Positions 1 to 64,000 of a stretch of DNA of 64,000 bases are shown here, piece after piece. The notes beneath the pieces were generated by a model, which had not been told where the DNA came from, searched no databases, and was given only the letters and a program-made list of their open reading frames with translations. The translations under genes were made by a program, and so were the position numbers. Numbering within the stretch: the first letter of the stretch is position 1; each line of letters starts with the position of its first letter. This stretch comes from Gracilariopsis chorda (taxonomy: Eukaryota; Rhodophyta; Florideophyceae; Gracilariales; Gracilariaceae), in contig NBIV01000035.1 in the NCBI GenBank assembly GCA_003194525.1, forward strand, positions 186,001 through 250,000, given 5' to 3'.

Positions 1-3000
1 CTGTTCCAAAGCAGCAGAACAAAAAAGCCCCAGACAAGTCCTCCACTGGCACACCCAGAATCATTTGTTTTTGTACACGCAAGCAAGCTCGCTACAGTTC
101 ACAAACACCTCGTTGGAACTTTGTTGACATTCAAAACGTGAAGAAAGGCTCATTCCACCCATGACGCGAATATGTGGGCGCATGTCTGGACTCTGGTGCA
201 CAACGATCCGTACTGGGGAAACAACAAGCACAAGCGTACTGTAATCTTGTAGGCATTCCATTTAAGCTGAACCACTCCGACAAAGTTTTCAGATTTGGAG
301 ATGGGGTATACTTCAGCCGTGGAACCATGCAAGTACGCATTACAATCCCTGAAAACGGTTTCCTTCCACTAGAGATTGACGTCGTTGACGCCTCTGTACC
401 CCTTCTTATTGGACTCGATATTTTGGACCTACACGCTCTTTTACCTCACAAAGTGGACAACATTTTACTCAGCAAGAAGTTCAATTGGTCGATACCAATC
501 ATGCATAAATTTGGTAATATGTACTTAGAATGGGACTTCTCTGAGATACTGTACACAAAGAATGAACTCCGAAAAATGCATTTGCACTTCTACCATCCAA
601 GCGCAAACAAGTTTTTCAACTTGATCTCCCGAGCAAAGCCAGAAAATGCCACACCCGAAACTAGGAAACTCATCGAGCGTCTTTCAAAATCATGTGTTAC
701 GTGTCAACGTTTTACACCCCAGCCACAGTCCTTTCAAGTATCCATTCCAGGCAAAATAATATTCAACAGTGAAATTGCTCTGGATCATATGTTTTTGGAC
801 AAAATGCCAGTTCTACGCGTTGTTGATGCACAAACGCACTTCATCTCTGCAGTTTTTCTCAAGAATCAAACCACTGAAGCAATCTGGTACGCATTTCTCA
901 GTTGTTGGGCTACATTGTACACTGGATGTCCAGACAAAATGAAATTGGATAAAGCCAGACAATTCTCATTCGCTCGATGGAAGAACTGACAAGCATGGCT
1001 GGAATCATATTACAATTATCAGGAGTTAAAAATCACAACTCTCTTGGACCAGGTGAAAGCTAACATGAACCCTTACGTCGTATTTATCAGAAACTTCGCT
1101 ACAGCGAGCCCAACGTCCCTATCGCTCTAGCTCTTCGACTTGCTGTCAAGTCTATGAACGATGCAATGAAACTCGAAGGGCTTTTGCCTTTGCTACTCCT
1201 ATTTGGAGTTCTTCCTCGCTTTCCACCCTTTGGCACAGAACTTCCAGATCATGAAGAGCGAATGAGAGCTCTTCAAATCGCGCGCACTGAAACGGAAACA
1301 ATCACTTCGGAGCTTCGTTTGCACCGTGCTATCGTTGTTTGCATTCCATCTGCCGCATCCACAAACTTGAAGATTAGACAAGAACTTCTGGTTTATCGTG
1401 AGGACTTGAAGCCAATAAAATGGACTGACCATACAAAATTGTGAAAATTGACGAGAAGCAGGTCTTCATTAATCGCAGTGGAGAAACAGTCCAACATTCT
1501 ATTGCGCAAGTCAAATCCTTCCATCGAGACGAACTAATGGACACCCTTCATATTTGTCTCGAACCAACACTTCCTGGTGTTTTTGAAGTTTATGATGTTC
1601 AAATCACTGAAGTTTTAGGTCCTTCCGATCACCGTCGGAACATACCAGTATTCAGTGAAGCCAAAAAAGAGAGCTGGCAGGATTAGTATCCCGTGGAACA
1701 TGGAAAGTCATTAGACAAGACGAAGTGTCAGAAGACGCCAATATTCTTACTGGCCGATTTGTGCTCGCCATCAAAAACCCGGAAATTGATGAAGAGATAT
1801 TCAAAGCCAGATTTGTCGCCCAAGGGCATAAAGATCCAGAAAAAGCTCTTATCGTCCACGATTCTCCTAATCTAAGACAATATTCCGCCCGAGTTCTCGT
1901 TACTATCGCCACTATTCTGGGATATAGAATATGGAACACAGATGTTCGTCAAGCCTACTTGCAATCCGCACAGAAGCTCATGCGTAAGGTATTACTTGAA
2001 ACCTCCAAAAGAACTGGAACTTCCCCGCCCTCTTTATGGGCTTTCAGAGTTTGGAGACTATTGCTACAGAACAATAACCACTCATCTGAAAGAAGACCTA
2101 CGAATGAAACCGACAAAAGTAGATCTGTCACTATTTATGAAACACAAACAGTCAGAGGTCATTGGCTTAACAAGTGTTTACGTAGATGACCTCCTTCAAT
2201 GTGGAAACGATCAATTCCTGCAAAGGGCAAAATTCACCGTTCAGAAGTTTGAATCAAAGAACTTGGAAATGGATTCCGCTCTGTTTGCTGACGTAAGAGT
2301 ACGCACAACCGATAAGGGATTTTCACTAAGTCAGGAACATTATGCCAAACGATTGCGAATTCTTCCAAAAGATTGAAACTTCTCTGATTGCCGTTAATTA
2401 AGGCATACACTTGCTTGGTTGACCCTCACGCCACCAGATATTTGCTGTGCTGTCAACATGGCCGCTCAAATTACAGAACAATCTTTCTCACAGGAAGATT
2501 TGAAAAACATCAACAAAGTAGTAAAACCTATTCAGCAAAGCCAAAATGTAAGTCTGAAGTATGTTAAACTTGATGTCAATTCACTTCGCCTTAAGGTCTA
2601 TTCCGATTCATCATTCGCCAATAATACGGACAACTCATTCCAGATCGGATTCATCATTCTTCTCGTGGACAAGTACAAGAACTGCAATATTCTTCACTTT
2701 TCAAGTCACAGAAGACGGCGAGCTACCAGATCAGTCTTAGGAGGCGAACTATACGCATTTGCAGATGCATTCGACGTTGCTTACGTTATCAAACATGACT
2801 TAGAGTCTATACTCGGAAAGAAAATCCCGATCACGATGTTGACTGACTCAAAAAGCCTATTCGACGTAATAACCAAAAGCTCGTCCACATTTGAAAAGCG
2901 ACTCATGATCGATATTTCTGCAGGTCGTGAAGCCTGTTCCGACCACGAAATCTCTGATGTTGGATATGTCACTGCGGATACCAACCCCGCCGATTCTTTT

Positions 3001-3398
3001 ACAAAAGTTAAGAACTGTGATGCTTTGAACCAACCCTTAATTACTGCCAAATGCATTTAAGATATTCATGAATTAGTTATACGTGATTTTACGCGGCAAT
3101 TGTAAACAATACAAAAAGAAGAGAGAATGTGAAAGATGCACTCCTCACACCATCCTGGCCAGATGGTGAGGAGAGTTTAGATACAACGGACCATCTCACC
3201 ATCTTTGGGGATGGTGGGATGGTTGCTGACAATGCCGCATTGATGCACGTATCTTAGGATAATTGTAGTAGAGAACGAAGACCAGCGTCTTTCTCCACGG
3301 GTAAAAAAGGGAGAGAACAGAGCTCGGCCCTCGCATCTCGTCTGTTCCCCGACCCACGTTTCTACATCAACTTGTCTATAATAAGCAAAACTACTACA
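1..3398 (+). mobile_element. Ty1/copia LTR retrotransposon, 3' part, decayed
   Basis: This is a fossil Ty1/copia-type element whose 5' end lies outside the window. In order it shows a retropepsin-like protease stretch with a DSGA motif (about 0.17-0.5 kb), an integrase zinc-binding and core region (about 0.5-1.0 kb), a reverse transcriptase (about 1.7-2.4 kb, with a YVDD active-site motif) and an RNase H (about 2.4-3.06 kb). The order protease, integrase, RT, RNase H is the copia order, not the gypsy order. A purine-rich tract precedes the 3' LTR. The element is broken in at least half a dozen places and cannot be active. Its age cannot be estimated from LTR divergence because only one LTR is in view. 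Confidence 0.9.
3128..3398 (+). repeat. Probable 3' LTR of the copia element
   Basis: The LTR is proposed to run from the TG just after the purine-rich tract to a CA about 271 bases later. It begins some 70 bases after the RNase H frame ends, which is normal for copia elements. It contains an imperfect inverted repeat with a CTCCTCAC/GTGAGGAG core. The partner LTR is not in the window, so both boundaries are inferred from the TG...CA convention. Confidence 0.55.
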
Positions 3399-3587
3399 GT
3401 TTTTTCGATACTAGCTGTACCTACCGCTTTATCGCTTTTGCCAATAATCGAGTTTTATCGACACGGTTGCTTTTGAAGAGCGCAATGGCTTGGAAGCCGC
3501 ATCGACATTATTTTTCAAGGTGAGCATGCAGTGCTTGCGCTAGGCAGAATGTCACAACAGAGTAACTTTAAATGCTCAAAAAAGCGT

Positions 3588-3635
3588 GAAAGTCACCCAA
3601 ACTATATGAAATCACCCTTAGTTTGGGTGACTTTC
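3588..3635. repeat. Perfect 16-bp-arm hairpin
   Basis: Left arm 3588-3603 (GAAAGTCACCCAAACT) is the exact reverse complement of 3620-3635, with a 16-base loop. It could be a short palindromic element, a MITE remnant or a small-RNA hairpin. There is no T-run that would make it a typical terminator. Confidence 0.7.
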
Positions 3636-4245
3636 TCCCTGGAGCAGAGAATCTTTGCCTGCAACAGGGTGAGTTCTCTCACGCTGGGTGATATTCACCC
3701 TGCTCTGCGGTTATCAGGAACTCTTATCCGAAGTGCATGGGGGTGGAGAGAAGTTGCAAGGGCGTGTGTGTGCGGCAGATAAATGTCACTACTGTACCCG
3801 TTCCAGCCGGTAATTGTTGCACTGTTCTGGCAATTGGCGCCAATTCTTTAGTTTTGCAGCAGCAGCAGCAGTGACAAATTTCGAAGCTGATTGGCTGCCA
3901 CTTTGCTTGTCTAACCTATTTACGATTGCACGCACGAGTGGCAACCCGTTAAAAACTTAGCAAAGAACACTGGCAGAGAGATTTTGGCGCGCCCTTGTGG
4001 TATGCCGTACGTTGGTGTTCTCGGAATGCTAGATAGAGGTGCTAGATCGCAAGTTTCTTAGGCAAAAGCTCAAAAATACTACGAAAATGATAGATTCTGC
4101 TAGTTTCTAGCACTTGCCAAGTAAAAAAAGAATTTTCTTGGAATTCACACTTCCATATCTTACAGAGCCTTGCCTCACCTGCACTGCGCATCGCTAGTTT
4201 CAAGTTTGGGGGAAGTTCATTCTCCACTAAAAGCTAGATACAGAT

Positions 4246-4288
4246 CTCGAAATGGCGCTGGCCGCTGCGCGGCGAGCGCCATTTCGAG
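4246..4288. repeat. Perfect 14-bp-arm hairpin
   Basis: Left arm 4246-4259 (CTCGAAATGGCGCT) is the exact reverse complement of 4275-4288. The 15-base GC-rich loop can pair further. It lies at the left edge of the accessory block. Function unknown. Confidence 0.7.
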
Positions 4289-4486
4289 CACCCAACCAAA
4301 ACTAACATTTTTATTTCAATCTTTTGAATTTCAAACTTCATATTGCCGTAGTTTGACTTCCAACTCATCCTCAGGAACTCATCTGGGTAGCTCTCTCTGT
4401 TTTCACACACCGGACACACCGCGCATCAGATTCCAATACCACCCATTCCGTCGTCCTAACAGCCTCAACGACACTCCTAAACATCA

Positions 4487-5173
4487 CTAGCCTTCTTCGC
4501 CCTCTTCCCTCTTTCCCTGCCTCCTCTTCAACCGACTCTTAACCTCCAATACTTCTTCGTCCTTCTCTTCCAACTTCCTTTTCACGCCCCCTCTACCTCC
4601 AGGAGTAACCGGAGACCCACTCCCGACAGCACCTCCCACCCCACCTTCCCCTCCACCTCCTTACATCTTGTTCCGCATATCCTCGACTAGATGCACAGCC
4701 CTGTCCACCAGTAAAAGGCGCTTCTCCAACTCCAAAATCCGTCCTCGGAACTCCTCATTCTCCTTCCACAGCCTCCCCAGCTCCTCTCCCACACACGCCA
4801 CAACCCCATCGATGTGCTGCTCTGCCCACACCCCAGCCTCCCTCACCCTCCGGCGCAACTCAGCCACAGCACCCATCGGCACTCCTTCCTCCGACGCACT
4901 CAGAACCATCCCTCCGAACTCCACGACTACCTCCTCAATACACTCATCCAAACGTTCCTTAAGCCCTCCCCCAGCGCTCCTCAATAGTTCCTTCACATTG
5001 CAGTAGAACCCATCCATTCGTCTCCCTCCACCTCCCCCTACCCCTCCTCCTCGACCACCCTCGCCCGCACCTCCCTTCCCACCATCCCCTCCCATCATCG
5101 TCCCAACCCCAAGCTCACTGACCGAAAATTGCGAATAGTAGTCATGGTGCCTGTGGATGTTCTCAAATGACAT
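4487..5173 (-). CDS. Hypothetical coiled-coil protein, two exons
   Basis: The leftward frame opens at an ATG at 5173 and is continuous to 4661. The protein has a glycine-rich segment around residues 28-50, then long charged helices likely to form coiled coil in the C-terminal half. The unspliced frame ends on ATG-TAA, and that very sequence is a good donor (GTAAGG at 4664). Splicing it to an acceptor GTAG at 4593 (72-nt intron 4664-4593) keeps the frame and adds 35 residues of the same charged, Lys/Glu-rich kind before a TAG at 4487-4489. The predicted protein is about 204 aa. No family is recognised. It may be the outermost leftward gene of the accessory block or a separate host gene. The intron is inferred by eye. 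Confidence 0.5.
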
Positions 5174-5178
5174 GAATC

Positions 5179-5241
5179 TTCAAGAGTCGTGAATGAATGT
5201 TCAAGAGTCGTGAATGAATTTTCAAAAGTTGATAATGAATG
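5179..5241. repeat. Tandem repeat, 21 bp x 3
   Basis: Three 21-bp copies start at 5179, 5200 and 5221 (unit TTCAAGAGTCGTGAATGAAT plus one base). The first two are nearly identical and the third is diverged. The array lies just upstream of the leftward coiled-coil gene. Confidence 0.8.
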
Positions 5242-5747
5242 TCCCACCTCTTCACTTGAACCAATTTTGTCACTGCGTAAATGCACAGCTTATCATCTTC
5301 TCATTTGCTCACCCCTTGTCCTTCCCAACACACAAAACAATATTTTGAACCTCTACACGATAATGCCTTCACCCTCTTCACTCTTCTTCATACAACAAGC
5401 ACGCTACAATGCATTCATGTATGAAAAGAACAAATACTCTCTATATCAACAGAATGGACAATCGCGGTATTTGGCTATAACAACGGGATCCTTCACATCC
5501 GTAAAATCACCTTCAATTCTTATACATAATCCCATACTCAATTTTACATCCATTCGTGTTTCATATGAGCTGCCCCTTCATTCTCCCCTCCAATACACCC
5601 ACCCCAAGTTTCTTCCCATACTTGTAGACCTTTCTTTATGGAATATAACACAGCGAAATCTTTGTAGACATTATCCCTTCATTATTACGCATCATTCGAA
5701 TGAAGCCGCATATAAAGTAATCCCCATCATATTAAACCTCTCCCATT

Positions 5748-5786
5748 CACTATAAACATTCACTATAAACATTCATTATAAAGATC
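5748..5786. repeat. Tandem repeat, 13 bp x 3
   Basis: Two exact copies of CACTATAAACATT (5748-5773) are followed by a diverged third (5774-5786). The array sits just beyond the end of the dioxygenase-like ORF, in its 3' flank. Confidence 0.8.
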
Positions 5787-5839
5787 AAAAAGCAATCATC
5801 AGATATAACAAATGTATATCACTAGTTTATTTATCATTA

Positions 5840-6520
5840 TCAATCGCTTTCATCGTCCTCACCTATCAGACCCTCTGCTCCTTTAGGAACCATTTCACCT
5901 TCATTGTCATCGCCCTGTTCATAATCTCCATCAGTGTTCATTTCCGCTGGTTTCAGTATATTCTCATCGTCCTCCTCATCCGAGGGGTTCTCACCTTCGG
6001 CTTCTTGCATAACTACATCTCTATCGTCAGCTTCATCTCGCCGCTCCTCTTCCCCTCCTCCCACCTCACATAAATCGCCACGGTCCTCTTCATCATTAAT
6101 AAAGGGAGGGCGAAAACCGCTTTGCCTATGCACCGTATCCAGGAGATTGTATCCCTCAGGTACAAAGTACATATGGTATCGCATGCAATAGCCTTTCGCT
6201 ATTGCATCATTGTACCCAGCCCCAGCATGAAATACATCCCTTGTTCCAATGAACACAGAAAACGGTGGAACTCTGAACTTCCGAACCATCATAGAAGCCG
6301 AAAGCTCTTTCAAGCTACCCTGTGTCATTGTTAGAGTATGTGGCCGTTCACAAACCCAAATCATGAACGCATCCGGTCCCGATGCAATTGCAAAATACCC
6401 CGGGTTCACATTTCTCATCCTGTCATTCTCCGTCAAACCCCTGAAATCCGTGTCTAGCACCTGCCTCGGACAATCCTCTCCAGTACAAAGGATACGGCCA
6501 CCCGTGTGAGGGGCATACAT
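5840..6520 (-). CDS. Beta-helix (2OG-Fe(II) dioxygenase-like) protein with acidic tail
   Basis: This leftward ORF of 226 aa starts at an ATG at 6520. Residues about 95-135 carry a VFIGTRDVFHAGAGY segment followed by an RYHMY motif. The pattern His-Ala-Gly then Arg, spaced as here, is typical of the distal iron-binding His and the cosubstrate-binding Arg in phytanoyl-/JBP-like double-stranded beta-helix dioxygenases. A proximal HxD is not obvious; a DTD sits where it would be expected. The last 75 residues are highly acidic. The ORF follows the next one upstream almost without a gap and in the same frame, so the two may be parts of one larger gene. The fold is an inference from motif spacing, and the substrate is unknown. 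Confidence 0.5.
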   Translation of the reverse strand: MYAPHTGGRILCTGEDCPRQVLDTDFRGLTENDRMRNVNPGYFAIASGPDAFMIWVCERPHTLTMTQGSLKELSASMMVRKFRVPPFSVFIGTRDVFHAGAGYNDAIAKGYCMRYHMYFVPEGYNLLDTVHRQSGFRPPFINDEEDRGDLCEVGGGEEERRDEADDRDVVMQEAEGENPSDEEDDENILKPAEMNTDGDYEQGDDNEGEMVPKGAEGLIGEDDESD

Positions 6521-6523
6521 CGT

Positions 6524-7093
6524 TTAACCTTCAGACAACCCGAGAGCCGCTGCAATCTGACCGAGCCTTGCATCCAACATGGCTCTCTTTCGAGCAAGAA
6601 CCGCACCGTTTTCAAGCTCCTCAATTCTGTTCGCAATCCCTCGTTTGGTTGTGATGAAACGCCTCACCGCCTTGATACCATTCTTAACATCCTTTACCCC
6701 TCCTTCATTGATGATCATATTCCAGAAAACACGATTCGCTTTGTTCGTGAGATCCGGTTGCGAAACAAAGTCGCGTTCGAAGAAGTCCATCAGTTCTCCT
6801 ATCACATCTTCGTCCATTTGCAGTCCCCTCTTCGAATCCTCACTCGCCATGCCTCCATCTGTCCCGAAATTCTCCAGCACACAAAACCCTCTCTCCGACC
6901 GCTCCACTCTCTTCTTCGCATAGTAAACACGAGCCAAGTCCTCTCTCTCAAAAGCGGCCATCCATAACGCTTCCTCTTCATTCGATGCCGTTCCTGATGA
7001 CGGCATCTTCATGCCCAGCACTGCACGTGCCGTAGTACCCATCTCTTTGTGCATGTTGCGCGATGCATGCCAGTACACAGCATGACGAACCAT
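6524..7093 (-). CDS. Hypothetical protein, leftward set
   Basis: A 189-aa leftward ORF in the same frame as its neighbours on both sides and closely abutting them. Residues about 85-125 include a GFCVLENF segment followed by a helix with DVIGELMDFFERDF. This resembles the region before the beta-helix in dioxygenases of the phytanoyl-hydroxylase type. The rest is helical and charged. It may be the N-terminal portion of the dioxygenase-like protein next door or a separate small protein. No family is recognised with confidence. Confidence 0.45.
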   Translation of the reverse strand: MVRHAVYWHASRNMHKEMGTTARAVLGMKMPSSGTASNEEEALWMAAFEREDLARVYYAKKRVERSERGFCVLENFGTDGGMASEDSKRGLQMDEDVIGELMDFFERDFVSQPDLTNKANRVFWNMIINEGGVKDVKNGIKAVRRFITTKRGIANRIEELENGAVLARKRAMLDARLGQIAAALGLSEG

Positions 7094-7117
7094 TCGGAAG
7101 TCATCTGGTGATAGGCA

Positions 7118-7942
7118 CTACGCCCGATGGTGCTTCCTCAGATTTATCCTCTGCATCCATGGATGGGAATGCTTCACTGCATTTCCGCTTGCAGGCCACT
7201 CACTGGGCAACGAGTATACCAGGTCCACCCAAGACATGTCCGCTCCCATAGCCAGCTCTCCTGGCGTACGTAAGCCAGCTGGAAGCTTGTCAGGATTCTT
7301 ATCGTCAAAGCTGCCTGCGGTTTGCTGCTCCTTTGCCTCGTCTTCCTCATCATCCACAAAGTCTTCCTGAGCTTCATCCTCGCTTGACTCGAGCACGATG
7401 ATCTCCTGTGCTGTCAAACACGTCTTCAAATCTCTCCTTGCCATACTACGCAGCACCTCCACCACCTCCTGCGAGATACCAAAGCCAAGTCGCTTCACAC
7501 CACGTGCACTCGGCTTACGATTCGATCGTCTCTGTTTCTTCACCAGTGGCTCAAAATCAACTGACTCTTCATCTTCATCTTCGTCCAGCACCTCCACTTT
7601 ACGCTTCTTTGATATTCGCTTACTTCTTCGAGCCTCCTGGTCAGCGTTTGGAAGCTTCTGAGCAGCTTCCTCATTCAGACCAAGCAACTCGATCACGTCC
7701 ACATCGGCCGCAGAGGGAGCAGGAGCAGTAGCATCCTGTCCCTGCATGCCCGAAAAAGCGCTGGACAACATCCTACGAACCTCTTTCACCTTATTAATCA
7801 CTCTGGACTCCAGTGAACTGCGTTTCCCTGTCGTATACCACTTCCCCAGACAAGATATGATATACTTTGACACAGTCTGGTCAGAGTCGCCGATGGTAAC
7901 CGCGGTATTCATCACTTCCTGTACATTCTTTTTCTCCTTCAT
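7118..7942 (-). CDS. Hypothetical basic/acidic chromatin-type protein, leftward set
   Basis: A 274-aa leftward ORF beginning at an ATG at 7942. It has a helical N-terminus, then Lys/Arg-rich clusters (RRSKRISKKRK near residue 105 and a second near 138) that resemble nuclear localisation signals, then strongly acidic Glu/Asp runs. Such alternation is common in nuclear linker or histone-binding regions. It is in frame with the ORFs on both sides and closely spaced, which suggests a compact set or a decayed larger gene. No catalytic domain is seen. Confidence 0.45.
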   Translation of the reverse strand: MKEKKNVQEVMNTAVTIGDSDQTVSKYIISCLGKWYTTGKRSSLESRVINKVKEVRRMLSSAFSGMQGQDATAPAPSAADVDVIELLGLNEEAAQKLPNADQEARRSKRISKKRKVEVLDEDEDEESVDFEPLVKKQRRSNRKPSARGVKRLGFGISQEVVEVLRSMARRDLKTCLTAQEIIVLESSEDEAQEDFVDDEEDEAKEQQTAGSFDDKNPDKLPAGLRTPGELAMGADMSWVDLVYSLPSEWPASGNAVKHSHPWMQRINLRKHHRA

Positions 7943-7996
7943 GGAACTCCCCAGCTCACTGCAAATGTCATACGTTCTAGAAGCGCAGTCGAAGAA

Positions 7997-8320
7997 CTAC
8001 TTTCGGAAATCCTCAAACGGTCCCATCTTCACAGTGGCCGCCGACCTCACTCGAACATGTGCCTGTAGACATTGGATAGTAAAACGAAACTTATCCCCTG
8101 ACATTCCAAGCAGAATATCACTAGACACATGAGTGATTCCAATTTGAGGCGTCTCCTGCCAAACCACATGGAAGAACTCTAACAGACCGGGATTACGCGC
8201 AAACTTCAGAGCAAGAGCAGAATGGCGATTGAAATGACGTATCTTCCCTTCTTTCCCCTTCGTCTCACTGCTCCACAACACCCCCTTTGATTTGGCTTGG
8301 TTTAAGCTTCGAGAACTCAT
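7997..8320 (-). CDS. Hypothetical ORF, leftward set
   Basis: A 107-aa leftward ORF that overlaps the end of the ParB-like ORF by about 55 bases in another frame. It looks like coding sequence but has no motif I can name. Together with its neighbours it suggests that the leftward set is one long gene or gene group that has been interrupted a few times. Confidence that it is an independent gene is low. Confidence 0.3.
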   Translation of the reverse strand: MSSRSLNQAKSKGVLWSSETKGKEGKIRHFNRHSALALKFARNPGLLEFFHVVWQETPQIGITHVSSDILLGMSGDKFRFTIQCLQAHVRVRSAATVKMGPFEDFRK

Positions 8321-9716
8321 ACCAATCCTGCTCTACGCCATTACGAATAAACGAAACAGCAATGTGAATCTTATCTGCGAAAGACATCACCAGAACATTG
8401 GAGCTCAAATCATTCAACATATTCCCCAGCCACAACACCTCATTCAATGTCATTCTCCGGCCGTCGTTCCGTTCCCAAAACGTGACGTTCAAACCAGCAG
8501 TAATCTGTGCCCATCTCGCACCATCCTGCTCGAGGTCCAGTAGAACAATCACTCGATGGAAGCCGTCCACCAAAACCACAGGAACAATCAAATGCCCAGT
8601 CGCATCAATAGCGTCACGAACCGGCACATCCTCCACCAGGGCCACCGCAATCGACCCAAGAGAAGGGAGCCAGCCGAATTTCCTCAGTTTGTTCGAAGTA
8701 TCTCGAAGATGTTTGTCATTCTTCGAACGAACCATGTTCTTCAGAAATCGAATGTTGTGGATATCGATTACGCAATTGTGCTGGTCATAATCATCTCGAT
8801 TGATGTCTAAGGTACCCAAACTGTTATCCACCTCTTCCGAAGGAACAGCATCACCGGCATCATATAAAACCCTCTCCTCCGGATCAAGATCGTTCCTGGA
8901 GAGTACAGGCACCTCTATGACGTCATCATCGGAGCTTGCTCCGACTTCAGGGCCTTCTCGGTTTCCAGAGCCGCCCGCGAGAGCACCTGATGCTCCTCCA
9001 CCGCTCTGACGTGTTTTCACCGGAGCCTCTCCACCGCTCTCAAGGCTCTTCACTGGCGCTTTGGTCACCAAAATGCTTGATGGTGTACCAGCAACAGCGG
9101 GAAGGCGCTTGACTTGTCTTGCATTGGTCCTGGAAGCTGTAATTCTGTGGACAGTCTTCAAATTTGCTCCTGACTGCGGTGGAACCCACTCATTCCCCTC
9201 TCCGCCTTCATTTTTGACACTCATCATCGCAGTGTCCCATGCATATAAACACGCTGAAACCATCTCCTTCAAAGTTGCGGGCGGTTCCTCAGAACCCCCA
9301 AAAACATAAGGGTACTTCTCATCTTGGTGTGACGTAATATTTGTCTTAAAGATAACCACCAAGTCCTCTCCAGGTCTCTGCGTAGAGGAAAGGGGATGGT
9401 TGTATAGAGAACGACAGAGTCTCGTCCCCGGCCCCCCAGCAACCCCCACACCGCGCAATGTCGCCTCTCCTACCTTCACCTTCGCATCACTACTCCCAAA
9501 TCGTACGAACAGATTGACCTCCGCATCACCCTTAAGCACCTGACCCGTATTGCTCCCAATTGATGGCTCAGGGTGGCTGGCAGCTCGGGTGGCGCCCCGG
9601 CTCTTCGCTTTGCCTCGCATGGTCAGCATGTCGATAACACGTCTCTTCGGCGAAACAGGCTTCCTCGGAGTCCGTTTCCGTGATGGCGCGTTTATGTTAT
9701 TCCCAGTGGAATCCAT
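8265..9716 (-). CDS. ParB-like domain protein
   Basis: The frame is open from 9731, but that position is TTG. The first ATG is at 9716, giving 483 aa. The N-terminus is basic and low complexity (PRKPVSPKRR), the middle is Ser/Gly-rich, and the C-terminal third holds a ParB/sulfiredoxin-like core. Residues about 370-410 run through VPVVLVDGFHRVIVL, where DGFHR matches the conserved (D/E)GxxR box of ParB-type nucleotide-binding domains. In phages, plasmids and mobile elements such domains often accompany DNA methyltransferases, and one is encoded about 2 kb away on the other side of the inverted repeat. The role is unknown; DNA binding or CTP/nucleotide binding is plausible. It is the first gene of the leftward set. 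Confidence 0.6.
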   Translation of the reverse strand: MDSTGNNINAPSRKRTPRKPVSPKRRVIDMLTMRGKAKSRGATRAASHPEPSIGSNTGQVLKGDAEVNLFVRFGSSDAKVKVGEATLRGVGVAGGPGTRLCRSLYNHPLSSTQRPGEDLVVIFKTNITSHQDEKYPYVFGGSEEPPATLKEMVSACLYAWDTAMMSVKNEGGEGNEWVPPQSGANLKTVHRITASRTNARQVKRLPAVAGTPSSILVTKAPVKSLESGGEAPVKTRQSGGGASGALAGGSGNREGPEVGASSDDDVIEVPVLSRNDLDPEERVLYDAGDAVPSEEVDNSLGTLDINRDDYDQHNCVIDIHNIRFLKNMVRSKNDKHLRDTSNKLRKFGWLPSLGSIAVALVEDVPVRDAIDATGHLIVPVVLVDGFHRVIVLLDLEQDGARWAQITAGLNVTFWERNDGRRMTLNEVLWLGNMLNDLSSNVLVMSFADKIHIAVSFIRNGVEQDWYEFSKLKPSQIKGGVVEQ

Positions 9717-9931
9717 GTCTGAGTACTTCAAAGGTCGCGCTTGCGTTTTCTTGGCACCCGCTGACGTCGAATGCTCCCGTGATCACGTATGCTTATTCCA
9801 AAGAGATGGACGTAAGCACTATATATCGTTTTCAAGACGTTTCATGACATCCATTGTCGTCAACGTAGCATCCCTGCAATTCCCCTCCCAATTACTTGCA
9901 TTGCAAAAAAAAAATAAACTGATACTTGTTT
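9717..9931. promoter_or_regulatory. Divergent promoter region of the accessory block
   Basis: The interval between the leftward ParB-like start (9716) and the inverted repeat contains an AT-rich stretch with an A-run near 9905 and a CACTATATATCG segment near 9820 that could serve as a TATA-type element. Both gene sets read outward from here, so it is likely the shared control region. No transcription-factor site is identified. Confidence 0.35.
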
Positions 9932-10079
9932 GGTCGAGGGCCATGGTCCGAGGTGTCGCGGTGCTCCATCGCGAACACGATGGAGCGCCAGGCATGAATT
10001 TTAATTAGAATTTCGAGTCCTGGCGCTCCATCATGTTCGCGATGGAGCACCATGACACCTTGGACCACGGTCCTCGACC
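9932..10079. repeat. Large inverted repeat (61-bp arms) between divergent gene sets
   Basis: Arm 9932-9992 and arm 10019-10079 are reverse complements at 55 of 61 positions. All six differences are transitions, and five of them fall on CpG/TpG/CpA pairs. The 26-base spacer (9993-10018) is AT-rich. The right arm ends 46 bases before the ATG at 10125. It could be a cruciform-forming control element, an origin-like site, a small foldback element or a silencing target. Confidence 0.9.
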
Positions 10080-10124
10080 CAAAACGAAGAGAAACATAAT
10101 CCGAAGGAAACAGGTTCATTCAAG

Positions 10125-11159
10125 ATGCACGGAACCGGAGAAGAGCTTATTGATGCTTATCTTGCAGTTCGTGATGACTACGCAGCGACGAGGCAAAATG
10201 TGGATGCGCCGATAAGTTTGAAGCTCAACGACTTTGTGGAGTTCGCCGTACAAAGTCGCAACGTTCATGACTCTGCCAAGAAAATGTTTCTCACTCTCAT
10301 CGGACCGGATTATATCTCGTATTTGGGCTCAAAGCTCCGTAACATGTCTCTCAGAGGCCCTCCACGTCAACTCTATCTTATGGCAAGAGTGGTGGACGTA
10401 AAGGACCGTGAAGAAGACAGGCGTGTAAGGGACTTTTGGAAGGTTTATTGTAAAAGGGAAGGGCTTAAAGGAATTCCCCGTAACGTGTTGCTATCTGTCT
10501 TTTCCAAGTCCCGTGTTCTGGGAGCAACCAAGAAATCTTGCGCTTTCCACACGGATCCTTGCACCGACTTTGAAATGGTCATTGGGTTGTCTATGGTGCA
10601 ACAGATTGCCGTGGATAAGAAAGGAAGTGGTAGGAAGAGGAAAAGGGGCATGGAAGCTAAGAAGTTCTCGAAAGTGAGTTTGTCGGACATGACCCAGAGT
10701 CAGAGAGTCGGGTATGGTGTGCAGCTGGTGACCAGGGCTTGGGATTGTTTCGCCCAATTCCTCGGGTTTCCCAAGGTTGAGGTTATGATCTTGCCTTACA
10801 TTCGACTCGACAATATCAGTGTAGTCTCCACCGATATCGCACAACGCTCCATGGGCTTCCAACACAAAGATTGTTCCAAACAGTTTGCGGAGGAGAAGAA
10901 CGTCACCACCCTAGAAGAAAACGTTACCAAATGGGCATGGAATCTGCCGGACCCAGTGGATACAGCGCTTCGCCTTTGTGCCAAAGAATACCTTTGTGAC
11001 CTTTCTAATGTGGTGGTACAAGAGAAACTGTTCGACATCTCTGCTCCCAGCAATTGGGATGCCCTTAAAAGGTTCATCATCACGAGAACGAGACTTTTCC
11101 CTCTGCGGTTTGAGAACTTTGGTGAATCTCTTGTCCCTATGGTTCAAGAGGCCATATAG
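10125..11159 (+). CDS. Hypothetical protein, first of the rightward set
   Basis: A 344-aa ORF starting at an ATG 46 bases after the inverted repeat. The N-terminal 100 residues are helical. Near residue 140 is an AFHTDPCTDF segment whose HxD could be a metal site, followed by hydrophobic strands (EMVIGLSMVQQIAV) and a basic KKGSGRKRKRG cluster near residue 165. A GFQHKDC segment lies near residue 248. The HxD and later His could hint at a second beta-helix oxygenase, but no Arg-anchored motif follows, so no family is assigned. It is followed at once by the DNA-methyltransferase frame. Confidence 0.5.
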   Translation: MHGTGEELIDAYLAVRDDYAATRQNVDAPISLKLNDFVEFAVQSRNVHDSAKKMFLTLIGPDYISYLGSKLRNMSLRGPPRQLYLMARVVDVKDREEDRRVRDFWKVYCKREGLKGIPRNVLLSVFSKSRVLGATKKSCAFHTDPCTDFEMVIGLSMVQQIAVDKKGSGRKRKRGMEAKKFSKVSLSDMTQSQRVGYGVQLVTRAWDCFAQFLGFPKVEVMILPYIRLDNISVVSTDIAQRSMGFQHKDCSKQFAEEKNVTTLEENVTKWAWNLPDPVDTALRLCAKEYLCDLSNVVVQEKLFDISAPSNWDALKRFIITRTRLFPLRFENFGESLVPMVQEAI

Positions 11160-11179
11160 AGCCTCTGAAGCTCATTGCA

Positions 11180-12691
11180 TTGCATGGAAGCAATGTCAAA
11201 GTACATCAAGCTGTGAAACCAGAGCCCGCAGAAGACGTTGACATCATTATGGGGCCAGTAGAAACTGGTACGGCTGGTGGTGGGAACGAACGTGCTGAGC
11301 GTGTGGAAGGTGGTGATCAGGGTGAGTTGGAAGAAGTGGAAGAGATAGAGATGGTAGAGGATGCAGAACGTGGTACTGCGGAACGTGGTACTGCACCAAA
11401 GGCCACTGAAGGACTGCAAACAATAGCTTTGTCGCAGAACTTATCGTATGATGTCGAAGGCACGGGGATTCGTGCACCACCGTACCCTACGACTTTGGAT
11501 GATGTGATAGCTTACAAGTATTGTGAGAAGGAGATGTCCCGCAACTTCCGTCTCCACAACTGCAAGTTCGAAAACCTCATCGAAGTTGACGACAACAAGT
11601 CTGGCGAAAGCGAGGTATCTATTGAAGGAAGGGTACAGTTCCTGCTTTCCGATCCGCCATATGGGACTCGTTCTGAGTGTCGTTTGGAGAACAGCGAACA
11701 CGATATTCTGACAGAGAAGGGCATGAGCAGGTCAGCGAGGAGGTCGTCAAAGCTTCTACGTCCTGGTGGACATATTATACAGTTCTGCTCATGGGATCAG
11801 GTACCGTTGTGGCGGGATGTGCTACGGAACGTTACCTACATGGATGACTCTGATACGATGCGTTACTCCTTTGTCGTCGACGAACAACCCCTCCATTTCG
11901 TACGGTCTTTAGGTAATACGACGGGTAACGTTGGGAGAAGAAGTTGCCGGTTGCACCAGACGACAGAATACGCTGTACATGCTGTTCGTTCTGGAGTTCC
12001 TTATGCACAACAGCACCAGATGGTCAACTATGAGAACTTCTATTATGTTGCTTCACGATACCCAGCGTATCATGCAATCATGGATCAGGTGCCACCGATG
12101 TCAAATAGTGAGATGCTCATGTGGTCTGTGAAAAACCCGGATGGGAAGTATACGAGGAAGAGCGTGCGACCGGAACAGAAGAGTAGGGCACTGTTGAAAA
12201 AGCTGATTTGCAGCTTCAGTCAGCCAGGAGACCTCGTGGTCGACATGTTTGCCGGAACGTTCTCGACAGCGATGGCGTGCATGGAACTGCCCAAGCATCG
12301 GAAGTATTTGGGGTGTGAACCGGACAAAGCTTGCTTTGAACACGCCAGGCATGGCGCTATTGTTCGCTTCGCTTCCATAATACGGGAAGGATACACTGAT
12401 ATTGAGAAGAGCCAGGAGCTTCGAAAGATGGCCCATTGTATTTCCTCTGCATTCCCAATGGGAAGAAGCAGGCACACCGTGTTATGGAGGGCTGTCGACG
12501 GATTTCCACCGTACCAACTTCTTCCCCCACACCTTGTCGACTTTCTCTCCACTTTGTGGCAAATTGAAATTCTAGGGAAGTTGGGAAGGAAGAAAGCTAT
12601 GGATGGATGGCCGAAGGAGGTGCAGGGAAGAATGAATCTGGAGAACATGAAGTCTCTATTGGCAATGGAGGCTGTGCAATATGGGTTGTGA
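11180..12691 (+). CDS. Beta-class amino DNA methyltransferase (N6-adenine/N4-cytosine type)
   Basis: The open frame gives 503 codons from 11180; the first in-frame ATG is at about residue 24. After an acidic N-terminus, residues about 155-165 show the catalytic motif IV (SDPPYGT), and residues about 350-380 show the AdoMet-binding motif I (DLVVDMFAGTFSTA) followed by an acidic motif II region (LGCEPDKACFEHA). Motif IV ahead of motif I is the order of beta-class amino methyltransferases (N6_N4_Mtase family), which are common in bacteria and phages and rare in eukaryotes. DPPY favours N6-adenine, though N4-cytosine cannot be excluded. Both key motifs look complete. The SET-domain frame follows directly in the same reading frame. 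Confidence 0.75.
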   Translation: MHGSNVKVHQAVKPEPAEDVDIIMGPVETGTAGGGNERAERVEGGDQGELEEVEEIEMVEDAERGTAERGTAPKATEGLQTIALSQNLSYDVEGTGIRAPPYPTTLDDVIAYKYCEKEMSRNFRLHNCKFENLIEVDDNKSGESEVSIEGRVQFLLSDPPYGTRSECRLENSEHDILTEKGMSRSARRSSKLLRPGGHIIQFCSWDQVPLWRDVLRNVTYMDDSDTMRYSFVVDEQPLHFVRSLGNTTGNVGRRSCRLHQTTEYAVHAVRSGVPYAQQHQMVNYENFYYVASRYPAYHAIMDQVPPMSNSEMLMWSVKNPDGKYTRKSVRPEQKSRALLKKLICSFSQPGDLVVDMFAGTFSTAMACMELPKHRKYLGCEPDKACFEHARHGAIVRFASIIREGYTDIEKSQELRKMAHCISSAFPMGRSRHTVLWRAVDGFPPYQLLPPHLVDFLSTLWQIEILGKLGRKKAMDGWPKEVQGRMNLENMKSLLAMEAVQYGL

Positions 12692-13279
12692 GTGGGCAAG
12701 TCTACTATTCGTCACGAAAAGGCTGGTGTTGGAGTGTTTGCAACACGTCGAATTGCTGCAGGCGAGGTAGTGTGCTATTTCTACGGGACGTTGGTTTATC
12801 ATGACCTTTCGAATCGGAAAGAAGTGCACAAGACCTACGGGGAAAGAGTCATGGGTGTGACGAAGGATCGCTTCCGGAAGTATGCGGTGGAGATAGAAGT
12901 CTACGGTCAACAGTTCCAATCACTTCCTCATCGAAAACAGCTGACGAATTGGCATGGAAAACAAGCAAACCCCATTTTATGGGTGGTTCCTGCCCTTTTT
13001 TGTATTGCGGGGTATATCAACGATTCAAAGTACGTGGAAGGAGATAAACAGTTAGATGCCATGGTGAATGGCCTCCTGAAAAAAAGGGAGGCTAATGTGC
13101 GAATGAAACGGACACCGGGAGTGGGACGAACACCAGGGGGAATAACGGACTACAAACTTATTAAGATGGAGGCGACAGCCAACATAGAGCAAGGAGAGGT
13201 ACTCTTCGCCAGATACGGTGATGTTTATGACTGGCAAACCCATTTGAATGTGGAGGATGGAATGATAGTCATTGATTAG
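12692..13279 (+). CDS. SET-domain (lysine methyltransferase-type) protein
   Basis: About 195 codons are open directly after the DNA-methyltransferase frame and in the same register; the frame begins without a nearby ATG. It opens with AGVGVFATRRIAAGEVVCYF, the standard start of a SET domain (G-x-G-x-F/A, then I-x-x-G-E). In the second half, AGYINDSKY occupies the place of the R-x-x-N-H-S motif, although the match is only partial. A C-terminal ANIEQGEVLFARYGDVYDW matches the E-x-x-x-x-Y-G/D-Y end of SET domains. SET enzymes methylate lysines on histones or other proteins. Closeness to the methyltransferase suggests a former two-part protein or co-expressed pair. Confidence 0.7.
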   Translation: MGKSTIRHEKAGVGVFATRRIAAGEVVCYFYGTLVYHDLSNRKEVHKTYGERVMGVTKDRFRKYAVEIEVYGQQFQSLPHRKQLTNWHGKQANPILWVVPALFCIAGYINDSKYVEGDKQLDAMVNGLLKKREANVRMKRTPGVGRTPGGITDYKLIKMEATANIEQGEVLFARYGDVYDWQTHLNVEDGMIVID

Positions 13280-13576
13280 TTTGTTGTTATAAACCTTTGT
13301 CCACAGCTTGGCTAAAGGGCGAAGCTTATTATTTGAACGGATGTGTAGTCCTAACTTAGGAGAACATCACTTTTCGGTAAGGATAGAAGATACAAAGCGA
13401 TATAGATGTGACACAGAAACGTCCATTTTCGGTACCACGGAGGATTGTATTCTCAAGATTTCACTAAAAACAAAGATTTTTGTGCGCATTGGGTGGCGAG
13501 AGTTTCCCGGACAACACACGGCGTGCGCCATCCCAGAGCGTCACTAGCCACTTGCGCAAGATGTTTGACTCCAAGA
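13280..13576. other. Gap between SET and coiled-coil ORFs
   Basis: About 300 bases with no supported gene or repeat. A frame open at 13308-13547 has no domain and is probably chance. Confidence 0.5.
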
Positions 13577-14122
13577 ATGGCGCCAAAGGGAAAGAAGCGA
13601 GGCCCGGCAAGGGGTGGTGCGGCGAGTGCGCCTAAGACGCGGCAAAAGGCTATTGAGGAGCGAACCGCGAGTGAAAGCAAAGCGAAATCATGTGTTCCCA
13701 GGAGCGGATTATCGGGGAGGAGGTCAGGAGAAGGTGCTTCGAAAAGGGGGGGAAAAGGTGGGGCAAAGAACGTCGGATCCGAGCGCACGACGAGTGAGAA
13801 TTTGAAGGCTGATGCCCATGCGCATGTAGCAGGCGGGAGACATTCGGTTCGAGGACAGCGATCTATGCCTGGGTCTGGTGGTGGGTTGGAGGGTAAGAAA
13901 GGGTCGGTTGCTAGGAGAAGGGAAGAGGTACCAGATCAGGGAGGGTTGAAAGCAAATGCGCGGGTCGAAGACCGAAATAAAGATGAAGAATTGCCGGAAA
14001 GGAAACAAATGGAAGAGGCAGTTGCGCTGAAGAGAGGTGCGGCCCCAAGGGGAAATCAATATGGAGGAGAGGTAAATGTCTCTTGGAACACAGTGATGGG
14101 GATGACGAGGATCACATTGTGA
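13577..14122 (+). CDS. Hypothetical basic, low-complexity protein
   Basis: An ORF of 181 codons from the ATG at 13577 (MAPKGKKRGPARGG). It is rich in Lys, Arg, Gly and Ser throughout, like a disordered DNA- or RNA-binding tail. No domain is seen. It overlaps the start of the next frame by about 40 bases and may be the N-terminal part of the coiled-coil protein that follows. Confidence 0.4.
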   Translation: MAPKGKKRGPARGGAASAPKTRQKAIEERTASESKAKSCVPRSGLSGRRSGEGASKRGGKGGAKNVGSERTTSENLKADAHAHVAGGRHSVRGQRSMPGSGGGLEGKKGSVARRREEVPDQGGLKANARVEDRNKDEELPERKQMEEAVALKRGAAPRGNQYGGEVNVSWNTVMGMTRITL

Positions 14123-14361
14123 AGGAGAGATGTACGAGAGATATGATAAACGAAGGAGTGGGACGCCGCTCTAATTTAAAGGAAACGCGAGAAGTGGAAG
14201 AAGTGGTCAGAGCGACGGATGGAATACTGGAAGCATCGAAAAGCGGAGACCGTACAAGCACACTCGTGCAGACGCGAAAGGTGCAAATGGCTGAAAACTT
14301 GGATAGTGATAGAGGAAGCAGAACGCCGCAGACTCTGGAAGGCATGCGAGAGAGAAAATGA
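14083..14361 (+). CDS. Hypothetical short ORF, possibly part of the following coiled-coil protein
   Basis: A 92-codon charged ORF in the same frame as the ORF at 14452, less than 100 bases downstream. Composition (Glu, Lys, Arg, Thr) matches its neighbours. No domain. It is probably a segment of one longer gene covering about 13.6-16.0 kb. Confidence 0.3.
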   Translation: MEHSDGDDEDHIVKERCTRDMINEGVGRRSNLKETREVEEVVRATDGILEASKSGDRTSTLVQTRKVQMAENLDSDRGSRTPQTLEGMRERK

Positions 14362-14451
14362 ATTGTTCATCGGTCGCCAAGTGAACCTGCTGACGAGCAA
14401 AGCCTGCCTGTAAATATTCTGGGAGATGCAGGGAATGACGACATTGGTGTG

Positions 14452-15438
14452 ATGTCTCGATCTTCGTTAGTTGAGAGGGTCAATATGTTGAAGGCAGAAC
14501 TCGGGCAGATCAAAGGGGACCACTGCAGCCTAAAGATGTCGCTGAAGCTGACGCAAGAGGAACTGAAGAGGATGAGAGAAGAGATGAGCGAGAAGAATCT
14601 GCTGATAGATACCTTACGGGAAGGGATGAAGGTGAGACGAAGGGAGAGAAAGGGATCTGAAGGTAAAAAGGAATTGCGAGGGCGTAGGAAGTATGTGGTT
14701 GATGTGCAAGAGGGTTTTTATGGGTTTGCCAGGGTAGTATATGATAGGTTGTTGTACTATGCGAAGGTGGAGGTATCGGAGCTTTGTTTTACTTCGGAGG
14801 GTGTGGAAAGGAACTGGACGAATCGATGCGAAGTATTGGGGAAGGGAAAAGAGGGGAGTGTGTTTGTTGTGGGAGGAAAGGAGATTGTACCTCGATGTCC
14901 GTTTGAGATTGCGTCTGAGATGAGGTCATATACGCCTTCGTCGCGAGGAGGAAGTAATGAACTATTGAAGTACTTGGTTGGCGTTGAGATTGAGTGGGAG
15001 AGATGGGAGTCGATTTGTGAAGCGGGTAGGAAGGATCAATGCGTGCGGGAGGTTGTTGCGGACAGGTGTTTGAGGCAACGTATGAAGCAGAAGTTGAGTG
15101 ATGTGATTGGGGTTCGGAAGCGTGCGGCACGGGACAAAATGTTTTCGTTGCTTGGATATGACTTGATAGCCAGACGTATGAGACCGCGAGAGGGGACAGA
15201 GCTAGACATTGAGTGGAAGAAGCAGTTAGAGGAAGCAAAGACGAAATTCAAGGGGGATGGGGAGGCGAAGAGCGGTAGTTTATGTTCTTGGAGGATGAAA
15301 ACAATCGAAGATCTTACGTATTCTGGATTTCAGGTTGCTGGGCGGCTGAGAGAGTTTAGTGAAGGGGACATGTACTACAAGAACGGGGCTGCGGTGGAAG
15401 TGTTGGAAGAATTCATGGGATATGAGGTGGGAACGTAA
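14452..15438 (+). CDS. Hypothetical coiled-coil protein, rightward set
   Basis: The frame is open from 14449 (GTG); the ATG at 14452 is a better start, giving about 328 aa. Residues about 6-60 form a clear heptad-rich coiled coil (LVERVNMLKAELGQIKG). The remainder is a mixed alpha/beta region with conserved-looking aromatic and charged positions, but no family I recognise. It is followed directly by another ORF in the same frame. Possible roles are a structural or DNA-binding accessory protein of the mobile block. Confidence 0.5.
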   Translation: MSRSSLVERVNMLKAELGQIKGDHCSLKMSLKLTQEELKRMREEMSEKNLLIDTLREGMKVRRRERKGSEGKKELRGRRKYVVDVQEGFYGFARVVYDRLLYYAKVEVSELCFTSEGVERNWTNRCEVLGKGKEGSVFVVGGKEIVPRCPFEIASEMRSYTPSSRGGSNELLKYLVGVEIEWERWESICEAGRKDQCVREVVADRCLRQRMKQKLSDVIGVRKRAARDKMFSLLGYDLIARRMRPREGTELDIEWKKQLEEAKTKFKGDGEAKSGSLCSWRMKTIEDLTYSGFQVAGRLREFSEGDMYYKNGAAVEVLEEFMGYEVGT

Positions 15439-15978
15439 ATGGAGGGAAAGATGGAGTACGTTGATGGGACAGTGATGCATTTGGCTCGTTTGGATGCGTG
15501 GATCAGATGTGTTTTGACGGCAATGCACACAGATGTGGGGCGTGGAGGAAGACGGCAGTTGTTATTTTCTACATTGTACGGTGAGTATCTTCCGCTCGCG
15601 GTAGAGAATATAATTGGTGTGGCGTGGGAGAGGGTGAGAGAGCTACATCATAAAGAATTGGAGAATGAAGGTTGCGATGAGGGTGACCCGCGTTGTATAG
15701 CTGGCAATGGGGATAGAGAAGTGACGGTAGCGCTGTGGATACCTTCGAAGCGGAGGATATACTTGGCCGTGAAGGACGAATACTTTTTGGAACATATGAC
15801 GAAACGGCTGGGAGGGGTGCTGGACTGTTATGTTGCTGCGTGTCGGCCAGAAGATGTGTGGATGAAGAGGTTGGTGAAAGAGAGTCGAGATGTTGGGAGA
15901 GGTGAGGCGACGGATCATGTCGAGGCGCAGTGGGAGGAAGGTCTGGGAGGTTATGAAGAACAAGTTGAAGAAGAATAG
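15439..15978 (+). CDS. Hypothetical protein, last of the rightward set
   Basis: A 179-aa ORF whose ATG touches the stop of the preceding ORF, in the same frame. It is helical, with an acidic C-terminus (EEGLGGYEEQVEEE). No domain is recognised. It ends 22 bases from the end of the convergent transposase frame, which marks this as one compact block. Confidence 0.45.
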   Translation: MEGKMEYVDGTVMHLARLDAWIRCVLTAMHTDVGRGGRRQLLFSTLYGEYLPLAVENIIGVAWERVRELHHKELENEGCDEGDPRCIAGNGDREVTVALWIPSKRRIYLAVKDEYFLEHMTKRLGGVLDCYVAACRPEDVWMKRLVKESRDVGRGEATDHVEAQWEEGLGGYEEQVEEE

Positions 15979-16000
15979 TGTTACTGGTGGAACGGGTGGT

Positions 16001-17340
16001 TTACTGATGTGTTGTAGATTGTCGGGCGTAAGGCTTTGAAGAGGTGTCACGATAGAATCGGTTGATGTAGAAACGATGGAAGCGCCAGTGAAGACGAGGA
16101 GTGAATGGCGGGGCGGGGTAGTCTTCTCGAATGACGTGGACTGCACCTAGAATGGAGGTGGAAGGAATGAGGCCGAACCAAGGAGATACGTTGTCGTCGG
16201 TGGAAGGTTTGGAGATGGGAACTGGATCGGTGGTGTGGTCCCGCTCGTCATCGGTTGAACACCGAAGGCAGACGCAGTTGAGGGTGATATCGACATTTTC
16301 GCGGGGTGGTACGAGTTCAAGGAATTGTACGAAAGCGAATTCCTTTGTAATGGGGGTGGAAGAGCTTGAAGAGGGGGAAGGTAGTTTGAAGCGAACTAGG
16401 GCAATGAGCTTGGAGACCCATACAGTGGGTGTGGATGGAGAGGAGGAGTTGGTTCCTGCGACAAGGATATGGGAGAACTTTGGTGATCTGGAAAGTCCGA
16501 ATGATGGAACGGCGAAGATGCGCTGGAGGAGAGGGACGGAGGGTTCTTGGAGGACGAGTTCGTTTCGTTCTTGGTTGTAATTGTGTAGTGTTGGGATGTA
16601 ACCGCCGACGACGTATGCGGAGTTGACGAAGGTGAGACGAGTTTGACGGAGGTTGTTGGGTGAGGGATTTAGCTTGAGATATTCGATGGAAAGGGAGACA
16701 AAGGAATGAAGTGTGGTGGGATCTAGTTGTGAGATGATGGAGAGCGTGTCTGGGGAGAAGAGTTCTTGAAGAAATTTTGGACTTGCGTTGGGGGTGGATG
16801 CAAGGTACTTTGCGGCTGTGAAGATGTCGTAGAAGGAAAGATGTGTTCCGTCACGTACGAAGAAGGGTTTGCGTGGTTGCGGTTGAGTTTGAGGTCGAGC
16901 ATAGGACGATAGGGAATTGTCTGCGGAAAGTTAATTCCAGTCTTTGAAGAGATTGAAGCGGTCTATAGCACGGATGGTTTCTTCATAGGCGGTGGCTCTT
17001 CGCTTGGAAGTTTTGGAGTAATGTGATTTGAAGAGGACGTGGGCGTGCTCGAAGATGCCTGCGTCGTTGAAGCGGAGACCCCCGTATCGGCGTATGTCTT
17101 CGACGATGTGGTCGGGGAGATGGAACTTGAGGGTGCCGAGGTGCGAGGAGTGGCAGGGTCCGAGAATGGATGCGGCTGTGACTTTGAAGGATCTGATGTG
17201 TTTTTCGAGAGATAGGAGGGAGGTGTCTGTCCATTCGGGGGACGAGTTGTATCGCATAGCGGAGAGAAGGAGGTCTGTGTATTTGGTGAAGACAGAAGTG
17301 ATGGGGGAGGAGTCGGTTTCTTTGCAGCATCTGTCGAAGA
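16001..17340 (-). pseudogene. DNA-transposase C-terminal remnant (KDZ/Plavaka-like style)
   Basis: The leftward frame is open from the G-rich repeat to 16931 and then, after one in-frame TAA (16931-16933), for 309 further codons to a stop at 16001-16003. The second part has no ATG. The first part carries a FHLPDHIVEDIRRYGGLRF segment followed by FEHAHVLFKSHYSKTSKRR; the second ends with IPSTSILGAVHVI and LHWRFHRFYINRFY. Such strings recall the C-terminal half of large DNA-transposon transposases (KDZ/Plavaka type) of algae, oomycetes and fungi. A 51-nt GT...CAG segment covering the TAA (ATTAAC branch-like motif, TTTCCGCAG end) keeps the frame, so the TAA may lie in an intron. The catalytic N-terminal half is missing. 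The family assignment is from memory of motif style. Confidence 0.55.
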
Positions 17341-17745
17341 AGGGGGGGAGGGGGAGGGGCAAAGGCGAAAGCTGCGAGGGGGGGTTGTGTTTGTATGCCG
17401 GAAGCCTGTGTCCACGGGGGAAAGGGCGGGGGGGGGCAAGGCCAGTCGAAAGGCGGCAGCCGCGGGGAGTGTTCAATGGCTGAAGCCGCGGGGGGGGATG
17501 CGGCGGCCAAAGGCGGAAGTGGCAGGGGGGGAGGAGAAGCCGGTCCAAAGGTGGCAGCCGCAGGAGGGGGGGGCGGCGGCCGAAGGCGGAAGCCGCAGAG
17601 AGGGGGGAGGAGAAGCCGGTCCAAAGGTGGCAGCCACGTGGGGAAGGCGGCGGCCGAAGGCGGAAGCTGCAGGGGGGAGGAGAAGAAGCTGGTCCAAAGT
17701 TGGCAGCCGCGTAAGGGGGGGCGGCGGCCGAAGGCGGGAGCGGTA
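17340..17745. repeat. GC-rich minisatellite at the head of the transposase frame
   Basis: The top strand is extremely G-rich. It contains repeated blocks of about 70-77 bp sharing GGTCCAAAGGTGGCAGCC and GGCGGCCGAAGGCGGAAGC cores, separated by G-runs of 6-9. Block cores lie near 17545, 17622 and 17693, with diverged copies before them. Read leftward it stays open and encodes a Pro/Ala/Leu-rich repeat, so it can pass for coding sequence. It replaces the expected N-terminal half of the transposase. Confidence 0.75.
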
Positions 17746-17761
17746 AATGCAGAGCACGCAA

Positions 17762-19232
17762 GGCGCGCTTAGAGCCCGGCTAGAGAAGCCGGGCGTTCCG
17801 TGAGAAGTGCGAGGAGCTTTTCTTTGCTCCTAGGTTGGTGCAGTTAAACAATGATTGATTCAGCGTCCCTGAACGGTAACTCTTCTTGCATGTGCGGTTG
17901 CTGCGGCGGCCGCTGTCTACTTAAAGATATTGTTATCGATAACGAATATTATATAATCGCTCTCAGGCTTTTCGTATGCCCGCAGCGATGCTACTATGTA
18001 GTGGTTGTCGCTTCCCATTTTTCATTCTCCTTGAGGGAGTGAGAACGTTGAGTTTATTTATACTATCTCCATGAGGCTAGTTTGTGAACTTTGTGGCTCG
18101 TTCCAATGAGCGATTACAGTCAGTGTATTCACAACCCGACTGGATATCAATCGTTACTCACGAGACTCATGACTCGCGTGAGTCACGTAATAAGAGGACT
18201 GCCTTACAATTATACTATTGCTACTTTACATGTGTGGCTGTAAGCCGTACTTGCGTCGGCCCTCTTGTTCGAACAGGAGCTTCCAGACCGTTTCGGTAGT
18301 TAGAATAATTAGACTAGCTACTGAATCGTATCGGAATCTACTTTTCATGAACAAGATAGTCGAAGTAGAAGATTAGCAGTAAAGGGAAACACGGTTGTCC
18401 GTATCCGGCTGCGTACAGAGGCTGTTGTCAGCTCTGGTCTTCTAAGTCTACTCTATCTTCTAACGTTCTAGTATCTTGCAGCCGCTTGGATATTACCGAT
18501 CACGGATTGCGCTTACCGCCGTGCCAACGCAAAAGAGCCCGTCATCGAAGAGATCGTCAGCTACTTACGGTCCTGGTACATCATTGGTGAACCAAACGCT
18601 CTCAAGTGCCAAAGCAACCACATGTGCAGTGTAACCAGCCCCGCCATTGACAACCTTTGAAGATTTCGTTTAATGTAGGGAGCAAGGTTGTTGCTTCCTA
18701 CATTAAACGAATGTTGAACGTAGGAAGAATACACTTACAGTTGCATTCAGTCAAAAACTAGCTTCCACCCGACAAAACAAAATGACAAATCTTGCAGATT
18801 TCGTCCTTAACCTTGTTTGGACGTTGGCATGGTGCAAGGGTGGCCGTAACGGTACTGAATTGTCTCTGAGAGGGTATGGGGCTGGCGTTAAGAAAAAACT
18901 CATAGAATGAAGCCTTGGGTGAAAGCTTGAAGTTGACTGCGTAACTTTACATCCGTTAAAATTTGGAAACTCATAGAACGGCCCTCAGGGCCATGTATTA
19001 CATGGCCTGTAGCACCATTGGCCGGCTAGATAGATCCTATCTAACCCTTATCTTCTATGTAGACCACAATACTTCGAGCTCTCCCGCATAACAGCCGACA
19101 AATAAGATAACATCTCAGTACCCTTAGGTACTTCCAACTCGACAAAACTCCGCAGTGCTAGCAGAAAGTTATAAACTTTTCAAATCTATCTTGCACGACC
19201 TTCGACAGTCACCGACGATAAAGGCCGTCACA
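17762..19232. other. Gene-poor stretch with small hairpins
   Basis: No protein gene is supported. Near its left edge, GCCCGGCTAGAGAAGCCGGGC and AGGAGC...GCTCCT form two small hairpins, possibly the outer end of the mobile block. A partly palindromic ACTCACGAG...GTGAGT segment lies at about 18.15 kb. A 21-bp-arm hairpin at 18665-18711 is listed separately. The last 100 bases are the 5' flank of the methyltransferase gene. Confidence 0.55.
18665..18711. repeat. 21-bp-arm hairpin with 5-base loop
   Basis: Arm 18665-18685 (TTCGTTTAATGTAGGGAGCAA) pairs with 18691-18711 at 20 of 21 positions, around a GGTTG loop. It is short for a miRNA precursor but tight enough to be a small-RNA source, or it may be a footprint of a foldback element. 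No promoter or poly-T context points to an RNA polymerase III gene. Confidence 0.75.
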
Positions 19233-20129
19233 ATGGTTACCGAACACGAAATCAACAACATGAACAACGTCTACGACCACATCAACACTTTCTATCAGAA
19301 TATCGTCGCCACGGGCCGCGACGACCTCCACGCTGGCTTTTTCCGCACCCCGGAGGACGACGGCAACACCATCAGCCGTCAAGCCATCGAGGAACTCGTC
19401 GCCCTCGCAAAGTCCGTAGGAGCTCGCTTCGACCCAGCCGCCTCTGTCGTTGACCTCGGCGCGGGAATGGGCGGGTGCGCTCACAAGCTCGCCGCCGACC
19501 ACGGCTGCACAGTCACATGCGTCAACATCCTGCCCTCGCAGAACTCCGTCAACCGCGCACGCAGTCACGAGCTGGGCCTGGATCACCTTGTATCCGTAGT
19601 GGAGGGATCGTACGACAACCTGCCGCCCGAATGGAACGACAAGTTTGACACCGTTTGGTCCATGGACGCCTTCCTGCACGGCCCGGACAAACGTGCCATT
19701 ATCGGTGAGGCGTTCCGCGTCGCCAAGCCCGGCGCCGTCTTCATCTTCTCCGATATCATGGCCGGATCGTACGCCATGCAGAAGGACGTCGACATTTACC
19801 GGCGCCGCTATAACATCAAGCATGAAATGTTGACGATGGCCCAGTACGAAGACGTCTTAGAGGAAACTGGTTTCATCGTGCTGAGGGCTCGAGATTTCAC
19901 GGCCCATCTTGTACCATTTCTGCGCGGTGCCAGCAAGGACGGCGAGCGGTTGTGGGACACATTCTCAGATGAGATACGGCCATTCTTCGAGGAGTACGTG
20001 CAGTCGTACAAGCAAAGTGTGGAATCATTGGTGGAGGCCGAAGGACAGGCTTGGTCGGCGCTGGTATGCGTCAAGCCGAAGCAAGGTGAGGAGAACAAGT
20101 ACAGAAGATTGTCTGGGAGTGCGAAGTAG
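19233..20129 (+). CDS. Sarcosine/dimethylglycine N-methyltransferase-like enzyme
   Basis: A class I AdoMet-dependent methyltransferase of about 298 aa. The upstream open part starts with GTG; the ATG at 19233 (MVTEHEINNMN) fits the family length. Motif I is VVDLGAGMGGCAHKLA, followed by a CVNILPSQN region (motif II) and WSMDAFLHGPDKRAII and FRVAKPGAVFIFSD (motifs IV-V). The overall style matches enzymes that add methyl groups to sarcosine and dimethylglycine to make glycine betaine, an osmolyte useful to an intertidal alga. Related family members act on sterols, phosphoethanolamine or other small molecules, so the substrate is an inference. No intron or targeting peptide is seen. It is bordered upstream by the accessory block. 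Confidence 0.65.
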   Translation: MVTEHEINNMNNVYDHINTFYQNIVATGRDDLHAGFFRTPEDDGNTISRQAIEELVALAKSVGARFDPAASVVDLGAGMGGCAHKLAADHGCTVTCVNILPSQNSVNRARSHELGLDHLVSVVEGSYDNLPPEWNDKFDTVWSMDAFLHGPDKRAIIGEAFRVAKPGAVFIFSDIMAGSYAMQKDVDIYRRRYNIKHEMLTMAQYEDVLEETGFIVLRARDFTAHLVPFLRGASKDGERLWDTFSDEIRPFFEEYVQSYKQSVESLVEAEGQAWSALVCVKPKQGEENKYRRLSGSAK

Positions 20130-21787
20130 GGGAGACTGTCAGAGAAGAACAAAAGACGGGTTGAAATCAGTTCGGAATGTCTGTATCTACGACAGTACTC
20201 GAAATACCACCGCAGGTGCAATCACATTTTCGGGAATTTCAATTGGTTTGAGGAGGGTTTCAAAGCTACTAGGAGAGCCACGTGAGACTGTCTACGTATC
20301 TGGGACTTTGAAGAGAAACGGCTGCGGTGAAAGGCAGCAACTGCTGTCACGAGGTGGGAAAGAGTCACACGCAGCGTTCCGACAATTCTTCAGTATCGCT
20401 TGAGGACTTTCATTCTTAGGTATTGAGTTAGGAGGACCAGCTGCGACACCCAATCAGCCCTTGCCATACTACCAGGTTAGACAGCAGCTTTTCTGTGTGC
20501 ATTTCTGCATTGTTCTAAAGCCCCATCGTTCTCACTGCCATCGTTCTCACTTTGTTCGTTCCGACTCCGCTTGTTGTACACCCCTCAGCACAATACTCAA
20601 GCTATTCAACGGAACAGCTGTACCGCTCTCAGCGCTGCTGCCTGCAGCGATAGCTGTGGTGTGTGATGCATCCTGATTGACGTCTTTGACTTTGAACCGC
20701 CAGTCACTCTGTCAACAACCATGAAGCGCTCTCCTTCCCTGCTCCCGACTCATTCATCAGAGTTTGGTGTCGTCATCCTACAGCGCTTGTTATCCCCAGC
20801 ACTGTTAACCATAAAGCTACCGGCGCCATTGTCGTCATGCTTTGAACCGTTGGCCCCTCCCTTACTCATAGAGCAGTCTAGTGACAGCTGCCGTTCCCTT
20901 ATCCAGCGCTGTTCACAGCATACGTTGCAGAGTTGGTACCTGTACTGCTTCTGTCCGGTTGCTGTTCATTGCTGCCGTTGCAAACGTTACATTCTCTGTG
21001 CTTTGTGATGTCGTTTTTCGAACAAGCTTGGCGCTGCTCTCTTACTTCTCCCAGCTCATTGACATTCTCACGTCATTTGAAATGTTGTGTAGTCTTCACA
21101 TAACCTTACTGATGAAGACAAGACCGGTAAAAGATGACGATTTGCGTCGCGAAGAAGCTGGTGCGCTATGCAGTGGAATTAAAGCTTGTGAATGTCGCGA
21201 GAGTGTCGGAGTGATTGAATCTGTATCGAGACTCGAGACGCCTGAGAGCAGTTGGGAGGCAGAGCTGTTTACCTTGGATAGTAGGGATAGGTTTGTCTCT
21301 CATCTTTGCGGTTCTTCGGCAGGAGTGTTCATCGTCAACCCGTAGAGAGATACTTTAATAGAACAGGTTGTTAAACAGCAGTCCGACCATGTCTGAATTG
21401 CCTGAATTTTTTTTGAAATGCCTACACATATTTGCTTTTCTTCTTATCCTGGTACCGCTGTGCCGTTAGTACAAAGGTAGCTAGCTACCAACAGTACTGT
21501 ACCGTTGGTACCAAAGGTACCCAAGTGTATCGAACCGAAGGTAATGCAGTGCGGCTACCTGTACCACGCCGCCCATCATCATCACCGCTTCGACATCAAA
21601 TAACTCCGTGGGGTGTCTGAGGCAAACTGCGTGAAGTATCTTCAGAGGGTTTGTGTTTGACTCTCCAGAGCGCTCGAACTTCTTCGCTCTTTCCATGTTC
21701 ATCAAGAGAACCTTTTGCGACGACGATTTTCCTCAGGGTCCAGGTTGCTTGGATTTCGTTAAATGACTATCTTCTCGTACAACCATC
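20130..21787. other. Intergenic stretch, no supported gene
   Basis: Several rightward frames of 70-160 codons occur here but show no domains and a Ser/Leu/Cys-rich composition typical of chance frames. A cluster of GGTAC and TACC words (about 21450-21560) makes a small self-complementary patch. The last 60 bases are the 5' flank of the SF3A1-like gene. Confidence 0.5.
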
Positions 21788-23728
21788 ATGGTGAACTTCA
21801 ACGGAACGCAGAGCAAGGCTCTGGAAGGAGTGGGCGTCATCATTCCACCTCCTGATTTGCGAAGCATTCTGGACACGACTGCCTCATTTGTCGCCAAAAA
21901 GCCAGCCTTTGAAAGCCGTATACTACAAAAGAACGGAGACGATCCTCGCTTTGCGTTTTTGCACTCTTCCAATCCATATCATGCCTACTATCGTGAACGC
22001 ATACAACATCACCGCGAGGTGAAAGAAGCTGCCGGTGCTCAGTCTGAGAAAAAGGACGACTCGCGCCCAGAAAAAGCTAAATCGACTGAACCTGATAGCG
22101 TCGATGAGAGGTCTGAAGAACAACAGCACGCGGCGCGAAGCGAAGCGAGTAGAGCAACTACTGTAAAAACTGCTGTTGTTTCGTTCTTGAAGGCGGAGAG
22201 AGCAAAGCAACAGGCAGAGCGTCCTGAACCGCGAGAGCCTCCTGCCGATGACTTGTTTACTTTAGTATCTGTGAATCCGCCACCTCATCCACTGGCATTG
22301 GACGTAATGAAACTTACGGCGCAGTTTGTGGCTCAAAACGGGACGCAGTTTCTTTCTGTTCTTTCTCAAAAGGAGAGTCGCAACTCCATTTTTGACTTTC
22401 TCAAGCCGATGCACCCTCACAACATTGTATTCCAGCGGCTTTTGGATGCGTATAAGGCAATTCTGGACACTGGAGAACAGAAGCAGCAGTTGCTGAAATC
22501 GCTAAGAAAGCAGGCGGAATCGAAAGAGAACGTGTTAAAAGAGGTTTGGTACAAGCATGACTGGGAATGCCAGAAGGCGGAGCGGGAGTATGAAGCTGCG
22601 CTGAACGAAAACGAAAAGATGAAAGGGGCTCAGATTGACTGGTACGACTTTGTGGTTGTGGAAACTGTGGATTTCGGAGAGGACGATGTGGATCTACCCG
22701 CGCCAATTGCCGATACACGTCAGCTCCCAAAGATACTTGCTGCTGCGCGAAAGGCTGAGCAGGAGCGAATTAAGAATCAAAGGGAGGTTGACATGGAGAT
22801 TGACACGGTTGGTGAGACAGCAAACAAGGTACGAGTTGACACTGCAAACGTGGATAATGACATCCCAGCAAGCCGGATTCGGCGCGACGAGCCGAAGCAA
22901 CGTCGAGAAAGCGAGGCAAGTGTAAAGGAGGCTACCGTGGTACTCCCGTCTGGGGCGCGTGTGCCAATGTCAAAGGTCCAGGAGTCGATTCGGACGGAAC
23001 TGATGAACCCGTCATACAAGAGTGAACGGGCAAGGGCGGCGGATAAGAACCGCATTCAGAACCTGGCCGATGGGGACGAGGTGGCGAGAAACCTGGCTCG
23101 CTGGGGTCAAGTTCAGCGCAAGGGCGTTGTGTACAACAGGGGAGATCTACAGAAGGCGCTGGCCGTTATGCCGAAGGGCAAGGTGACTGAGGCTGACGCA
23201 AGCGTACGAAAAGCTGAGCGGCTGGGACCTAAGCTGCCGGGAAGGGGCGTCGCAGAGGGAGAGGACAATCGCGCGACGAAGAAAGCTAGGGTTGAGGCTG
23301 CTGTGGACGTGTTGTCGAGAGCAAAGCAACAGGTGGAGGCGACGGAAATAGACGCGGAGGTGGGAAGTGGGCAGGGGGCGGCGGTGGGGGCGGCGGCGGG
23401 CGGGAGTGGGCTGATGAGCGCGGAGGAGTGGCTGAAGAAACAAGGAAGCAATGCGCAAGTGCGAATTAAGTTGCCGATGCATGGTAACAAAGAGTGGGAA
23501 CTGGAGGGACAGGAGATTGAAATGTCTGCGCCGCTGAAACGGAGCGTTGGAAAGCTCAAAAACGCGATCGCTAAGTTTACCAAGTTGCCGGCTAACAAGC
23601 AGAAGCTGAGCATGGTGGGCGTAGGGTTCCTGAAAGATAGCACGAGTCTTGCTGCGTATAACGTTGGCGATGGGGCTGTAATTAGCGTGGAGGTGAAGGA
23701 ACGTGGCGGACGCAAGAAACACGGGTAA
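21788..23728 (+). CDS. SF3A1: Splicing factor 3A subunit 1 (SF3a120/PRP21)
   Basis: A 646-aa intronless gene starting at ATG 21788. Two SURP modules are visible: residues about 20-75 (ILDTTASFVAKKPAFESRI ... FLHSSNPYHAYYRERI) and about 165-215 (VMKLTAQFVAQNGTQFLSVL ... FLKPMHPHNIVFQRLLDAY). They are followed by the PRP21 central region (VWYKHDWECQKAEREYEAAL, then the IDWYDFVVVETVDF segment). A ubiquitin-like domain ends the protein (about residues 560-640, with LSMVGVGFLKDSTSLAAYNV). SF3A1 is part of the SF3a complex of the U2 snRNP and bridges U2 to the pre-spliceosome; the second SURP binds SF3A3 and the C-terminal UBL contacts U1 SL4 RNA in human. The length is a little shorter than human (793 aa). 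The basic C-terminus (RGGRKKHG) resembles the RNA-binding tail of human SF3A1. Confidence 0.92.
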   Translation: MVNFNGTQSKALEGVGVIIPPPDLRSILDTTASFVAKKPAFESRILQKNGDDPRFAFLHSSNPYHAYYRERIQHHREVKEAAGAQSEKKDDSRPEKAKSTEPDSVDERSEEQQHAARSEASRATTVKTAVVSFLKAERAKQQAERPEPREPPADDLFTLVSVNPPPHPLALDVMKLTAQFVAQNGTQFLSVLSQKESRNSIFDFLKPMHPHNIVFQRLLDAYKAILDTGEQKQQLLKSLRKQAESKENVLKEVWYKHDWECQKAEREYEAALNENEKMKGAQIDWYDFVVVETVDFGEDDVDLPAPIADTRQLPKILAAARKAEQERIKNQREVDMEIDTVGETANKVRVDTANVDNDIPASRIRRDEPKQRRESEASVKEATVVLPSGARVPMSKVQESIRTELMNPSYKSERARAADKNRIQNLADGDEVARNLARWGQVQRKGVVYNRGDLQKALAVMPKGKVTEADASVRKAERLGPKLPGRGVAEGEDNRATKKARVEAAVDVLSRAKQQVEATEIDAEVGSGQGAAVGAAAGGSGLMSAEEWLKKQGSNAQVRIKLPMHGNKEWELEGQEIEMSAPLKRSVGKLKNAIAKFTKLPANKQKLSMVGVGFLKDSTSLAAYNVGDGAVISVEVKERGGRKKHG

Positions 23729-24828
23729 AGGGTTAAGGGGTTAACATTAGGGCTGGGTGCATATATTTGTATCGAGTTGGGATGTGCTGAACAATGGGGG
23801 TTAACCGGGGGGTGGACCGTTGGTGTCTCTTAGCAGGGGTAATGATGTGGAGGGTAGCAAGGCGCGTAAGGGTGTCGCTGTTGGTTTGGTACGGTCGGGG
23901 TGTAGCGCAACGGGGGGTGGTGGTAAGAGTATGATGTGGGTGTTGTATGGATGGTATAGGATGAATGAGACGACGACGACCACGCATTAATTCTACGTTG
24001 GCTGCACGCGAGGTATCGACGATTGGCATATCTTGGCGAAATGGAGCGGCTGTTATTATATGAGGTACATTACGAGAATTAACAAATGGGTGCTGGCGTG
24101 GGGGGTGTACGGTACAGGGCTACGGGATGGGGGGTCATGTACTTGTGACGATGAGTTGTTGTGAATGCTTTCGGGCGTGGATGGGCGCGCTGGGGGTGGT
24201 GGGGATGGGGAAAGCGGAGGCGTCTCAGATGCGGCGGAGGAGGGTGTTATGGAATGATGACGTCTTGCGGTGAGAGCGGACGAGGGTGAGATTTGCGGGG
24301 GAAGAATGATTTGATGGAGCTTTGGCGGAAGGCGACGCGAAGCAATGCTGGGCAGGGCAGGGCAGCACGCTTACAGACGGGTGCGTTGTTTCCACAATGG
24401 CGCGCGCTGAGCCGACTCATGCAGGAGGCGCGCGCAGTTTCTTCTCGAGAAAACAGCGCGCGTCACGGCTACTGCCATGCCGCAGCGAGGCGCTCGCTCC
24501 GTGAACCCTCCGCCCCCTTTTTCCACGGCGCCACATTGTTGGCGCTACACGCGCTCCACGCGCTACTACATATCTACCTGTCCAACGCCTCACGCCACCC
24601 CCCCCACCCCCCCCCCCCCACTCGCTCTCCCCCACCCCTGCCCCTCACCCGCACTGCTGCCCGCTGTCACCCACCTCCACCCCCCCCCCCCCAAACCTCC
24701 GCCTCCACCTTCTTCATAAGACACCCCCCTCCCCCCCTCCCCCTCCCACCTCTCATGACCCCCCCCCCTCGTCTGCTTCCTGAGCTAAGCTTCCCTAACT
24801 CCTCTCCTCACTCCTCTCACGCACTCAG
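23729..24828. other. Intergenic stretch; G/T-rich then C-run-rich
   Basis: The first half (to about 24.3 kb) is G- and T-rich with repeated GGGTTAA/GGGGTT words after the SF3A1 stop. The second half carries three long C-runs on the top strand: 8 at 24598-24605, 13 at 24607-24619 and 13 at 24680-24692. These lie 137-231 bases upstream of the next start codon. No gene is supported; the frames here are low-complexity. Confidence 0.6.
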
Positions 24829-26646
24829 ATGAAGCCTTCCAACGCCATCGCCTCTTTTGGCGAGTATTTCGCAGTGTACTTTGCCAATCGTTATCCCCAA
24901 ATCAGCGCCAAGATCCGCCCAGATCGAACTACTTTTGCCGCCAATGTCTTCCTCTTCCGCTTCGACTCCCGTCTCTCTGTCCAATTCGTGCGCAACCACA
25001 TCGACTCCTTCTCCCGCTCCATTGCCGATGCATCCGGCAAGTCCATTCCAGAGGCCCGTCGCCTTTTCACCGTCAGCGTGCACGATGCCGCCCGTGCCTA
25101 CTTTGCGTCCGGCTGGAAAGACGTCTCTCCGTACCTCCATTCCAATGCCTCCAGTCTCACTCATCTCCGTTTACAAAACACCAAGCTTGACGAACTCCAG
25201 CAAGCCCTTAACACTTCTTCTCAACTCCCCCAAGTCGACCTCATTCTTCTGCAATCCCTCTTCGAAAACAACATGCCCGTGCTGCTCTTCGTCTACGCTG
25301 ACTACTGCTCTGTCTGCAAGGCCGTTCGTCCGGTCTTTGAGGACATGGCTCGAACACTCACATCCTCTGCCATCTGCGTCTCGTTGAACGGTCCCAAGTG
25401 CCCAGAGTTCAAGCATCAGTATAGGATTCTGTCCTACCCGGCCATTATTCGCTTCGATAACTATGGCAATGGAATGCAGTTTCCAAAACAACGGCGCGAT
25501 ATGAATTTGCAGAATCTCATTGCGTTTGCGAACGGCGACCGCTTTCTTAATGAGCTGCCCTCCTCACCGGGAGTCATTGAGGACGAACTTGAATTCACTT
25601 CCCCGCGACGCGTACGCTCTCAATGGCAGTCCATGTTGAGACGCCAGGGCATTGACCAACTTGATGCGCTGGTGTCAGAGAGGTCTGAGGTCTTGCACTC
25701 CAAGATTGATGCTGCTATCCATTGTGGCCAAAACAGCTGCGACGTTATTCCAATGCATTCACGAAATGGGTCCGGCGCTGGCGCTTCACCGCTCTGCGTT
25801 TTGCTGGGTGGCGGCATGGGCGCTGGCAAGACTACTGTCGTCAATATGATTTCAGAAACCAAGTTTTGGAAGCAGCACGGTGCCAGTGTAGTGGTTGTTG
25901 AGGCCGATGCATTCAAATTGAGTGATCCTTTGTTCCAGGTTTTGCAAAGCGTTACCCCGCTTGCTTCCCGAATAGTGCACAAGGACTCATTGGAGGCGGC
26001 CGAACAGCTCTTCTTACAGGCTGTTAATACGAGGCGCGATGTCGTCTTCGACGGAACGCTTTCCTGGTGCGAATATGCACGCCAGACTGTTGCGATGCTG
26101 CGTGATACGGATTACTTTTACGAGCGCGGCCCGGGATATGTGGAGAAGGAAAACGGCGAGGTTAGCGAGATTTACTGGGTGCGAGCGGGAAGAAGACCGG
26201 CCCCTGTCGCTCCTTATCGCGTCGAACTTGTGGGTGTTACCACTGACCCTGAGATCGCTGTCATGCGCGGGATTATTCGAAAGATGACTACTGGAAGAGG
26301 GGTTCCTGTCCCCAATCAGCTCAAGTCTCATGCACTTTTCTCACAACATTTTGAAACCTACATTGACCTGATGGATTCTGCGTATCTGTTTGACACTACT
26401 CTCCACTCGGATCATGAAGCAAGTGCTTCGAGCACAGAACAGTTGGTAGCTATCAAGTCAGGTATGCTGTTTAAGAACCCTTCGACATCGATCTTCTCTT
26501 CGAGAGGGGTGCGAGGCTTTGTTGTGCGACATGCTGATGCGTATGAACGTTTTCTGAAAAAGAAATTCCTCAACACGGAAGCGCGAAGTTCCGACGAATT
26601 GTATCAGAATAACGTGTCTGTGTCGCGGAAGGATAGAAGAAAATGA
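24829..26646 (+). CDS. Thioredoxin-like domain fused to a zeta-type P-loop kinase domain
   Basis: A 605-aa intronless gene from ATG 24829. Residues about 125-235 form a thioredoxin fold: PVLLFVYADYCSVCKAVRPV with the active-site pair C160-SV-C163, and a cis-proline SYPAIIRFD. Residues about 320-520 form a P-loop NTPase of the zeta_toxin family: Walker A GGGMGAGKTT at about 326-335, a VVEADAFKLSDPLF motif and a VFDGTLSW strand. Bacterial zeta proteins phosphorylate UDP-sugars, and plants and algae have cellular relatives of unclear role. No antitoxin gene is seen and the gene looks whole, so it is most likely a host enzyme, perhaps a redox-linked kinase. A long N-terminal region (1-120) has no named domain. 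Organelle targeting is possible but not evident. Confidence 0.75.
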   Translation: MKPSNAIASFGEYFAVYFANRYPQISAKIRPDRTTFAANVFLFRFDSRLSVQFVRNHIDSFSRSIADASGKSIPEARRLFTVSVHDAARAYFASGWKDVSPYLHSNASSLTHLRLQNTKLDELQQALNTSSQLPQVDLILLQSLFENNMPVLLFVYADYCSVCKAVRPVFEDMARTLTSSAICVSLNGPKCPEFKHQYRILSYPAIIRFDNYGNGMQFPKQRRDMNLQNLIAFANGDRFLNELPSSPGVIEDELEFTSPRRVRSQWQSMLRRQGIDQLDALVSERSEVLHSKIDAAIHCGQNSCDVIPMHSRNGSGAGASPLCVLLGGGMGAGKTTVVNMISETKFWKQHGASVVVVEADAFKLSDPLFQVLQSVTPLASRIVHKDSLEAAEQLFLQAVNTRRDVVFDGTLSWCEYARQTVAMLRDTDYFYERGPGYVEKENGEVSEIYWVRAGRRPAPVAPYRVELVGVTTDPEIAVMRGIIRKMTTGRGVPVPNQLKSHALFSQHFETYIDLMDSAYLFDTTLHSDHEASASSTEQLVAIKSGMLFKNPSTSIFSSRGVRGFVVRHADAYERFLKKKFLNTEARSSDELYQNNVSVSRKDRRK

Positions 26647-26702
26647 TCCTTTTTTTGTGTATAAGATACGTTTGTGAGTTTCTTTCTTTGTATGATTACT
26701 AC

Positions 26703-27710
26703 TTATGTGCCTTTGTTGACCGCGCTCATGTACGCCCCCACGGCGATCAATGTACAGCCAAATACTTGCAGGGCGGACGAAGGAAACTCACCGAGAAAGG
26801 TGTATCCCGCAATCATATTACATGGTATGTCCATAGTACGAATAGTGGCTGCCCTCGATGCCGATACAAATTGCAACGCTCGATTCAGGCAAGAGGCTGC
26901 ACAAAATGCAAACACTCCTACCATCACCAATAAACAATATCCACGCCAATCTTCGACTTGTTTCACTTGTGTTTGAATGAAGCGTAATAATTTTGCAACG
27001 CTGCCTTCGCGTAATAGCATTACTGATACCGGAATGAGTGTACCTGTTACCCCTGTTGCGCATACGTTTACGAGGAAGTGTACTTTAGTGCCCATCATCC
27101 GTACAACCACATAAGCTGCGGCCGTGAACGCGGCAGCAGATAGACCGCTTACTATCGCACTGATTGATGTTTTGGTTTGGGGCATGTCGAGAAGCGATTG
27201 GTACGCGATCAGTGACGCTCCGGAAGAACTTAGCGCAACGGCTACTACGTCATACATGCGAACCGGACGTTTGAGCAGTAGTGCTCCGAATACTATGGCG
27301 AATATTGGCGTAGTGGTAAATAACGCACTTGAAAGAGCAACTTGTAGTTGCGAAAGAGTCGTGAATCGGCACAGCGATGCTATCGCGCCGAATACTGCTC
27401 GTAACACCAAAAGGAACGTGTGACGGGTTGACGTCCTTGGAATACTTATTCTTGACATGAAAAGTAGAGAAAAGAAGAATTGTATGACACCACGCGACAT
27501 TGCTACAACTGTCGGTGACACGTTATACTTGTGAGAAGCCTCACGTCCGAAGGTGTTCATAAGCGTAAAGCAAATGCTAGAAAGCATCACAAGCATAACC
27601 GGTTGTATCACCCCTGAGTCATCCTTCGCCGTGCTTGTCGTTGACAATGGTGGTATTGGTTGCGGCATGTAAGCAGATGTATCAACACTTATTTTCGACA
27701 TTGAGCTCAT
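26703..27710 (-). CDS. EamA/DMT-family membrane transporter
   Basis: A 335-aa leftward gene starting at ATG 27710. It has about ten hydrophobic helices in two repeats of five: the first begins around residue 35 (VMLVMLSSICFTLMNTFG) and the second around residue 180 (SAIVSGLSAAAFTAAAYVVV). An ALSSALFTTTPIFAIVFGAL segment and the closing LGEFPSSALQVFGCTLIAVGAYM are typical EamA repeat ends. The family includes drug/metabolite exporters and the SLC35-like carriers. The closest style is the SLC35G/YdcZ-like group. The substrate is unknown. No clear plastid transit peptide is seen. It lies tail to tail with the kinase fusion gene, about 56 bases apart. Confidence 0.8.
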   Translation of the reverse strand: MSSMSKISVDTSAYMPQPIPPLSTTSTAKDDSGVIQPVMLVMLSSICFTLMNTFGREASHKYNVSPTVVAMSRGVIQFFFSLLFMSRISIPRTSTRHTFLLVLRAVFGAIASLCRFTTLSQLQVALSSALFTTTPIFAIVFGALLLKRPVRMYDVVAVALSSSGASLIAYQSLLDMPQTKTSISAIVSGLSAAAFTAAAYVVVRMMGTKVHFLVNVCATGVTGTLIPVSVMLLREGSVAKLLRFIQTQVKQVEDWRGYCLLVMVGVFAFCAASCLNRALQFVSASRAATIRTMDIPCNMIAGYTFLGEFPSSALQVFGCTLIAVGAYMSAVNKGT

Positions 27711-28801
27711 TGCTTCGCTGCTCGTAACCTTATGTCATGCTCTGCACTGCTCCCTTCCGTTCTATTCGGACCGTCCTCGGCGCTGTTGGAGAAAGTTTTG
27801 CGCAGCTAATTCAGCGCAGTCCGACAGGAGTGAGTAATTTTAGAGGCCCGGTAAAGGCGGATCGGGATAATGTGACAAGTTCGACCAAGAAAAGCGTACG
27901 ACTTGTATGGTGCGCGCTTGACCCGCGTGTGAGGAATGCACGAAGGAGTACCAGAGCGGTTTCTACGGCTGAAGAAGGACTCATTCTCAGCAAGGGGTTT
28001 TTGTGTGAACCGAATGCATCTGTAATAATTCGCAGGATTTCCACGTCGGGCGCATCTGTGGTGAACACGAGAGTATTGGGGAATAACGTCACAAAGCCGA
28101 CGTTATCCCTCTGCATGACGCGTGCGTGAGAGTCTCGGTGATCATCAGAAGATTCACTCCGGGACCAACTCTTGACTTTCTACTCTTGATATCTGTATCC
28201 ATCGTTACCCTTGTACGACTGAGAGATGCAAAATGATCTCCAGCTCCTTAAACAGGTACCAATAAGTTCCAAAAGGTATGAAGGGTGAGATTGCTATCGT
28301 TATACGTCCAATCATTGTTCTACATTCGTGAAAAACCCATTCGCCGAACACATGTCAACTGTACGTAGGGGAAGTTCTCACCAGCACTTGGCAAGTCGTA
28401 AAGTGAAGCTTATCGTGTCCGCCTATACTTGAAAGAAACACAATTTCCGTCCTCGCGGCAACGAGCAGCGCGCTTATAGCCTTCTATCAAGGCAAAAAGG
28501 GTCACCTTTGGTACCTTGCTGCATTACCCTCGTAGCTGTCGCATGAGCAGCGAAACTCCGGATTTCTTAGCTTTCCACTTCCTTGCGGACTGTGTCACAA
28601 GAGCCTACAGAGATTACGTAACGTTACAACTAGCCAGGGATTCTCCGTAGAAGGCTAGTTAGAAGATACTTCTGGTAGATCGCAAGCCGTGATTATAACA
28701 TACGTACTCTGACACGTGCTCTCTGCGCCACTATCCGAGAAGGTAAGTAGAAGGCTGTTGTTGGACAATATGTTCGGACACAGGACTCTTCATAAGACCT
28801 C
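27711..28801. other. Intergenic stretch with one doubtful leftward frame
   Basis: A leftward frame of 101 codons at 28116-27811 (helical, Leu-rich) overlaps a rightward frame of 130 codons at 27737-28129. Neither has a domain, and I cannot decide whether either is real. The leftward one has a somewhat more protein-like composition. Nothing else is seen up to the NAD synthetase. Confidence 0.4.
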
Positions 28802-30970
28802 TCACTGGTCGTTCCTACGCCCTTCGGCACTGGACCTCTTTATAACATCATCATCAATTTTGCGGAATTGCCAGGTCCAGTTTGTGTTGTACAGAAATGG
28901 TCGAAGATCAAAACGGTTGTCATCAGGGGAATAGTCCTCAGCATGATACGAGGGTGTCAGGACCGTGAGTTTGTGACGGTTAATGGAATACATGCGAAAG
29001 AAGAACTTGACCTTCCTTGCTATTTCATTTAGATCAAACCGCTCTCTCCAGGTTGATCTCAGTTTGATGTACATGCTGTAAGGTCCACATAATTGGAGCT
29101 TTCGAAGCTTTCCAAACCAGGAAAGTTCATCGTATGTCATACCCATGTCTTGTTCATCAGTCTGCACGTAGTCTTCTGTCAGCGGCTCAAGTTCAGCTGT
29201 AGGTGGAGCATCCACAACATCTTTTAGAGTTCTGTACCCGAGACCATCTTCAGTTGCGGCCCAACGCAGAAAACGTCGCAAGTCCATCTTGCTAATGCCT
29301 CCAATAGGATTCACGTCTGCTGAACTGCAATCGTACTTTGTCAGGTATCCTCGCAGACTTTCGTCAACGTTGGCTGAGCCGAGGACTAGCAATGACCCGT
29401 GCTCTCCTCTTGTCCATGGAAGGAGTTGAGCAAACAAGTAGGACAAAACCATTCTTATTCGAGCCTGTAGATTTTGTCTGGCAAGATTCTCTGTATGAGT
29501 ACCTCCATGTAGTTTAAATTGCGGTCTTGACGATGAGCCAAACACTGACGCAAAAACATCCAAAACAACTTCGACGATAGTGTAAATGTCCACAGAGGCA
29601 TGCCAAGCTCCAATTTCTTCAGAGAGGGCAGCTGCACGCTTTCTCGTCGCTTCTGAGGAGGCACCTTTGCTCCCAAAATACACCGTGTATAGAATGCGAC
29701 CAGCCAGTTCTCGAGCGTCGGTGGGTATGTATGTATTTTCTGTTCGAGTGACTCGACGTATGTCTTCTAAGAGCCTCTCTTCACAGCTCGTACTATTGAC
29801 CGAATCAACGAGCATTTGGCACATATTGCCGACAATGGCTGCCGAAGAGGAAGAATCAGCTCCACCGCTCAAAGGCAAAAAGTAACCATTCATTCCAGAC
29901 CGGCGTAGGTAGTCCCATAGCCAGCATGCCGGGCCGCGAGCGATCTCTTCTTCAGGAGAAACGTGGAGGATTTGAGATAGGGGGACCGTCGGAAGCTCTT
30001 CTCCGGACATCCCATCTGGGCTTGTTAACTTAAAGGGTATGCTTGGCCGAATTCTATCCAGAAGAACTCTGGACTTATGATCTGCAGCCTGCACCATTCT
30101 GGAGGTCTTTCCCTTTCGATAGCGATGGACATCATCAAGGTCAATTGTGGCGGTGATTACTTCTACCTCTGTAGAAACCGTAAACTGACTACCTTGCTTG
30201 AGGAACGAGCCGTTCATAGCTATCACAGATGACCCATCAAAATACAACCGTCCACCATCACAGCCAATTTGATTAGAATACAAATAGACACCTCCGCACT
30301 TTCGGGTGGCAGACTGCATGAGATTCAGACGTTCATGTTGCTTGCGCAGTGTGTGATGAGAGCCACTTCCGTTCCCGATTATTTCTACACCTTCCAGGTA
30401 CAGATCGATATGTGTTGACAGCGGCGACCACAGCTCTTCGCATGATTCGCAGCCAACGGTCACACCGTCATCGAACTCTATAATACCCTGACCAATTGGG
30501 CAATGTGATTGATGTTCCAGTGTTGCTTCTCTAACTACTTGCGGTAAAGTGAGTTTCTCTACAGGACGCAATCGGTCCCAAGGCGTAAACCATCGGGTTT
30601 CTCTATAGTTTCCGCTATCCGCAAAGGTTATCTTCGGTCTTACAAGCAATATCTCCCTGTTCAGAATTAGAATTCGACAGTTGTATGATACGCCGCGGTG
30701 CATAACAGGAGCTCCGATGTCTAAAAAGATACTATCCGAGTAACCTTCCCGGATTAGCTGTGCCAAGCATTCCCATGTGTGAGTAAAAGTATCATGTTCC
30801 AGGAAATGGTCTTCACAGCCATAACCAGATATCTCCAGTTCAGGTCCCAGTCGATACCGTGCCTTTTGTTCCCTTGCTTTGAGGATAGAATCTTTTATTC
30901 GCTTAAGATTCCCATCAAAGTCCAATGACCACTGATTCAAGCTGCAGGTGGCGGTTGTAACGATAGGCAT
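28802..30970 (-). CDS. NADSYN1: Glutamine-dependent NAD+ synthetase
   Basis: A 722-aa leftward intronless gene starting at ATG 30970. The N-terminal carbon-nitrogen hydrolase (glutaminase) domain, residues 1-270, shows the family triad: Glu in GPELEISGYGCEDH, Lys in LVRPKITFADSGNYRE and Cys in VTVGCESCEELWSP. The C-terminal synthetase domain has the pyrophosphate loop LPLSGGADSSSSA (about residue 365) and later GSANVDESLRGYLTKYDCSS and the NPIGGISKMDLRRFL motif. It converts nicotinic-acid adenine dinucleotide to NAD+ using glutamine and ATP in the cytosol. The length equals the eukaryotic norm (about 700-730 aa). Everything needed for both activities appears present. Confidence 0.96.
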   Translation of the reverse strand: MPIVTTATCSLNQWSLDFDGNLKRIKDSILKAREQKARYRLGPELEISGYGCEDHFLEHDTFTHTWECLAQLIREGYSDSIFLDIGAPVMHRGVSYNCRILILNREILLVRPKITFADSGNYRETRWFTPWDRLRPVEKLTLPQVVREATLEHQSHCPIGQGIIEFDDGVTVGCESCEELWSPLSTHIDLYLEGVEIIGNGSGSHHTLRKQHERLNLMQSATRKCGGVYLYSNQIGCDGGRLYFDGSSVIAMNGSFLKQGSQFTVSTEVEVITATIDLDDVHRYRKGKTSRMVQAADHKSRVLLDRIRPSIPFKLTSPDGMSGEELPTVPLSQILHVSPEEEIARGPACWLWDYLRRSGMNGYFLPLSGGADSSSSAAIVGNMCQMLVDSVNSTSCEERLLEDIRRVTRTENTYIPTDARELAGRILYTVYFGSKGASSEATRKRAAALSEEIGAWHASVDIYTIVEVVLDVFASVFGSSSRPQFKLHGGTHTENLARQNLQARIRMVLSYLFAQLLPWTRGEHGSLLVLGSANVDESLRGYLTKYDCSSADVNPIGGISKMDLRRFLRWAATEDGLGYRTLKDVVDAPPTAELEPLTEDYVQTDEQDMGMTYDELSWFGKLRKLQLCGPYSMYIKLRSTWRERFDLNEIARKVKFFFRMYSINRHKLTVLTPSYHAEDYSPDDNRFDLRPFLYNTNWTWQFRKIDDDVIKRSSAEGRRNDQ

Positions 30971-32938
30971 TGCGAGACCAAATGGAAAGTGCTCTGCTAT
31001 GGAAACGAGGAACCCGAGCTATAAGCAAGCGGGAATGTCAAGCCTTGAGGGTTATCGTCTTATGACTAGCTGACCCACCGTTGGGTAGTAATCTAACCGC
31101 AACCACACCCACCTCCCTGATCTGGGCTCGGTGACCTTCGAATATCTCCGGCAAGTAAGGATTAGCCTTCTAGCCTTCAAGCCTTCTAGCCTTGCAACCC
31201 CTCACCCATCCGTCGAACTCGAGGGAGCAATCAAACCAGAGAAATTCTGAAATTTTGTGCTTGTTTAGACCAAGCACCGTAGCCTTCTACCAAGAGTAAG
31301 GGTGAAGCTAGCGATCTAACGGTTATCCCACAACCCCAACAATGTAGCACGGTCTCTCTGTCAAACCAGGAGAACGGTTGTCGATTTTTCACAGTAGCTT
31401 ATGCTATGTTCCCCTTGCAGGAAAGAAACCCGCTGATGCGCTGCATGTTCACTAGTTGCTATTGGTGGCTGCCATTGCAGTAGAGCATGCACCTTTATGG
31501 CTACGTAGAGTTAGCAATTTTCTTCACCCTGTTGTACTAAGGTTATCCTTGAAGGCATATCTGAGAAATCGACTGGCCACAAGTTGGCGCGAGTGTAAGT
31601 CTTGCCAAGAAGCTTGCTTTTCAGGATACTCCGTGCCTTTGTCTTCCACCAGTGCTAAACTTATCGTGCAAAGAGGTCAACAAGCAAGTGCTAAACAAGA
31701 ATTCACAGCCCACAAACCAGTGCCTACTATCCTACTGGAGTAGGGTAGGTTAATATAACGAGCTGAGATGTCCTCAAATGATTCAAACGTCTATCTTTAG
31801 GTCTGCTCGAAGGGATAATAATGCGATAACAACCATGCCTAGTCTCATGGGAGGGGTACTAGGGTGAAGGGACAGCTCGTGACAGGATGCCTAGTAGGGC
31901 GTCGTCCTCTTCTTTTTGCCACTTCCTGTTGGCTAAAACAATGTGGGTTACAACAAAGAATTGCTCGGCACAGGTGAGCGTCCAAAAGCAAGCACATCGT
32001 TTGAATAGACTCAACCACTCACTGGCAAACGAGAAAGTGGACTGCTTCTCGGGTTCCATGGGAGGATTAGGTGGTCCACATGACAACAGGGATTATTATA
32101 ATGCTCATCAGGGAACGTGGTTGTACAAATTCATACGAATCAAGAGGGTCGGTTTACATATAAAGAACGTGACAGGAAAAGCTGCAGGTCACGCTCTATT
32201 CACGGCTTCTTGTTCCAACTCGCCATCTGAGTGCAGCCTTCGCATCCTCGTTGAAAGAGCGTTTGCCACGCTATTGGCTTAGTGACGGTATCGTGGCGAC
32301 ACAGCATAGATACATAGCTAAACAACACTGACATGTCTTAAGTGCATTGCTGGGATAAGACGCGCGGAAACAGGAGTTGTCGAGAGTACCATTTAAAGAA
32401 AAGTGCTGAAACCAGACACAGGTGTTCCCTATTGCCTTGGAGTGTTTTTGAGACTGGCATGTGTGACCCAGCATTCGTTGGTATCACTTTCTGGCAGTAA
32501 TAAAACATGTAACATGTCATATATATGAACAGCCAGACCGAATGGTGCCTGATACAAGTTTGAAATACAAAGAGTGATTAGTGTCTCTTATTGGAAACGA
32601 TGTTGACTTGCATGTTCACGATTCCTAATGTAGAACATAATGTGTGCAAGTCTCGTGGTGGCAGTGCGTATATGACGGTTTACCAGTGTCACTTGGCGCG
32701 TTAACTGAATGAAATATCCGACAGAATCAAAGGCAGGTTTGCATTCGGAGGGAAGTGTGCAGAGTTTATGAGCAAACAAAAAATAGCCCGGAAAACTAAA
32801 TAGTAGTTGCTTGACAAGGTGGGGTAGAGGTAGAGCGTCCTCGAAGGAAAGGAGAGTGTGAAGAAAGGACTAAAAAACTGAAACAGAGAAGATAAGCGCC
32901 ACTCATGCCAAAGCGAAGGAACTATGAACGTCGGGGAA
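30971..32938. other. Long intergenic stretch, no supported gene
   Basis: Nearly 2 kb with only short frames. Two opposed frames at 31859-32282 lack domains. There are CCTTCTAGCC repeats near 31.16-31.19 kb and scattered A-rich runs. I see no RNA gene or transposon signature. Confidence 0.5.
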
Positions 32939-34462
32939 TCATTCGCGGGGGCCAACGGTCTCAACAGCAGAGTAGCGAAATACAGATCGGAAGCCCCTCT
33001 GCATCGACCTCAAACCGTTAGTGACATAAAAGCGAGCCATTGCAATATAGCCATTTGGAACATGCTGACTGTGAGAAGTGAGCATTCGCAATCGGAATGC
33101 ATCACGTTCCCTTTGCCTCTGCTCGGCAATGTCCCATATGTCAGACGCAATTTCAAGGCACGACCTTGGTCTACCGAGGCTCTTAGCGCGTTCAGCAATG
33201 GCGGCGCGTAGCTCAGGATCGCTAATCCACTTGGCGGCGCACTCTGCAATATCATCCGGCTGCGAATGGAACTCACCGCTCCCTGACTCCGTGACTAGGC
33301 GAACATTACCTTCTTCCTGACCTGGCAAATAGCCTGTGAGAATGATAGGTAAACCACGAATCCAAGCCTCAGCAATAGTACCCGGTCCAGCCTTGGAACA
33401 CAGGATATCTGAAGCGGACATCCATTCACTCATATTCTTAACAAAACCCTTAAGAATTACGGGAATAGGCCAGCTAGTGGCCTGCAATCTGTTCAAAAGC
33501 GACTTGTTCTTGCCGCAGACGACAATAAGTTGAGCGGCTGAAGAGCCGCAGTTCTCAGCAATTCGTGCAGCTATAGCCAATGCAATAGCCTGCAAGCCGC
33601 CTACACCATCACCGCCTCCAACGAGCAAAACGGCAGGGATGTTAAGCGCCATACCAAGTTCAACGCGTAATTGCGCGGGTGATCGGGTCTCTTGCCAGAA
33701 TGCCGGACGAATGGGGAGGCCGAACAGTCGGATACGATCTTCTGGAACGGCTGCTTCAAGCGCTGCTTGGTGGAGCGGCTCGGAGGGAACGTAAACCATG
33801 TCGGCGCGCGGGTCAAACCAGGTGGGATGGGCGCCGCCCAAGTCGGTTACTACGGTGACGAAGGGCGGGGGTGGAGCGCGTTTCGCACGTCTTATTGCGG
33901 CGAGCACGGAGAGAGACAGAGTGTTGACGAGCGGGTGTACCGATATGATTAGGTCTGGGTCGTGTGCCTCGAAATAGCGACGGACCTTGGAATGACAGAA
34001 AAGGGAAAATGCGGCTTCGGTGAGCCAGCGAGTAGGCGGAAAGGCGGCCCACAAGAAAACGAGCTTCCACATCCATGGTCGCTTCGCTATGTAAGAGTAC
34101 TGACGCGGAAAGTTGTGAAACGGGAAGCCGGCAACAGAGGTCCAAAAGTCTACAATGGTAATCTGAGAACGGGAAGGATAAAGAGAATCGAAAGCGGCGT
34201 CCAACGCCTGGGCAGAGGCTCTATGTCCGCCACCAGTATCGGACATGAGTACGAGAACATGAAAGGGTTTCTCCTGGTCAACGGAGGCAGTGGGTGTAGG
34301 CGGAAGTGTGATAGCGGTCATGTCATTGTGAATAGGCGGTTCAGCGTTCAACCGCTCAATGGCGCGAGGAGACGGCGAAGTGGCGGTGGTGGGGAGTAGC
34401 AGGCCTTCTTGCTCGGGCTGCTTGTCGCGGGAGCGCGCTGTGGCGCTGTGAGAAGCGCCCAT
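32939..34462 (-). CDS. MGD1: Monogalactosyldiacylglycerol (MGDG) synthase
   Basis: The frame is open from 34717 (GTG), but the first ATG is at 34462, giving about 507 aa. The N-terminal MGDG_synth domain starts at residue about 65 with VLVLMSDTGGGHRASAQAL, the acceptor-side signature. The C-terminal GT28-type domain has VLLVGGGDGVGGLQAIA, then CSKAGPGTIAEAWIRGLPIILTGYLPGQEEGNV, which binds UDP-galactose. The enzyme transfers galactose from UDP-Gal to diacylglycerol and makes the main lipid of plastid membranes. This points to a photosynthetic host. The ATG-started protein begins MGASHS, which fits the N-myristoylation consensus (Gly2, Ser6), rather than a clear transit peptide. A three-exon gene starts about 385 bases away in the opposite direction, so the two may share a promoter region. 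Confidence 0.93.
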   Translation of the reverse strand: MGASHSATARSRDKQPEQEGLLLPTTATSPSPRAIERLNAEPPIHNDMTAITLPPTPTASVDQEKPFHVLVLMSDTGGGHRASAQALDAAFDSLYPSRSQITIVDFWTSVAGFPFHNFPRQYSYIAKRPWMWKLVFLWAAFPPTRWLTEAAFSLFCHSKVRRYFEAHDPDLIISVHPLVNTLSLSVLAAIRRAKRAPPPPFVTVVTDLGGAHPTWFDPRADMVYVPSEPLHQAALEAAVPEDRIRLFGLPIRPAFWQETRSPAQLRVELGMALNIPAVLLVGGGDGVGGLQAIALAIAARIAENCGSSAAQLIVVCGKNKSLLNRLQATSWPIPVILKGFVKNMSEWMSASDILCSKAGPGTIAEAWIRGLPIILTGYLPGQEEGNVRLVTESGSGEFHSQPDDIAECAAKWISDPELRAAIAERAKSLGRPRSCLEIASDIWDIAEQRQRERDAFRLRMLTSHSQHVPNGYIAMARFYVTNGLRSMQRGFRSVFRYSAVETVGPRE

Positions 34463-34846
34463 TTGGGAGCGGTGGCGGTGGCGCTTTCCGGGGCGGAGGC
34501 GGCGCGACGACGGATGTGCCTCGGCGTCAGGCGGCTGGTGAAGAACTGTTTTGCTTCGGTGCGAGTGTGCAATCAGTCGGCACGAGCACGCCGCTTTGCG
34601 CTTCGTGCGCGGCGCACCGCACAGCCCATTGGCTGCGCCGCTGACAGCAACGCGCCTTTCAGGCAGAAAGCTTGTGCCTTTTTGTTGCGTGTATGGATTT
34701 GCTGGCGACACGTGCACACGTGCCGTGCTTGCGCTTCTTCACCGCTCGCGCATCCCTTTTGTCGGATGCAGAGTTGATGGCGTGGATGGCACCCGCCGTT
34801 TGCATCCGTCATACCCAAGGGTACACAACCCGCCTTCTTCCGCGGC

Positions 34847-35580
34847 ATGCTGCGATCTCTCACTTCAACGGCGTCCAGACTGGCGCGGCAGCGTTCTTTT
34901 GCGACCGCGACTGGCGATTCGCTACGCGAACCTGTAAAACGGGCTTGCACAGCGCTTTTGGTATGTTCTTCACAACCCCTCGCTTTTCCTTGCCGCTTGG
35001 TACTTACCGTGCCTATCCTTTGTTCTCGCCTCCAGGACGCCGAATGGGTCGATGCAGATGAGTCCATCTACGAACTCACCGAGAAAGCAGAATCGCTCAT
35101 CTCGCAGTACCGCGATGTGTACAACCAACAAGGCGCTGTCCAAGACGCGTTGTACGACGATGTCAGGCAATTGCACGTACTCAAAGAAGCTGCAAAGATA
35201 ACTGATGCATATTCTGAATTCGTCGAGGTCATCATCAGAGATCACGAAGACATGTTGGGAACCTTTGGCGGTACGTAATTCCACGCCCGTAACGCTCGTT
35301 CAACACGCTTGCATACATGCACGTAGTTCTAACCGCCATGTGAATTCAATGCTGAAAAGATAACCCTGAGATTCCCGAAAACGGCGCTAAACAGGCTTTG
35401 CAAATTCTCGACGACTACGGTCGGCTCGTTGCCGCTATTGAAGACAAGCACATTTCTAGAAAACTTCAAGATGAATTGGGCAGAAAAATGGTTCTCGTCA
35501 AGATGCTCTTGTCAGTCGACAACTTTAGTGCCGTCGTCTACCCGGTTGCTGGTGACCGACTTGTCACATCCACAAAATAA
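34847..35580 (+). CDS. Hypothetical protein with mitochondrial-type N-terminus, three exons
   Basis: Three exons can be joined in frame: 34847-34960, 35036-35270 and 35360-35580, with introns bounded by GTATGT...CTCCAG and GTACGT...GAAAAG. The product is 189 aa. The first 20 residues (MLRSLTSTASRLARQRSFA) form an Arg/Ser-rich amphipathic presequence, so mitochondrial import is likely. The mature part is helical and acidic (DAEWVDADESIYELTEKAESL), with no family I recognise. The start ATG and the two introns are predictions that leave one continuous frame. It stands between the MGDG synthase and COQ2 and reads towards COQ2, with about 280 bases between. Confidence 0.6.
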
Positions 35581-35859
35581 TGCTACTCACCGCCCGTCTT
35601 CACCATAAAGCCAAAAGAAAGAGCACGCTCTTGTAGATACAACGTCTTGTTCAGCTGTGCTATTTCAAGCGTCGGTCCCAAAAAGGTTGAAAAACGCTGA
35701 AAGCCTTCTACTGTATCATTCCGTAGATACCCTTGGTACGCTGTATCACTGCATGTTGTTTGTACCGAAGTGCGTGTCGATCGCTTCGCAACTGCATCTC
35801 TCCACATCGCTTCGCTTCTCCACTCCCCTCAGTCCTAGTCAGTAGCGGACATCTAAGTC

Positions 35860-36948
35860 ATGCTGTTCACACGTCTCATCTCAGCAGCGCCAAAGCGCAG
35901 CACAGCAACACTCACTGCCCTTTCCCCGTTCCTTCCACACAGTTCGCTTCGCACACAACCGCTGCACAACCGCGTCGTACTGCTCCGATCGCTATGTTCC
36001 GCTCCACAGATCGATTCCCCGAAACGCACTCAACAGTCCCCCTCGTTACTTTCCAATCTCCAATCTCTACACAATCGTGCAAACGCAATATACACCAGAG
36101 TCTCACAGAATTCATACGCACGCTTGATGCGTCTGGATAAGCCTATCGGTACTCATCTGCTCTTCTTACCTTGTGCTTGGTCAATATCCCTACACGCCGA
36201 TCTACCACAAATGCTCTATTTGCTCCCAATCTTCTATGCAGGTGCCACTGTCATGCGCGGAGCAGGATGCACTATCAACGACATTTGGGACGTCGATATC
36301 GATCGTAAAGTAGCCCGCACACGCACTCGCCCTATCGCTGCAGGAGATGTATCCGTCAGCCGGGCATTCGTGTTCCTAGGAGCGCAGTTAATGTCCGCTT
36401 TGGCAATCCTCACCCGTCTAAATCAGTCCAGCTTTTTGGTAGCGTCCTTGAGTGTGCTGCCAGTCCTTTTTTACCCCCTTGCGAAGCGACGTACGCCATA
36501 CCCGCAAGCGGTGCTCGGAATGACTATGAATTGGGGGGCTTTACTTGGCTGTACGGCTGTAGCAGGTTCCATCACTCTGCCTGCGAGTATGTTGTATGCG
36601 TCCGGAGTTTGTTGGACAATGGTTTACGACACGGTGTACGCGCATCAAGACAAAGGCGACGACAAATTTCTTGGCATAGGGTCCACGGCGTTGCAGTTTG
36701 GGGAGCGTACTAAACCGATGTTAGCCGCTTTCATGGCGGGACAAGCGGCGTTTCTTATGGCTGCTGGTGCAGCTGCAGAACTTGGAACGGGATATTACAT
36801 GGGAATCACGGCGGCAATGATCCATGGTGGTTACCATCTCAACAAAGTGGATTTGTCAAACAAAAAAGAATGCATGGACGCATTCGTGAGCAATCAGAGA
36901 ACCGGTGCGTTGCTTTGGGCGAGCATACTGGGTGGCAGATTGTTTTAA
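35860..36948 (+). CDS. COQ2: 4-hydroxybenzoate polyprenyltransferase, mitochondrial (COQ2)
   Basis: A 362-aa intronless gene from ATG 35860. The first 60 residues are rich in Arg, Ser and Leu with few acids, as in mitochondrial presequences. The UbiA-type domain follows: the first Asp-rich motif is GCTINDIWDVDIDRKV (about residue 138), followed by RTRTRPIAAGDVS; the second is DTVYAHQDKGDD. Seven or more hydrophobic helices are visible. The enzyme attaches the polyprenyl chain to 4-hydroxybenzoate in ubiquinone synthesis in the inner mitochondrial membrane. Length and motifs match eukaryotic COQ2. Confidence 0.93.
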   Translation: MLFTRLISAAPKRSTATLTALSPFLPHSSLRTQPLHNRVVLLRSLCSAPQIDSPKRTQQSPSLLSNLQSLHNRANAIYTRVSQNSYARLMRLDKPIGTHLLFLPCAWSISLHADLPQMLYLLPIFYAGATVMRGAGCTINDIWDVDIDRKVARTRTRPIAAGDVSVSRAFVFLGAQLMSALAILTRLNQSSFLVASLSVLPVLFYPLAKRRTPYPQAVLGMTMNWGALLGCTAVAGSITLPASMLYASGVCWTMVYDTVYAHQDKGDDKFLGIGSTALQFGERTKPMLAAFMAGQAAFLMAAGAAAELGTGYYMGITAAMIHGGYHLNKVDLSNKKECMDAFVSNQRTGALLWASILGGRLF

Positions 36949-36954
36949 GACGCT

Positions 36955-38006
36955 CTAGACAGCATGTACAACTTGGTATAATTGACGCACCCGATTGACG
37001 GCGGCACGGAATGGCTTCACTTCTTTGTCAAACTGAGGGTCTATTCGTTTCATTTGGTCGTGAAGATGCTGCAGAGAGTTGTATACCTCAACCGTTTTGA
37101 AACATGTTGGCTCGGTGACGCTTTGTAACACGCGGAACAGCTGGGCGTTTCCTTCGGTGGTAGAACGGGATGCGTGGTTTAACATGCATTCTCGCATGGC
37201 GGGTACGGTGTCTGCATCGGTCCAGTCTGCGTTGATGATTTCTGTGGCGACCAGTTGCGTAGGTTGGAGCGTTTTGTATGGTTCAGACGATGCGGACAGG
37301 TTGCATTCCCCCAAGTTGCGTATTCCACCACATGCGATGTGATTAGAGAAAGCGCTGGACCCGCTCTGTTCAATGCATTGAGCCATGTAAACAGAGGGTG
37401 GTCGTGCGGAGCGTTTGAGTCGGGTTGAGACGGTTGCAGCGGGTGGTGAAGAATGGACACGCGTTTTGGAAAGGGTTCTCCTCGCAAGGAACCGAATGTG
37501 GGATCGGCCGTTGAAGTAAGCACGCATAAAGCCTCTGCAGGAGAGCTCCATTTCGGACTGGTACTGAGTGAGGTTGTAAAGCGCTGTGCGGCGGGAAAGA
37601 AGGCGTTGGCAGAACCTTGATTGAGGAATATTTGATAGTGATACTCCCGTGAACGGTTTTCGTTTACGCGCTGGAGTTGTTGCTTGAGGCGAGCGACGTC
37701 TCGGGCGGCGTATTGACCGAACTGGTCGCGACCGCGCGCTTGCTCGCAGAGTGGATGGACTCGGTTTGGACGGATGCGGCGTTGGCGGGGATGGTGCTGA
37801 ATGGGTTGGCGGACGGTTGTGAAAGGTAGGGGAGCAGATATGAATGTGATGGTGAAGTTCATTGCGCTTTCGGTTGGTGGACGCGCTTCTGGTTTGACTT
37901 GAGTGTGAATCGCAATGATGCACCTCATCAGTGGGAGAACGAGCGTTGCTCTGGCAGCACAGGCAGCTGTGGACTTGATGCAGAGCGCTGCAGTTGAGCC
38001 AAACAT
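36955..38006 (-). CDS. Unresolved leftward gene, probably two exons
   Basis: Two overlapping leftward frames look partly coding. One (37179-38126) has a plausible start at ATG 38006 (MFGSTAALCIKS) and a helix with ARDVARLKQQLQRVNENRS. The other (36955-37923) has a protein-like C-terminus ending NRVRQLYQVVHAV. The likely answer is one protein whose N-terminus uses the first frame and whose C-terminal 100 residues use the second, joined by an intron or frame change at about 37.2-37.4 kb. I could not fix the junction. No family is recognised. The gene converges with COQ2, ending 7 bases after the COQ2 stop. Confidence 0.4.
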
Positions 38007-38436
38007 ATTGTATTCAGTGCGACCGCTTGAGCCAAAGTGGGGTGCACGTGGGTACACGGGGTGTAAGCAAGAGGTGTGACATAAGTGCGTGACAGTTTTG
38101 CGGGGGGAGGACGGGAAGGAGCACACGCATCACGCTGAGGTGCCAATCGAGATCGAGGATGACGATGCCAGCAAGGACACGCACGTTGCCGAGCTTTGTG
38201 TGTGTTCGTGCACTCACAACGTGGCGCCCCCATTCCAAGTCGGATCGAAAGCGCTCTTCAACGCGCAGAACAATATCTATTATTGCGCTCATTTTTCAAG
38301 AGCCTTTGCGAGTGCGCCCCGCGCACAGGTTGCACGCGTATGTACAGTAGTACAGTATACATGCAGGAGATTCGTTCTTCTCGTGTTTCTGTTTCTTGAT
38401 CTTTTCTGGTGGCCGCCCACGGATCAAAAATTGCTG

Positions 38437-38472
<36 letters not shown>
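38437..38472. repeat. (TGCG)n microsatellite
   Basis: Nine tandem copies of TGCG, alternating purine and pyrimidine, so potentially Z-DNA forming. Confidence 0.9.
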
Positions 38473-38473
<1 letters not shown>

Positions 38474-38802
38474 AGTGCATCTTTGTGCGCTGTTCTTTAA
38501 GAGTGTCGGTCGTGTGGTGAGTTGCGCATGTACAGTACTGCGGAGAAACGTGTGCCGGTTCGAGTTGCGCGTGGGGAACACTGAAAGCAACGAGCTGCCG
38601 GTGCACTCTTCCGATTCGTCCTCATCACCTTGCGGAACAGATTTGTTGTCAAGCCTGGCGTCGCCAAGCGAAACATGCCCAACCTCAAACGCTTGTGATT
38701 TGCCCCTCAACAACACAAACCTCCCAAACGAAACAGCTTCCCCTTCACCACCCCCGCCACCGCTTCCCATCGCTACAAACAAGGAAAACAAACAAACACA
38801 CA

Positions 38803-38803
<1 letters not shown>

Positions 38804-38841
<38 letters not shown>
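38804..38841. repeat. Poly-A tract, about 38 bases
   Basis: An unbroken run of A about 38 long, preceded by an AAC/ACA-rich stretch. It lies about 110 bases beyond the end of the leftward CDT2-like gene. No adjacent reverse-transcriptase or SINE sequence is recognised, so it may be a simple tract or the tail of an unseen retroposed copy. Confidence 0.85.
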
Positions 38842-38843
<2 letters not shown>

Positions 38844-38948
38844 AGCTACGCTATCTACATCACGGTTTACTCTCAAAATGTATTCCCGTCCGGAAGAAGT
38901 GTAAACCCCACACCCTCCCCAACACTCCCACCCCCTCCAACTATTTCG

Positions 38949-40516
38949 CTAAGGCGTGCTTCGCCCCGATTGTTCGCTACCCTCCCCCTCGCTAGACGCC
39001 GATCTGCACTTAAAGAAGGTGCGAATGTCCGTGGTCATCAGCTTTCTGCTCTTCCGTTTGCTCTTGTCATACGGCGCGTCCTGCCGCTTCACCGCTACCT
39101 TTCTTGCTCCCATCAAAGGTTTATCGCCCGTCTTCTTCACAGGCCCCGCCGTACACCCCGGTTCCACTTTCCACACTTTGGCGGTAGAGTCGTCCGAGCA
39201 TGTCACTAGCTTGAACGGCTCCGTCTTACACCAGTCCACTCCGGCCGCGTCCCCACCTCTGTGCCCATCCAACTGCAGGAACGGGTCGAGCTTGCCAAAC
39301 TCGCTGTCTTGATAGCTGTCCCAAAGGTACACCTTGCTGTCCGCCGATCCTGAAGCCACGAATCTGCCGCACGGGCTGAACTTGGCGCGTATGTAGAACG
39401 AAGTTTGCGTGTGTCCCGTAAGAACTTGAGTATAGCCCAAGTCCATGTTCCGCAAGTCGTACATGTATATGGTACTGTCCGTGCCGGAAGCGATGAGGTG
39501 TTTTCCATTGCAGTCGATGTCCAAGGCGGCCAAGCCGTACTGCCGCCGTCGCGGCTGGCAGTCCAGTCGCTTCTGGTCTCCCGGTTTGGCGCTGCTCACG
39601 AGCGGGTTGTCATCCCTCGGTCCGAACTTGCGAATATCCCACAGCTTGATCATGCCATCGGCCGCACCAGCAGTGAAGAATAGATGCGAACTGGTGGGCA
39701 CTGTGACCAAAGCAGTAACACTACCGCTGACCAAGCTGTCCGGATTATCAACTTGCACTCGGCGACGTTTCCGCCCGGAGGTGGCAACGGCGGTGGGAAC
39801 GGGCTGCGAATGCGCCTGGCGCAACTGGAAAATAGGCAAGTGGTAGTTTTCCAGCGCGTAATTGTTTGAGTCGCAGTATGTGGGACTTCGGGTGTCATAT
39901 ACGCGAATGCTGCCGTCGCGCGCAGCAGTGGCCAGAACGTGGTGCGACTGCAGCAGATTTCGAACCGCCTTGACGCTTCCGGAGGCGCCTCTACAGGTGG
40001 CCTTCCTGATTTGCCTTTCGGCGTTGAAGATGCGAAGCGAGGTGTCGCCGGAAGCGGTGGCCACATCCTCATCGTTGTTCATCCATATGGCGTCGAAAAT
40101 GGCGTTGTCGTGCGCACGGAAGCGGGCGGGAGGACGCTCCGGATCGTGCTGCCATGCGTGTAGTTGCTTGCGGAGTGAACGGCGGGTGTCGAGAATTGTG
40201 ACGACGCCGTCCTCGTCGGCGGCTAGGAGGGCGTGGCCGTCCAGCGCGGTGTTGGAGAAGCAGATGGAGAACGGTGGGATGGCTTGGGGAGGGTTCGGCG
40301 GTTCGACGTTCCAGAAGGAGAACTCGTCTTCTGGAGTTGTGCGCAGACCAGCGAGTAATTGGTCGGTGGGCACTTGGGGGGGAGAGGTGATGCGTTAGAG
40401 ACTTGTGGAGCGGGGGGTTGAGAGGCTGCAAGTGGGTGAAGGAACTTACTGTGTTGCACAGAGCCGTATTCACGGGCACGGAGAGCGGAATAGAAGTTTG
40501 AGGAAGGCGGGGCCAT
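38949..40516 (-). CDS. DTL: CDT2/DTL-like WD40 substrate receptor, two exons
   Basis: Exon 1 runs from ATG 40516 to 40450 (MAPPSSNFYSALRAREYGSV). A 77-nt intron (40449-40373, GTAAGT...CCCAAG) splits an ATG codon. Exon 2 runs 40372-38949. The product is about 497 aa. Seven WD40-type repeats are visible, for instance HALLAADEDGVVTILDTRRS, DEDVATASGDTSLRIFNAER, DGMIKLWDIRKFG and GSADSKVYLWDSYQD, with the VWDxR-type motifs that dock DDB1. The C-terminus has TTDIRTFFKCR, a PCNA-interacting (PIP) box-like motif. CDT2 guides the CRL4 ubiquitin ligase to PCNA-bound substrates such as Cdt1 and thus prevents re-replication. The upstream flank has long C-runs on the coding strand. Confidence 0.85.
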
Positions 40517-41003
40517 AGATGTTAATGATGTGAGAGTAAATGTGAAGGTATTAGCGGGAGTGAGAGGGGGGGGGGGGAGGTGCAGGGGTGAGGCGTGAAC
40601 CGTCACTTGCGGGGGGGGGGGAAGGGGGGAGAGGGGAGAGGGGAGGGTGGAGGGCGGTGGGAGTGGGGAGGGGGGAGGGAGGTGGTGGGGGAAGGGGGGG
40701 GAGGCGGGTGAGCGGTGGTATTTAAGGGGAGGAGCTTCGCGGGAGAAGAAGGCGAAGTAGGAAGGCGCAGACTTGGCGCGAAGAGAGGGAGCGCGATGGC
40801 GGGAATGGCGGAGCAAAAAGGGGGGGCCCTTTTTCGGGCGCGTTGGCGCCATGACACGCGCGTCACCGCGTCGCGCTGCGGCCGTCACGGCGGTCACCTT
40901 TTTGCTCCCTGCCATGTCGCTAACTGTGCGCGCTCTTATCGCCAGCGCGCAGCGGCACCACCACGCCGCACTCCCGCCGCACTCCCGCCGCCGCAGTGCT
41001 CAC
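40517..41003. promoter_or_regulatory. 5' flank of CDT2-like gene with C-run tracts
   Basis: On the coding (bottom) strand this flank holds C-runs of 12 (40566-40577) and 11 (40611-40621) and further C-rich blocks to about 40700. Beyond these it is GC-rich, with an inverted GGCGCG/CGCGCC area near 40.84 kb. Long frames here are low-complexity and were not called. Its other end abuts the end of the RING-CH gene. Confidence 0.5.
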
Positions 41004-41534
41004 TCAGCTCGCACCCCCCCCCTCTCCCCCCACCCCCTCGTCCCGGTCACACACCTCCACCTTCACGTTCTTCGCCCTCCACCGCCGGAACTCCTCCACC
41101 AGCAGCTTCGCGTCCAGCACCAGAAACGCGCAGTAGTGCACCGCCATGAGCGCCGAAAACGCCGCCTTCCCCCCACCGCCAATACGCCCCATCCACCGCA
41201 CAAAGCAGCCCATTTCAAACACCAGCCGTCTGCCCATGAACCATACATACGCCACATGCAACCACCGTTTCATCCCGTCACTTGCGAACAGAAACTTTGT
41301 AACCGGCGCTCCCACCACACGGTGCTTGTAACGAACGCCGCAGATCTCGCACACCGTCGCGCTTGATATCGCGCTTCCACTCGACAGTCTTCGCCCTATC
41401 CACGCCTCTAAACACCGTTTGTGCGTGTGCGCTTGCGTGCCTTCGCACCCGCATGCGCGGATCAGACCCTCTTCCACTTCGTTGCACTCGTGTTCATCAC
41501 TGCCGCATTGGCAGATTCGACATATCGCTGTCAT
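41004..41534 (-). CDS. RING-CH (MARCH-type) membrane E3 ubiquitin ligase
   Basis: The frame is open from 41720 (GTG), but the RING-CH domain begins at the in-frame ATG at 41534, giving 176 aa. The domain shows ICRICQCG (Cys pair 1), then ACGCEGTQAHTHKRCLEAWI (Cys, Cys, His, Cys) and CEICGVRY (final pair), which is the C4HC3 order of MARCH proteins. Two hydrophobic segments follow (about residues 90-105 and 125-145), fitting membrane anchoring. MARCH proteins ubiquitinate membrane proteins for sorting. The start is chosen because only this ATG lies near the domain, so a longer N-terminus from an unseen exon is possible. Confidence 0.75.
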   Translation of the reverse strand: MTAICRICQCGSDEHECNEVEEGLIRACGCEGTQAHTHKRCLEAWIGRRLSSGSAISSATVCEICGVRYKHRVVGAPVTKFLFASDGMKRWLHVAYVWFMGRRLVFEMGCFVRWMGRIGGGGKAAFSALMAVHYCAFLVLDAKLLVEEFRRWRAKNVKVEVCDRDEGVGGEGGGAS

Positions 41535-42700
41535 CCTTCTGCTTGTTACGCTTGTCCTTCTTTCGCCTCTCGCTCCTTGTGCGTCGTGTATGCAATCCTC
41601 TCGGATCTCGCCACAGCGCTGTGCTACAACACTGCTCGTTTCAACTCGCAGAGAAGAAAAACACTTTTCGGCCCCCGACACGTCGAAGCTTTCTTGCAGC
41701 CGCCCCACCACTCGTTGCACTCACTCACTCAATCACTCACACTGTGTCGTGCAACCTGTTTGCTCGTGACCCCGCTCTACTCCCAAACTGCTTGCCGCCA
41801 ATTCGAGCGCAAGATGCCCCACACAAAACACTGCTAGATGCGAGCCACAGCCCCTGAGATACAGATCCTGCTTGCGGCCAAGAGGGGCCACCCAACCGTT
41901 ATCCGTGTCACGCGCTTTGTATACCTGAGATCGCCTATCGTCAAACAACTCCCACAACAACTCCCAACCAATCGCCAAACACGCGCGCGTTTATAGCTGC
42001 CAGGGGAGGGGGAACCAATACTTGTTCTAACCCGCGAGCGACGGCGAAAAGCCACGCCACTCCCAACCAAACGTGAACTTGGGTATCAATAGGAACAACG
42101 ATGTGTTGATTCAACCACACCGGATGCGCTTCCTCTTGCTTTCTGCTTGCTTTCTACCAGTTGGCCTGGCAGCGTGCTAGATATAGAACGCGTCGTGTGT
42201 GCTCGTGTGCGCGCTTTCCACAGCGCTGTTTGCTGATGTAGCAACACTCGGCTTGGCGTGCGGTGGAAGAGGGGTTCTTAGTGCTGGCGTCGACTGCCAC
42301 TCTGCATGTACAGTGTTTGCGAGCAGCGCTATCGATTGTTGTCGCGTTGATAACACAGGAGTGAGTACAATCGTAACTTGGTGAGTGCAGCCAGACCGGC
42401 TTGGCAGTTTGTCCGCCGTCTGCAACTGTGTAGCCGAAGCCTGCTTTAATGCACTTTTTGTCGGGCCGTCCTTGCCGCGCTGCAGAAATACAACCATTTT
42501 GAAACAAAATCTCGAGTTGCGTCTCTCGGTCAAATAACCATCTGTCCTCCTCCTCCCCCCTCGCCATGACCTACAGTGAGAGAGTTGGCAGCATGACGCC
42601 CCCCACCTTCGACAAGACAACGCTTACGAGTATTTTTGGGGTAATAGCGATAGGATGCGCAAAGAGCAAACGGAACGAGCCAGTCCCAACGGTTTCCCCA
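41535..42700. other. Intergenic stretch, no supported gene
   Basis: Overlapping frames in both directions (for example 42154-42620 leftward) have Cys/His/Thr-rich chance composition. Nothing else is recognised. Confidence 0.5.
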
Positions 42701-43147
42701 TCAGCGTCTTTCCCCCAACTCGTTTGGCTTTCCCTCAAGTGCCGCCAAAACTTTGTCAAGCGAAGGGCCAGCCACGGTTGCATTGGCGCAAACCCGACGT
42801 CTTCTGTAATCATCCCAGGGCACCGACACGCTTTGTCGCCCGTCCATTTTATCGATGATATACATTCTTCGAGATTGCAACCCTCTCATCTTGCCGCGCA
42901 CATTGCGGCTTCTTTGCAGTGAGTTGCGAGTCGCTGCGCTCCACACATCCTCGCTTAGACCGTCCCGTTTGGTCTGCCACACGTCCGTTTGTAGAGATGC
43001 GTCTTGCAGATATGGCGGGAAATCCTCGCTGTGCGAAGCCCATTCACTCAGGCGTTGCTTCATGTCACCTCGAACCTTTCGCTCCACTCTTTGAAAGAAC
43101 GAAATCGGAGATGCTAGGGTTACTAGCAGAGCAATGATTTGAAACAT
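42701..43147 (-). CDS. Hypothetical small membrane-anchored protein
   Basis: A 148-aa leftward ORF from ATG 43147. The N-terminus has a hydrophobic helix (MFQIIALLVTLASPISFF) followed by a long charged helical region (VERKVRGDMKQRL, then SHSEDFPPYLQD). It could be a tail of an organelle membrane protein. No family is recognised. The composition is more protein-like than neighbouring frames. Another intron or exon cannot be excluded. Confidence 0.4.
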   Translation of the reverse strand: MFQIIALLVTLASPISFFQRVERKVRGDMKQRLSEWASHSEDFPPYLQDASLQTDVWQTKRDGLSEDVWSAATRNSLQRSRNVRGKMRGLQSRRMYIIDKMDGRQSVSVPWDDYRRRRVCANATVAGPSLDKVLAALEGKPNELGERR

Positions 43148-43581
43148 AGCTGTGCGTATCTACTTTGTACTTTGTGGTCACAGCGCAGCGCACGTTGAAG
43201 ACACACAACTCAACAACTTGCACTGCGAATCAGTCTGTAATCCGCCGCCCTCTGCAGATAGCTGTTCTAAGATTGTTTTGCTAAGGAGCGAACGACGTCA
43301 CCACTGCGAAACAGCGGAGATAAGATCTCGTACCGTGACACTGAAGTTGATCACAGACATTCGATTGTAGCTGCGTTACCTGCTGTCTGTTGACATGCTC
43401 TTGAAATCGTAGCCGTAGCTCCTGGATGCATCTCCATCCACCTGCACCACCGAAGACACACACCACTCTTTTCACGATTTTCAGACAACTGGTTTACACA
43501 GCCTACCACATCCACAATGTGCCATCCACATGCATATCGCTACGGGTTGCATCCCGGCCCAAGTCTCCGTAGCACCGCACG

Positions 43582-44994
43582 ATGCAGGCACTCGTACCAT
43601 CATTCTTCCGTAGTCTTACGCACCGGCCATTTGTGTCTTACATTATGCAGCCAATGTCTTCAGCTTCTGCACTGTGGTCTGCAAATACCGGCGAAGCGAT
43701 AAATCTAGGCAAGGTACGCATCTCGTCAATCCCGCGCCAGTACACTTCAATCTCACTAACGCTCAGCACAGGGGCATCCCAGTCCAAATCTTCTACCTCT
43801 CTCACAACTGCGCGATGCTTTTCAACGGGCATCGGAGCGTCCAAACGCCGAGGTAACCCTCATGCAGTACGGCTTGATGCAAGGAAATATCCGTTTGCGT
43901 GAACAGATTGCAGAATGGGTTGCCCATGAAGCAAACAGGCCTACAGCGAAACAGAGCGCGGATGAGATCCTTATCACCACGGGTTCTGGTCCTGCGCTTT
44001 CTGTCATCTGTCACTTGTTTTCGAAACCGGGCGACACTATATTTGTTGACTCACCCGGCTATTTTCTTGCGTACTATACCTTTAAGGATTGCGATTTGCA
44101 AGTTGTTGACATTCCCACAGATGAATTTGGCATGGACGTAGATGCCATGGAAGAACAGCTCAGAAGCGGTGTTCGTCCAAGCCTTGTATACACTGTCCCT
44201 ATCGCTAATAACCCTACAGGTGTTTCGATGTCAGAAGAAAGAAAAGAAAGACTGTTAGAGCTTTCACGCGAATATGGGTTTAAGATTGGTGAGTTACGCG
44301 CATCTCTGTCGATCATAGTGATTGCTAATGGCCCTCCATAAGATCATCTCGCTAACCTCATCGTGCACTTCATTTCGCAACAACAGCTGCCGACGAAGTA
44401 TATCAGTTCCTGACGTGGAACTCAAAATTCCCAACCAGCCTGTACGAGTTTGACGATCCCCATAATCCGACGGTATTCTCTATTAACTCGTTCAGCAAAA
44501 TTCTGGGACCTGGCCTTCGTTTAGGATGGGTCACGTCGAACCAGACTCACATCGCACGCATTCTTGATTATGGGGCGCTGCACTCTGGTGGAGGATTCAA
44601 TCCGTTTGCGTCGGCGATAGTTTCTGAAATGATAGACAACGGAGAAGTTGACAAGCAGGTGACCAGACTTCGTGACCATTATAGTACGACATCTGAAGCG
44701 CTTTGTGAGGCGTTGGAGCAGTATGTTAGACCCGCACTGCGTGACGGGGAGACTCTTCATTACTACAAACCGATGGGTGGCTTCTTCTGTTTTGTGCAAC
44801 TCCCCGATCGGATTAACGCTGACGAGCTGCTCGCTGCTGCGAAGCAACATGGGGCATCTTTCTTCGCCGGCAAGTATTTTTCACAAGACAGAGAAGGGTT
44901 CCAGAACTGCATCCGTCTTTGCTTTGCGTTCGTAAGCACAGAGGAAATTCAAGAGGGTGTGCGCCGTATTGGCGAAGCCATCAAGGGCTTATAA
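43582..44994 (+). CDS. PLP-dependent aminotransferase (aminoadipate/aromatic type), three exons
   Basis: Exons 43582-43713, 43772-44288 and 44387-44994 join in frame through introns GTACGC...CACAG (58 nt) and GTGAGT...CAACAG (98 nt), for 418 aa. The N-terminus contains a possible targeting or short leader peptide (MQALVPSFFRSLTHRPF). Fold-type I signatures are clear: INLGKGHPSP, the LMQYGLMQGNIRLREQIAEW substrate loop, VDSPGYFLAYYTF, VYTVPIANNPTGVSM and the Schiff-base lysine in SFSKILGPGLRLGW (about residue 253). Near the end, PDRINADELLAAAKQHGASF and RLCFAF follow the family pattern. This is the LysN/2-aminoadipate (ARO8-like) group, which transaminates 2-aminoadipate, kynurenine or aromatic amino acids; the exact substrate is unknown. 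Confidence 0.85.
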
Positions 44995-45208
44995 GTCCTC
45001 CTTAATGATGGTTCCGATAGCTGTCCCGTCTTGAGGAGCAGCAAAGCCCACTCATCGCCAGTTCGACGGCGAGAAACGGGGATCATGAGTTTTGTCAACA
45101 TTCATAAGCGGTTTGGTAACGGGAACAAAGAACGAGGGTATAATTATATACGAAACCTAGGTCCATTCCAGCAACCAAGCTGCGTGCCAATGCGCGTTGT
45201 TCTGGAAC

Positions 45209-46666
45209 TCATGAATCAAAAGGTGCCAAGAAGCCTGACAACGGCGTAGCCGGTTGCACAGTCACGCGATCCTGCTCTGGCAACAGATAATCGGTAAACT
45301 TCTTCAGCCATGGTACGATAGCGGTTTCCATCACATGAATGGTCTTTTGCAAAGGCACACAGTCATCCATGGTCAAGAGATACTTTTCTTCAAAACAAAC
45401 AGCTTGCAGTCGAAACTCCGGGCTATGCACAGATTTCCACCGACGTCCACGTTCATGTAATGCAAAGCTTCGTTTAAGCAAGCTGCGGAGCAATGCGATC
45501 CCGTTCTCATGCGTAAACGCGCCGATAGTGCCGACAATACGGTGCTTGTGCATGAGAACGACACCCTTAATATAACGCTTGACCTCGGCAATGCCGTGGA
45601 TATCGTCCACGATCCACGGCTTCTCCATACTGATAATGACATCTCGCGCAGCGCGTGAGCGATCCAGACGACGCTCCACAAAGTCCAAAAACTTGTCGGG
45701 CTGGTCTGATCGTCGGGTGGAGAGCGCAATTATCCATACAACGTCACTGCCGGCTGAAGTCCACTCTGGTCGCCAGTCCGCACCGCCAACGGCATTCTTG
45801 AAGCTTTCGTAGTGGTCTGGATCAAGACGCAGCTCTACAGATCTTGCGTGGGTATTGTACGGAACGCGAAACCCCGCGCTATGTAGGAACAACGTGGCTG
45901 GGGTTTGACACTTTGCGTCTGCTCGGAGTGGTGGAATGTTGATGAGGGTTAAGATATCGGGAGCTGTAAGCTGGCAGTTGGATGGTGCTGCAACTGAAAC
46001 TAAACAGCGTGGAAATGGGGCGGATGCGGTGATGACAAGCGCGTGTGTGATTGATGAAAATTTAAGCAGGGCTGAACGTAGCATAGGGGCGATGGGATTA
46101 GGGTGCGCGCTAATTGGGGCGGGCAGACTGACGGGCTTTTGCAGTATGTGCGGCAGTGGATGAGTGATTACGTCCAGGAGCAGTGCGTTTAGAAGCGGAG
46201 TTACTCGAGGGGTGAGATTCGAAGTATCGGTGTTCGGAAAAGATTGCAGATGGGAGATGATTGCATATGACAGGGTGGAGTATACGGCGGTAAGGGCAGC
46301 CCGCAATAATGCTCTGAGCAAGGGAATTGGACAGTGCGAGTCTTGGGAGAAAGCAGTGGCAAGAAAGCATTTATGGAGAACGAATACTATGCGTCCGGAA
46401 GCGGTTGTGATATCCGAGGTATGATTCTGGGCGTGGAAGGCGACAATTAAGGCTGATAGGGTGAGTACGGAGTGGAACGGCCGGGGAGTTAGTGATGGAG
46501 GATAGGCGTAGTGAGCAAGAGGCTTTCCAGCCCTGGTGCAGATGATGAGTTCGAGCGGCGGGATAGCTGGCTGTACTGGAGTTGAGGACATTTCAGGCAG
46601 GTCGTGTGCGGAGGATGCGCGGTTCATCCGAGTCCAGAAGGACTCTTCCTGTTCCTCCGATGACAT
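45209..46666 (-). CDS. MON1: Vacuolar fusion protein MON1
   Basis: A 485-aa leftward intronless gene from ATG 46666. After a short acidic lead, residues 30-150 form the first longin domain (LELIICTRAGKPLAHYAYPP, then IVFVLHKCFLATAFSQ). Two further longin-like segments follow: FLHSAGFRVPYNTHARSVEL and DVVWIIALSTRRSDQPDKF. The C-terminal segment RIVGTIGAFTHENGIALLRS and PLQKTIHVMETAIVPWLKKF completes the family pattern. MON1 with CCZ1 is the exchange factor that activates Rab7 on late endosomes and vacuoles. It ends about 210 bases from the end of the aminotransferase gene, in convergent orientation. Confidence 0.85.
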   Translation of the reverse strand: MSSEEQEESFWTRMNRASSAHDLPEMSSTPVQPAIPPLELIICTRAGKPLAHYAYPPSLTPRPFHSVLTLSALIVAFHAQNHTSDITTASGRIVFVLHKCFLATAFSQDSHCPIPLLRALLRAALTAVYSTLSYAIISHLQSFPNTDTSNLTPRVTPLLNALLLDVITHPLPHILQKPVSLPAPISAHPNPIAPMLRSALLKFSSITHALVITASAPFPRCLVSVAAPSNCQLTAPDILTLINIPPLRADAKCQTPATLFLHSAGFRVPYNTHARSVELRLDPDHYESFKNAVGGADWRPEWTSAGSDVVWIIALSTRRSDQPDKFLDFVERRLDRSRAARDVIISMEKPWIVDDIHGIAEVKRYIKGVVLMHKHRIVGTIGAFTHENGIALLRSLLKRSFALHERGRRWKSVHSPEFRLQAVCFEEKYLLTMDDCVPLQKTIHVMETAIVPWLKKFTDYLLPEQDRVTVQPATPLSGFLAPFDS

Positions 46667-47200
46667 TTCGGCGGCGGAGTCTTCGCGTTACGCTGCTTTC
46701 GTCGACATGGGAGCGCGGAATGTGCAAAGAAGCAAGGGTAGCGAGCAATCTAACCCGCTGGGGCAGGTCTGTAAATGGAACCGTGTTATAGCACCTGCGT
46801 TTATAGCTATAGGCGCAACACGTGTCGCGCACATATAAAAATCTCAGGCTGATCTGAGTTGGGATTCGGCAATACTCGCTAGTTCGCGTTTCTCGCTCGT
46901 GTGATTGGCACAACTCACTTGTACTACCCGTTGAGGTCCACAAGTTTACCCTGCCAAACGTCTTCCTCTTCAGTCGTTCCCTCCCAACTTCTTCACAGGC
47001 AAATGGAAACTTGAGAGTGTATGCTTCTTGACGTGTCTCTCATTTGCTACGTTTATACACCACCCACCAAAAGTGCCTTCTCTCTCGTTGTCTCCGACTT
47101 GACTTCACGACGAACCACAAGCGTTCCAAGTCCACATACTTGCTCTTTTGTTCACACTTTTCATTTCTGCGTTATCGTTTAAAAAAAGTGCGAAAGGAAC
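46667..47200. promoter_or_regulatory. Divergent flank between MON1 and the NDRG-like gene
   Basis: About 530 bases separate the two start codons. The half near the NDRG-like start is T- and C-rich (TCTCTCGTTGTC, then TTCATTTCTG), as is usual upstream of genes in this window. No TATA box is clear. Confidence 0.4.
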
Positions 47201-48134
47201 ATGGACTTTGATCTCGTCGTAGAGTCACAACCGGGCGTACAAACCCTGGAAGTTCCTCCCAACTGGACCACCGACACATTCATTGTGCGAGATGTTACAG
47301 TCGAGGTTCACATTCATCCGCGTCAATCCACAATGACCACAGGGCCACCCATTCTAACGTTTCACGACGTCGGTCAAAACGCTGCAATAGCCTTCGGACC
47401 TTTCTTCTCCAACTTTCGCCGGACCCACTCGCATATAGACGCCGCAAGCGCGCATTACCACCTCACAGCCCCGGGTCATATGCCCGATGAACCGGAATGT
47501 GGTTCAAGTGTCGGATTCGGAATGGACGACATGGTAAAGGCCGTTTTAGATTTACTTGATCGCGTTCAAGTTCCTCGCTGTGTTGCTTTTGGCATTGGCT
47601 TGGGAGGAGCTATTTTAATTCAAGCTGCCGCTACAAGACCCAAAGCGTTTGCTGGACTTGTTCTTATTTCACCCGTTCTACACCCGGCCCCTCGTTGGGA
47701 TCGAATCAGTACTACGTTTGAAGGCTTTTTTTCAAAGAATCTTGGGATGGGATTAACACAGCGAATGAAGGATCGGTTTTTTTTACAGATGGCTGAGCGA
47801 CGATACGCGAGAATCGAACTTCAGTGTGTCACAGTCGCTGGAAGAGGGTTTGGATCGCTTGAACACTCGCAATTTGTTGCAGTTCCTCGAAACCGATATG
47901 TGGCGTACCGGCGTTGTCGAGTATATCAGCAAAGTTAAGGCCAAGGTTTTGTTGATTACGGGAAAGGACAGTTCGCTGAGGGAGCAAACTGCAGACTTGT
48001 TTTCGTCGTTTGACCCTTCTAATTCCTCATGGTTGGATGTTGCTGATTGTGGATCCCTTGCTCATGACGAGTTTCCAGACAAGGTTGCGGAGTCTGTGTC
48101 GTTGTTTTTGCAAGGCTTCACAGGATATTGCTAG
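47201..48134 (+). CDS. NDRG-family alpha/beta-hydrolase-fold protein with one homopolymer frame break
   Basis: The gene opens at ATG 47201 and runs in one frame to about 47785. There it meets an eight-T run (TTTTTTTT then ACAG), and the continuing protein is in another frame to 48134. NDRG signatures are clear: ILTFHDVGQNAAIAFGPFF, RVQVPRCVAFGIGLGGAILI (nucleophile elbow lacking the catalytic Ser-His set of true hydrolases), and in the second part the VKAKVLLITGKDSSLREQ segment, with FPDKVAESVSLFLQGF at the end. With seven T in place of eight the frames join within the helix that follows RMKDRF, so the break is a one-base homopolymer event or a sequencing error. A 73-nt intron (47716-47788) also keeps the frame but has a weak donor and drops conserved residues. 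NDRG proteins act in stress and differentiation, in plants at the membrane with G-protein beta. Confidence 0.8.
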
Positions 48135-48149
48135 TTCGATGACTAGTGT

Positions 48150-50951
48150 TCATCTCCCATCATGTTCAGCGTTCCAATAGCCATGATACTGGTCCCGATC
48201 TGACCGCTTGCGAGACTTTGTCAGGTATTCTTTCCAGCCGCTTGAATCTGAAGAGTTATGATGAAGAGAGTTGACGATCTCGTCGCATTCAATATCCATA
48301 GTGAAAACTGGCCGTACCAATATCTCGTCGTTCACCATTCCGCGCTCTCTGTCAATACGCGTCATCTGGCTTAACACTGCCCTGGCTTCTGGATCGAAGC
48401 CTATGCGCAAGGATAGCAATACGTTGATGTACAGACGAGTCACTTTTCTTTTCCGACAGAAAGTTGAACAGAAGATGTAACCCCCCTCGAATATGTTTGA
48501 AAAGGCCTGCAGCGGAGGCTTTAGGGAAGTGCTTAATGACGTGTAAATATGGTTGCTGAAGTTGAGAAAAGCAGGGATAGATGCAGGTAGGGCCAATCGT
48601 GACGCTTAATCTTTGGCTTCGGTATCCAAGAGTGAGAAAACGACGGGAGGGTACTATTTACTATCGGTAGAAGGATACCTGTAAACGCCATTTATCATAT
48701 CCAACAATACGGATCCTGGGGCATTCTTTATCAGCTTGGCTACCCCGCAGCAGCAGTTGTGCCAATGGTTTGTGGTAAATCGGACCGAGATTCTGTTTGA
48801 GTGGTCGAAATGGTACGCGGCGCGATCGACAGGTATTAGAGAAAGCAATTCTCCGCTCACAAAAATCGTCATGCGAAGGAGAATAGCAAAGTGCACAAAC
48901 TGCCTACCTTCTACAGATGTGCTTGTCTTTTTTCATCCGTTTAGAAAGCGACATTGAACGGGGAGTTGTCCCCCATGGAGGCAAACAGCTTCTTGGAATT
49001 TGTTGGAATAGGAAGATCGTAGCAGCATTCTTACCCGGTAGATAGTCATTCGTTTTCGTTGTATAAAATATCACACTTCAAAAAAGGTTTGATCAGACAC
49101 GAAATAGCTATCACGTACTACGTCGCTTTCAAGGTCGGAAAAAGGAGGCAGGTTCAGACAGCAGGTCAGAGGTTTGAAAGCTTCTGAATTCCATTGGAAA
49201 GAAGAAGAAGAGCTCATATTTCTCTTTACGGTGACAAACCTGTTTACATAAGCATTCATATCATCCCAAACAGAGGCTCGCAGAAGACATGAAGCTTTGT
49301 GCGCAGTGGTGCCAAACCAAAACTTGTTGCGAGACAGAAATCCCCCTGCGTTCCCCCCTGCCAAACTGCGGATAGCGAAGTGCATAGATATCAAGTGCTA
49401 ACTGGGCGTCTAATGAAACATGCCTGGCATCGTCGCGCTGCCATACCAGAAACCATTTTCTCCCGTTGATCTGGAAAAGCAAAGAAGGACGTGGATCACT
49501 ACGTTCTTCGTTGTGTTCAACACTGCAAACAGTTTGAGCCAGTTGTATGCACACATAACACAAGAAAAGCAACATACAAAGAACAACTCATGGTTTATTC
49601 CTTTCCTAAGCTAACACGAAGAATTACGCGTATCACGAACGGAAAGGCAAAACGCCGCTGCTTTTCGTTAAGCTTCCACACATCGTCTGCAAAATGCATG
49701 AAAGCAAACGTCACGGGAACAGAAAAACGTTGGCCGTACATAGTTGGCACGATGGCGTTGCGGTGCTGCATTCGCAAGGAAGATGCGTGCTGTTTGTAGT
49801 ACTTGCGTACGTCTTCCTTCCAGTCCTGAGGCAGCACCGACGGAGATGACCGCCTTGAGACTTTACGTCTGTAGAGAAAAATGCGTTGTTGGGGCTTCTT
49901 AATTATTGTCAGCTTCATCTTGCCCAGACCATCGCTCAGTTCACCAATTGTTGTGCCGTCTTTGTTCATGATGAGCTTTTGTCGTGAAAGAGCAACGAAA
50001 GCTGTCGTGAGATGTGAGTCGTTGAACTTTTTAACGTTGTCAAGAAGATTGGGTGGAGGGCTGATGGGTAGAGTCGTAAGTTTGGTCCTTTTTATATCTA
50101 TTTGCGCGGCGACGAGTGAGGGGCACACGACGATGGCTGTCGGGGAAATAATTTCGTGTCACATGGCTTCGCTCAGATTGAGAGGGCCCTTGAGCACATC
50201 CAGTATCACATTGAATTGTTAGCTCTCAGTTCGGACTGACTCTACATTCTGGTCACGATGTGACGAAATTAGTGCTCCAAACAAAAGTGGGTGTCAAATT
50301 CCATTCACCAAGAAATCACGATCAGAGTCAAACATATCTTGTGGAAGATAACTAACATTCATCGGAATAAGGTGAGATGCGCCCAAAACACGCAATATAT
50401 CACAATACAACACTTGTTTGCGGAGAAGATGTTGTCGTAACCAAACTTCAGCACTGCGCATCTCTTTAACTGCTTTGTAATGAAGAAATCCACCACTTTA
50501 TGGGACTCCAAGAAACAATACTGCGATAAAGCGCGTTCTATGCATACTACACAAAAACTTGCAGGTTGGTGTTGTATGATTACACAGCACGAATCTGTAA
50601 TTGACCAGAATCTGGACTATAGGTGCAATCGGGAATGCAAATCGACATTTCCAGTGATCTCAATTAGGTTGAAGACGGTACCTGAAAAGCGTAGTATGTT
50701 CTGTTCATTGCAATTACAATGCAATGCTCTTCATTCTTGAGCTTGTCGGAAACCATGAGAACAGGAGAGGTAGCCTGTCGGTCCAGCGTGATCATGGTTT
50801 CCGTACCTGGCTCAATTGTTGTAAGATGGATCACGCACGAAGTGCTTGCAGCCTCATCTTTTCCACAATGCACTAATCTGGATACCGTGACGCACCAAAC
50901 TTCCTGCTGATGCGAATTGCGAATTAGGGGAAAAAACGACTGGTTCTGCAA
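48150..50951 (-). CDS. Unrecognised leftward gene, probably many exons
   Basis: Protein-like pieces in several leftward frames lie close together: about 50910-50682 (EVWCVTVSRLVHCG ... TYYAFQ, ending at a GTACCG donor), about 50460-50310 (EVWLRQHLLRKQVLYCDIL), about 50126-49595 (a 177-codon frame with DWKEDVRKYYKQH and VPVTFAFMHFADDVW) and about 48490-48150 (LLSLRIGFDPEARAVL). Most are bounded by CAG acceptors and GT donors. Together they suggest one intron-rich gene encoding a helical protein with a beta-rich start, perhaps a nucleoporin-like or trafficking scaffold. I cannot join the exons with certainty and recognise no family. It contrasts with the mostly intronless neighbours. The boundaries are approximate. 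Confidence 0.4.
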
Positions 50952-53591
50952 GTGGGCGTACGTGGAACTTGTCCTTCTATGTGCACATCAAGCAAACAAC
51001 CACAAAGATGTAGAAACACACGTATATCGTCTTGTTGTTGTTTGTTGTTGTTATTTGTTTATGGGCACGCTACCAATTCCGAAAGCGTGGCAGGAGTCCT
51101 CATCAAAGAACTTCTCTCACTGTAAATATTTCAACACCATAGCCGGCAACTATCTATCTCTGTAACCCCAAGTCCCTGACGTCTTCGTTAACGATGCACG
51201 TTGATATATGCGTTTCCGAGGAGCGATGAGATCGCAATGCAGCGCGATCTAAGAGTGAATATGTTACTGTACCGATATATGTCGGCAATGGCCAGCGAAA
51301 TTCGCTGAGAAACACATGCTAGATGGATACAGAGTAATCTTGTTTCCAGGCATCATGCTACATAATTTAGCTGAATGGTTTCTGCTGTATGGTGCTTTGT
51401 GTATGTGGTATCGGGGCCCGCGAGTTTGCGAATTTAGTTCTTCCTTTGGTCTTTAACTCTTTGTTGGTTGACAGAAAAAAAAAAGGAATGCTCCTATCAC
51501 TAATCAAGCCGCAAAGCCATATGATTCCTCCGGTCTTGGAGGATTGTGCACTAGTGTGTGTAGGGCCTCGTCTTCTGTTCCGCAACTGGACTAAACTCTA
51601 GTTCATAGAAGCCAGTTCCCAGACCATTCCCGATTGCTGATACTTTTGGCTTCTCTCTGACTCACCTCAAAAGTCTTCTGGGAGCGTTGGGTTACAATGG
51701 TAGGTGGGAAGCGGGTGCACAATGGTGCGGCTGGTTTCCAGAATGATTCCTCCTCTCAGTACAAACAGGATTCAGAATGGCTTAGCCCTCGTAGTGCGAC
51801 CAAGTCTGTTTCAAATTTCAGGCCCCGGGGAATTGTCGATATCGATCCTACGGGCCGTCGTACAGCCAAAGGGGCACGCCCTGTACCTTGTGGGGTTTGC
51901 CATTGTTCGCTTTACCAGAACTGTAATCGAGGTCCAGGTTCTTGGAAGAGCACTCTTCGAGGAGAAGCCTCTCTCAGGAGCATTCTTTTGGTCGATTTGC
52001 TGTGGATTGTGGTTGGCCGCGTGAGAGGGCCCAAGTTCACAAACGGATTTCTGTAAACGACGTCTAACCTTGGTATGTTGCCTCAGTCACAGTGCATCTT
52101 GAACGTCCCATCCAAGTCTTCGGATTGGACTCGAATCCATTAACGCTACGGAAAGAGATATCGTGATTCATGGACCCGTTAATGTATCCTCGCGGTTCGT
52201 GAGAGAGAGAACTTCACCGGGCACAATTAGGACACGAGGCATTATTTCGTCCGTCGTGGTATGCCGACATTCGTACTGGTTTAACTCTGAGCGAATCTAC
52301 GCGAGACCGCATGAGGGTTTCCAGGTGCAGACTCTGGGCCAAGAAGAAAGCCTTCTGTACTGAGAAGGTCTGTATTTGTATGGGTGAAGTTATCTGATGT
52401 ACATGTGGCCGCACCTTTTGCTCCGAAACATGAGCATTACCTAACCGGAAGAGCTAGTTGCTGCTTCCGGAGAATTGTTTCCATATGCAAAAGGTCTATA
52501 CGCCTATTCGGCCTTTCTCTAAGCTAATGGTACAGTAGAAGATGCGGCGTCGCTCATGCTGCTGTGGATACTTGTACATACGTATAATGAAGGCCCTTGA
52601 AAGCCCCAATGTAAACACGGAGCGAATAGCAAAGCAGTGCATGACAACGGCCAAGCACGTCACCAACGAGATGGCTCCGATATGGGGCCGGTGTGAAGAA
52701 GTTCAATGCAAACGTTCGTTCTGTTGTGCATGGGAGCCTATGGGCGCAACACGGGGTTGAAAAGTGGGTAGGACAACAGTAGCCATTGCCCGCACTGCAG
52801 TGGAAGAGATTGAGATAATTATTGCGAAACGGAGGGCGAATCAGTTTTTCTCCACAAAGAAAAAACAGAGAGTTCCCTCTGGGCTTCGCAGTGAGAAGTC
52901 AGGATAGTCTGCAGCAAAGAAGTACAAAAACGATTAGATTCTTGAAAACGATGTTAGGCTGAGATCATATACACATAGAAGGCGTTTAGTATGGCGAAGC
53001 GATTGAAGCCGTATGCTGTATTTGGATGATGAATGGGTTGAAGCAATACATGACGCGTGTGTTGAAAGCGAGGTTGTCGCTTGTAGTTGGCAGTGCAAAA
53101 CGGTTGATGATAGTTGTCACCAAGTGTGGTATGTGTTCTTATCGGAAGCTGGGTTGCAGTAGGATCGGAGCTGTCCATTTTTATACTAGAAATGATCGAC
53201 GCCATGTAAAGCAATAAAGCGCTAGATATCTGTCGGCATCAAGGTGCAAAGGAAGCCAAGCCACCTAAGCAGAGCAGCAAGTAGGGCTAGTAGGGAGGAA
53301 AGCATGGTGGTATTGGATGACAGGAGCATTGATGATGGCGAAGATGGACATAACGATGGCGAGTGGCGCGTTGAGGCTGATAGCTTTCCCTTCAAATGCA
53401 AAAATGAGACAAAGGCTGCTCCACAGACGTACGCGGAGAAGACGGTAGCAAAAACGCTGTGTGTGTGTGTGGGTAGTGTTTTACGAGTGTGAACGAACAC
53501 AAAGGGCACAGGCGAAAAAGGGGACAGGTGCGTAGCAACGGCACATTGGAGGCGTGTGCAAGAGAGGAGGTGGTTCAAAGAGCGGGAGGTG
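50952..53591. other. Long intergenic stretch, no supported gene
   Basis: About 2.6 kb. Overlapping rightward frames at 51697-52056 were not called because they lack domains. Nothing else is seen. The leftward frame 53222-53911 is antisense to, or out of frame with, the BRX1 gene. The upstream exons of the intron-rich gene might extend into the first few hundred bases. Confidence 0.45.
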
Positions 53592-54437
53592 TCATCGAAA
53601 AACCTTGTGAATGTCGGGGTGTTGAATCGGGTTTTCACGTTGATGCTTGACGCGTTTGTCCTTGTGTTCCATACGACGCAGATTATGATCGGCGGAGCGT
53701 TTTCGCATAGCGCGGCGAATCTCGTTGGGCCCAATGTAAGAGGGGTTCTGCCACAAAGTGGCTCCCTGGAAGGCGCCCGAAAAGCACTTGATAGGGGCCA
53801 TAACGAAGCGTGGTCCAATTTCAACAAGCGTGGAGTGAACGCTGTTATCAATGGCCTTCTGGTTGAGGGCGGCGTCCACAATCTGATAATGGCGGAACCA
53901 GATGCGGCCATCGACGATTGTAAACGAAATAACGTGATCGACGAACGGCTTTGTGCGGCGGTGCGAGGCGGGCACGGAGAAGACGTGCGTCAAGAGCTCC
54001 TTTGCGAGGCGCAGGGGCGGGGAGGAGTGGAAGGCGGGGTCGAAAACAAGCAGCGAGCGGGAGAAACGCAGGGCGTTTCCGGGGAAGGAGAGCTCGGCCA
54101 TGGTGTGCAAATTGGCGACGTGGAAGTTGAGAGAGGGCCCGAAGGGCGACTTGACGAGCCAGAGGTAGAGATCGTGGCGCTTCCGCGCCTCGAAGAGCAG
54201 GATGGTGTCGCAGGATCGCAGCTGCGCGGCCTCGTTGGCGAGCGGCAGGCGCTGCTTGGCGTCCAGTTTTCGCTCCTTCTTGGCGTGGGGGAGCAGCGTC
54301 AGCATGTCGTCCATTAGGTGGCGGAAGCGCGTTGTGACGCCGCGCGTGCTCATGACCAGCACGCGGGTCTTGTTCTGCGGGCGGCGCGCACGGGCGTTGT
54401 CGGGGTCGGCGTCATCTCTGCGAGCGACGGCCTCCAT
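53592..54437 (-). CDS. BRX1: Ribosome biogenesis protein BRX1 (Brix domain)
   Basis: The frame is open from 54899, but the true start is the ATG at 54437 (MEAVARRDDADP), giving 281 aa, the family's usual length. The Brix domain opens with KTRVLVMSTRGVTTRFRHLM DDMLTLLPH. It continues through LRSCDTILLFEARKRHDLYLWL, SPFGPSLNFHVANLHTM, and RSLLVFDPAFHSSPPLRLAK. It ends with HVISFTIVDGRIWFRHYQIV. The C-terminus is basic (RRAMRKRSADHNLRRMEHKDKR is split by ordinary turns). BRX1 assembles on pre-60S ribosomes in the nucleolus. It is divergent with the Pumilio gene, with about 530 bases between start codons. Confidence 0.93.
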   Translation of the reverse strand: MEAVARRDDADPDNARARRPQNKTRVLVMSTRGVTTRFRHLMDDMLTLLPHAKKERKLDAKQRLPLANEAAQLRSCDTILLFEARKRHDLYLWLVKSPFGPSLNFHVANLHTMAELSFPGNALRFSRSLLVFDPAFHSSPPLRLAKELLTHVFSVPASHRRTKPFVDHVISFTIVDGRIWFRHYQIVDAALNQKAIDNSVHSTLVEIGPRFVMAPIKCFSGAFQGATLWQNPSYIGPNEIRRAMRKRSADHNLRRMEHKDKRVKHQRENPIQHPDIHKVFR

Positions 54438-54964
54438 GTCGCTTTGTGTGTGTGTGGGCGTCCACCTCCGTCCGTGAGCGCGACGAAGCGAAAGGCGTTG
54501 TAGATGGACGGGACACGGTGGGCGGGGCGCGCCGGGGGCGGCTACCGGGGGGGGGCTATCACGGCTATCACGGCTATCACGGGCAACCGACGGGGCAGCG
54601 CAACGCATGACGTGATGGCGAGGCGCCATGCGGCAGCTGCGGCGGCGGCGCATCGTGTGGCAGGCGAAGCGTCGCGGCACAGCGCGTCGCGGGGGCGCGC
54701 GCTTACAGCGTGAAGGGCACTGCGTGCCGCGCGTGCGGCGCAGTCGCAGCCAACTTTTTTTTCCTTTCTTTTCGCCCCCCCCCCGCGCGCCACTTTCACC
54801 GCCCCACTCCACCCCGCCCGACGCGTCTCCACCCCTACAACCGCACACGCTCCCGCCCTCCCCCCCGCCCCCGCCCCCGCCCCCCCGCGCCCTTCCCACA
54901 CATCAACATCGCCCCAACCGCATCCCTCCCCCCAACCCCACCTTCCCCACCCCGCACACAGTGC
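54438..54964. promoter_or_regulatory. Shared flank of BRX1 and Pumilio genes
   Basis: The region contains three tandem copies of CACGGCTATC near 54.56 kb and, on the Pumilio coding strand, a C-run of 10 (54775-54784) with further C-rich blocks to about 54890. The open frames across it are Pro- or Arg-rich translations of this composition. A bidirectional promoter is likely. Confidence 0.45.
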
Positions 54965-57900
54965 ATGGCTCCGTTCCACCCTCCCATCCTCCCCACTCAC
55001 ACCTCCCTGGCGCATCCGCTCCCCCTCCCCCCCCCGCTGACCTTCTTCTTCCCCACCCTCCTCTTCCACTCCCCGTTATCAAACCAAAACCCCTTCTTCA
55101 CCACCACCCCCTCCCCCCGTTCCAAACACAAACACCCAACCATCGCCGAACACACTCCCCCCTCCCCACCCACCGGCATGGAGGTGGTTCCAAAACAACC
55201 CCACATTCCTCCTTCCTCCGCCTGGGCTACCCCCCTCAACTTCTCCGATCGCGACCACCCCCCAGCGCGTCCACACCCCCCCCACCCTCCCGCCCCTCCC
55301 CAACAATCTCCACCCCCCATTCCAAACTCCTCCTCCTCCCTCCTCCCCTCCCCACCCGCACAACCCTCCAACCATCCCCCTAACCCCCCCCTCCCCTCCG
55401 ACCCCCTCCCCCCAAATGTCCACTCGCAACCATCGCTCTCCGCCGCCTCCATCTTCGACATGCCTACACGCCCTCCCGCCTACCACAACAACCCGCACCA
55501 CCATTCCCTCGTGCGCAGTGAGAGCGCCCCCCTCGACCTCTTTGATCACTCCTTCGCCGCCGATTTCAACAACCTTTCCCTGGCTTCTTCCCCGGAGTTG
55601 GACCCTTTCAGTATTCCCCGTCCAATCAATCTTCCTCACCACCAGACGCGTCCCCCCTCCGCTTCTCTCTCCTCTTCCCCCTCTTACAACACTCTCTCCC
55701 TCCCCAGCCAGAGAAAACCACCGCACCCGTCTAACAACAACAACAGTAGTAATAATCCCAACTCCAACTCTTCCACTACAAACACTCACAACAAGCTTTT
55801 ACCCCCGCGCTCCATTTCCTCGCTTGAGCTCGCAGAAATTGTTAACGCCAACCGCTCGTCCCCGCACAATTCCTTTCCGTCACGTCTGTCGCCCGTCAAA
55901 CCGCCCACTTCGTCCTCTTCCTCCAAGTCTCCGTATCACGATTGGTCCGTGTTTGACATGATTCAAAACGACTTTCCGGAGACCCCGGCTCCGGCGTTGG
56001 TCACGTCCGCCGCCGCTGCCCACCGCGCCGCCTCGCATCTTAAGCCGCTTGCTCATCATCGTCGCTCGCGCATGCACTCCACCGCTTCCCTGGATCTGGA
56101 TTTGAGTCGTCTCGCCGCTGCCGCTGCCGCCGCTGACCCCATTGATACCCCGTCCCCGCCTAATCAAGCTAGCACTGCTGCCTCCCGCAACAACCCTGCT
56201 GCCGCCGCTGCTGCCGCTGCTGCCGCGGCTGCCGCGGCTGCTGCCAACAATACGGAACGAGCTTCTATCAATCATGACGATATTTTCCGCTCGGGTCATC
56301 CATCTGTGCCGCGTCATCGCCGCTCGGTTTCGGTCAATTGGACGGGTAATCTGGAGCCGTTGACTTCGGAAATCCCTCGAAGTGCTTCCCGACCTAATTT
56401 GCTAAACAACCCGGATCCTACCTCCTCTCTGTTTGCAACTAACCCGGATCAGTTACTGCATACTTCGTCCGGTATCACTTCTCGTACTTCGTCGGTTGTT
56501 ACGGCTTCGGAGTCCACCTCTCCGGAGCCTCACACCCCGGTGTCGGCAGCGGCTCCGGTGGCCCGTCCAGCTCTTTCTGCCCCTATGCAACAGTCCTCTG
56601 CGCCTAAGTCTGTGCCGTCTTCTTCGCAATCTCATCTAACATCTTCTGTTAACTCTGTTCCGAAGCGTGCTCACACTGCTTCTGTTGCTCAGAAACCGTT
56701 CGGCGCTTCGGCTCTTGTGGACTCGCATTTGTCAAATTCTTCGGCGCGCGTGGATGACCTGTCTTTTCCGCCGCTTCGTGAGTATGATCATTTGTATGAT
56801 CCGCGTTTGTCTCATCAGCACGCGCAACATAACTTGCATCACTTGCAACATCATCAGCGGGAAGCACCTGTTCCGGCCTTGACTGGTACGGTTCAACCGC
56901 CCAATCCGGCGTTTCCGACTCCGGGCGCGGCTGCAGCTGCTGCGGCGGCTGTGGCGGCTGCTAATGCGAATACTGGCGCTACTGGTTTCCCGTCTGCTCA
57001 GCCTGATCTACTCGTAGCGGCGCCGTCGCATGTGCAGCCGCTGCCTGGCACCACGGATTATAGCAACATTTTCAATGGAGTTGGACTGTTTCCTACCCCG
57101 TTTTCTAACACAAACATGGGCATCGGGAATACTGGGGGGCACACGTACTCGGACTCGTTCCGTGAGGGTATGGCTGCCGCGGATAATCTGAAGAACATGA
57201 GCTTGCAGATGGCGGCGTTTTTGAACGCGCAGCAGCAGCTTTATGCAGCGCAGGTAGCTCATATGGCGGCGCTTACTGGTAATACTGGATTGAGCAACCC
57301 GAATGCGTTTGCTGCTATTCCGAACCAGTTTAGTCACTTGGGAAATGGTGGCTCGGCCCATTCTTCGCATCTGCGTACTCCGTGGGAACTGCGTGATTCC
57401 GCGGCTGGGTCCACTTCTCACCGTCCGGCTGTGCCGCGCGGCAAGCATCACTATGATCAGCATCGCGGGGCGACTGGACATACTGGGAATAAGAAGTCTG
57501 GTTCTATGGATCAGAGTCACAAGGCGAGGAATGGACGTGGTCGACGTAATCATCGCTCACAGGATGAGGTTGCTCTCATGTCTGCGCACAAGTCGACGGA
57601 TAGGGTTGGAATGGGCTCGAATGTTGTTGGCGGCCCCATACAGGATGCATCCACCCATAATCGATCGGCACTGTTGGAAGAGTTTAGAGCAACGTCGAAT
57701 TCGATCGGAAGAGGCTTTGGATCGATGAGCGACCTCACCATCTCTGGAGCTTATGGAAACCTGGGTCATGTACCAAACGGACGAGAATGGCAACTGTCTG
57801 AAATCAAGAACAATGTAGTGGAATTTGCGACCGACCAACATGGCTCCCGCTTCATCCAGCAGAAGCTCGAATCGGCGACTCAAGAAGACAAAGACTCTAT

Positions 57901-58933
57901 CCTGAAACAGGCTCTGACTGATGCTCAGCGTTTAATGACGGACGTTTTCGGAAACTACGTCGTGCAGAAGTTGTTGGAACATGGCGGCAATAATGCTGTC
58001 AAGCTCATTGCTGCGGAGTTAGAAGGCCGTATGTTGACGTTGTCTCTGCATATGTATGGATGTCGAGTTGTGCAAAAGGCCTTGGAAGTTCTGGAGCCCG
58101 CATCTCGGGCCGGGCTGGTTCGTGAACTGAACGGTCATGTACTCAAGTGCATCCGGGATCAGAATGGTAACCATGTCATCCAGAAGTGTATTGAATTGGT
58201 GGAACCGGAATCTGTGCAGTTTATTGTTGATGCTGTTCTCGGTCAGGCCGTTACGTTGGCTGGGCATTCTTATGGATGCCGTGTGGTGCAACGAATTTTA
58301 GAACATGGAGCTCCGAGCCAAAAAGTACCTATCATGTCGGAAATCATGTCTAGCATACCGGCACTGATCAAGGATCAGTATGGCAATTATGTTATTCAGC
58401 ACGTGGTCGAACACGGCACTCGTACGGAACTGGCTGTTATCATGAAGCTTGTTATTGCGGAAGTGTGTCAACTTTCACAACATAAGTTTGCTTCGAATGT
58501 TGTGGAGCGTTGCTTGCAGTTTGGATCTTTGAAGGAACGGGAGGTTCTTATAGAGATCCTAATTTCCGGCGAAAGCGGTGCGAGCGCTTCTCCGCTGACG
58601 CATCTGGTTCGTGATCAGTTTGGGAACTACGTTGTGCAACGAGTCCTGGACGTGGCTAGGTCTCCTCAGAGGGAAAAGGTTGTGGCCATTTTGAGGGCTC
58701 AAGTACCTGCGATCAAGAAATATTCTTATGGAAAGCATATCATTGCACGTCTTGAGGAGCATCAAGGCGTGTCTTCAGGAAGTTATGGTAACATCGGGCA
58801 TACTGTTCATTCACATGGCAGTAATCTGGGATCCGTTCAGAGAGTGGAACGTGGTGCGGGAACTTCTTCAGTGTCCATGGCTGTGAACCAGAGCATCCCT
58901 TTCACTTCACACAATTTCTCTTATTGCGACTAA
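54965..58933 (+). CDS. PUM: Pumilio-family RNA-binding protein (PUF)
   Basis: The frame is open from a GTG at 54710. The first ATG is at 54965 and a second good ATG at 55178 (MEVVPKQPHIP); the protein is then about 1322 or 1251 aa. The N-terminal two thirds are low complexity (Pro, Ser, Asn, with a long Ala run). The PUF domain fills the last 380 residues with eight repeats. The base-contacting triplets read S-R-Q, N-Y-Q, C-R-Q, N-H-Q, C-R-Q, N-Y-Q, S-N-E and N-Y-Q, identical to human PUM1/2. By the known code this predicts binding to UGUAUAUA (UGUANAUA-type) sites in mRNA 3' UTRs, leading to repression or decay. No intron is seen. Confidence 0.93.
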   Translation: MAPFHPPILPTHTSLAHPLPLPPPLTFFFPTLLFHSPLSNQNPFFTTTPSPRSKHKHPTIAEHTPPSPPTGMEVVPKQPHIPPSSAWATPLNFSDRDHPPARPHPPHPPAPPQQSPPPIPNSSSSLLPSPPAQPSNHPPNPPLPSDPLPPNVHSQPSLSAASIFDMPTRPPAYHNNPHHHSLVRSESAPLDLFDHSFAADFNNLSLASSPELDPFSIPRPINLPHHQTRPPSASLSSSPSYNTLSLPSQRKPPHPSNNNNSSNNPNSNSSTTNTHNKLLPPRSISSLELAEIVNANRSSPHNSFPSRLSPVKPPTSSSSSKSPYHDWSVFDMIQNDFPETPAPALVTSAAAAHRAASHLKPLAHHRRSRMHSTASLDLDLSRLAAAAAAADPIDTPSPPNQASTAASRNNPAAAAAAAAAAAAAAAANNTERASINHDDIFRSGHPSVPRHRRSVSVNWTGNLEPLTSEIPRSASRPNLLNNPDPTSSLFATNPDQLLHTSSGITSRTSSVVTASESTSPEPHTPVSAAAPVARPALSAPMQQSSAPKSVPSSSQSHLTSSVNSVPKRAHTASVAQKPFGASALVDSHLSNSSARVDDLSFPPLREYDHLYDPRLSHQHAQHNLHHLQHHQREAPVPALTGTVQPPNPAFPTPGAAAAAAAAVAAANANTGATGFPSAQPDLLVAAPSHVQPLPGTTDYSNIFNGVGLFPTPFSNTNMGIGNTGGHTYSDSFREGMAAADNLKNMSLQMAAFLNAQQQLYAAQVAHMAALTGNTGLSNPNAFAAIPNQFSHLGNGGSAHSSHLRTPWELRDSAAGSTSHRPAVPRGKHHYDQHRGATGHTGNKKSGSMDQSHKARNGRGRRNHRSQDEVALMSAHKSTDRVGMGSNVVGGPIQDASTHNRSALLEEFRATSNSIGRGFGSMSDLTISGAYGNLGHVPNGREWQLSEIKNNVVEFATDQHGSRFIQQKLESATQEDKDSILKQALTDAQRLMTDVFGNYVVQKLLEHGGNNAVKLIAAELEGRMLTLSLHMYGCRVVQKALEVLEPASRAGLVRELNGHVLKCIRDQNGNHVIQKCIELVEPESVQFIVDAVLGQAVTLAGHSYGCRVVQRILEHGAPSQKVPIMSEIMSSIPALIKDQYGNYVIQHVVEHGTRTELAVIMKLVIAEVCQLSQHKFASNVVERCLQFGSLKEREVLIEILISGESGASASPLTHLVRDQFGNYVVQRVLDVARSPQREKVVAILRAQVPAIKKYSYGKHIIARLEEHQGVSSGSYGNIGHTVHSHGSNLGSVQRVERGAGTSSVSMAVNQSIPFTSHNFSYCD

Positions 58934-60438
58934 GTTCGTTGTTGGAAGCTCCAATGGTCTCCCGTACACGCCCGGTGGGGGATATATTCGAGTGGAAGAA
59001 CAGAGATGTCACCGAATGATGATATCTGTGCTTCTTTTGGCTTTATTGCTTCTCTCCTCCCCGTTCTGTCAAATTTCTTTCTCACCGTCCCCCCACCCCC
59101 CTCTCCCCCCCTCCTTTTTCCCCGTCCCTATCCTCCTCCCTATTCTTCTTTTCTTTGTTTTCTCTACTGTTTGTATTCCTCCCCTTTTCCCTCTTACCCT
59201 TCGATGAAACGTCTACAGGCGGAAAAGTGCCCAATGGACGTGAAGATGTAGGTGAAGGGTCTTTTGTAAGTTGTGTTCTGTGGGTTTTCGCCAATGTCAT
59301 TGAAAAAGCTCTTTTTTTGGGGGTCGAGCATCGCTTGCTATGTGATCTCTTATTGAACAGTTGTTGAGCTTGATGCACAGTGGATACGCGAAGCCTACGT
59401 ACTTGTGAATTTGTTAACTTGTTATCTGCTGTTTCCAAGAGCAGAAGTACCCTACAGCATTAATTCGTGTTCACAAACGGGGATCGAGACGTCTTGAATA
59501 GTGCAGACGCTCGGCTTCTCAAAGATAAGTATATAGTGCTTTACGAACTTTTGTTGCACAGTTCCATATGTTAAAGAAATGGGAGAAAATCCCATGTGTG
59601 AATGTATTCTATTCATACATCTGGATGATGTGCATACGAGTGCACGAGACTACGATAACCGTGGAAGGCGTAAGCGAGAATACAAACGAACTGGAGGGAG
59701 CTGGAATGCCATTTTTATTTGACGAGCACGTACTCTCCTCGACGAGAGCTTGTTTGAAAGACGAACTGTTGTCATGATCACGTTGACTGCAATTAGCGTA
59801 CTGTTTTTCTTAAGAGCAGAATTATAGTAAAGGAGAAAGTGCGTCTCTTTTAGCTTCAAGATGTTGAGGTTGGTGAGCAGCGGAGTTACCGGGGTTATTG
59901 CGGCATAGGAAAAAGTCGCAAGAGGTGTTGCTGATGACTGAGTAACGAGACTTGGCGGTTGTTGCACAGTAGAAGGCCAAGTGCAGTGGCGAACTAGTGG
60001 CGAATGACATGGGGGTGGTGCGTTTGCGCCACGCTTGGACACAAATAACGGTACGGAAGCTTTTGCGCGAGTACGAGGGGGAGACGGGAGGAGAGGCGGT
60101 TATAGGGTTGATGGTGGATGACATATGGTGTTCGTTTACGTTGGCTGAACGTGAGTAGGGCAGACTGAAGAAAGATGTTTTCTTTATTTGCGATGCGATG
60201 AAGGTGGTCTTGTTGGCTGGGGTTGTAACCGACTGTGGTTGTCCCGTTGTAGCAGACAAGAGGTTGAGCAAAGCGGGTAGCGGGGTTGTGCGCGTCAGAA
60301 AGAGCGTCACAACGGCGCTGAACGGCGCCTAAAAAGCGCGTAAACAAGAGCGCTTAGTAGCGGCGTTGACCACAAGCAGCGCCATGTAGCCACGCAGCCA
60401 CATGCACCACTCCAGAGGTACATACACACACAAAGAAG
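58934..60438. other. Intergenic stretch, no supported gene
   Basis: A pyrimidine-rich block (about 59.04-59.2 kb) follows the Pumilio stop, as expected for a 3' flank. A leftward 162-codon frame (59822-60310) and a 117-codon frame beside it are Ser/Thr-rich without domain and were not called. Confidence 0.5.
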
Positions 60439-60804
60439 TTACTTGCCTGCAGAAGGGCCGGATCGAGACTTGTCACCGCCTGAACGGTACTTATCCATCA
60501 TGCTCTGACGCGGGTTAGTACGGATAGTTCTCATGGTCTTGGCCCTGGGGCGGACGGTCTTCCTGTGCACGGCGCAGGACACGCAGTAGTGCAGCTTGAT
60601 GTAGAACTTGGGCAGCTCGTATTCATCGATGATGCAGGCCTCGTTGAGATCGCGCAGGGAGGACTTGTCCACGATGTTTCGAACGGTGAAGCGCTTGATG
60701 GCCTTGTCCTTTGCGGGCTTGCAGCCGCAGCCGTCGCACACGACAAGACGGGTGTGGTTGCGACCGTGGCGGTTGCGACCGTGGTTGCGACGCTTCACAG
60801 TCAT
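60439..60804 (-). CDS. RPS26: 40S ribosomal protein eS26
   Basis: A 121-aa intronless leftward gene from ATG 60804, of the family's usual length. The start MTVKRRNHGRNRHGRNHTR is the family's basic N-terminus. Zinc ligands are C23 and C26 (VVCDGCGCKP) and C74 and C77 (LHYCVSCAVH). RFTVRNIVDKSSLRDL follows the conserved core. eS26 sits at the mRNA exit channel of the small subunit. The ATG follows a run of 14 C and a TGCAG on the coding strand, described separately. Confidence 0.98.
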   Translation of the reverse strand: MTVKRRNHGRNRHGRNHTRLVVCDGCGCKPAKDKAIKRFTVRNIVDKSSLRDLNEACIIDEYELPKFYIKLHYCVSCAVHRKTVRPRAKTMRTIRTNPRQSMMDKYRSGGDKSRSGPSAGK

Positions 60805-60828
60805 TTTGTCTGCAGGGGGGGGGGGGGG
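60805..60828 (-). promoter_or_regulatory. C14 tract and TGCAG before the eS26 start codon
   Basis: On the coding strand, 14 consecutive C (60828-60815) are followed by TGCAG and ACAAA and the ATG. The arrangement looks like a 3' splice site of a 5'-UTR intron or like a 5'-TOP tract, both known for ribosomal protein genes. The choice cannot be made from sequence alone. Confidence 0.5.
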
Positions 60829-61536
60829 CGGAGGAGGATCGTGCGGCGGGAGCGGGCGGTGACGACGACCAAGACGTTGTACAGAAAATGGGCTGTTTCA
60901 ATGGCGGACGCCGTCGACGTCGGCGGGCGATCGCGGAGCGCTGGCGGCCCCGCGGACGGGGCCATTAATTGGGCGGAGGGCCGGTAATTGGGGCGCGCGT
61001 AATTAAGACAACACCGGAGACAGGTGGACAAACGTGTGAAAGGCGCAGCAATGCTGTAATGCTGTAATGCTGTAATGCTGTAATGATGTATGTGCCGTAT
61101 TACAGTGAACAAAGCGCCGACTGCGCCTGCGCTGTCGCATCACACGCGTTGTTTTTGATTCTTGTAAGCGCCACTGCTCGTTGCGCGGCGTCACTTGGTG
61201 GCACCACCTCGCCCTCTGCGATACGCCAGCCAACGGCAGCCCTTTACCTTCGTATGATAGTCTCTTACCGAAGAGTACACATATCATATCAGCGCTCTGT
61301 CCTCCTCGTTGCGCTACGCAACAACCCCCAGTTGCTGTAAATTCTACCTTCCAGCCCCACGAGCCAAACATTCCTCCGACCCGCGTCTGCGCCAGTCTGC
61401 TCAGCGATCTTTGCTGCGCGCCCTTCGTCGTGCTCACCCTTGTTCGTCGCCGTCGCCGGGACGGTCGCCGCTGCTCTTGTTCCCAATACGCGCACAACGC
61501 TTTTGCGTACGCCTGTTTTTGCTCACGCCTGTTGCA
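60829..61536. other. Divergent flank of eS26 and UBLCP1
   Basis: About 700 bases with a short tandem repeat (61051-61090), GC-rich near eS26 and mixed near UBLCP1. The frame open ahead of the UBLCP1 ATG is Cys/Leu/Arg-rich without domain. A divergent promoter region is likely. Confidence 0.5.
61051..61090. repeat. Tandem repeat, 8 bp x 5
   Basis: Four exact copies and one variant of ATGCTGTA lie in the shared flank of the eS26 and UBLCP1 genes. Confidence 0.9.
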
Positions 61537-62706
61537 ATGAGCGGAAACAATGCCCAAACGCTTGTTGAACAGGCGCCGAATAAATCGCCCTCTCAAGTCG
61601 CTCTCCCCGCTGAGCCCAGCCAACTCCCAGACACGCCGCTTACGGACACGCAGCTCGCCGATCCGCTGCAAGACGACGAACAGGAGATTGTGCTTCGAGT
61701 CAAATGGCGCTCTTCTACCTACATCGTCGAGCTCTCCCAACAGGAAACCCTTGTAGATCTCAAGAATCGCCTTTTCGAGTTCACAGAGGTTTTACCAAAA
61801 CGGCAGAAAGTGCTCGGCCTGCCAACCTCCTCAGGTCGTCCCCCAGAGGACACCCTACCCATCGCCAATCTAAACCTCAAACCGGACCACAAAATCATCA
61901 TGATAGGCACCCGAGAAGAGGACATCGACGCACTCAACAATGCTTACACCGCCGTTCAACACGATGTGCTCAACGACCTCGACTTTGACGTCCCCGATGA
62001 CCACCACAAATTGCGCATCCTCTACAAAAACCGCCTGGAAAGACGAATAGACAGCACCGAGTTTCGCATCATAAACCCTCCCAGACCGGGTAAGAGACTA
62101 CTTGTACTTGATCTGGATTACACTCTTTTTGACAGCAAAGGTATAGCCGCCACTGTAGCCGACCTAGGTCGCCCCGGTCTACATGCCTTTCTAGCCTCTG
62201 TATACCCATCCTATGATATTGTCGTATGGTCACAAACCTCGTGGCGTTGGCTTGAGGCAAAGCTCACAAGCCTCTCCATGTTGTTTGCCACCGACTACAA
62301 GTTATCCTTCGTGCTCGACCGCACCTCCATGTTCCGCGTCCGCTCTCGAGTCGCCAATTTGACCCATCGTCATGAGGTCAAGGCGCTGGAAATCATCTGG
62401 CGTCGTTTTCCCGCCTGGAACGCCTCCAATACCATTCACATCGACGACTTGTCCAAGAATTTTGCGCTCAATCCTCAGAGTGGACTCAAAATCAAGCCTT
62501 TTCGAAACGCGCAAACCTCGCGTCACAGCGACAGAGAGCTGTTCATGCTCGATCTGTACCTGAACCTTATCGCGGAAAGAGAGAGTGATTTCACAACGCT
62601 GGATCACAAGCAGTGGAAGAAATACGTCTGGAGCCGTAATCCGACTGGATACATTCATGCGTCGCGTGGTAATGAAGGTCCACCACCTGATCCATCCTCT
62701 TCTTGA
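61537..62706 (+). CDS. UBLCP1: Ubiquitin-like domain CTD phosphatase (UBLCP1)
   Basis: The frame is open from 61309, but the ATG at 61537 (MSGNNAQTLVEQ) starts a 389-aa protein. A ubiquitin-like domain spans about residues 50-125 (VKWRSSTYIVELSQQETLVD, then VLGLPTSSGRPPEDTLPI). The phosphatase domain has the catalytic DxDxT motif, VLDLDYTLFD at about residue 188, and ends with the UBLCP1-typical IHIDDLSKNFALNPQSGLKI and the KPFRNA motif. In animals this nuclear enzyme binds the 26S proteasome via its UBL and dephosphorylates it, or acts on the RNA polymerase II CTD. Its divergent neighbour is eS26. Confidence 0.93.
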   Translation: MSGNNAQTLVEQAPNKSPSQVALPAEPSQLPDTPLTDTQLADPLQDDEQEIVLRVKWRSSTYIVELSQQETLVDLKNRLFEFTEVLPKRQKVLGLPTSSGRPPEDTLPIANLNLKPDHKIIMIGTREEDIDALNNAYTAVQHDVLNDLDFDVPDDHHKLRILYKNRLERRIDSTEFRIINPPRPGKRLLVLDLDYTLFDSKGIAATVADLGRPGLHAFLASVYPSYDIVVWSQTSWRWLEAKLTSLSMLFATDYKLSFVLDRTSMFRVRSRVANLTHRHEVKALEIIWRRFPAWNASNTIHIDDLSKNFALNPQSGLKIKPFRNAQTSRHSDRELFMLDLYLNLIAERESDFTTLDHKQWKKYVWSRNPTGYIHASRGNEGPPPDPSSS

Positions 62707-62919
62707 TTGCACGCTTCACTTTTTGGTTTCGGCTTTCTTCTTTTCTTTTTGTCTTGCGCACAACTGGTCTTGCGGAGAGACTAGGCTTGTTTTTGAGAGA
62801 GCAGTTTTCGTGTCTTGATTGATTACCAAAATGCCCTCCTCGATGTACAGTTGCTTGTTCATTATGCGCATGTTGTTTGAAATGCTACCCTCCTTGTTTG
62901 TTAACTTACGATTATCAGT

Positions 62920-63962
62920 TTACTCTGAACCGTCAGATGGCGCGGCATAGCCTTCACTTTCTCCACTGTCGGATTTCTCAGACAGCTCTGCACCGCTGAG
63001 ATCCGACGGTAGTCTATCGCTGAGCTGCACTGTCGGTTTAGACGCCCTGCGTCGTCTCGACCGACCTTCCTCCTCGATGATGTTGCTGTGTTCAACAAGA
63101 GTACAATAAGATTGGTGAGTACGGCAGATATTAAAGGGTTAGCGTTGTACAGTACTTGATTTTGTACCACGTACCTGGCGTCAAGTCCCTCCAGTTCCTT
63201 CTCCCTGGCAATACGCTTCCGATGCCTAGCGATTTCATTCGGTGTCATGTGAAGCGGATCAGGGTCTTGCACTCCCCTTGAGCGCAGGTGTGAAAGCACA
63301 TTGTTGTATTTCTCCACGTCGTCTTTGCCTCGTAATCTTGATGGTGGCGCCGTACAGCCCAGTTGACGGCACAGTTTCTTCAACGTTTGCAGGCGTCGAG
63401 CGGCTGGGGAATTTGCTACCACGTGTTGACGCTTTGCCACAGTAGTGGATGCACTCTTCTTTCGACGCGGTTTTGCAGGCGGTTCCGAGTCTGCTTGGGA
63501 AGCCGAGTCCGAGTCTGAGAGTGCAACTTTCCTGGCCCTCTTCCGTGCAAAGCTCTTCCTCACCGGCGGTTCGTCGTCAAAAACGTCGTCGTCATAATCT
63601 GGTTGTTGAGGTTCTGGCGATGCATGACGCTCTTTGGGTTGTTCATGCTTCTGAGGTATATCGTGGTGATGCTTTTCATGTTGAGGAGACTTGGCGAATT
63701 CCTCTGCTGCTGCTGTGTCGGGTTCGGGTTTTGGGTGGGGTTGTTGGGGCTTGGGGGCTGAGTCTGCGGTGCTGCTGAGAACGACGTTGAGAGCGGATTT
63801 AACAGCTTGTTTGACTTGCATAAAGTTGTCACCTACACGGTCGCCCAGACGTTCGAGGACTCTTTCGCGCACTATCTTGCCGGTGATTTGGCTGAGGTCT
63901 TGACCGGTGAGCATGTCGCGTACCATGGAGGTTATCTCCTGCTGTGAAAAGTGAGCCGTCAT
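62920..63962 (-). CDS. HIRIP3: HIRIP3/CHZ-type histone chaperone, two exons
   Basis: Exon 1 runs from ATG 63962 to 63175. An 89-nt intron (63174-63086, GTACGT...AACACAG) joins exon 2 (63085-62920) in frame, giving 317 aa. The N-terminus is a DEK_C-like domain (FSQQEITSMVRDMLTGQDL, then RVLERLGDRVGDNF). The middle is acidic and basic linker with several Lys/Arg clusters. A conserved helix (LKKLCRQLGCTAPPSRLRG) comes next, then the CHZ motif, ELEGLDASNIIEEEG followed by RSRRRRASKP, which needs exon 2. The tail is acidic. HIRIP3/Chz1 proteins bind H2A-H2B (H2A.Z) dimers. If unspliced, the frame reads on through the intron and loses the CHZ motif. Confidence 0.85.
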
Positions 63963-64000
63963 GGTTGGATTCTTGCTTGCTAGGAGGATGGAGCGCCCTG

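What the first reader, a model, noticed from the sequence alone, without database searches (positions are those of the whole stretch)
5840..16000. Undescribed divergent accessory cassette: ParB-like, beta-helix oxygenase-like, DNA methyltransferase and SET proteins
Two outward-reading gene sets flank an inverted repeat. Leftward: ParB-like, chromatin-type linker, beta-helix (dioxygenase-like). Rightward: unknown, beta-class amino DNA methyltransferase, SET, coiled-coil proteins. Writers of DNA and histone marks and a possible oxidase sit together in one non-housekeeping block beside a transposase. Known eukaryotic transposons sometimes carry DNA methyltransferases or TET/JBP oxygenases, but I know of no family with this set. 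About four or five interruptions suggest partial decay. No capsid or envelope gene is visible.
Basis: partly seen in the sequence, partly recalled or inferred. Interest (0 to 1): 0.88.

Follow-up and report, generated by a model that had tools for sequence, protein, structure and literature searches.

The report
Jumping gene carrying epigenetic enzyme kit
The block is a worn-out copy of a large, repeatedly copied jumping gene that carries its own DNA-methylating enzyme fused to a histone-methylating-type domain, plus an oxygenase fused to a bacterial-style DNA-partition domain, a combination we could not find described and that may let the element control how the host marks it.

Summary
The block is a decayed copy (window 4010 to about 17,780) of a large terminal-inverted-repeat DNA transposon with a Plavaka-type transposase. 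Its methyltransferase has 85 matches (about 83 places) in its own 91-Mb genome. Copies of ~8 kb, 99.5-99.7% identical, sit at unrelated sites with 2-bp target duplications, so the family moved recently. Leftward: a ~1,400-aa protein with ParB-like and 2-oxoglutarate/Fe(II)-oxygenase folds. Rightward: a 1,065-aa CcrM-like DNA amino-methyltransferase-SET fusion. A coiled-coil protein, a membrane protein and a convergent transposase complete the set. Twelve ORF pieces show purifying selection between lineages (dN/dS 0.11-0.36); nine methyltransferase copies of the window's clade evolve neutrally. Diverged relatives keep much of the plan. Long palindromes lie between the divergent genes; their sequence is family-specific, in one family mostly two or three at 75-bp spacing. 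My best mechanism, inferred: the ParB-oxygenase protein recognises these palindromes and, with the methyltransferase-SET protein, rewrites chromatin on the element to escape silencing. A new variant of epigenetically armed DNA transposons.

The parts
4010..4032 (+). left terminal inverted repeat, CGTTGGTGTTCTCGGAATGCTAG, one mismatch to CGTCGGTGTTYTCGGAATGCTAG; the dinucleotide just outside is TA
   Evidence: 239 genome hits to the TIR with up to 2 mismatches against 1 for the reversed control
4491..5695 (-). remains of the small Gly-rich/coiled protein (276 aa in other copies) joined by an internal deletion at about 5115/5116 to the start of the membrane protein (417 aa elsewhere)
   Evidence: alignment to the C31 copy: window 4491-5116 matches 2-616, 5115-5174 matches 2156-2215, 5225-5695 matches 2220-2710
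5840..6523 (-). C-terminal part of the left protein: core of the 2OG-Fe(II) oxygenase domain and acidic tail; proximal His replaced by Asp
   Evidence: dN/dS 0.139 against the C204 copy
6524..7117 (-). left protein, N-terminal part of the oxygenase domain (RGFCVLENF...), separated from the core by a stop
   Evidence: dN/dS 0.112
7118..7996 (-). left protein, middle, variable basic/acidic linker
   Evidence: dN/dS 0.175
7997..8332 (-). left protein, middle helical segment
   Evidence: dN/dS 0.164
8265..9782 (-). left protein, N-terminal part with the ParB-like domain (VDGFHR motif)
   Evidence: 94 matches in the genome, split pieces included; invariant D-G-x-x-R in 10 sequences; Foldseek ParB rows 7bnk, 6sdk for a homologue; dN/dS 0.236
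9929..10082 (.). central inverted repeat (64-nt arms, 26-nt spacer), probably a degenerate form of the palindromes found at this place in other copies (inferred)
10056..11159 (+). right protein, N-terminal helical region of unknown function
   Evidence: aligns with the C48 and C31 copies; part of the 1065-aa ORF in C53 and of the conserved family in A1
11126..12691 (+). right protein, beta-class DNA amino-methyltransferase (DPPY, then FAGTFST)
12692..13279 (+). right protein, SET domain
   Evidence: PF00856 E 8.4e-6; best solved relative KMT2C, E 0.0037; dN/dS 0.166
13412..15978 (+). three pieces (13412-14122, 14362-15438, 15439-15978) of the coiled-coil protein, 821-aa ORF in C53
   Evidence: dN/dS 0.359, 0.166, 0.116
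16001..17341 (-). C-terminal remains of the Plavaka-type transposase; the part matched by PF18759 is lost in this copy
   Evidence: alignment of 14435-17341 to C31 12155-15043; PF18759 E 2.7e-21 in the C31 copy; window contig not among the PF18759 hits
17339..17754 (+). G-rich tandem repeats where other copies have the transposase N-terminal part; no right TIR found in the window with up to six mismatches

Best explanation
SHOWN: a decayed copy of a large (at least 17.5 kb in the longest copy read) TIR DNA transposon of the Plavaka-related kind, whose relatives carry a recurring set of chromatin-type proteins: a ParB-like/2OG-Fe(II) oxygenase protein, a CcrM-like DNA amino-methyltransferase-SET fusion, a membrane protein and, in the first family, a coiled-coil protein. 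Between the divergent oxygenase and methyltransferase genes lie long, family-specific palindromes. INFERRED MECHANISM: the transposase cuts and pastes by the TIRs. The ParB-like part of the left protein recognises the palindromes as a parS-like self-address and brings the oxygenase there, to remove or alter repressive methyl marks on DNA or protein. The methyltransferase-SET protein writes a DNA amino-methyl mark (m6A, possibly 4mC) and a protein-lysine mark in their place. The net effect would be to keep the element expressed and movable against host silencing, or to keep copies told apart from host DNA.
Against: ParB rests on a modest-confidence model (mean pLDDT 64.7) and two Foldseek rows; sequence profiles gave no ParB or oxygenase hit. 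No binding, methylation or expression data. Substrates unknown: the oxygenase fold matches small-molecule hydroxylases, not DNA demethylases, in the rows shown. In the SET domain N-H-S is replaced by N-D or N-E in most sequences (the usual motif is recalled), and P0005 and P0010 lose the final Tyr region. The two second-family copies read (C12, C228) show no left-protein and no coiled-coil ORF of 300 aa or more in the stretches read, their membrane protein reads in the other orientation, and their methyltransferase has DAPY in place of DPPY. 43 of 114 Plavaka matches have no methyltransferase match nearby. The first 1417-aa search found no relative of the left protein.
Confidence: 0.72

Rival explanations
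1. Same transposon, but the palindromes are ordinary bidirectional promoter or operator sites (for an element protein or a host factor) and the ParB-like part is a nuclease or a plain fold without self-recognition. The enzymes act generally in the nucleus.
For: The palindromes sit between divergent genes; ParB-like folds are also used by nucleases and sulfiredoxins (recalled); no binding data; C12 and C228 have palindromes but no left-protein ORF of 300 aa or more in the stretch read.
Against: Family-specific sequence with kept palindromic form and 74-75-bp phasing looks like arrayed binding of one symmetric protein, and the candidate of that type known in the element is the left protein.
Confidence: 0.33
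2. The cargo is self-marking rather than anti-silencing: the methyltransferase labels element DNA for the transposase or for copy-number control, as some prokaryotic elements do (recalled), and the oxygenase undoes it.
For: The methyltransferase is of the CcrM/HpyAVI kind and convergent with the transposase in all 71 linked cases.
Against: Does not by itself account for the SET domain.
Confidence: 0.25
3. An endogenous large DNA virus or virus-like element that borrowed a transposase.
For: ParB-like and DNA methyltransferase genes are common in phages and giant viruses (recalled); [quoted passage not shown] Sub-threshold viral names turned up: SU10 capsid PF17236 at E 0.16, 11.9 bits against a cut-off of 24.1, and a tail tape-measure family at E 0.14; both look like chance.
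Against: No viral hallmark domain above its cut-off in the 15 ORFs scanned; exact TIRs with 2-bp duplications; the viral collection gave 39 loci that match only the methyltransferase part, 24-49% identical.
Confidence: 0.05
4. Chance neighbourhood of unrelated host genes near repeats.
For: None found.
Against: Recurring set, TIRs and linkage.
Confidence: 0.01

Closest known systems
Plavaka DNA transposons of fungi, including those with a TET/JBP dioxygenase (Kojima 2025, PMC12730594; passages read)
   Same: Plavaka transposase (PF18759), TIRs, 2-bp target duplications, an oxygenase carried inside the element
   Different: Termini are CGTCGG..CCGACG, not TGT..ACA or CATCA..TGATG; the oxygenase is of the KanJ fold type fused to a ParB-like domain; carries a DNA amino-methyltransferase-SET fusion, membrane and coiled-coil proteins, and palindromes
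HarbingerS and MuDR transposons of Phytophthora with SET genes (known to me through passages of PMC12730594)
   Same: A DNA transposon carrying a SET domain protein
   Different: Other transposase; a fusion of SET to a DNA methyltransferase is not mentioned in the passages seen
SETMAR/Metnase (listing and abstract starts seen)
   Same: A SET domain joined to transposon sequence
   Different: A primate host gene made of SET and a mariner transposase, not element cargo
DNMT-carrying retrotransposons of dinoflagellates and charophytes (de Mendoza 2018, PMC5890265; outline and abstract read)
   Same: A mobile element carrying a DNA methyltransferase
   Different: Retrotransposon, C5-cytosine enzymes, host-derived; here an amino-methyltransferase of bacterial/phage type in a DNA transposon
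Bdelloid rotifer N4-cytosine methyltransferase (PDB 8s9m; biology recalled)
   Different: Host gene with a chromodomain (recalled), not fused to SET
Bacterial ParB-parS
   Same: ParB-like fold beside palindromic sites
   Different: Fused to an oxygenase in a eukaryotic element; palindromes of about 26-94 bp; ParA not looked for; CTP and DNA binding untested

Membership tests
Plavaka transposons | Plavaka transposase domain | tested here: met
   PF18759 E 2.7e-21, 76.6 bits against cut-off 26.3, residues 321-614 of the 1160-aa ORF of C31; not in the window copy itself, which lost that part
Plavaka transposons | 2-bp (A) or 2-3-bp (B) target site duplication | tested here: met
   cg, ag, ta, at in 4 of 4 copies read at both ends; feature from PMC12730594
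Plavaka transposons | Termini TGT..ACA (PlavakaA) or CATCA..TGATG (PlavakaB) | tested here: not met
   Termini are CGTCGG..CCGACG, so it belongs to neither fungal subgroup; I call it Plavaka-related by its transposase
[quoted passage not shown]
   CPRC and HLLDH are present by eye in the ORFs; their place relative to the catalytic residues was not tested
Beta-class DNA amino-methyltransferase | Motif IV (DPPY) before motif I (FxGxG-like), CcrM-type fold | tested here: met
SET domain methyltransferase | SET domain with cofactor and catalytic motifs | tested here: inconclusive
   PF00856 above cut-off in the window and in 5 of 9 relatives scanned, below it in P0001 and P0004, absent in P0005 and P0010; N-H-S replaced by N-D or N-E in most
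2OG-Fe(II) dioxygenase | HxD...H metal triad and Arg on a double-stranded beta-helix | tested here: met
TET/JBP dioxygenase | TET/JBP-type sequence or fold | tested here: inconclusive
   No Pfam match; not among the rows shown, which does not exclude it
ParB | ParB N-terminal nucleotide-binding fold followed by helical DNA-binding part | tested here: inconclusive
   Foldseek 7bnk_B E 2.1e-4 and 6sdk_A E 3.7e-4, both prob 1.00, but rmsd about 16 and no sequence-profile hit
ParB | CTP-dependent loading at parS | not testable with these tools
   Needs protein; palindromes beside the gene are only suggestive

The most novel reading that the evidence does not exclude
A eukaryotic DNA transposon lineage runs its own sequence-addressed epigenetic control: a ParB-like protein fused to a 2OG oxygenase loads at family-specific palindromes (its own parS) and spreads over the element, erasing or altering marks, while a divergently read DNA amino-methyltransferase-SET fusion rewrites DNA and histones in one polypeptide. 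This would be a ParB-parS-like targeting system used for chromatin rather than partition, and an element-borne writer coupling DNA amino-methylation and protein-lysine methylation.
Probability: 0.38. Interest if true: 0.95.

Novelty: new variant of a known kind. Interest (0 to 1): 0.86.

Why it matters
How transposons carry tools against silencing is, as far as I know, studied mainly for C5-methylcytosine systems. Here an element family that moved recently in its host carries a DNA amino-methyltransferase fused to a SET domain and an oxygenase fused to a ParB-like domain. It offers a direct test of whether bacterial-type DNA amino-methylation works as an epigenetic mark in this eukaryote. It also asks whether a ParB-like self-recognition system can target chromatin enzymes. 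Relatives of both proteins in the public protein set suggest they occur beyond this genome; their hosts are not known to me.

Tried and rejected
Sequence searches for the left protein: Pfam, PHROGs and solved-structure sequences gave no ParB or oxygenase. The first search with the whole 1417-aa ORF found no relative; a search limited to the oxygenase part did. A profile of the ParB-like part against 3,288 ORFs of 39 viral contigs gave three hits at E 1.1-2, hardly better than shuffled sequence at 3.2. Viral contigs searched with the MTase-SET alignment: 39 loci, matching only the methyltransferase part. Phage records with the window's methyltransferase ORF: 8. The coiled-coil protein could not be counted in the genome. 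dN/dS between the first and second family could not be used for MTase-SET (synonymous sites saturated); for the transposase it was 0.31 at dS 1.43.

Considered and rejected: chance neighbourhood (refuted by copies); virus (no viral hallmark domain above cut-off; see rivals); host genes lying near a transposon (linkage, purifying selection, conservation in a second family). Literature: ten searches showed no paper describing a transposon with a DNA amino-methyltransferase-SET fusion or a ParB-like oxygenase; apart from the three papers I opened I saw listings only. The library holds only open-licence papers, so this is weak evidence of absence.

In one search the neighbouring genes were picked by hand, the 61 second-family palindrome places come from the first 100 of 122 rows, and 50 of 51 first-family sites were listed and typed. 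One search uses the 100 listed of 239 TIR hits.
Full report
WHAT IS THERE. The six-frame view of the window shows the reported blocks: leftward ORFs between 5840 and 9782, rightward ORFs between 10056 and 15978, and a 64-nt inverted repeat between them (9929-9992 / 10019-10082). GC skew is strongly negative from about 4,000 and positive to about 18,000, changing sign near 10,000, which already suggested a unit longer than the reported one. Of 10 ORFs scanned, Pfam finds the DNA methyltransferase (PF01555, E 5.8e-17) and SET (PF00856, E 8.4e-6) above cut-off and nothing else above it. By sequence, the nearest solved structures are M1.HpyAVI for the methyltransferase (E 1.6e-8) and KMT2C for SET (E 0.0037).

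IT IS A REPEATED ELEMENT. The window lies in a 91.3-Mb assembly (C35:186001-250000). The methyltransferase ORF has 85 matches there (about 83 places after joining two split copies, the window included) and the ParB-region ORF 94, some of them pieces of one copy; only the best candidates are scored. Comparing copies gave the ends. Three copies (C144, C64, C12) are 99.5-99.7% identical over about 7,987 bp at unrelated flanks. They begin with CGTCGGTGTTCTCGGAATGCTAG, end with the inverted form (one base differs), and are flanked by 2-bp duplications cg, ag and ta; C53, 11,851 bp long, has at/at. The TIR with up to two mismatches occurs 239 times, against 1 for the reversed pattern. Among the 100 hits listed, 22 form inverted pairs 5.6-11.9 kb apart, and every pair has one C-type and one T-type end. 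The window copy has the left TIR at 4010 and no right TIR within six mismatches. The family therefore moved recently. The shorter forms look like internal-deletion derivatives of longer ones; C31 runs 17.5 kb from its right TIR to the contig end.

THE GENES. Left: one 1417-aa ORF in C204. Right: one 1065-aa MTase-SET ORF in C53, then an 821-aa coiled-coil ORF. At the far right, reading back, is a 1160-aa ORF with the Plavaka transposase domain, E 2.7e-21. At the left end are a 276-aa and a 417-aa ORF; the latter has five hydrophobic segments, as does its second-family relative, the MTase-SET ORF as control none. The membrane protein has 107 matches in the genome, many 98-99% identical. The window copy keeps only about the last 445 residues of the transposase (my arithmetic); the region with PF18759 is gone and the window contig is not among the PF18759 hits.

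THE CARGO IS PART OF THE ELEMENT. Of 114 PF18759 matches in the genome, 110 over the cut-off, 71 have a PF01555 match within 10 kb; all 71 are convergent and none is in another orientation, with about 3% expected from density (149 of 150 methyltransferase rows used). The other 43 have none nearby; I did not sort these. A second, far diverged family (C12:166500-182000 and C228:1500-15500) has transposase 49%, MTase-SET 32% and membrane protein 33% identical to the first. Against a strict conservation of the whole plan: in the stretches read of these two copies I see no left-protein and no coiled-coil ORF of 300 aa or more, the membrane protein reads in the same direction as the methyltransferase, and the methyltransferase has DAPY. 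The oxygenase part of the left protein has 151 matches by the tool's count, many at 31-55% identity. Nonsynonymous to synonymous ratios (NG86) between the window's lineage and the young lineage are 0.20 (MTase) and 0.17 (SET), and 0.24 (ParB part), 0.16 and 0.18 (middle), 0.11 and 0.14 (oxygenase), 0.36, 0.17 and 0.12 (coiled-coil), 0.18 and 0.34 (transposase remains; the second piece runs into repeats). Synonymous distances are 0.74-1.79, so the values are rough. Nine stop-free methyltransferase copies of the window's clade, not counting the window's own, give a median of 1.01 (range 0.59-2.01) over 36 pairs at median dS 0.057; the window's own against one of them gave 0.77. The genes were under selection while the lineage was active, and this clade has since decayed.

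THE CENTRAL REPEAT. In C204 two palindromes, 86 bp (perfect) and 94 bp (94%), lie 145 bp apart between the divergent genes, and together form an inverted repeat of 91-nt arms; C48 has the same plan with a shorter first palindrome of 52 bp. In the second family (C12) the sequence looks unrelated but palindromes lie upstream of the methyltransferase too. The core of the first family occurs at 51 sites, none for the reversed control; the 50 listed include seven pairs 235-236 bp apart. The core of the second family has 63 hits on one strand and 59 on the other, 0 controls. The 61 places typed from the first 100 rows form 24 clusters: 15 of three, 7 of two, 2 single. 34 of 37 gaps are 74-75 bp. With neighbours picked by hand clusters have both an outward-reading methyltransferase and oxygenase match, 7 the methyltransferase only, 8 the oxygenase only, 1 neither; distances are 2.1-2.6 kb and 3.1-4.4 kb. 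Form and phasing are kept while sequence is replaced, which is what a site read by a symmetric, co-evolving protein would show.

MECHANISM. Shown: gene content, repeats, recent movement, selection, folds at the stated strength. Inferred: the ParB-like part reads the palindromes; the oxygenase acts on a repressive mark there; the MTase-SET protein writes other marks; together they keep the element from being silenced or tell self from host. The membrane and coiled-coil proteins have no assigned role. The chief rival keeps everything except the reading of the palindromes by the left protein.

COMPARISON. Kojima 2025 (PMC12730594, passages) describes fungal Plavaka with TET/JBP, 2-3-bp duplications and termini that differ from these, and mentions SET genes in HarbingerS and MuDR of Phytophthora. 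De Mendoza 2018 (PMC5890265, outline and abstract) describes C5 methyltransferases in retrotransposons. [quoted passage not shown] What I saw of these does not describe this set.

AFTER CHECKING. Mended against the calls: counts of places, the source calls of two dN/dS values, the second family's missing ORFs, the cluster breakdown and the sub-threshold viral names.

Noticed in passing
window 165-3060: Decayed Copia-like LTR retrotransposon coding remains (integrase-like, reverse transcriptase-like and RNase H-like ORFs, named by eye) just left of the element.
   Followed up: no
window 19128-20129: ORF with a small-molecule SAM methyltransferase look (by eye), the first likely host gene right of the element.
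   Followed up: no
G000 C35:123686, C35:155167 and the window copy at C35:197126: Three copies of the decayed clade lie within about 75 kb of one contig; the other two are 96% and 95% identical to the window's methyltransferase, perhaps local duplication rather than transposition.
   Followed up: no
G000 C32:225625-232348 and C32:324930-331653: Two elements of equal length (6,724 bp) 99,305 bp apart with palindrome and methyltransferase at the same offset: segmental duplication or assembly artefact.
   Followed up: no
L045:7219-10000 continuing in L046 (C12:173718-176729), and L047 (C228): The second family's methyltransferase reads DAPY instead of DPPY in both copies seen, so its activity may be lost or changed although its reading frame is long.
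   Followed up: partly
L033 and L034 (C144:51464-71463): A 1,342-bp direct repeat, 99.5% identical, 2.5 kb from start to start in the flank of the C144 copy, like a young LTR element.
   Followed up: no
L052 (IMGVR_UViG_3300032132_000001): A 395-kb viral contig with a methyltransferase 45% identical over 68 residues to the family.
   Followed up: no
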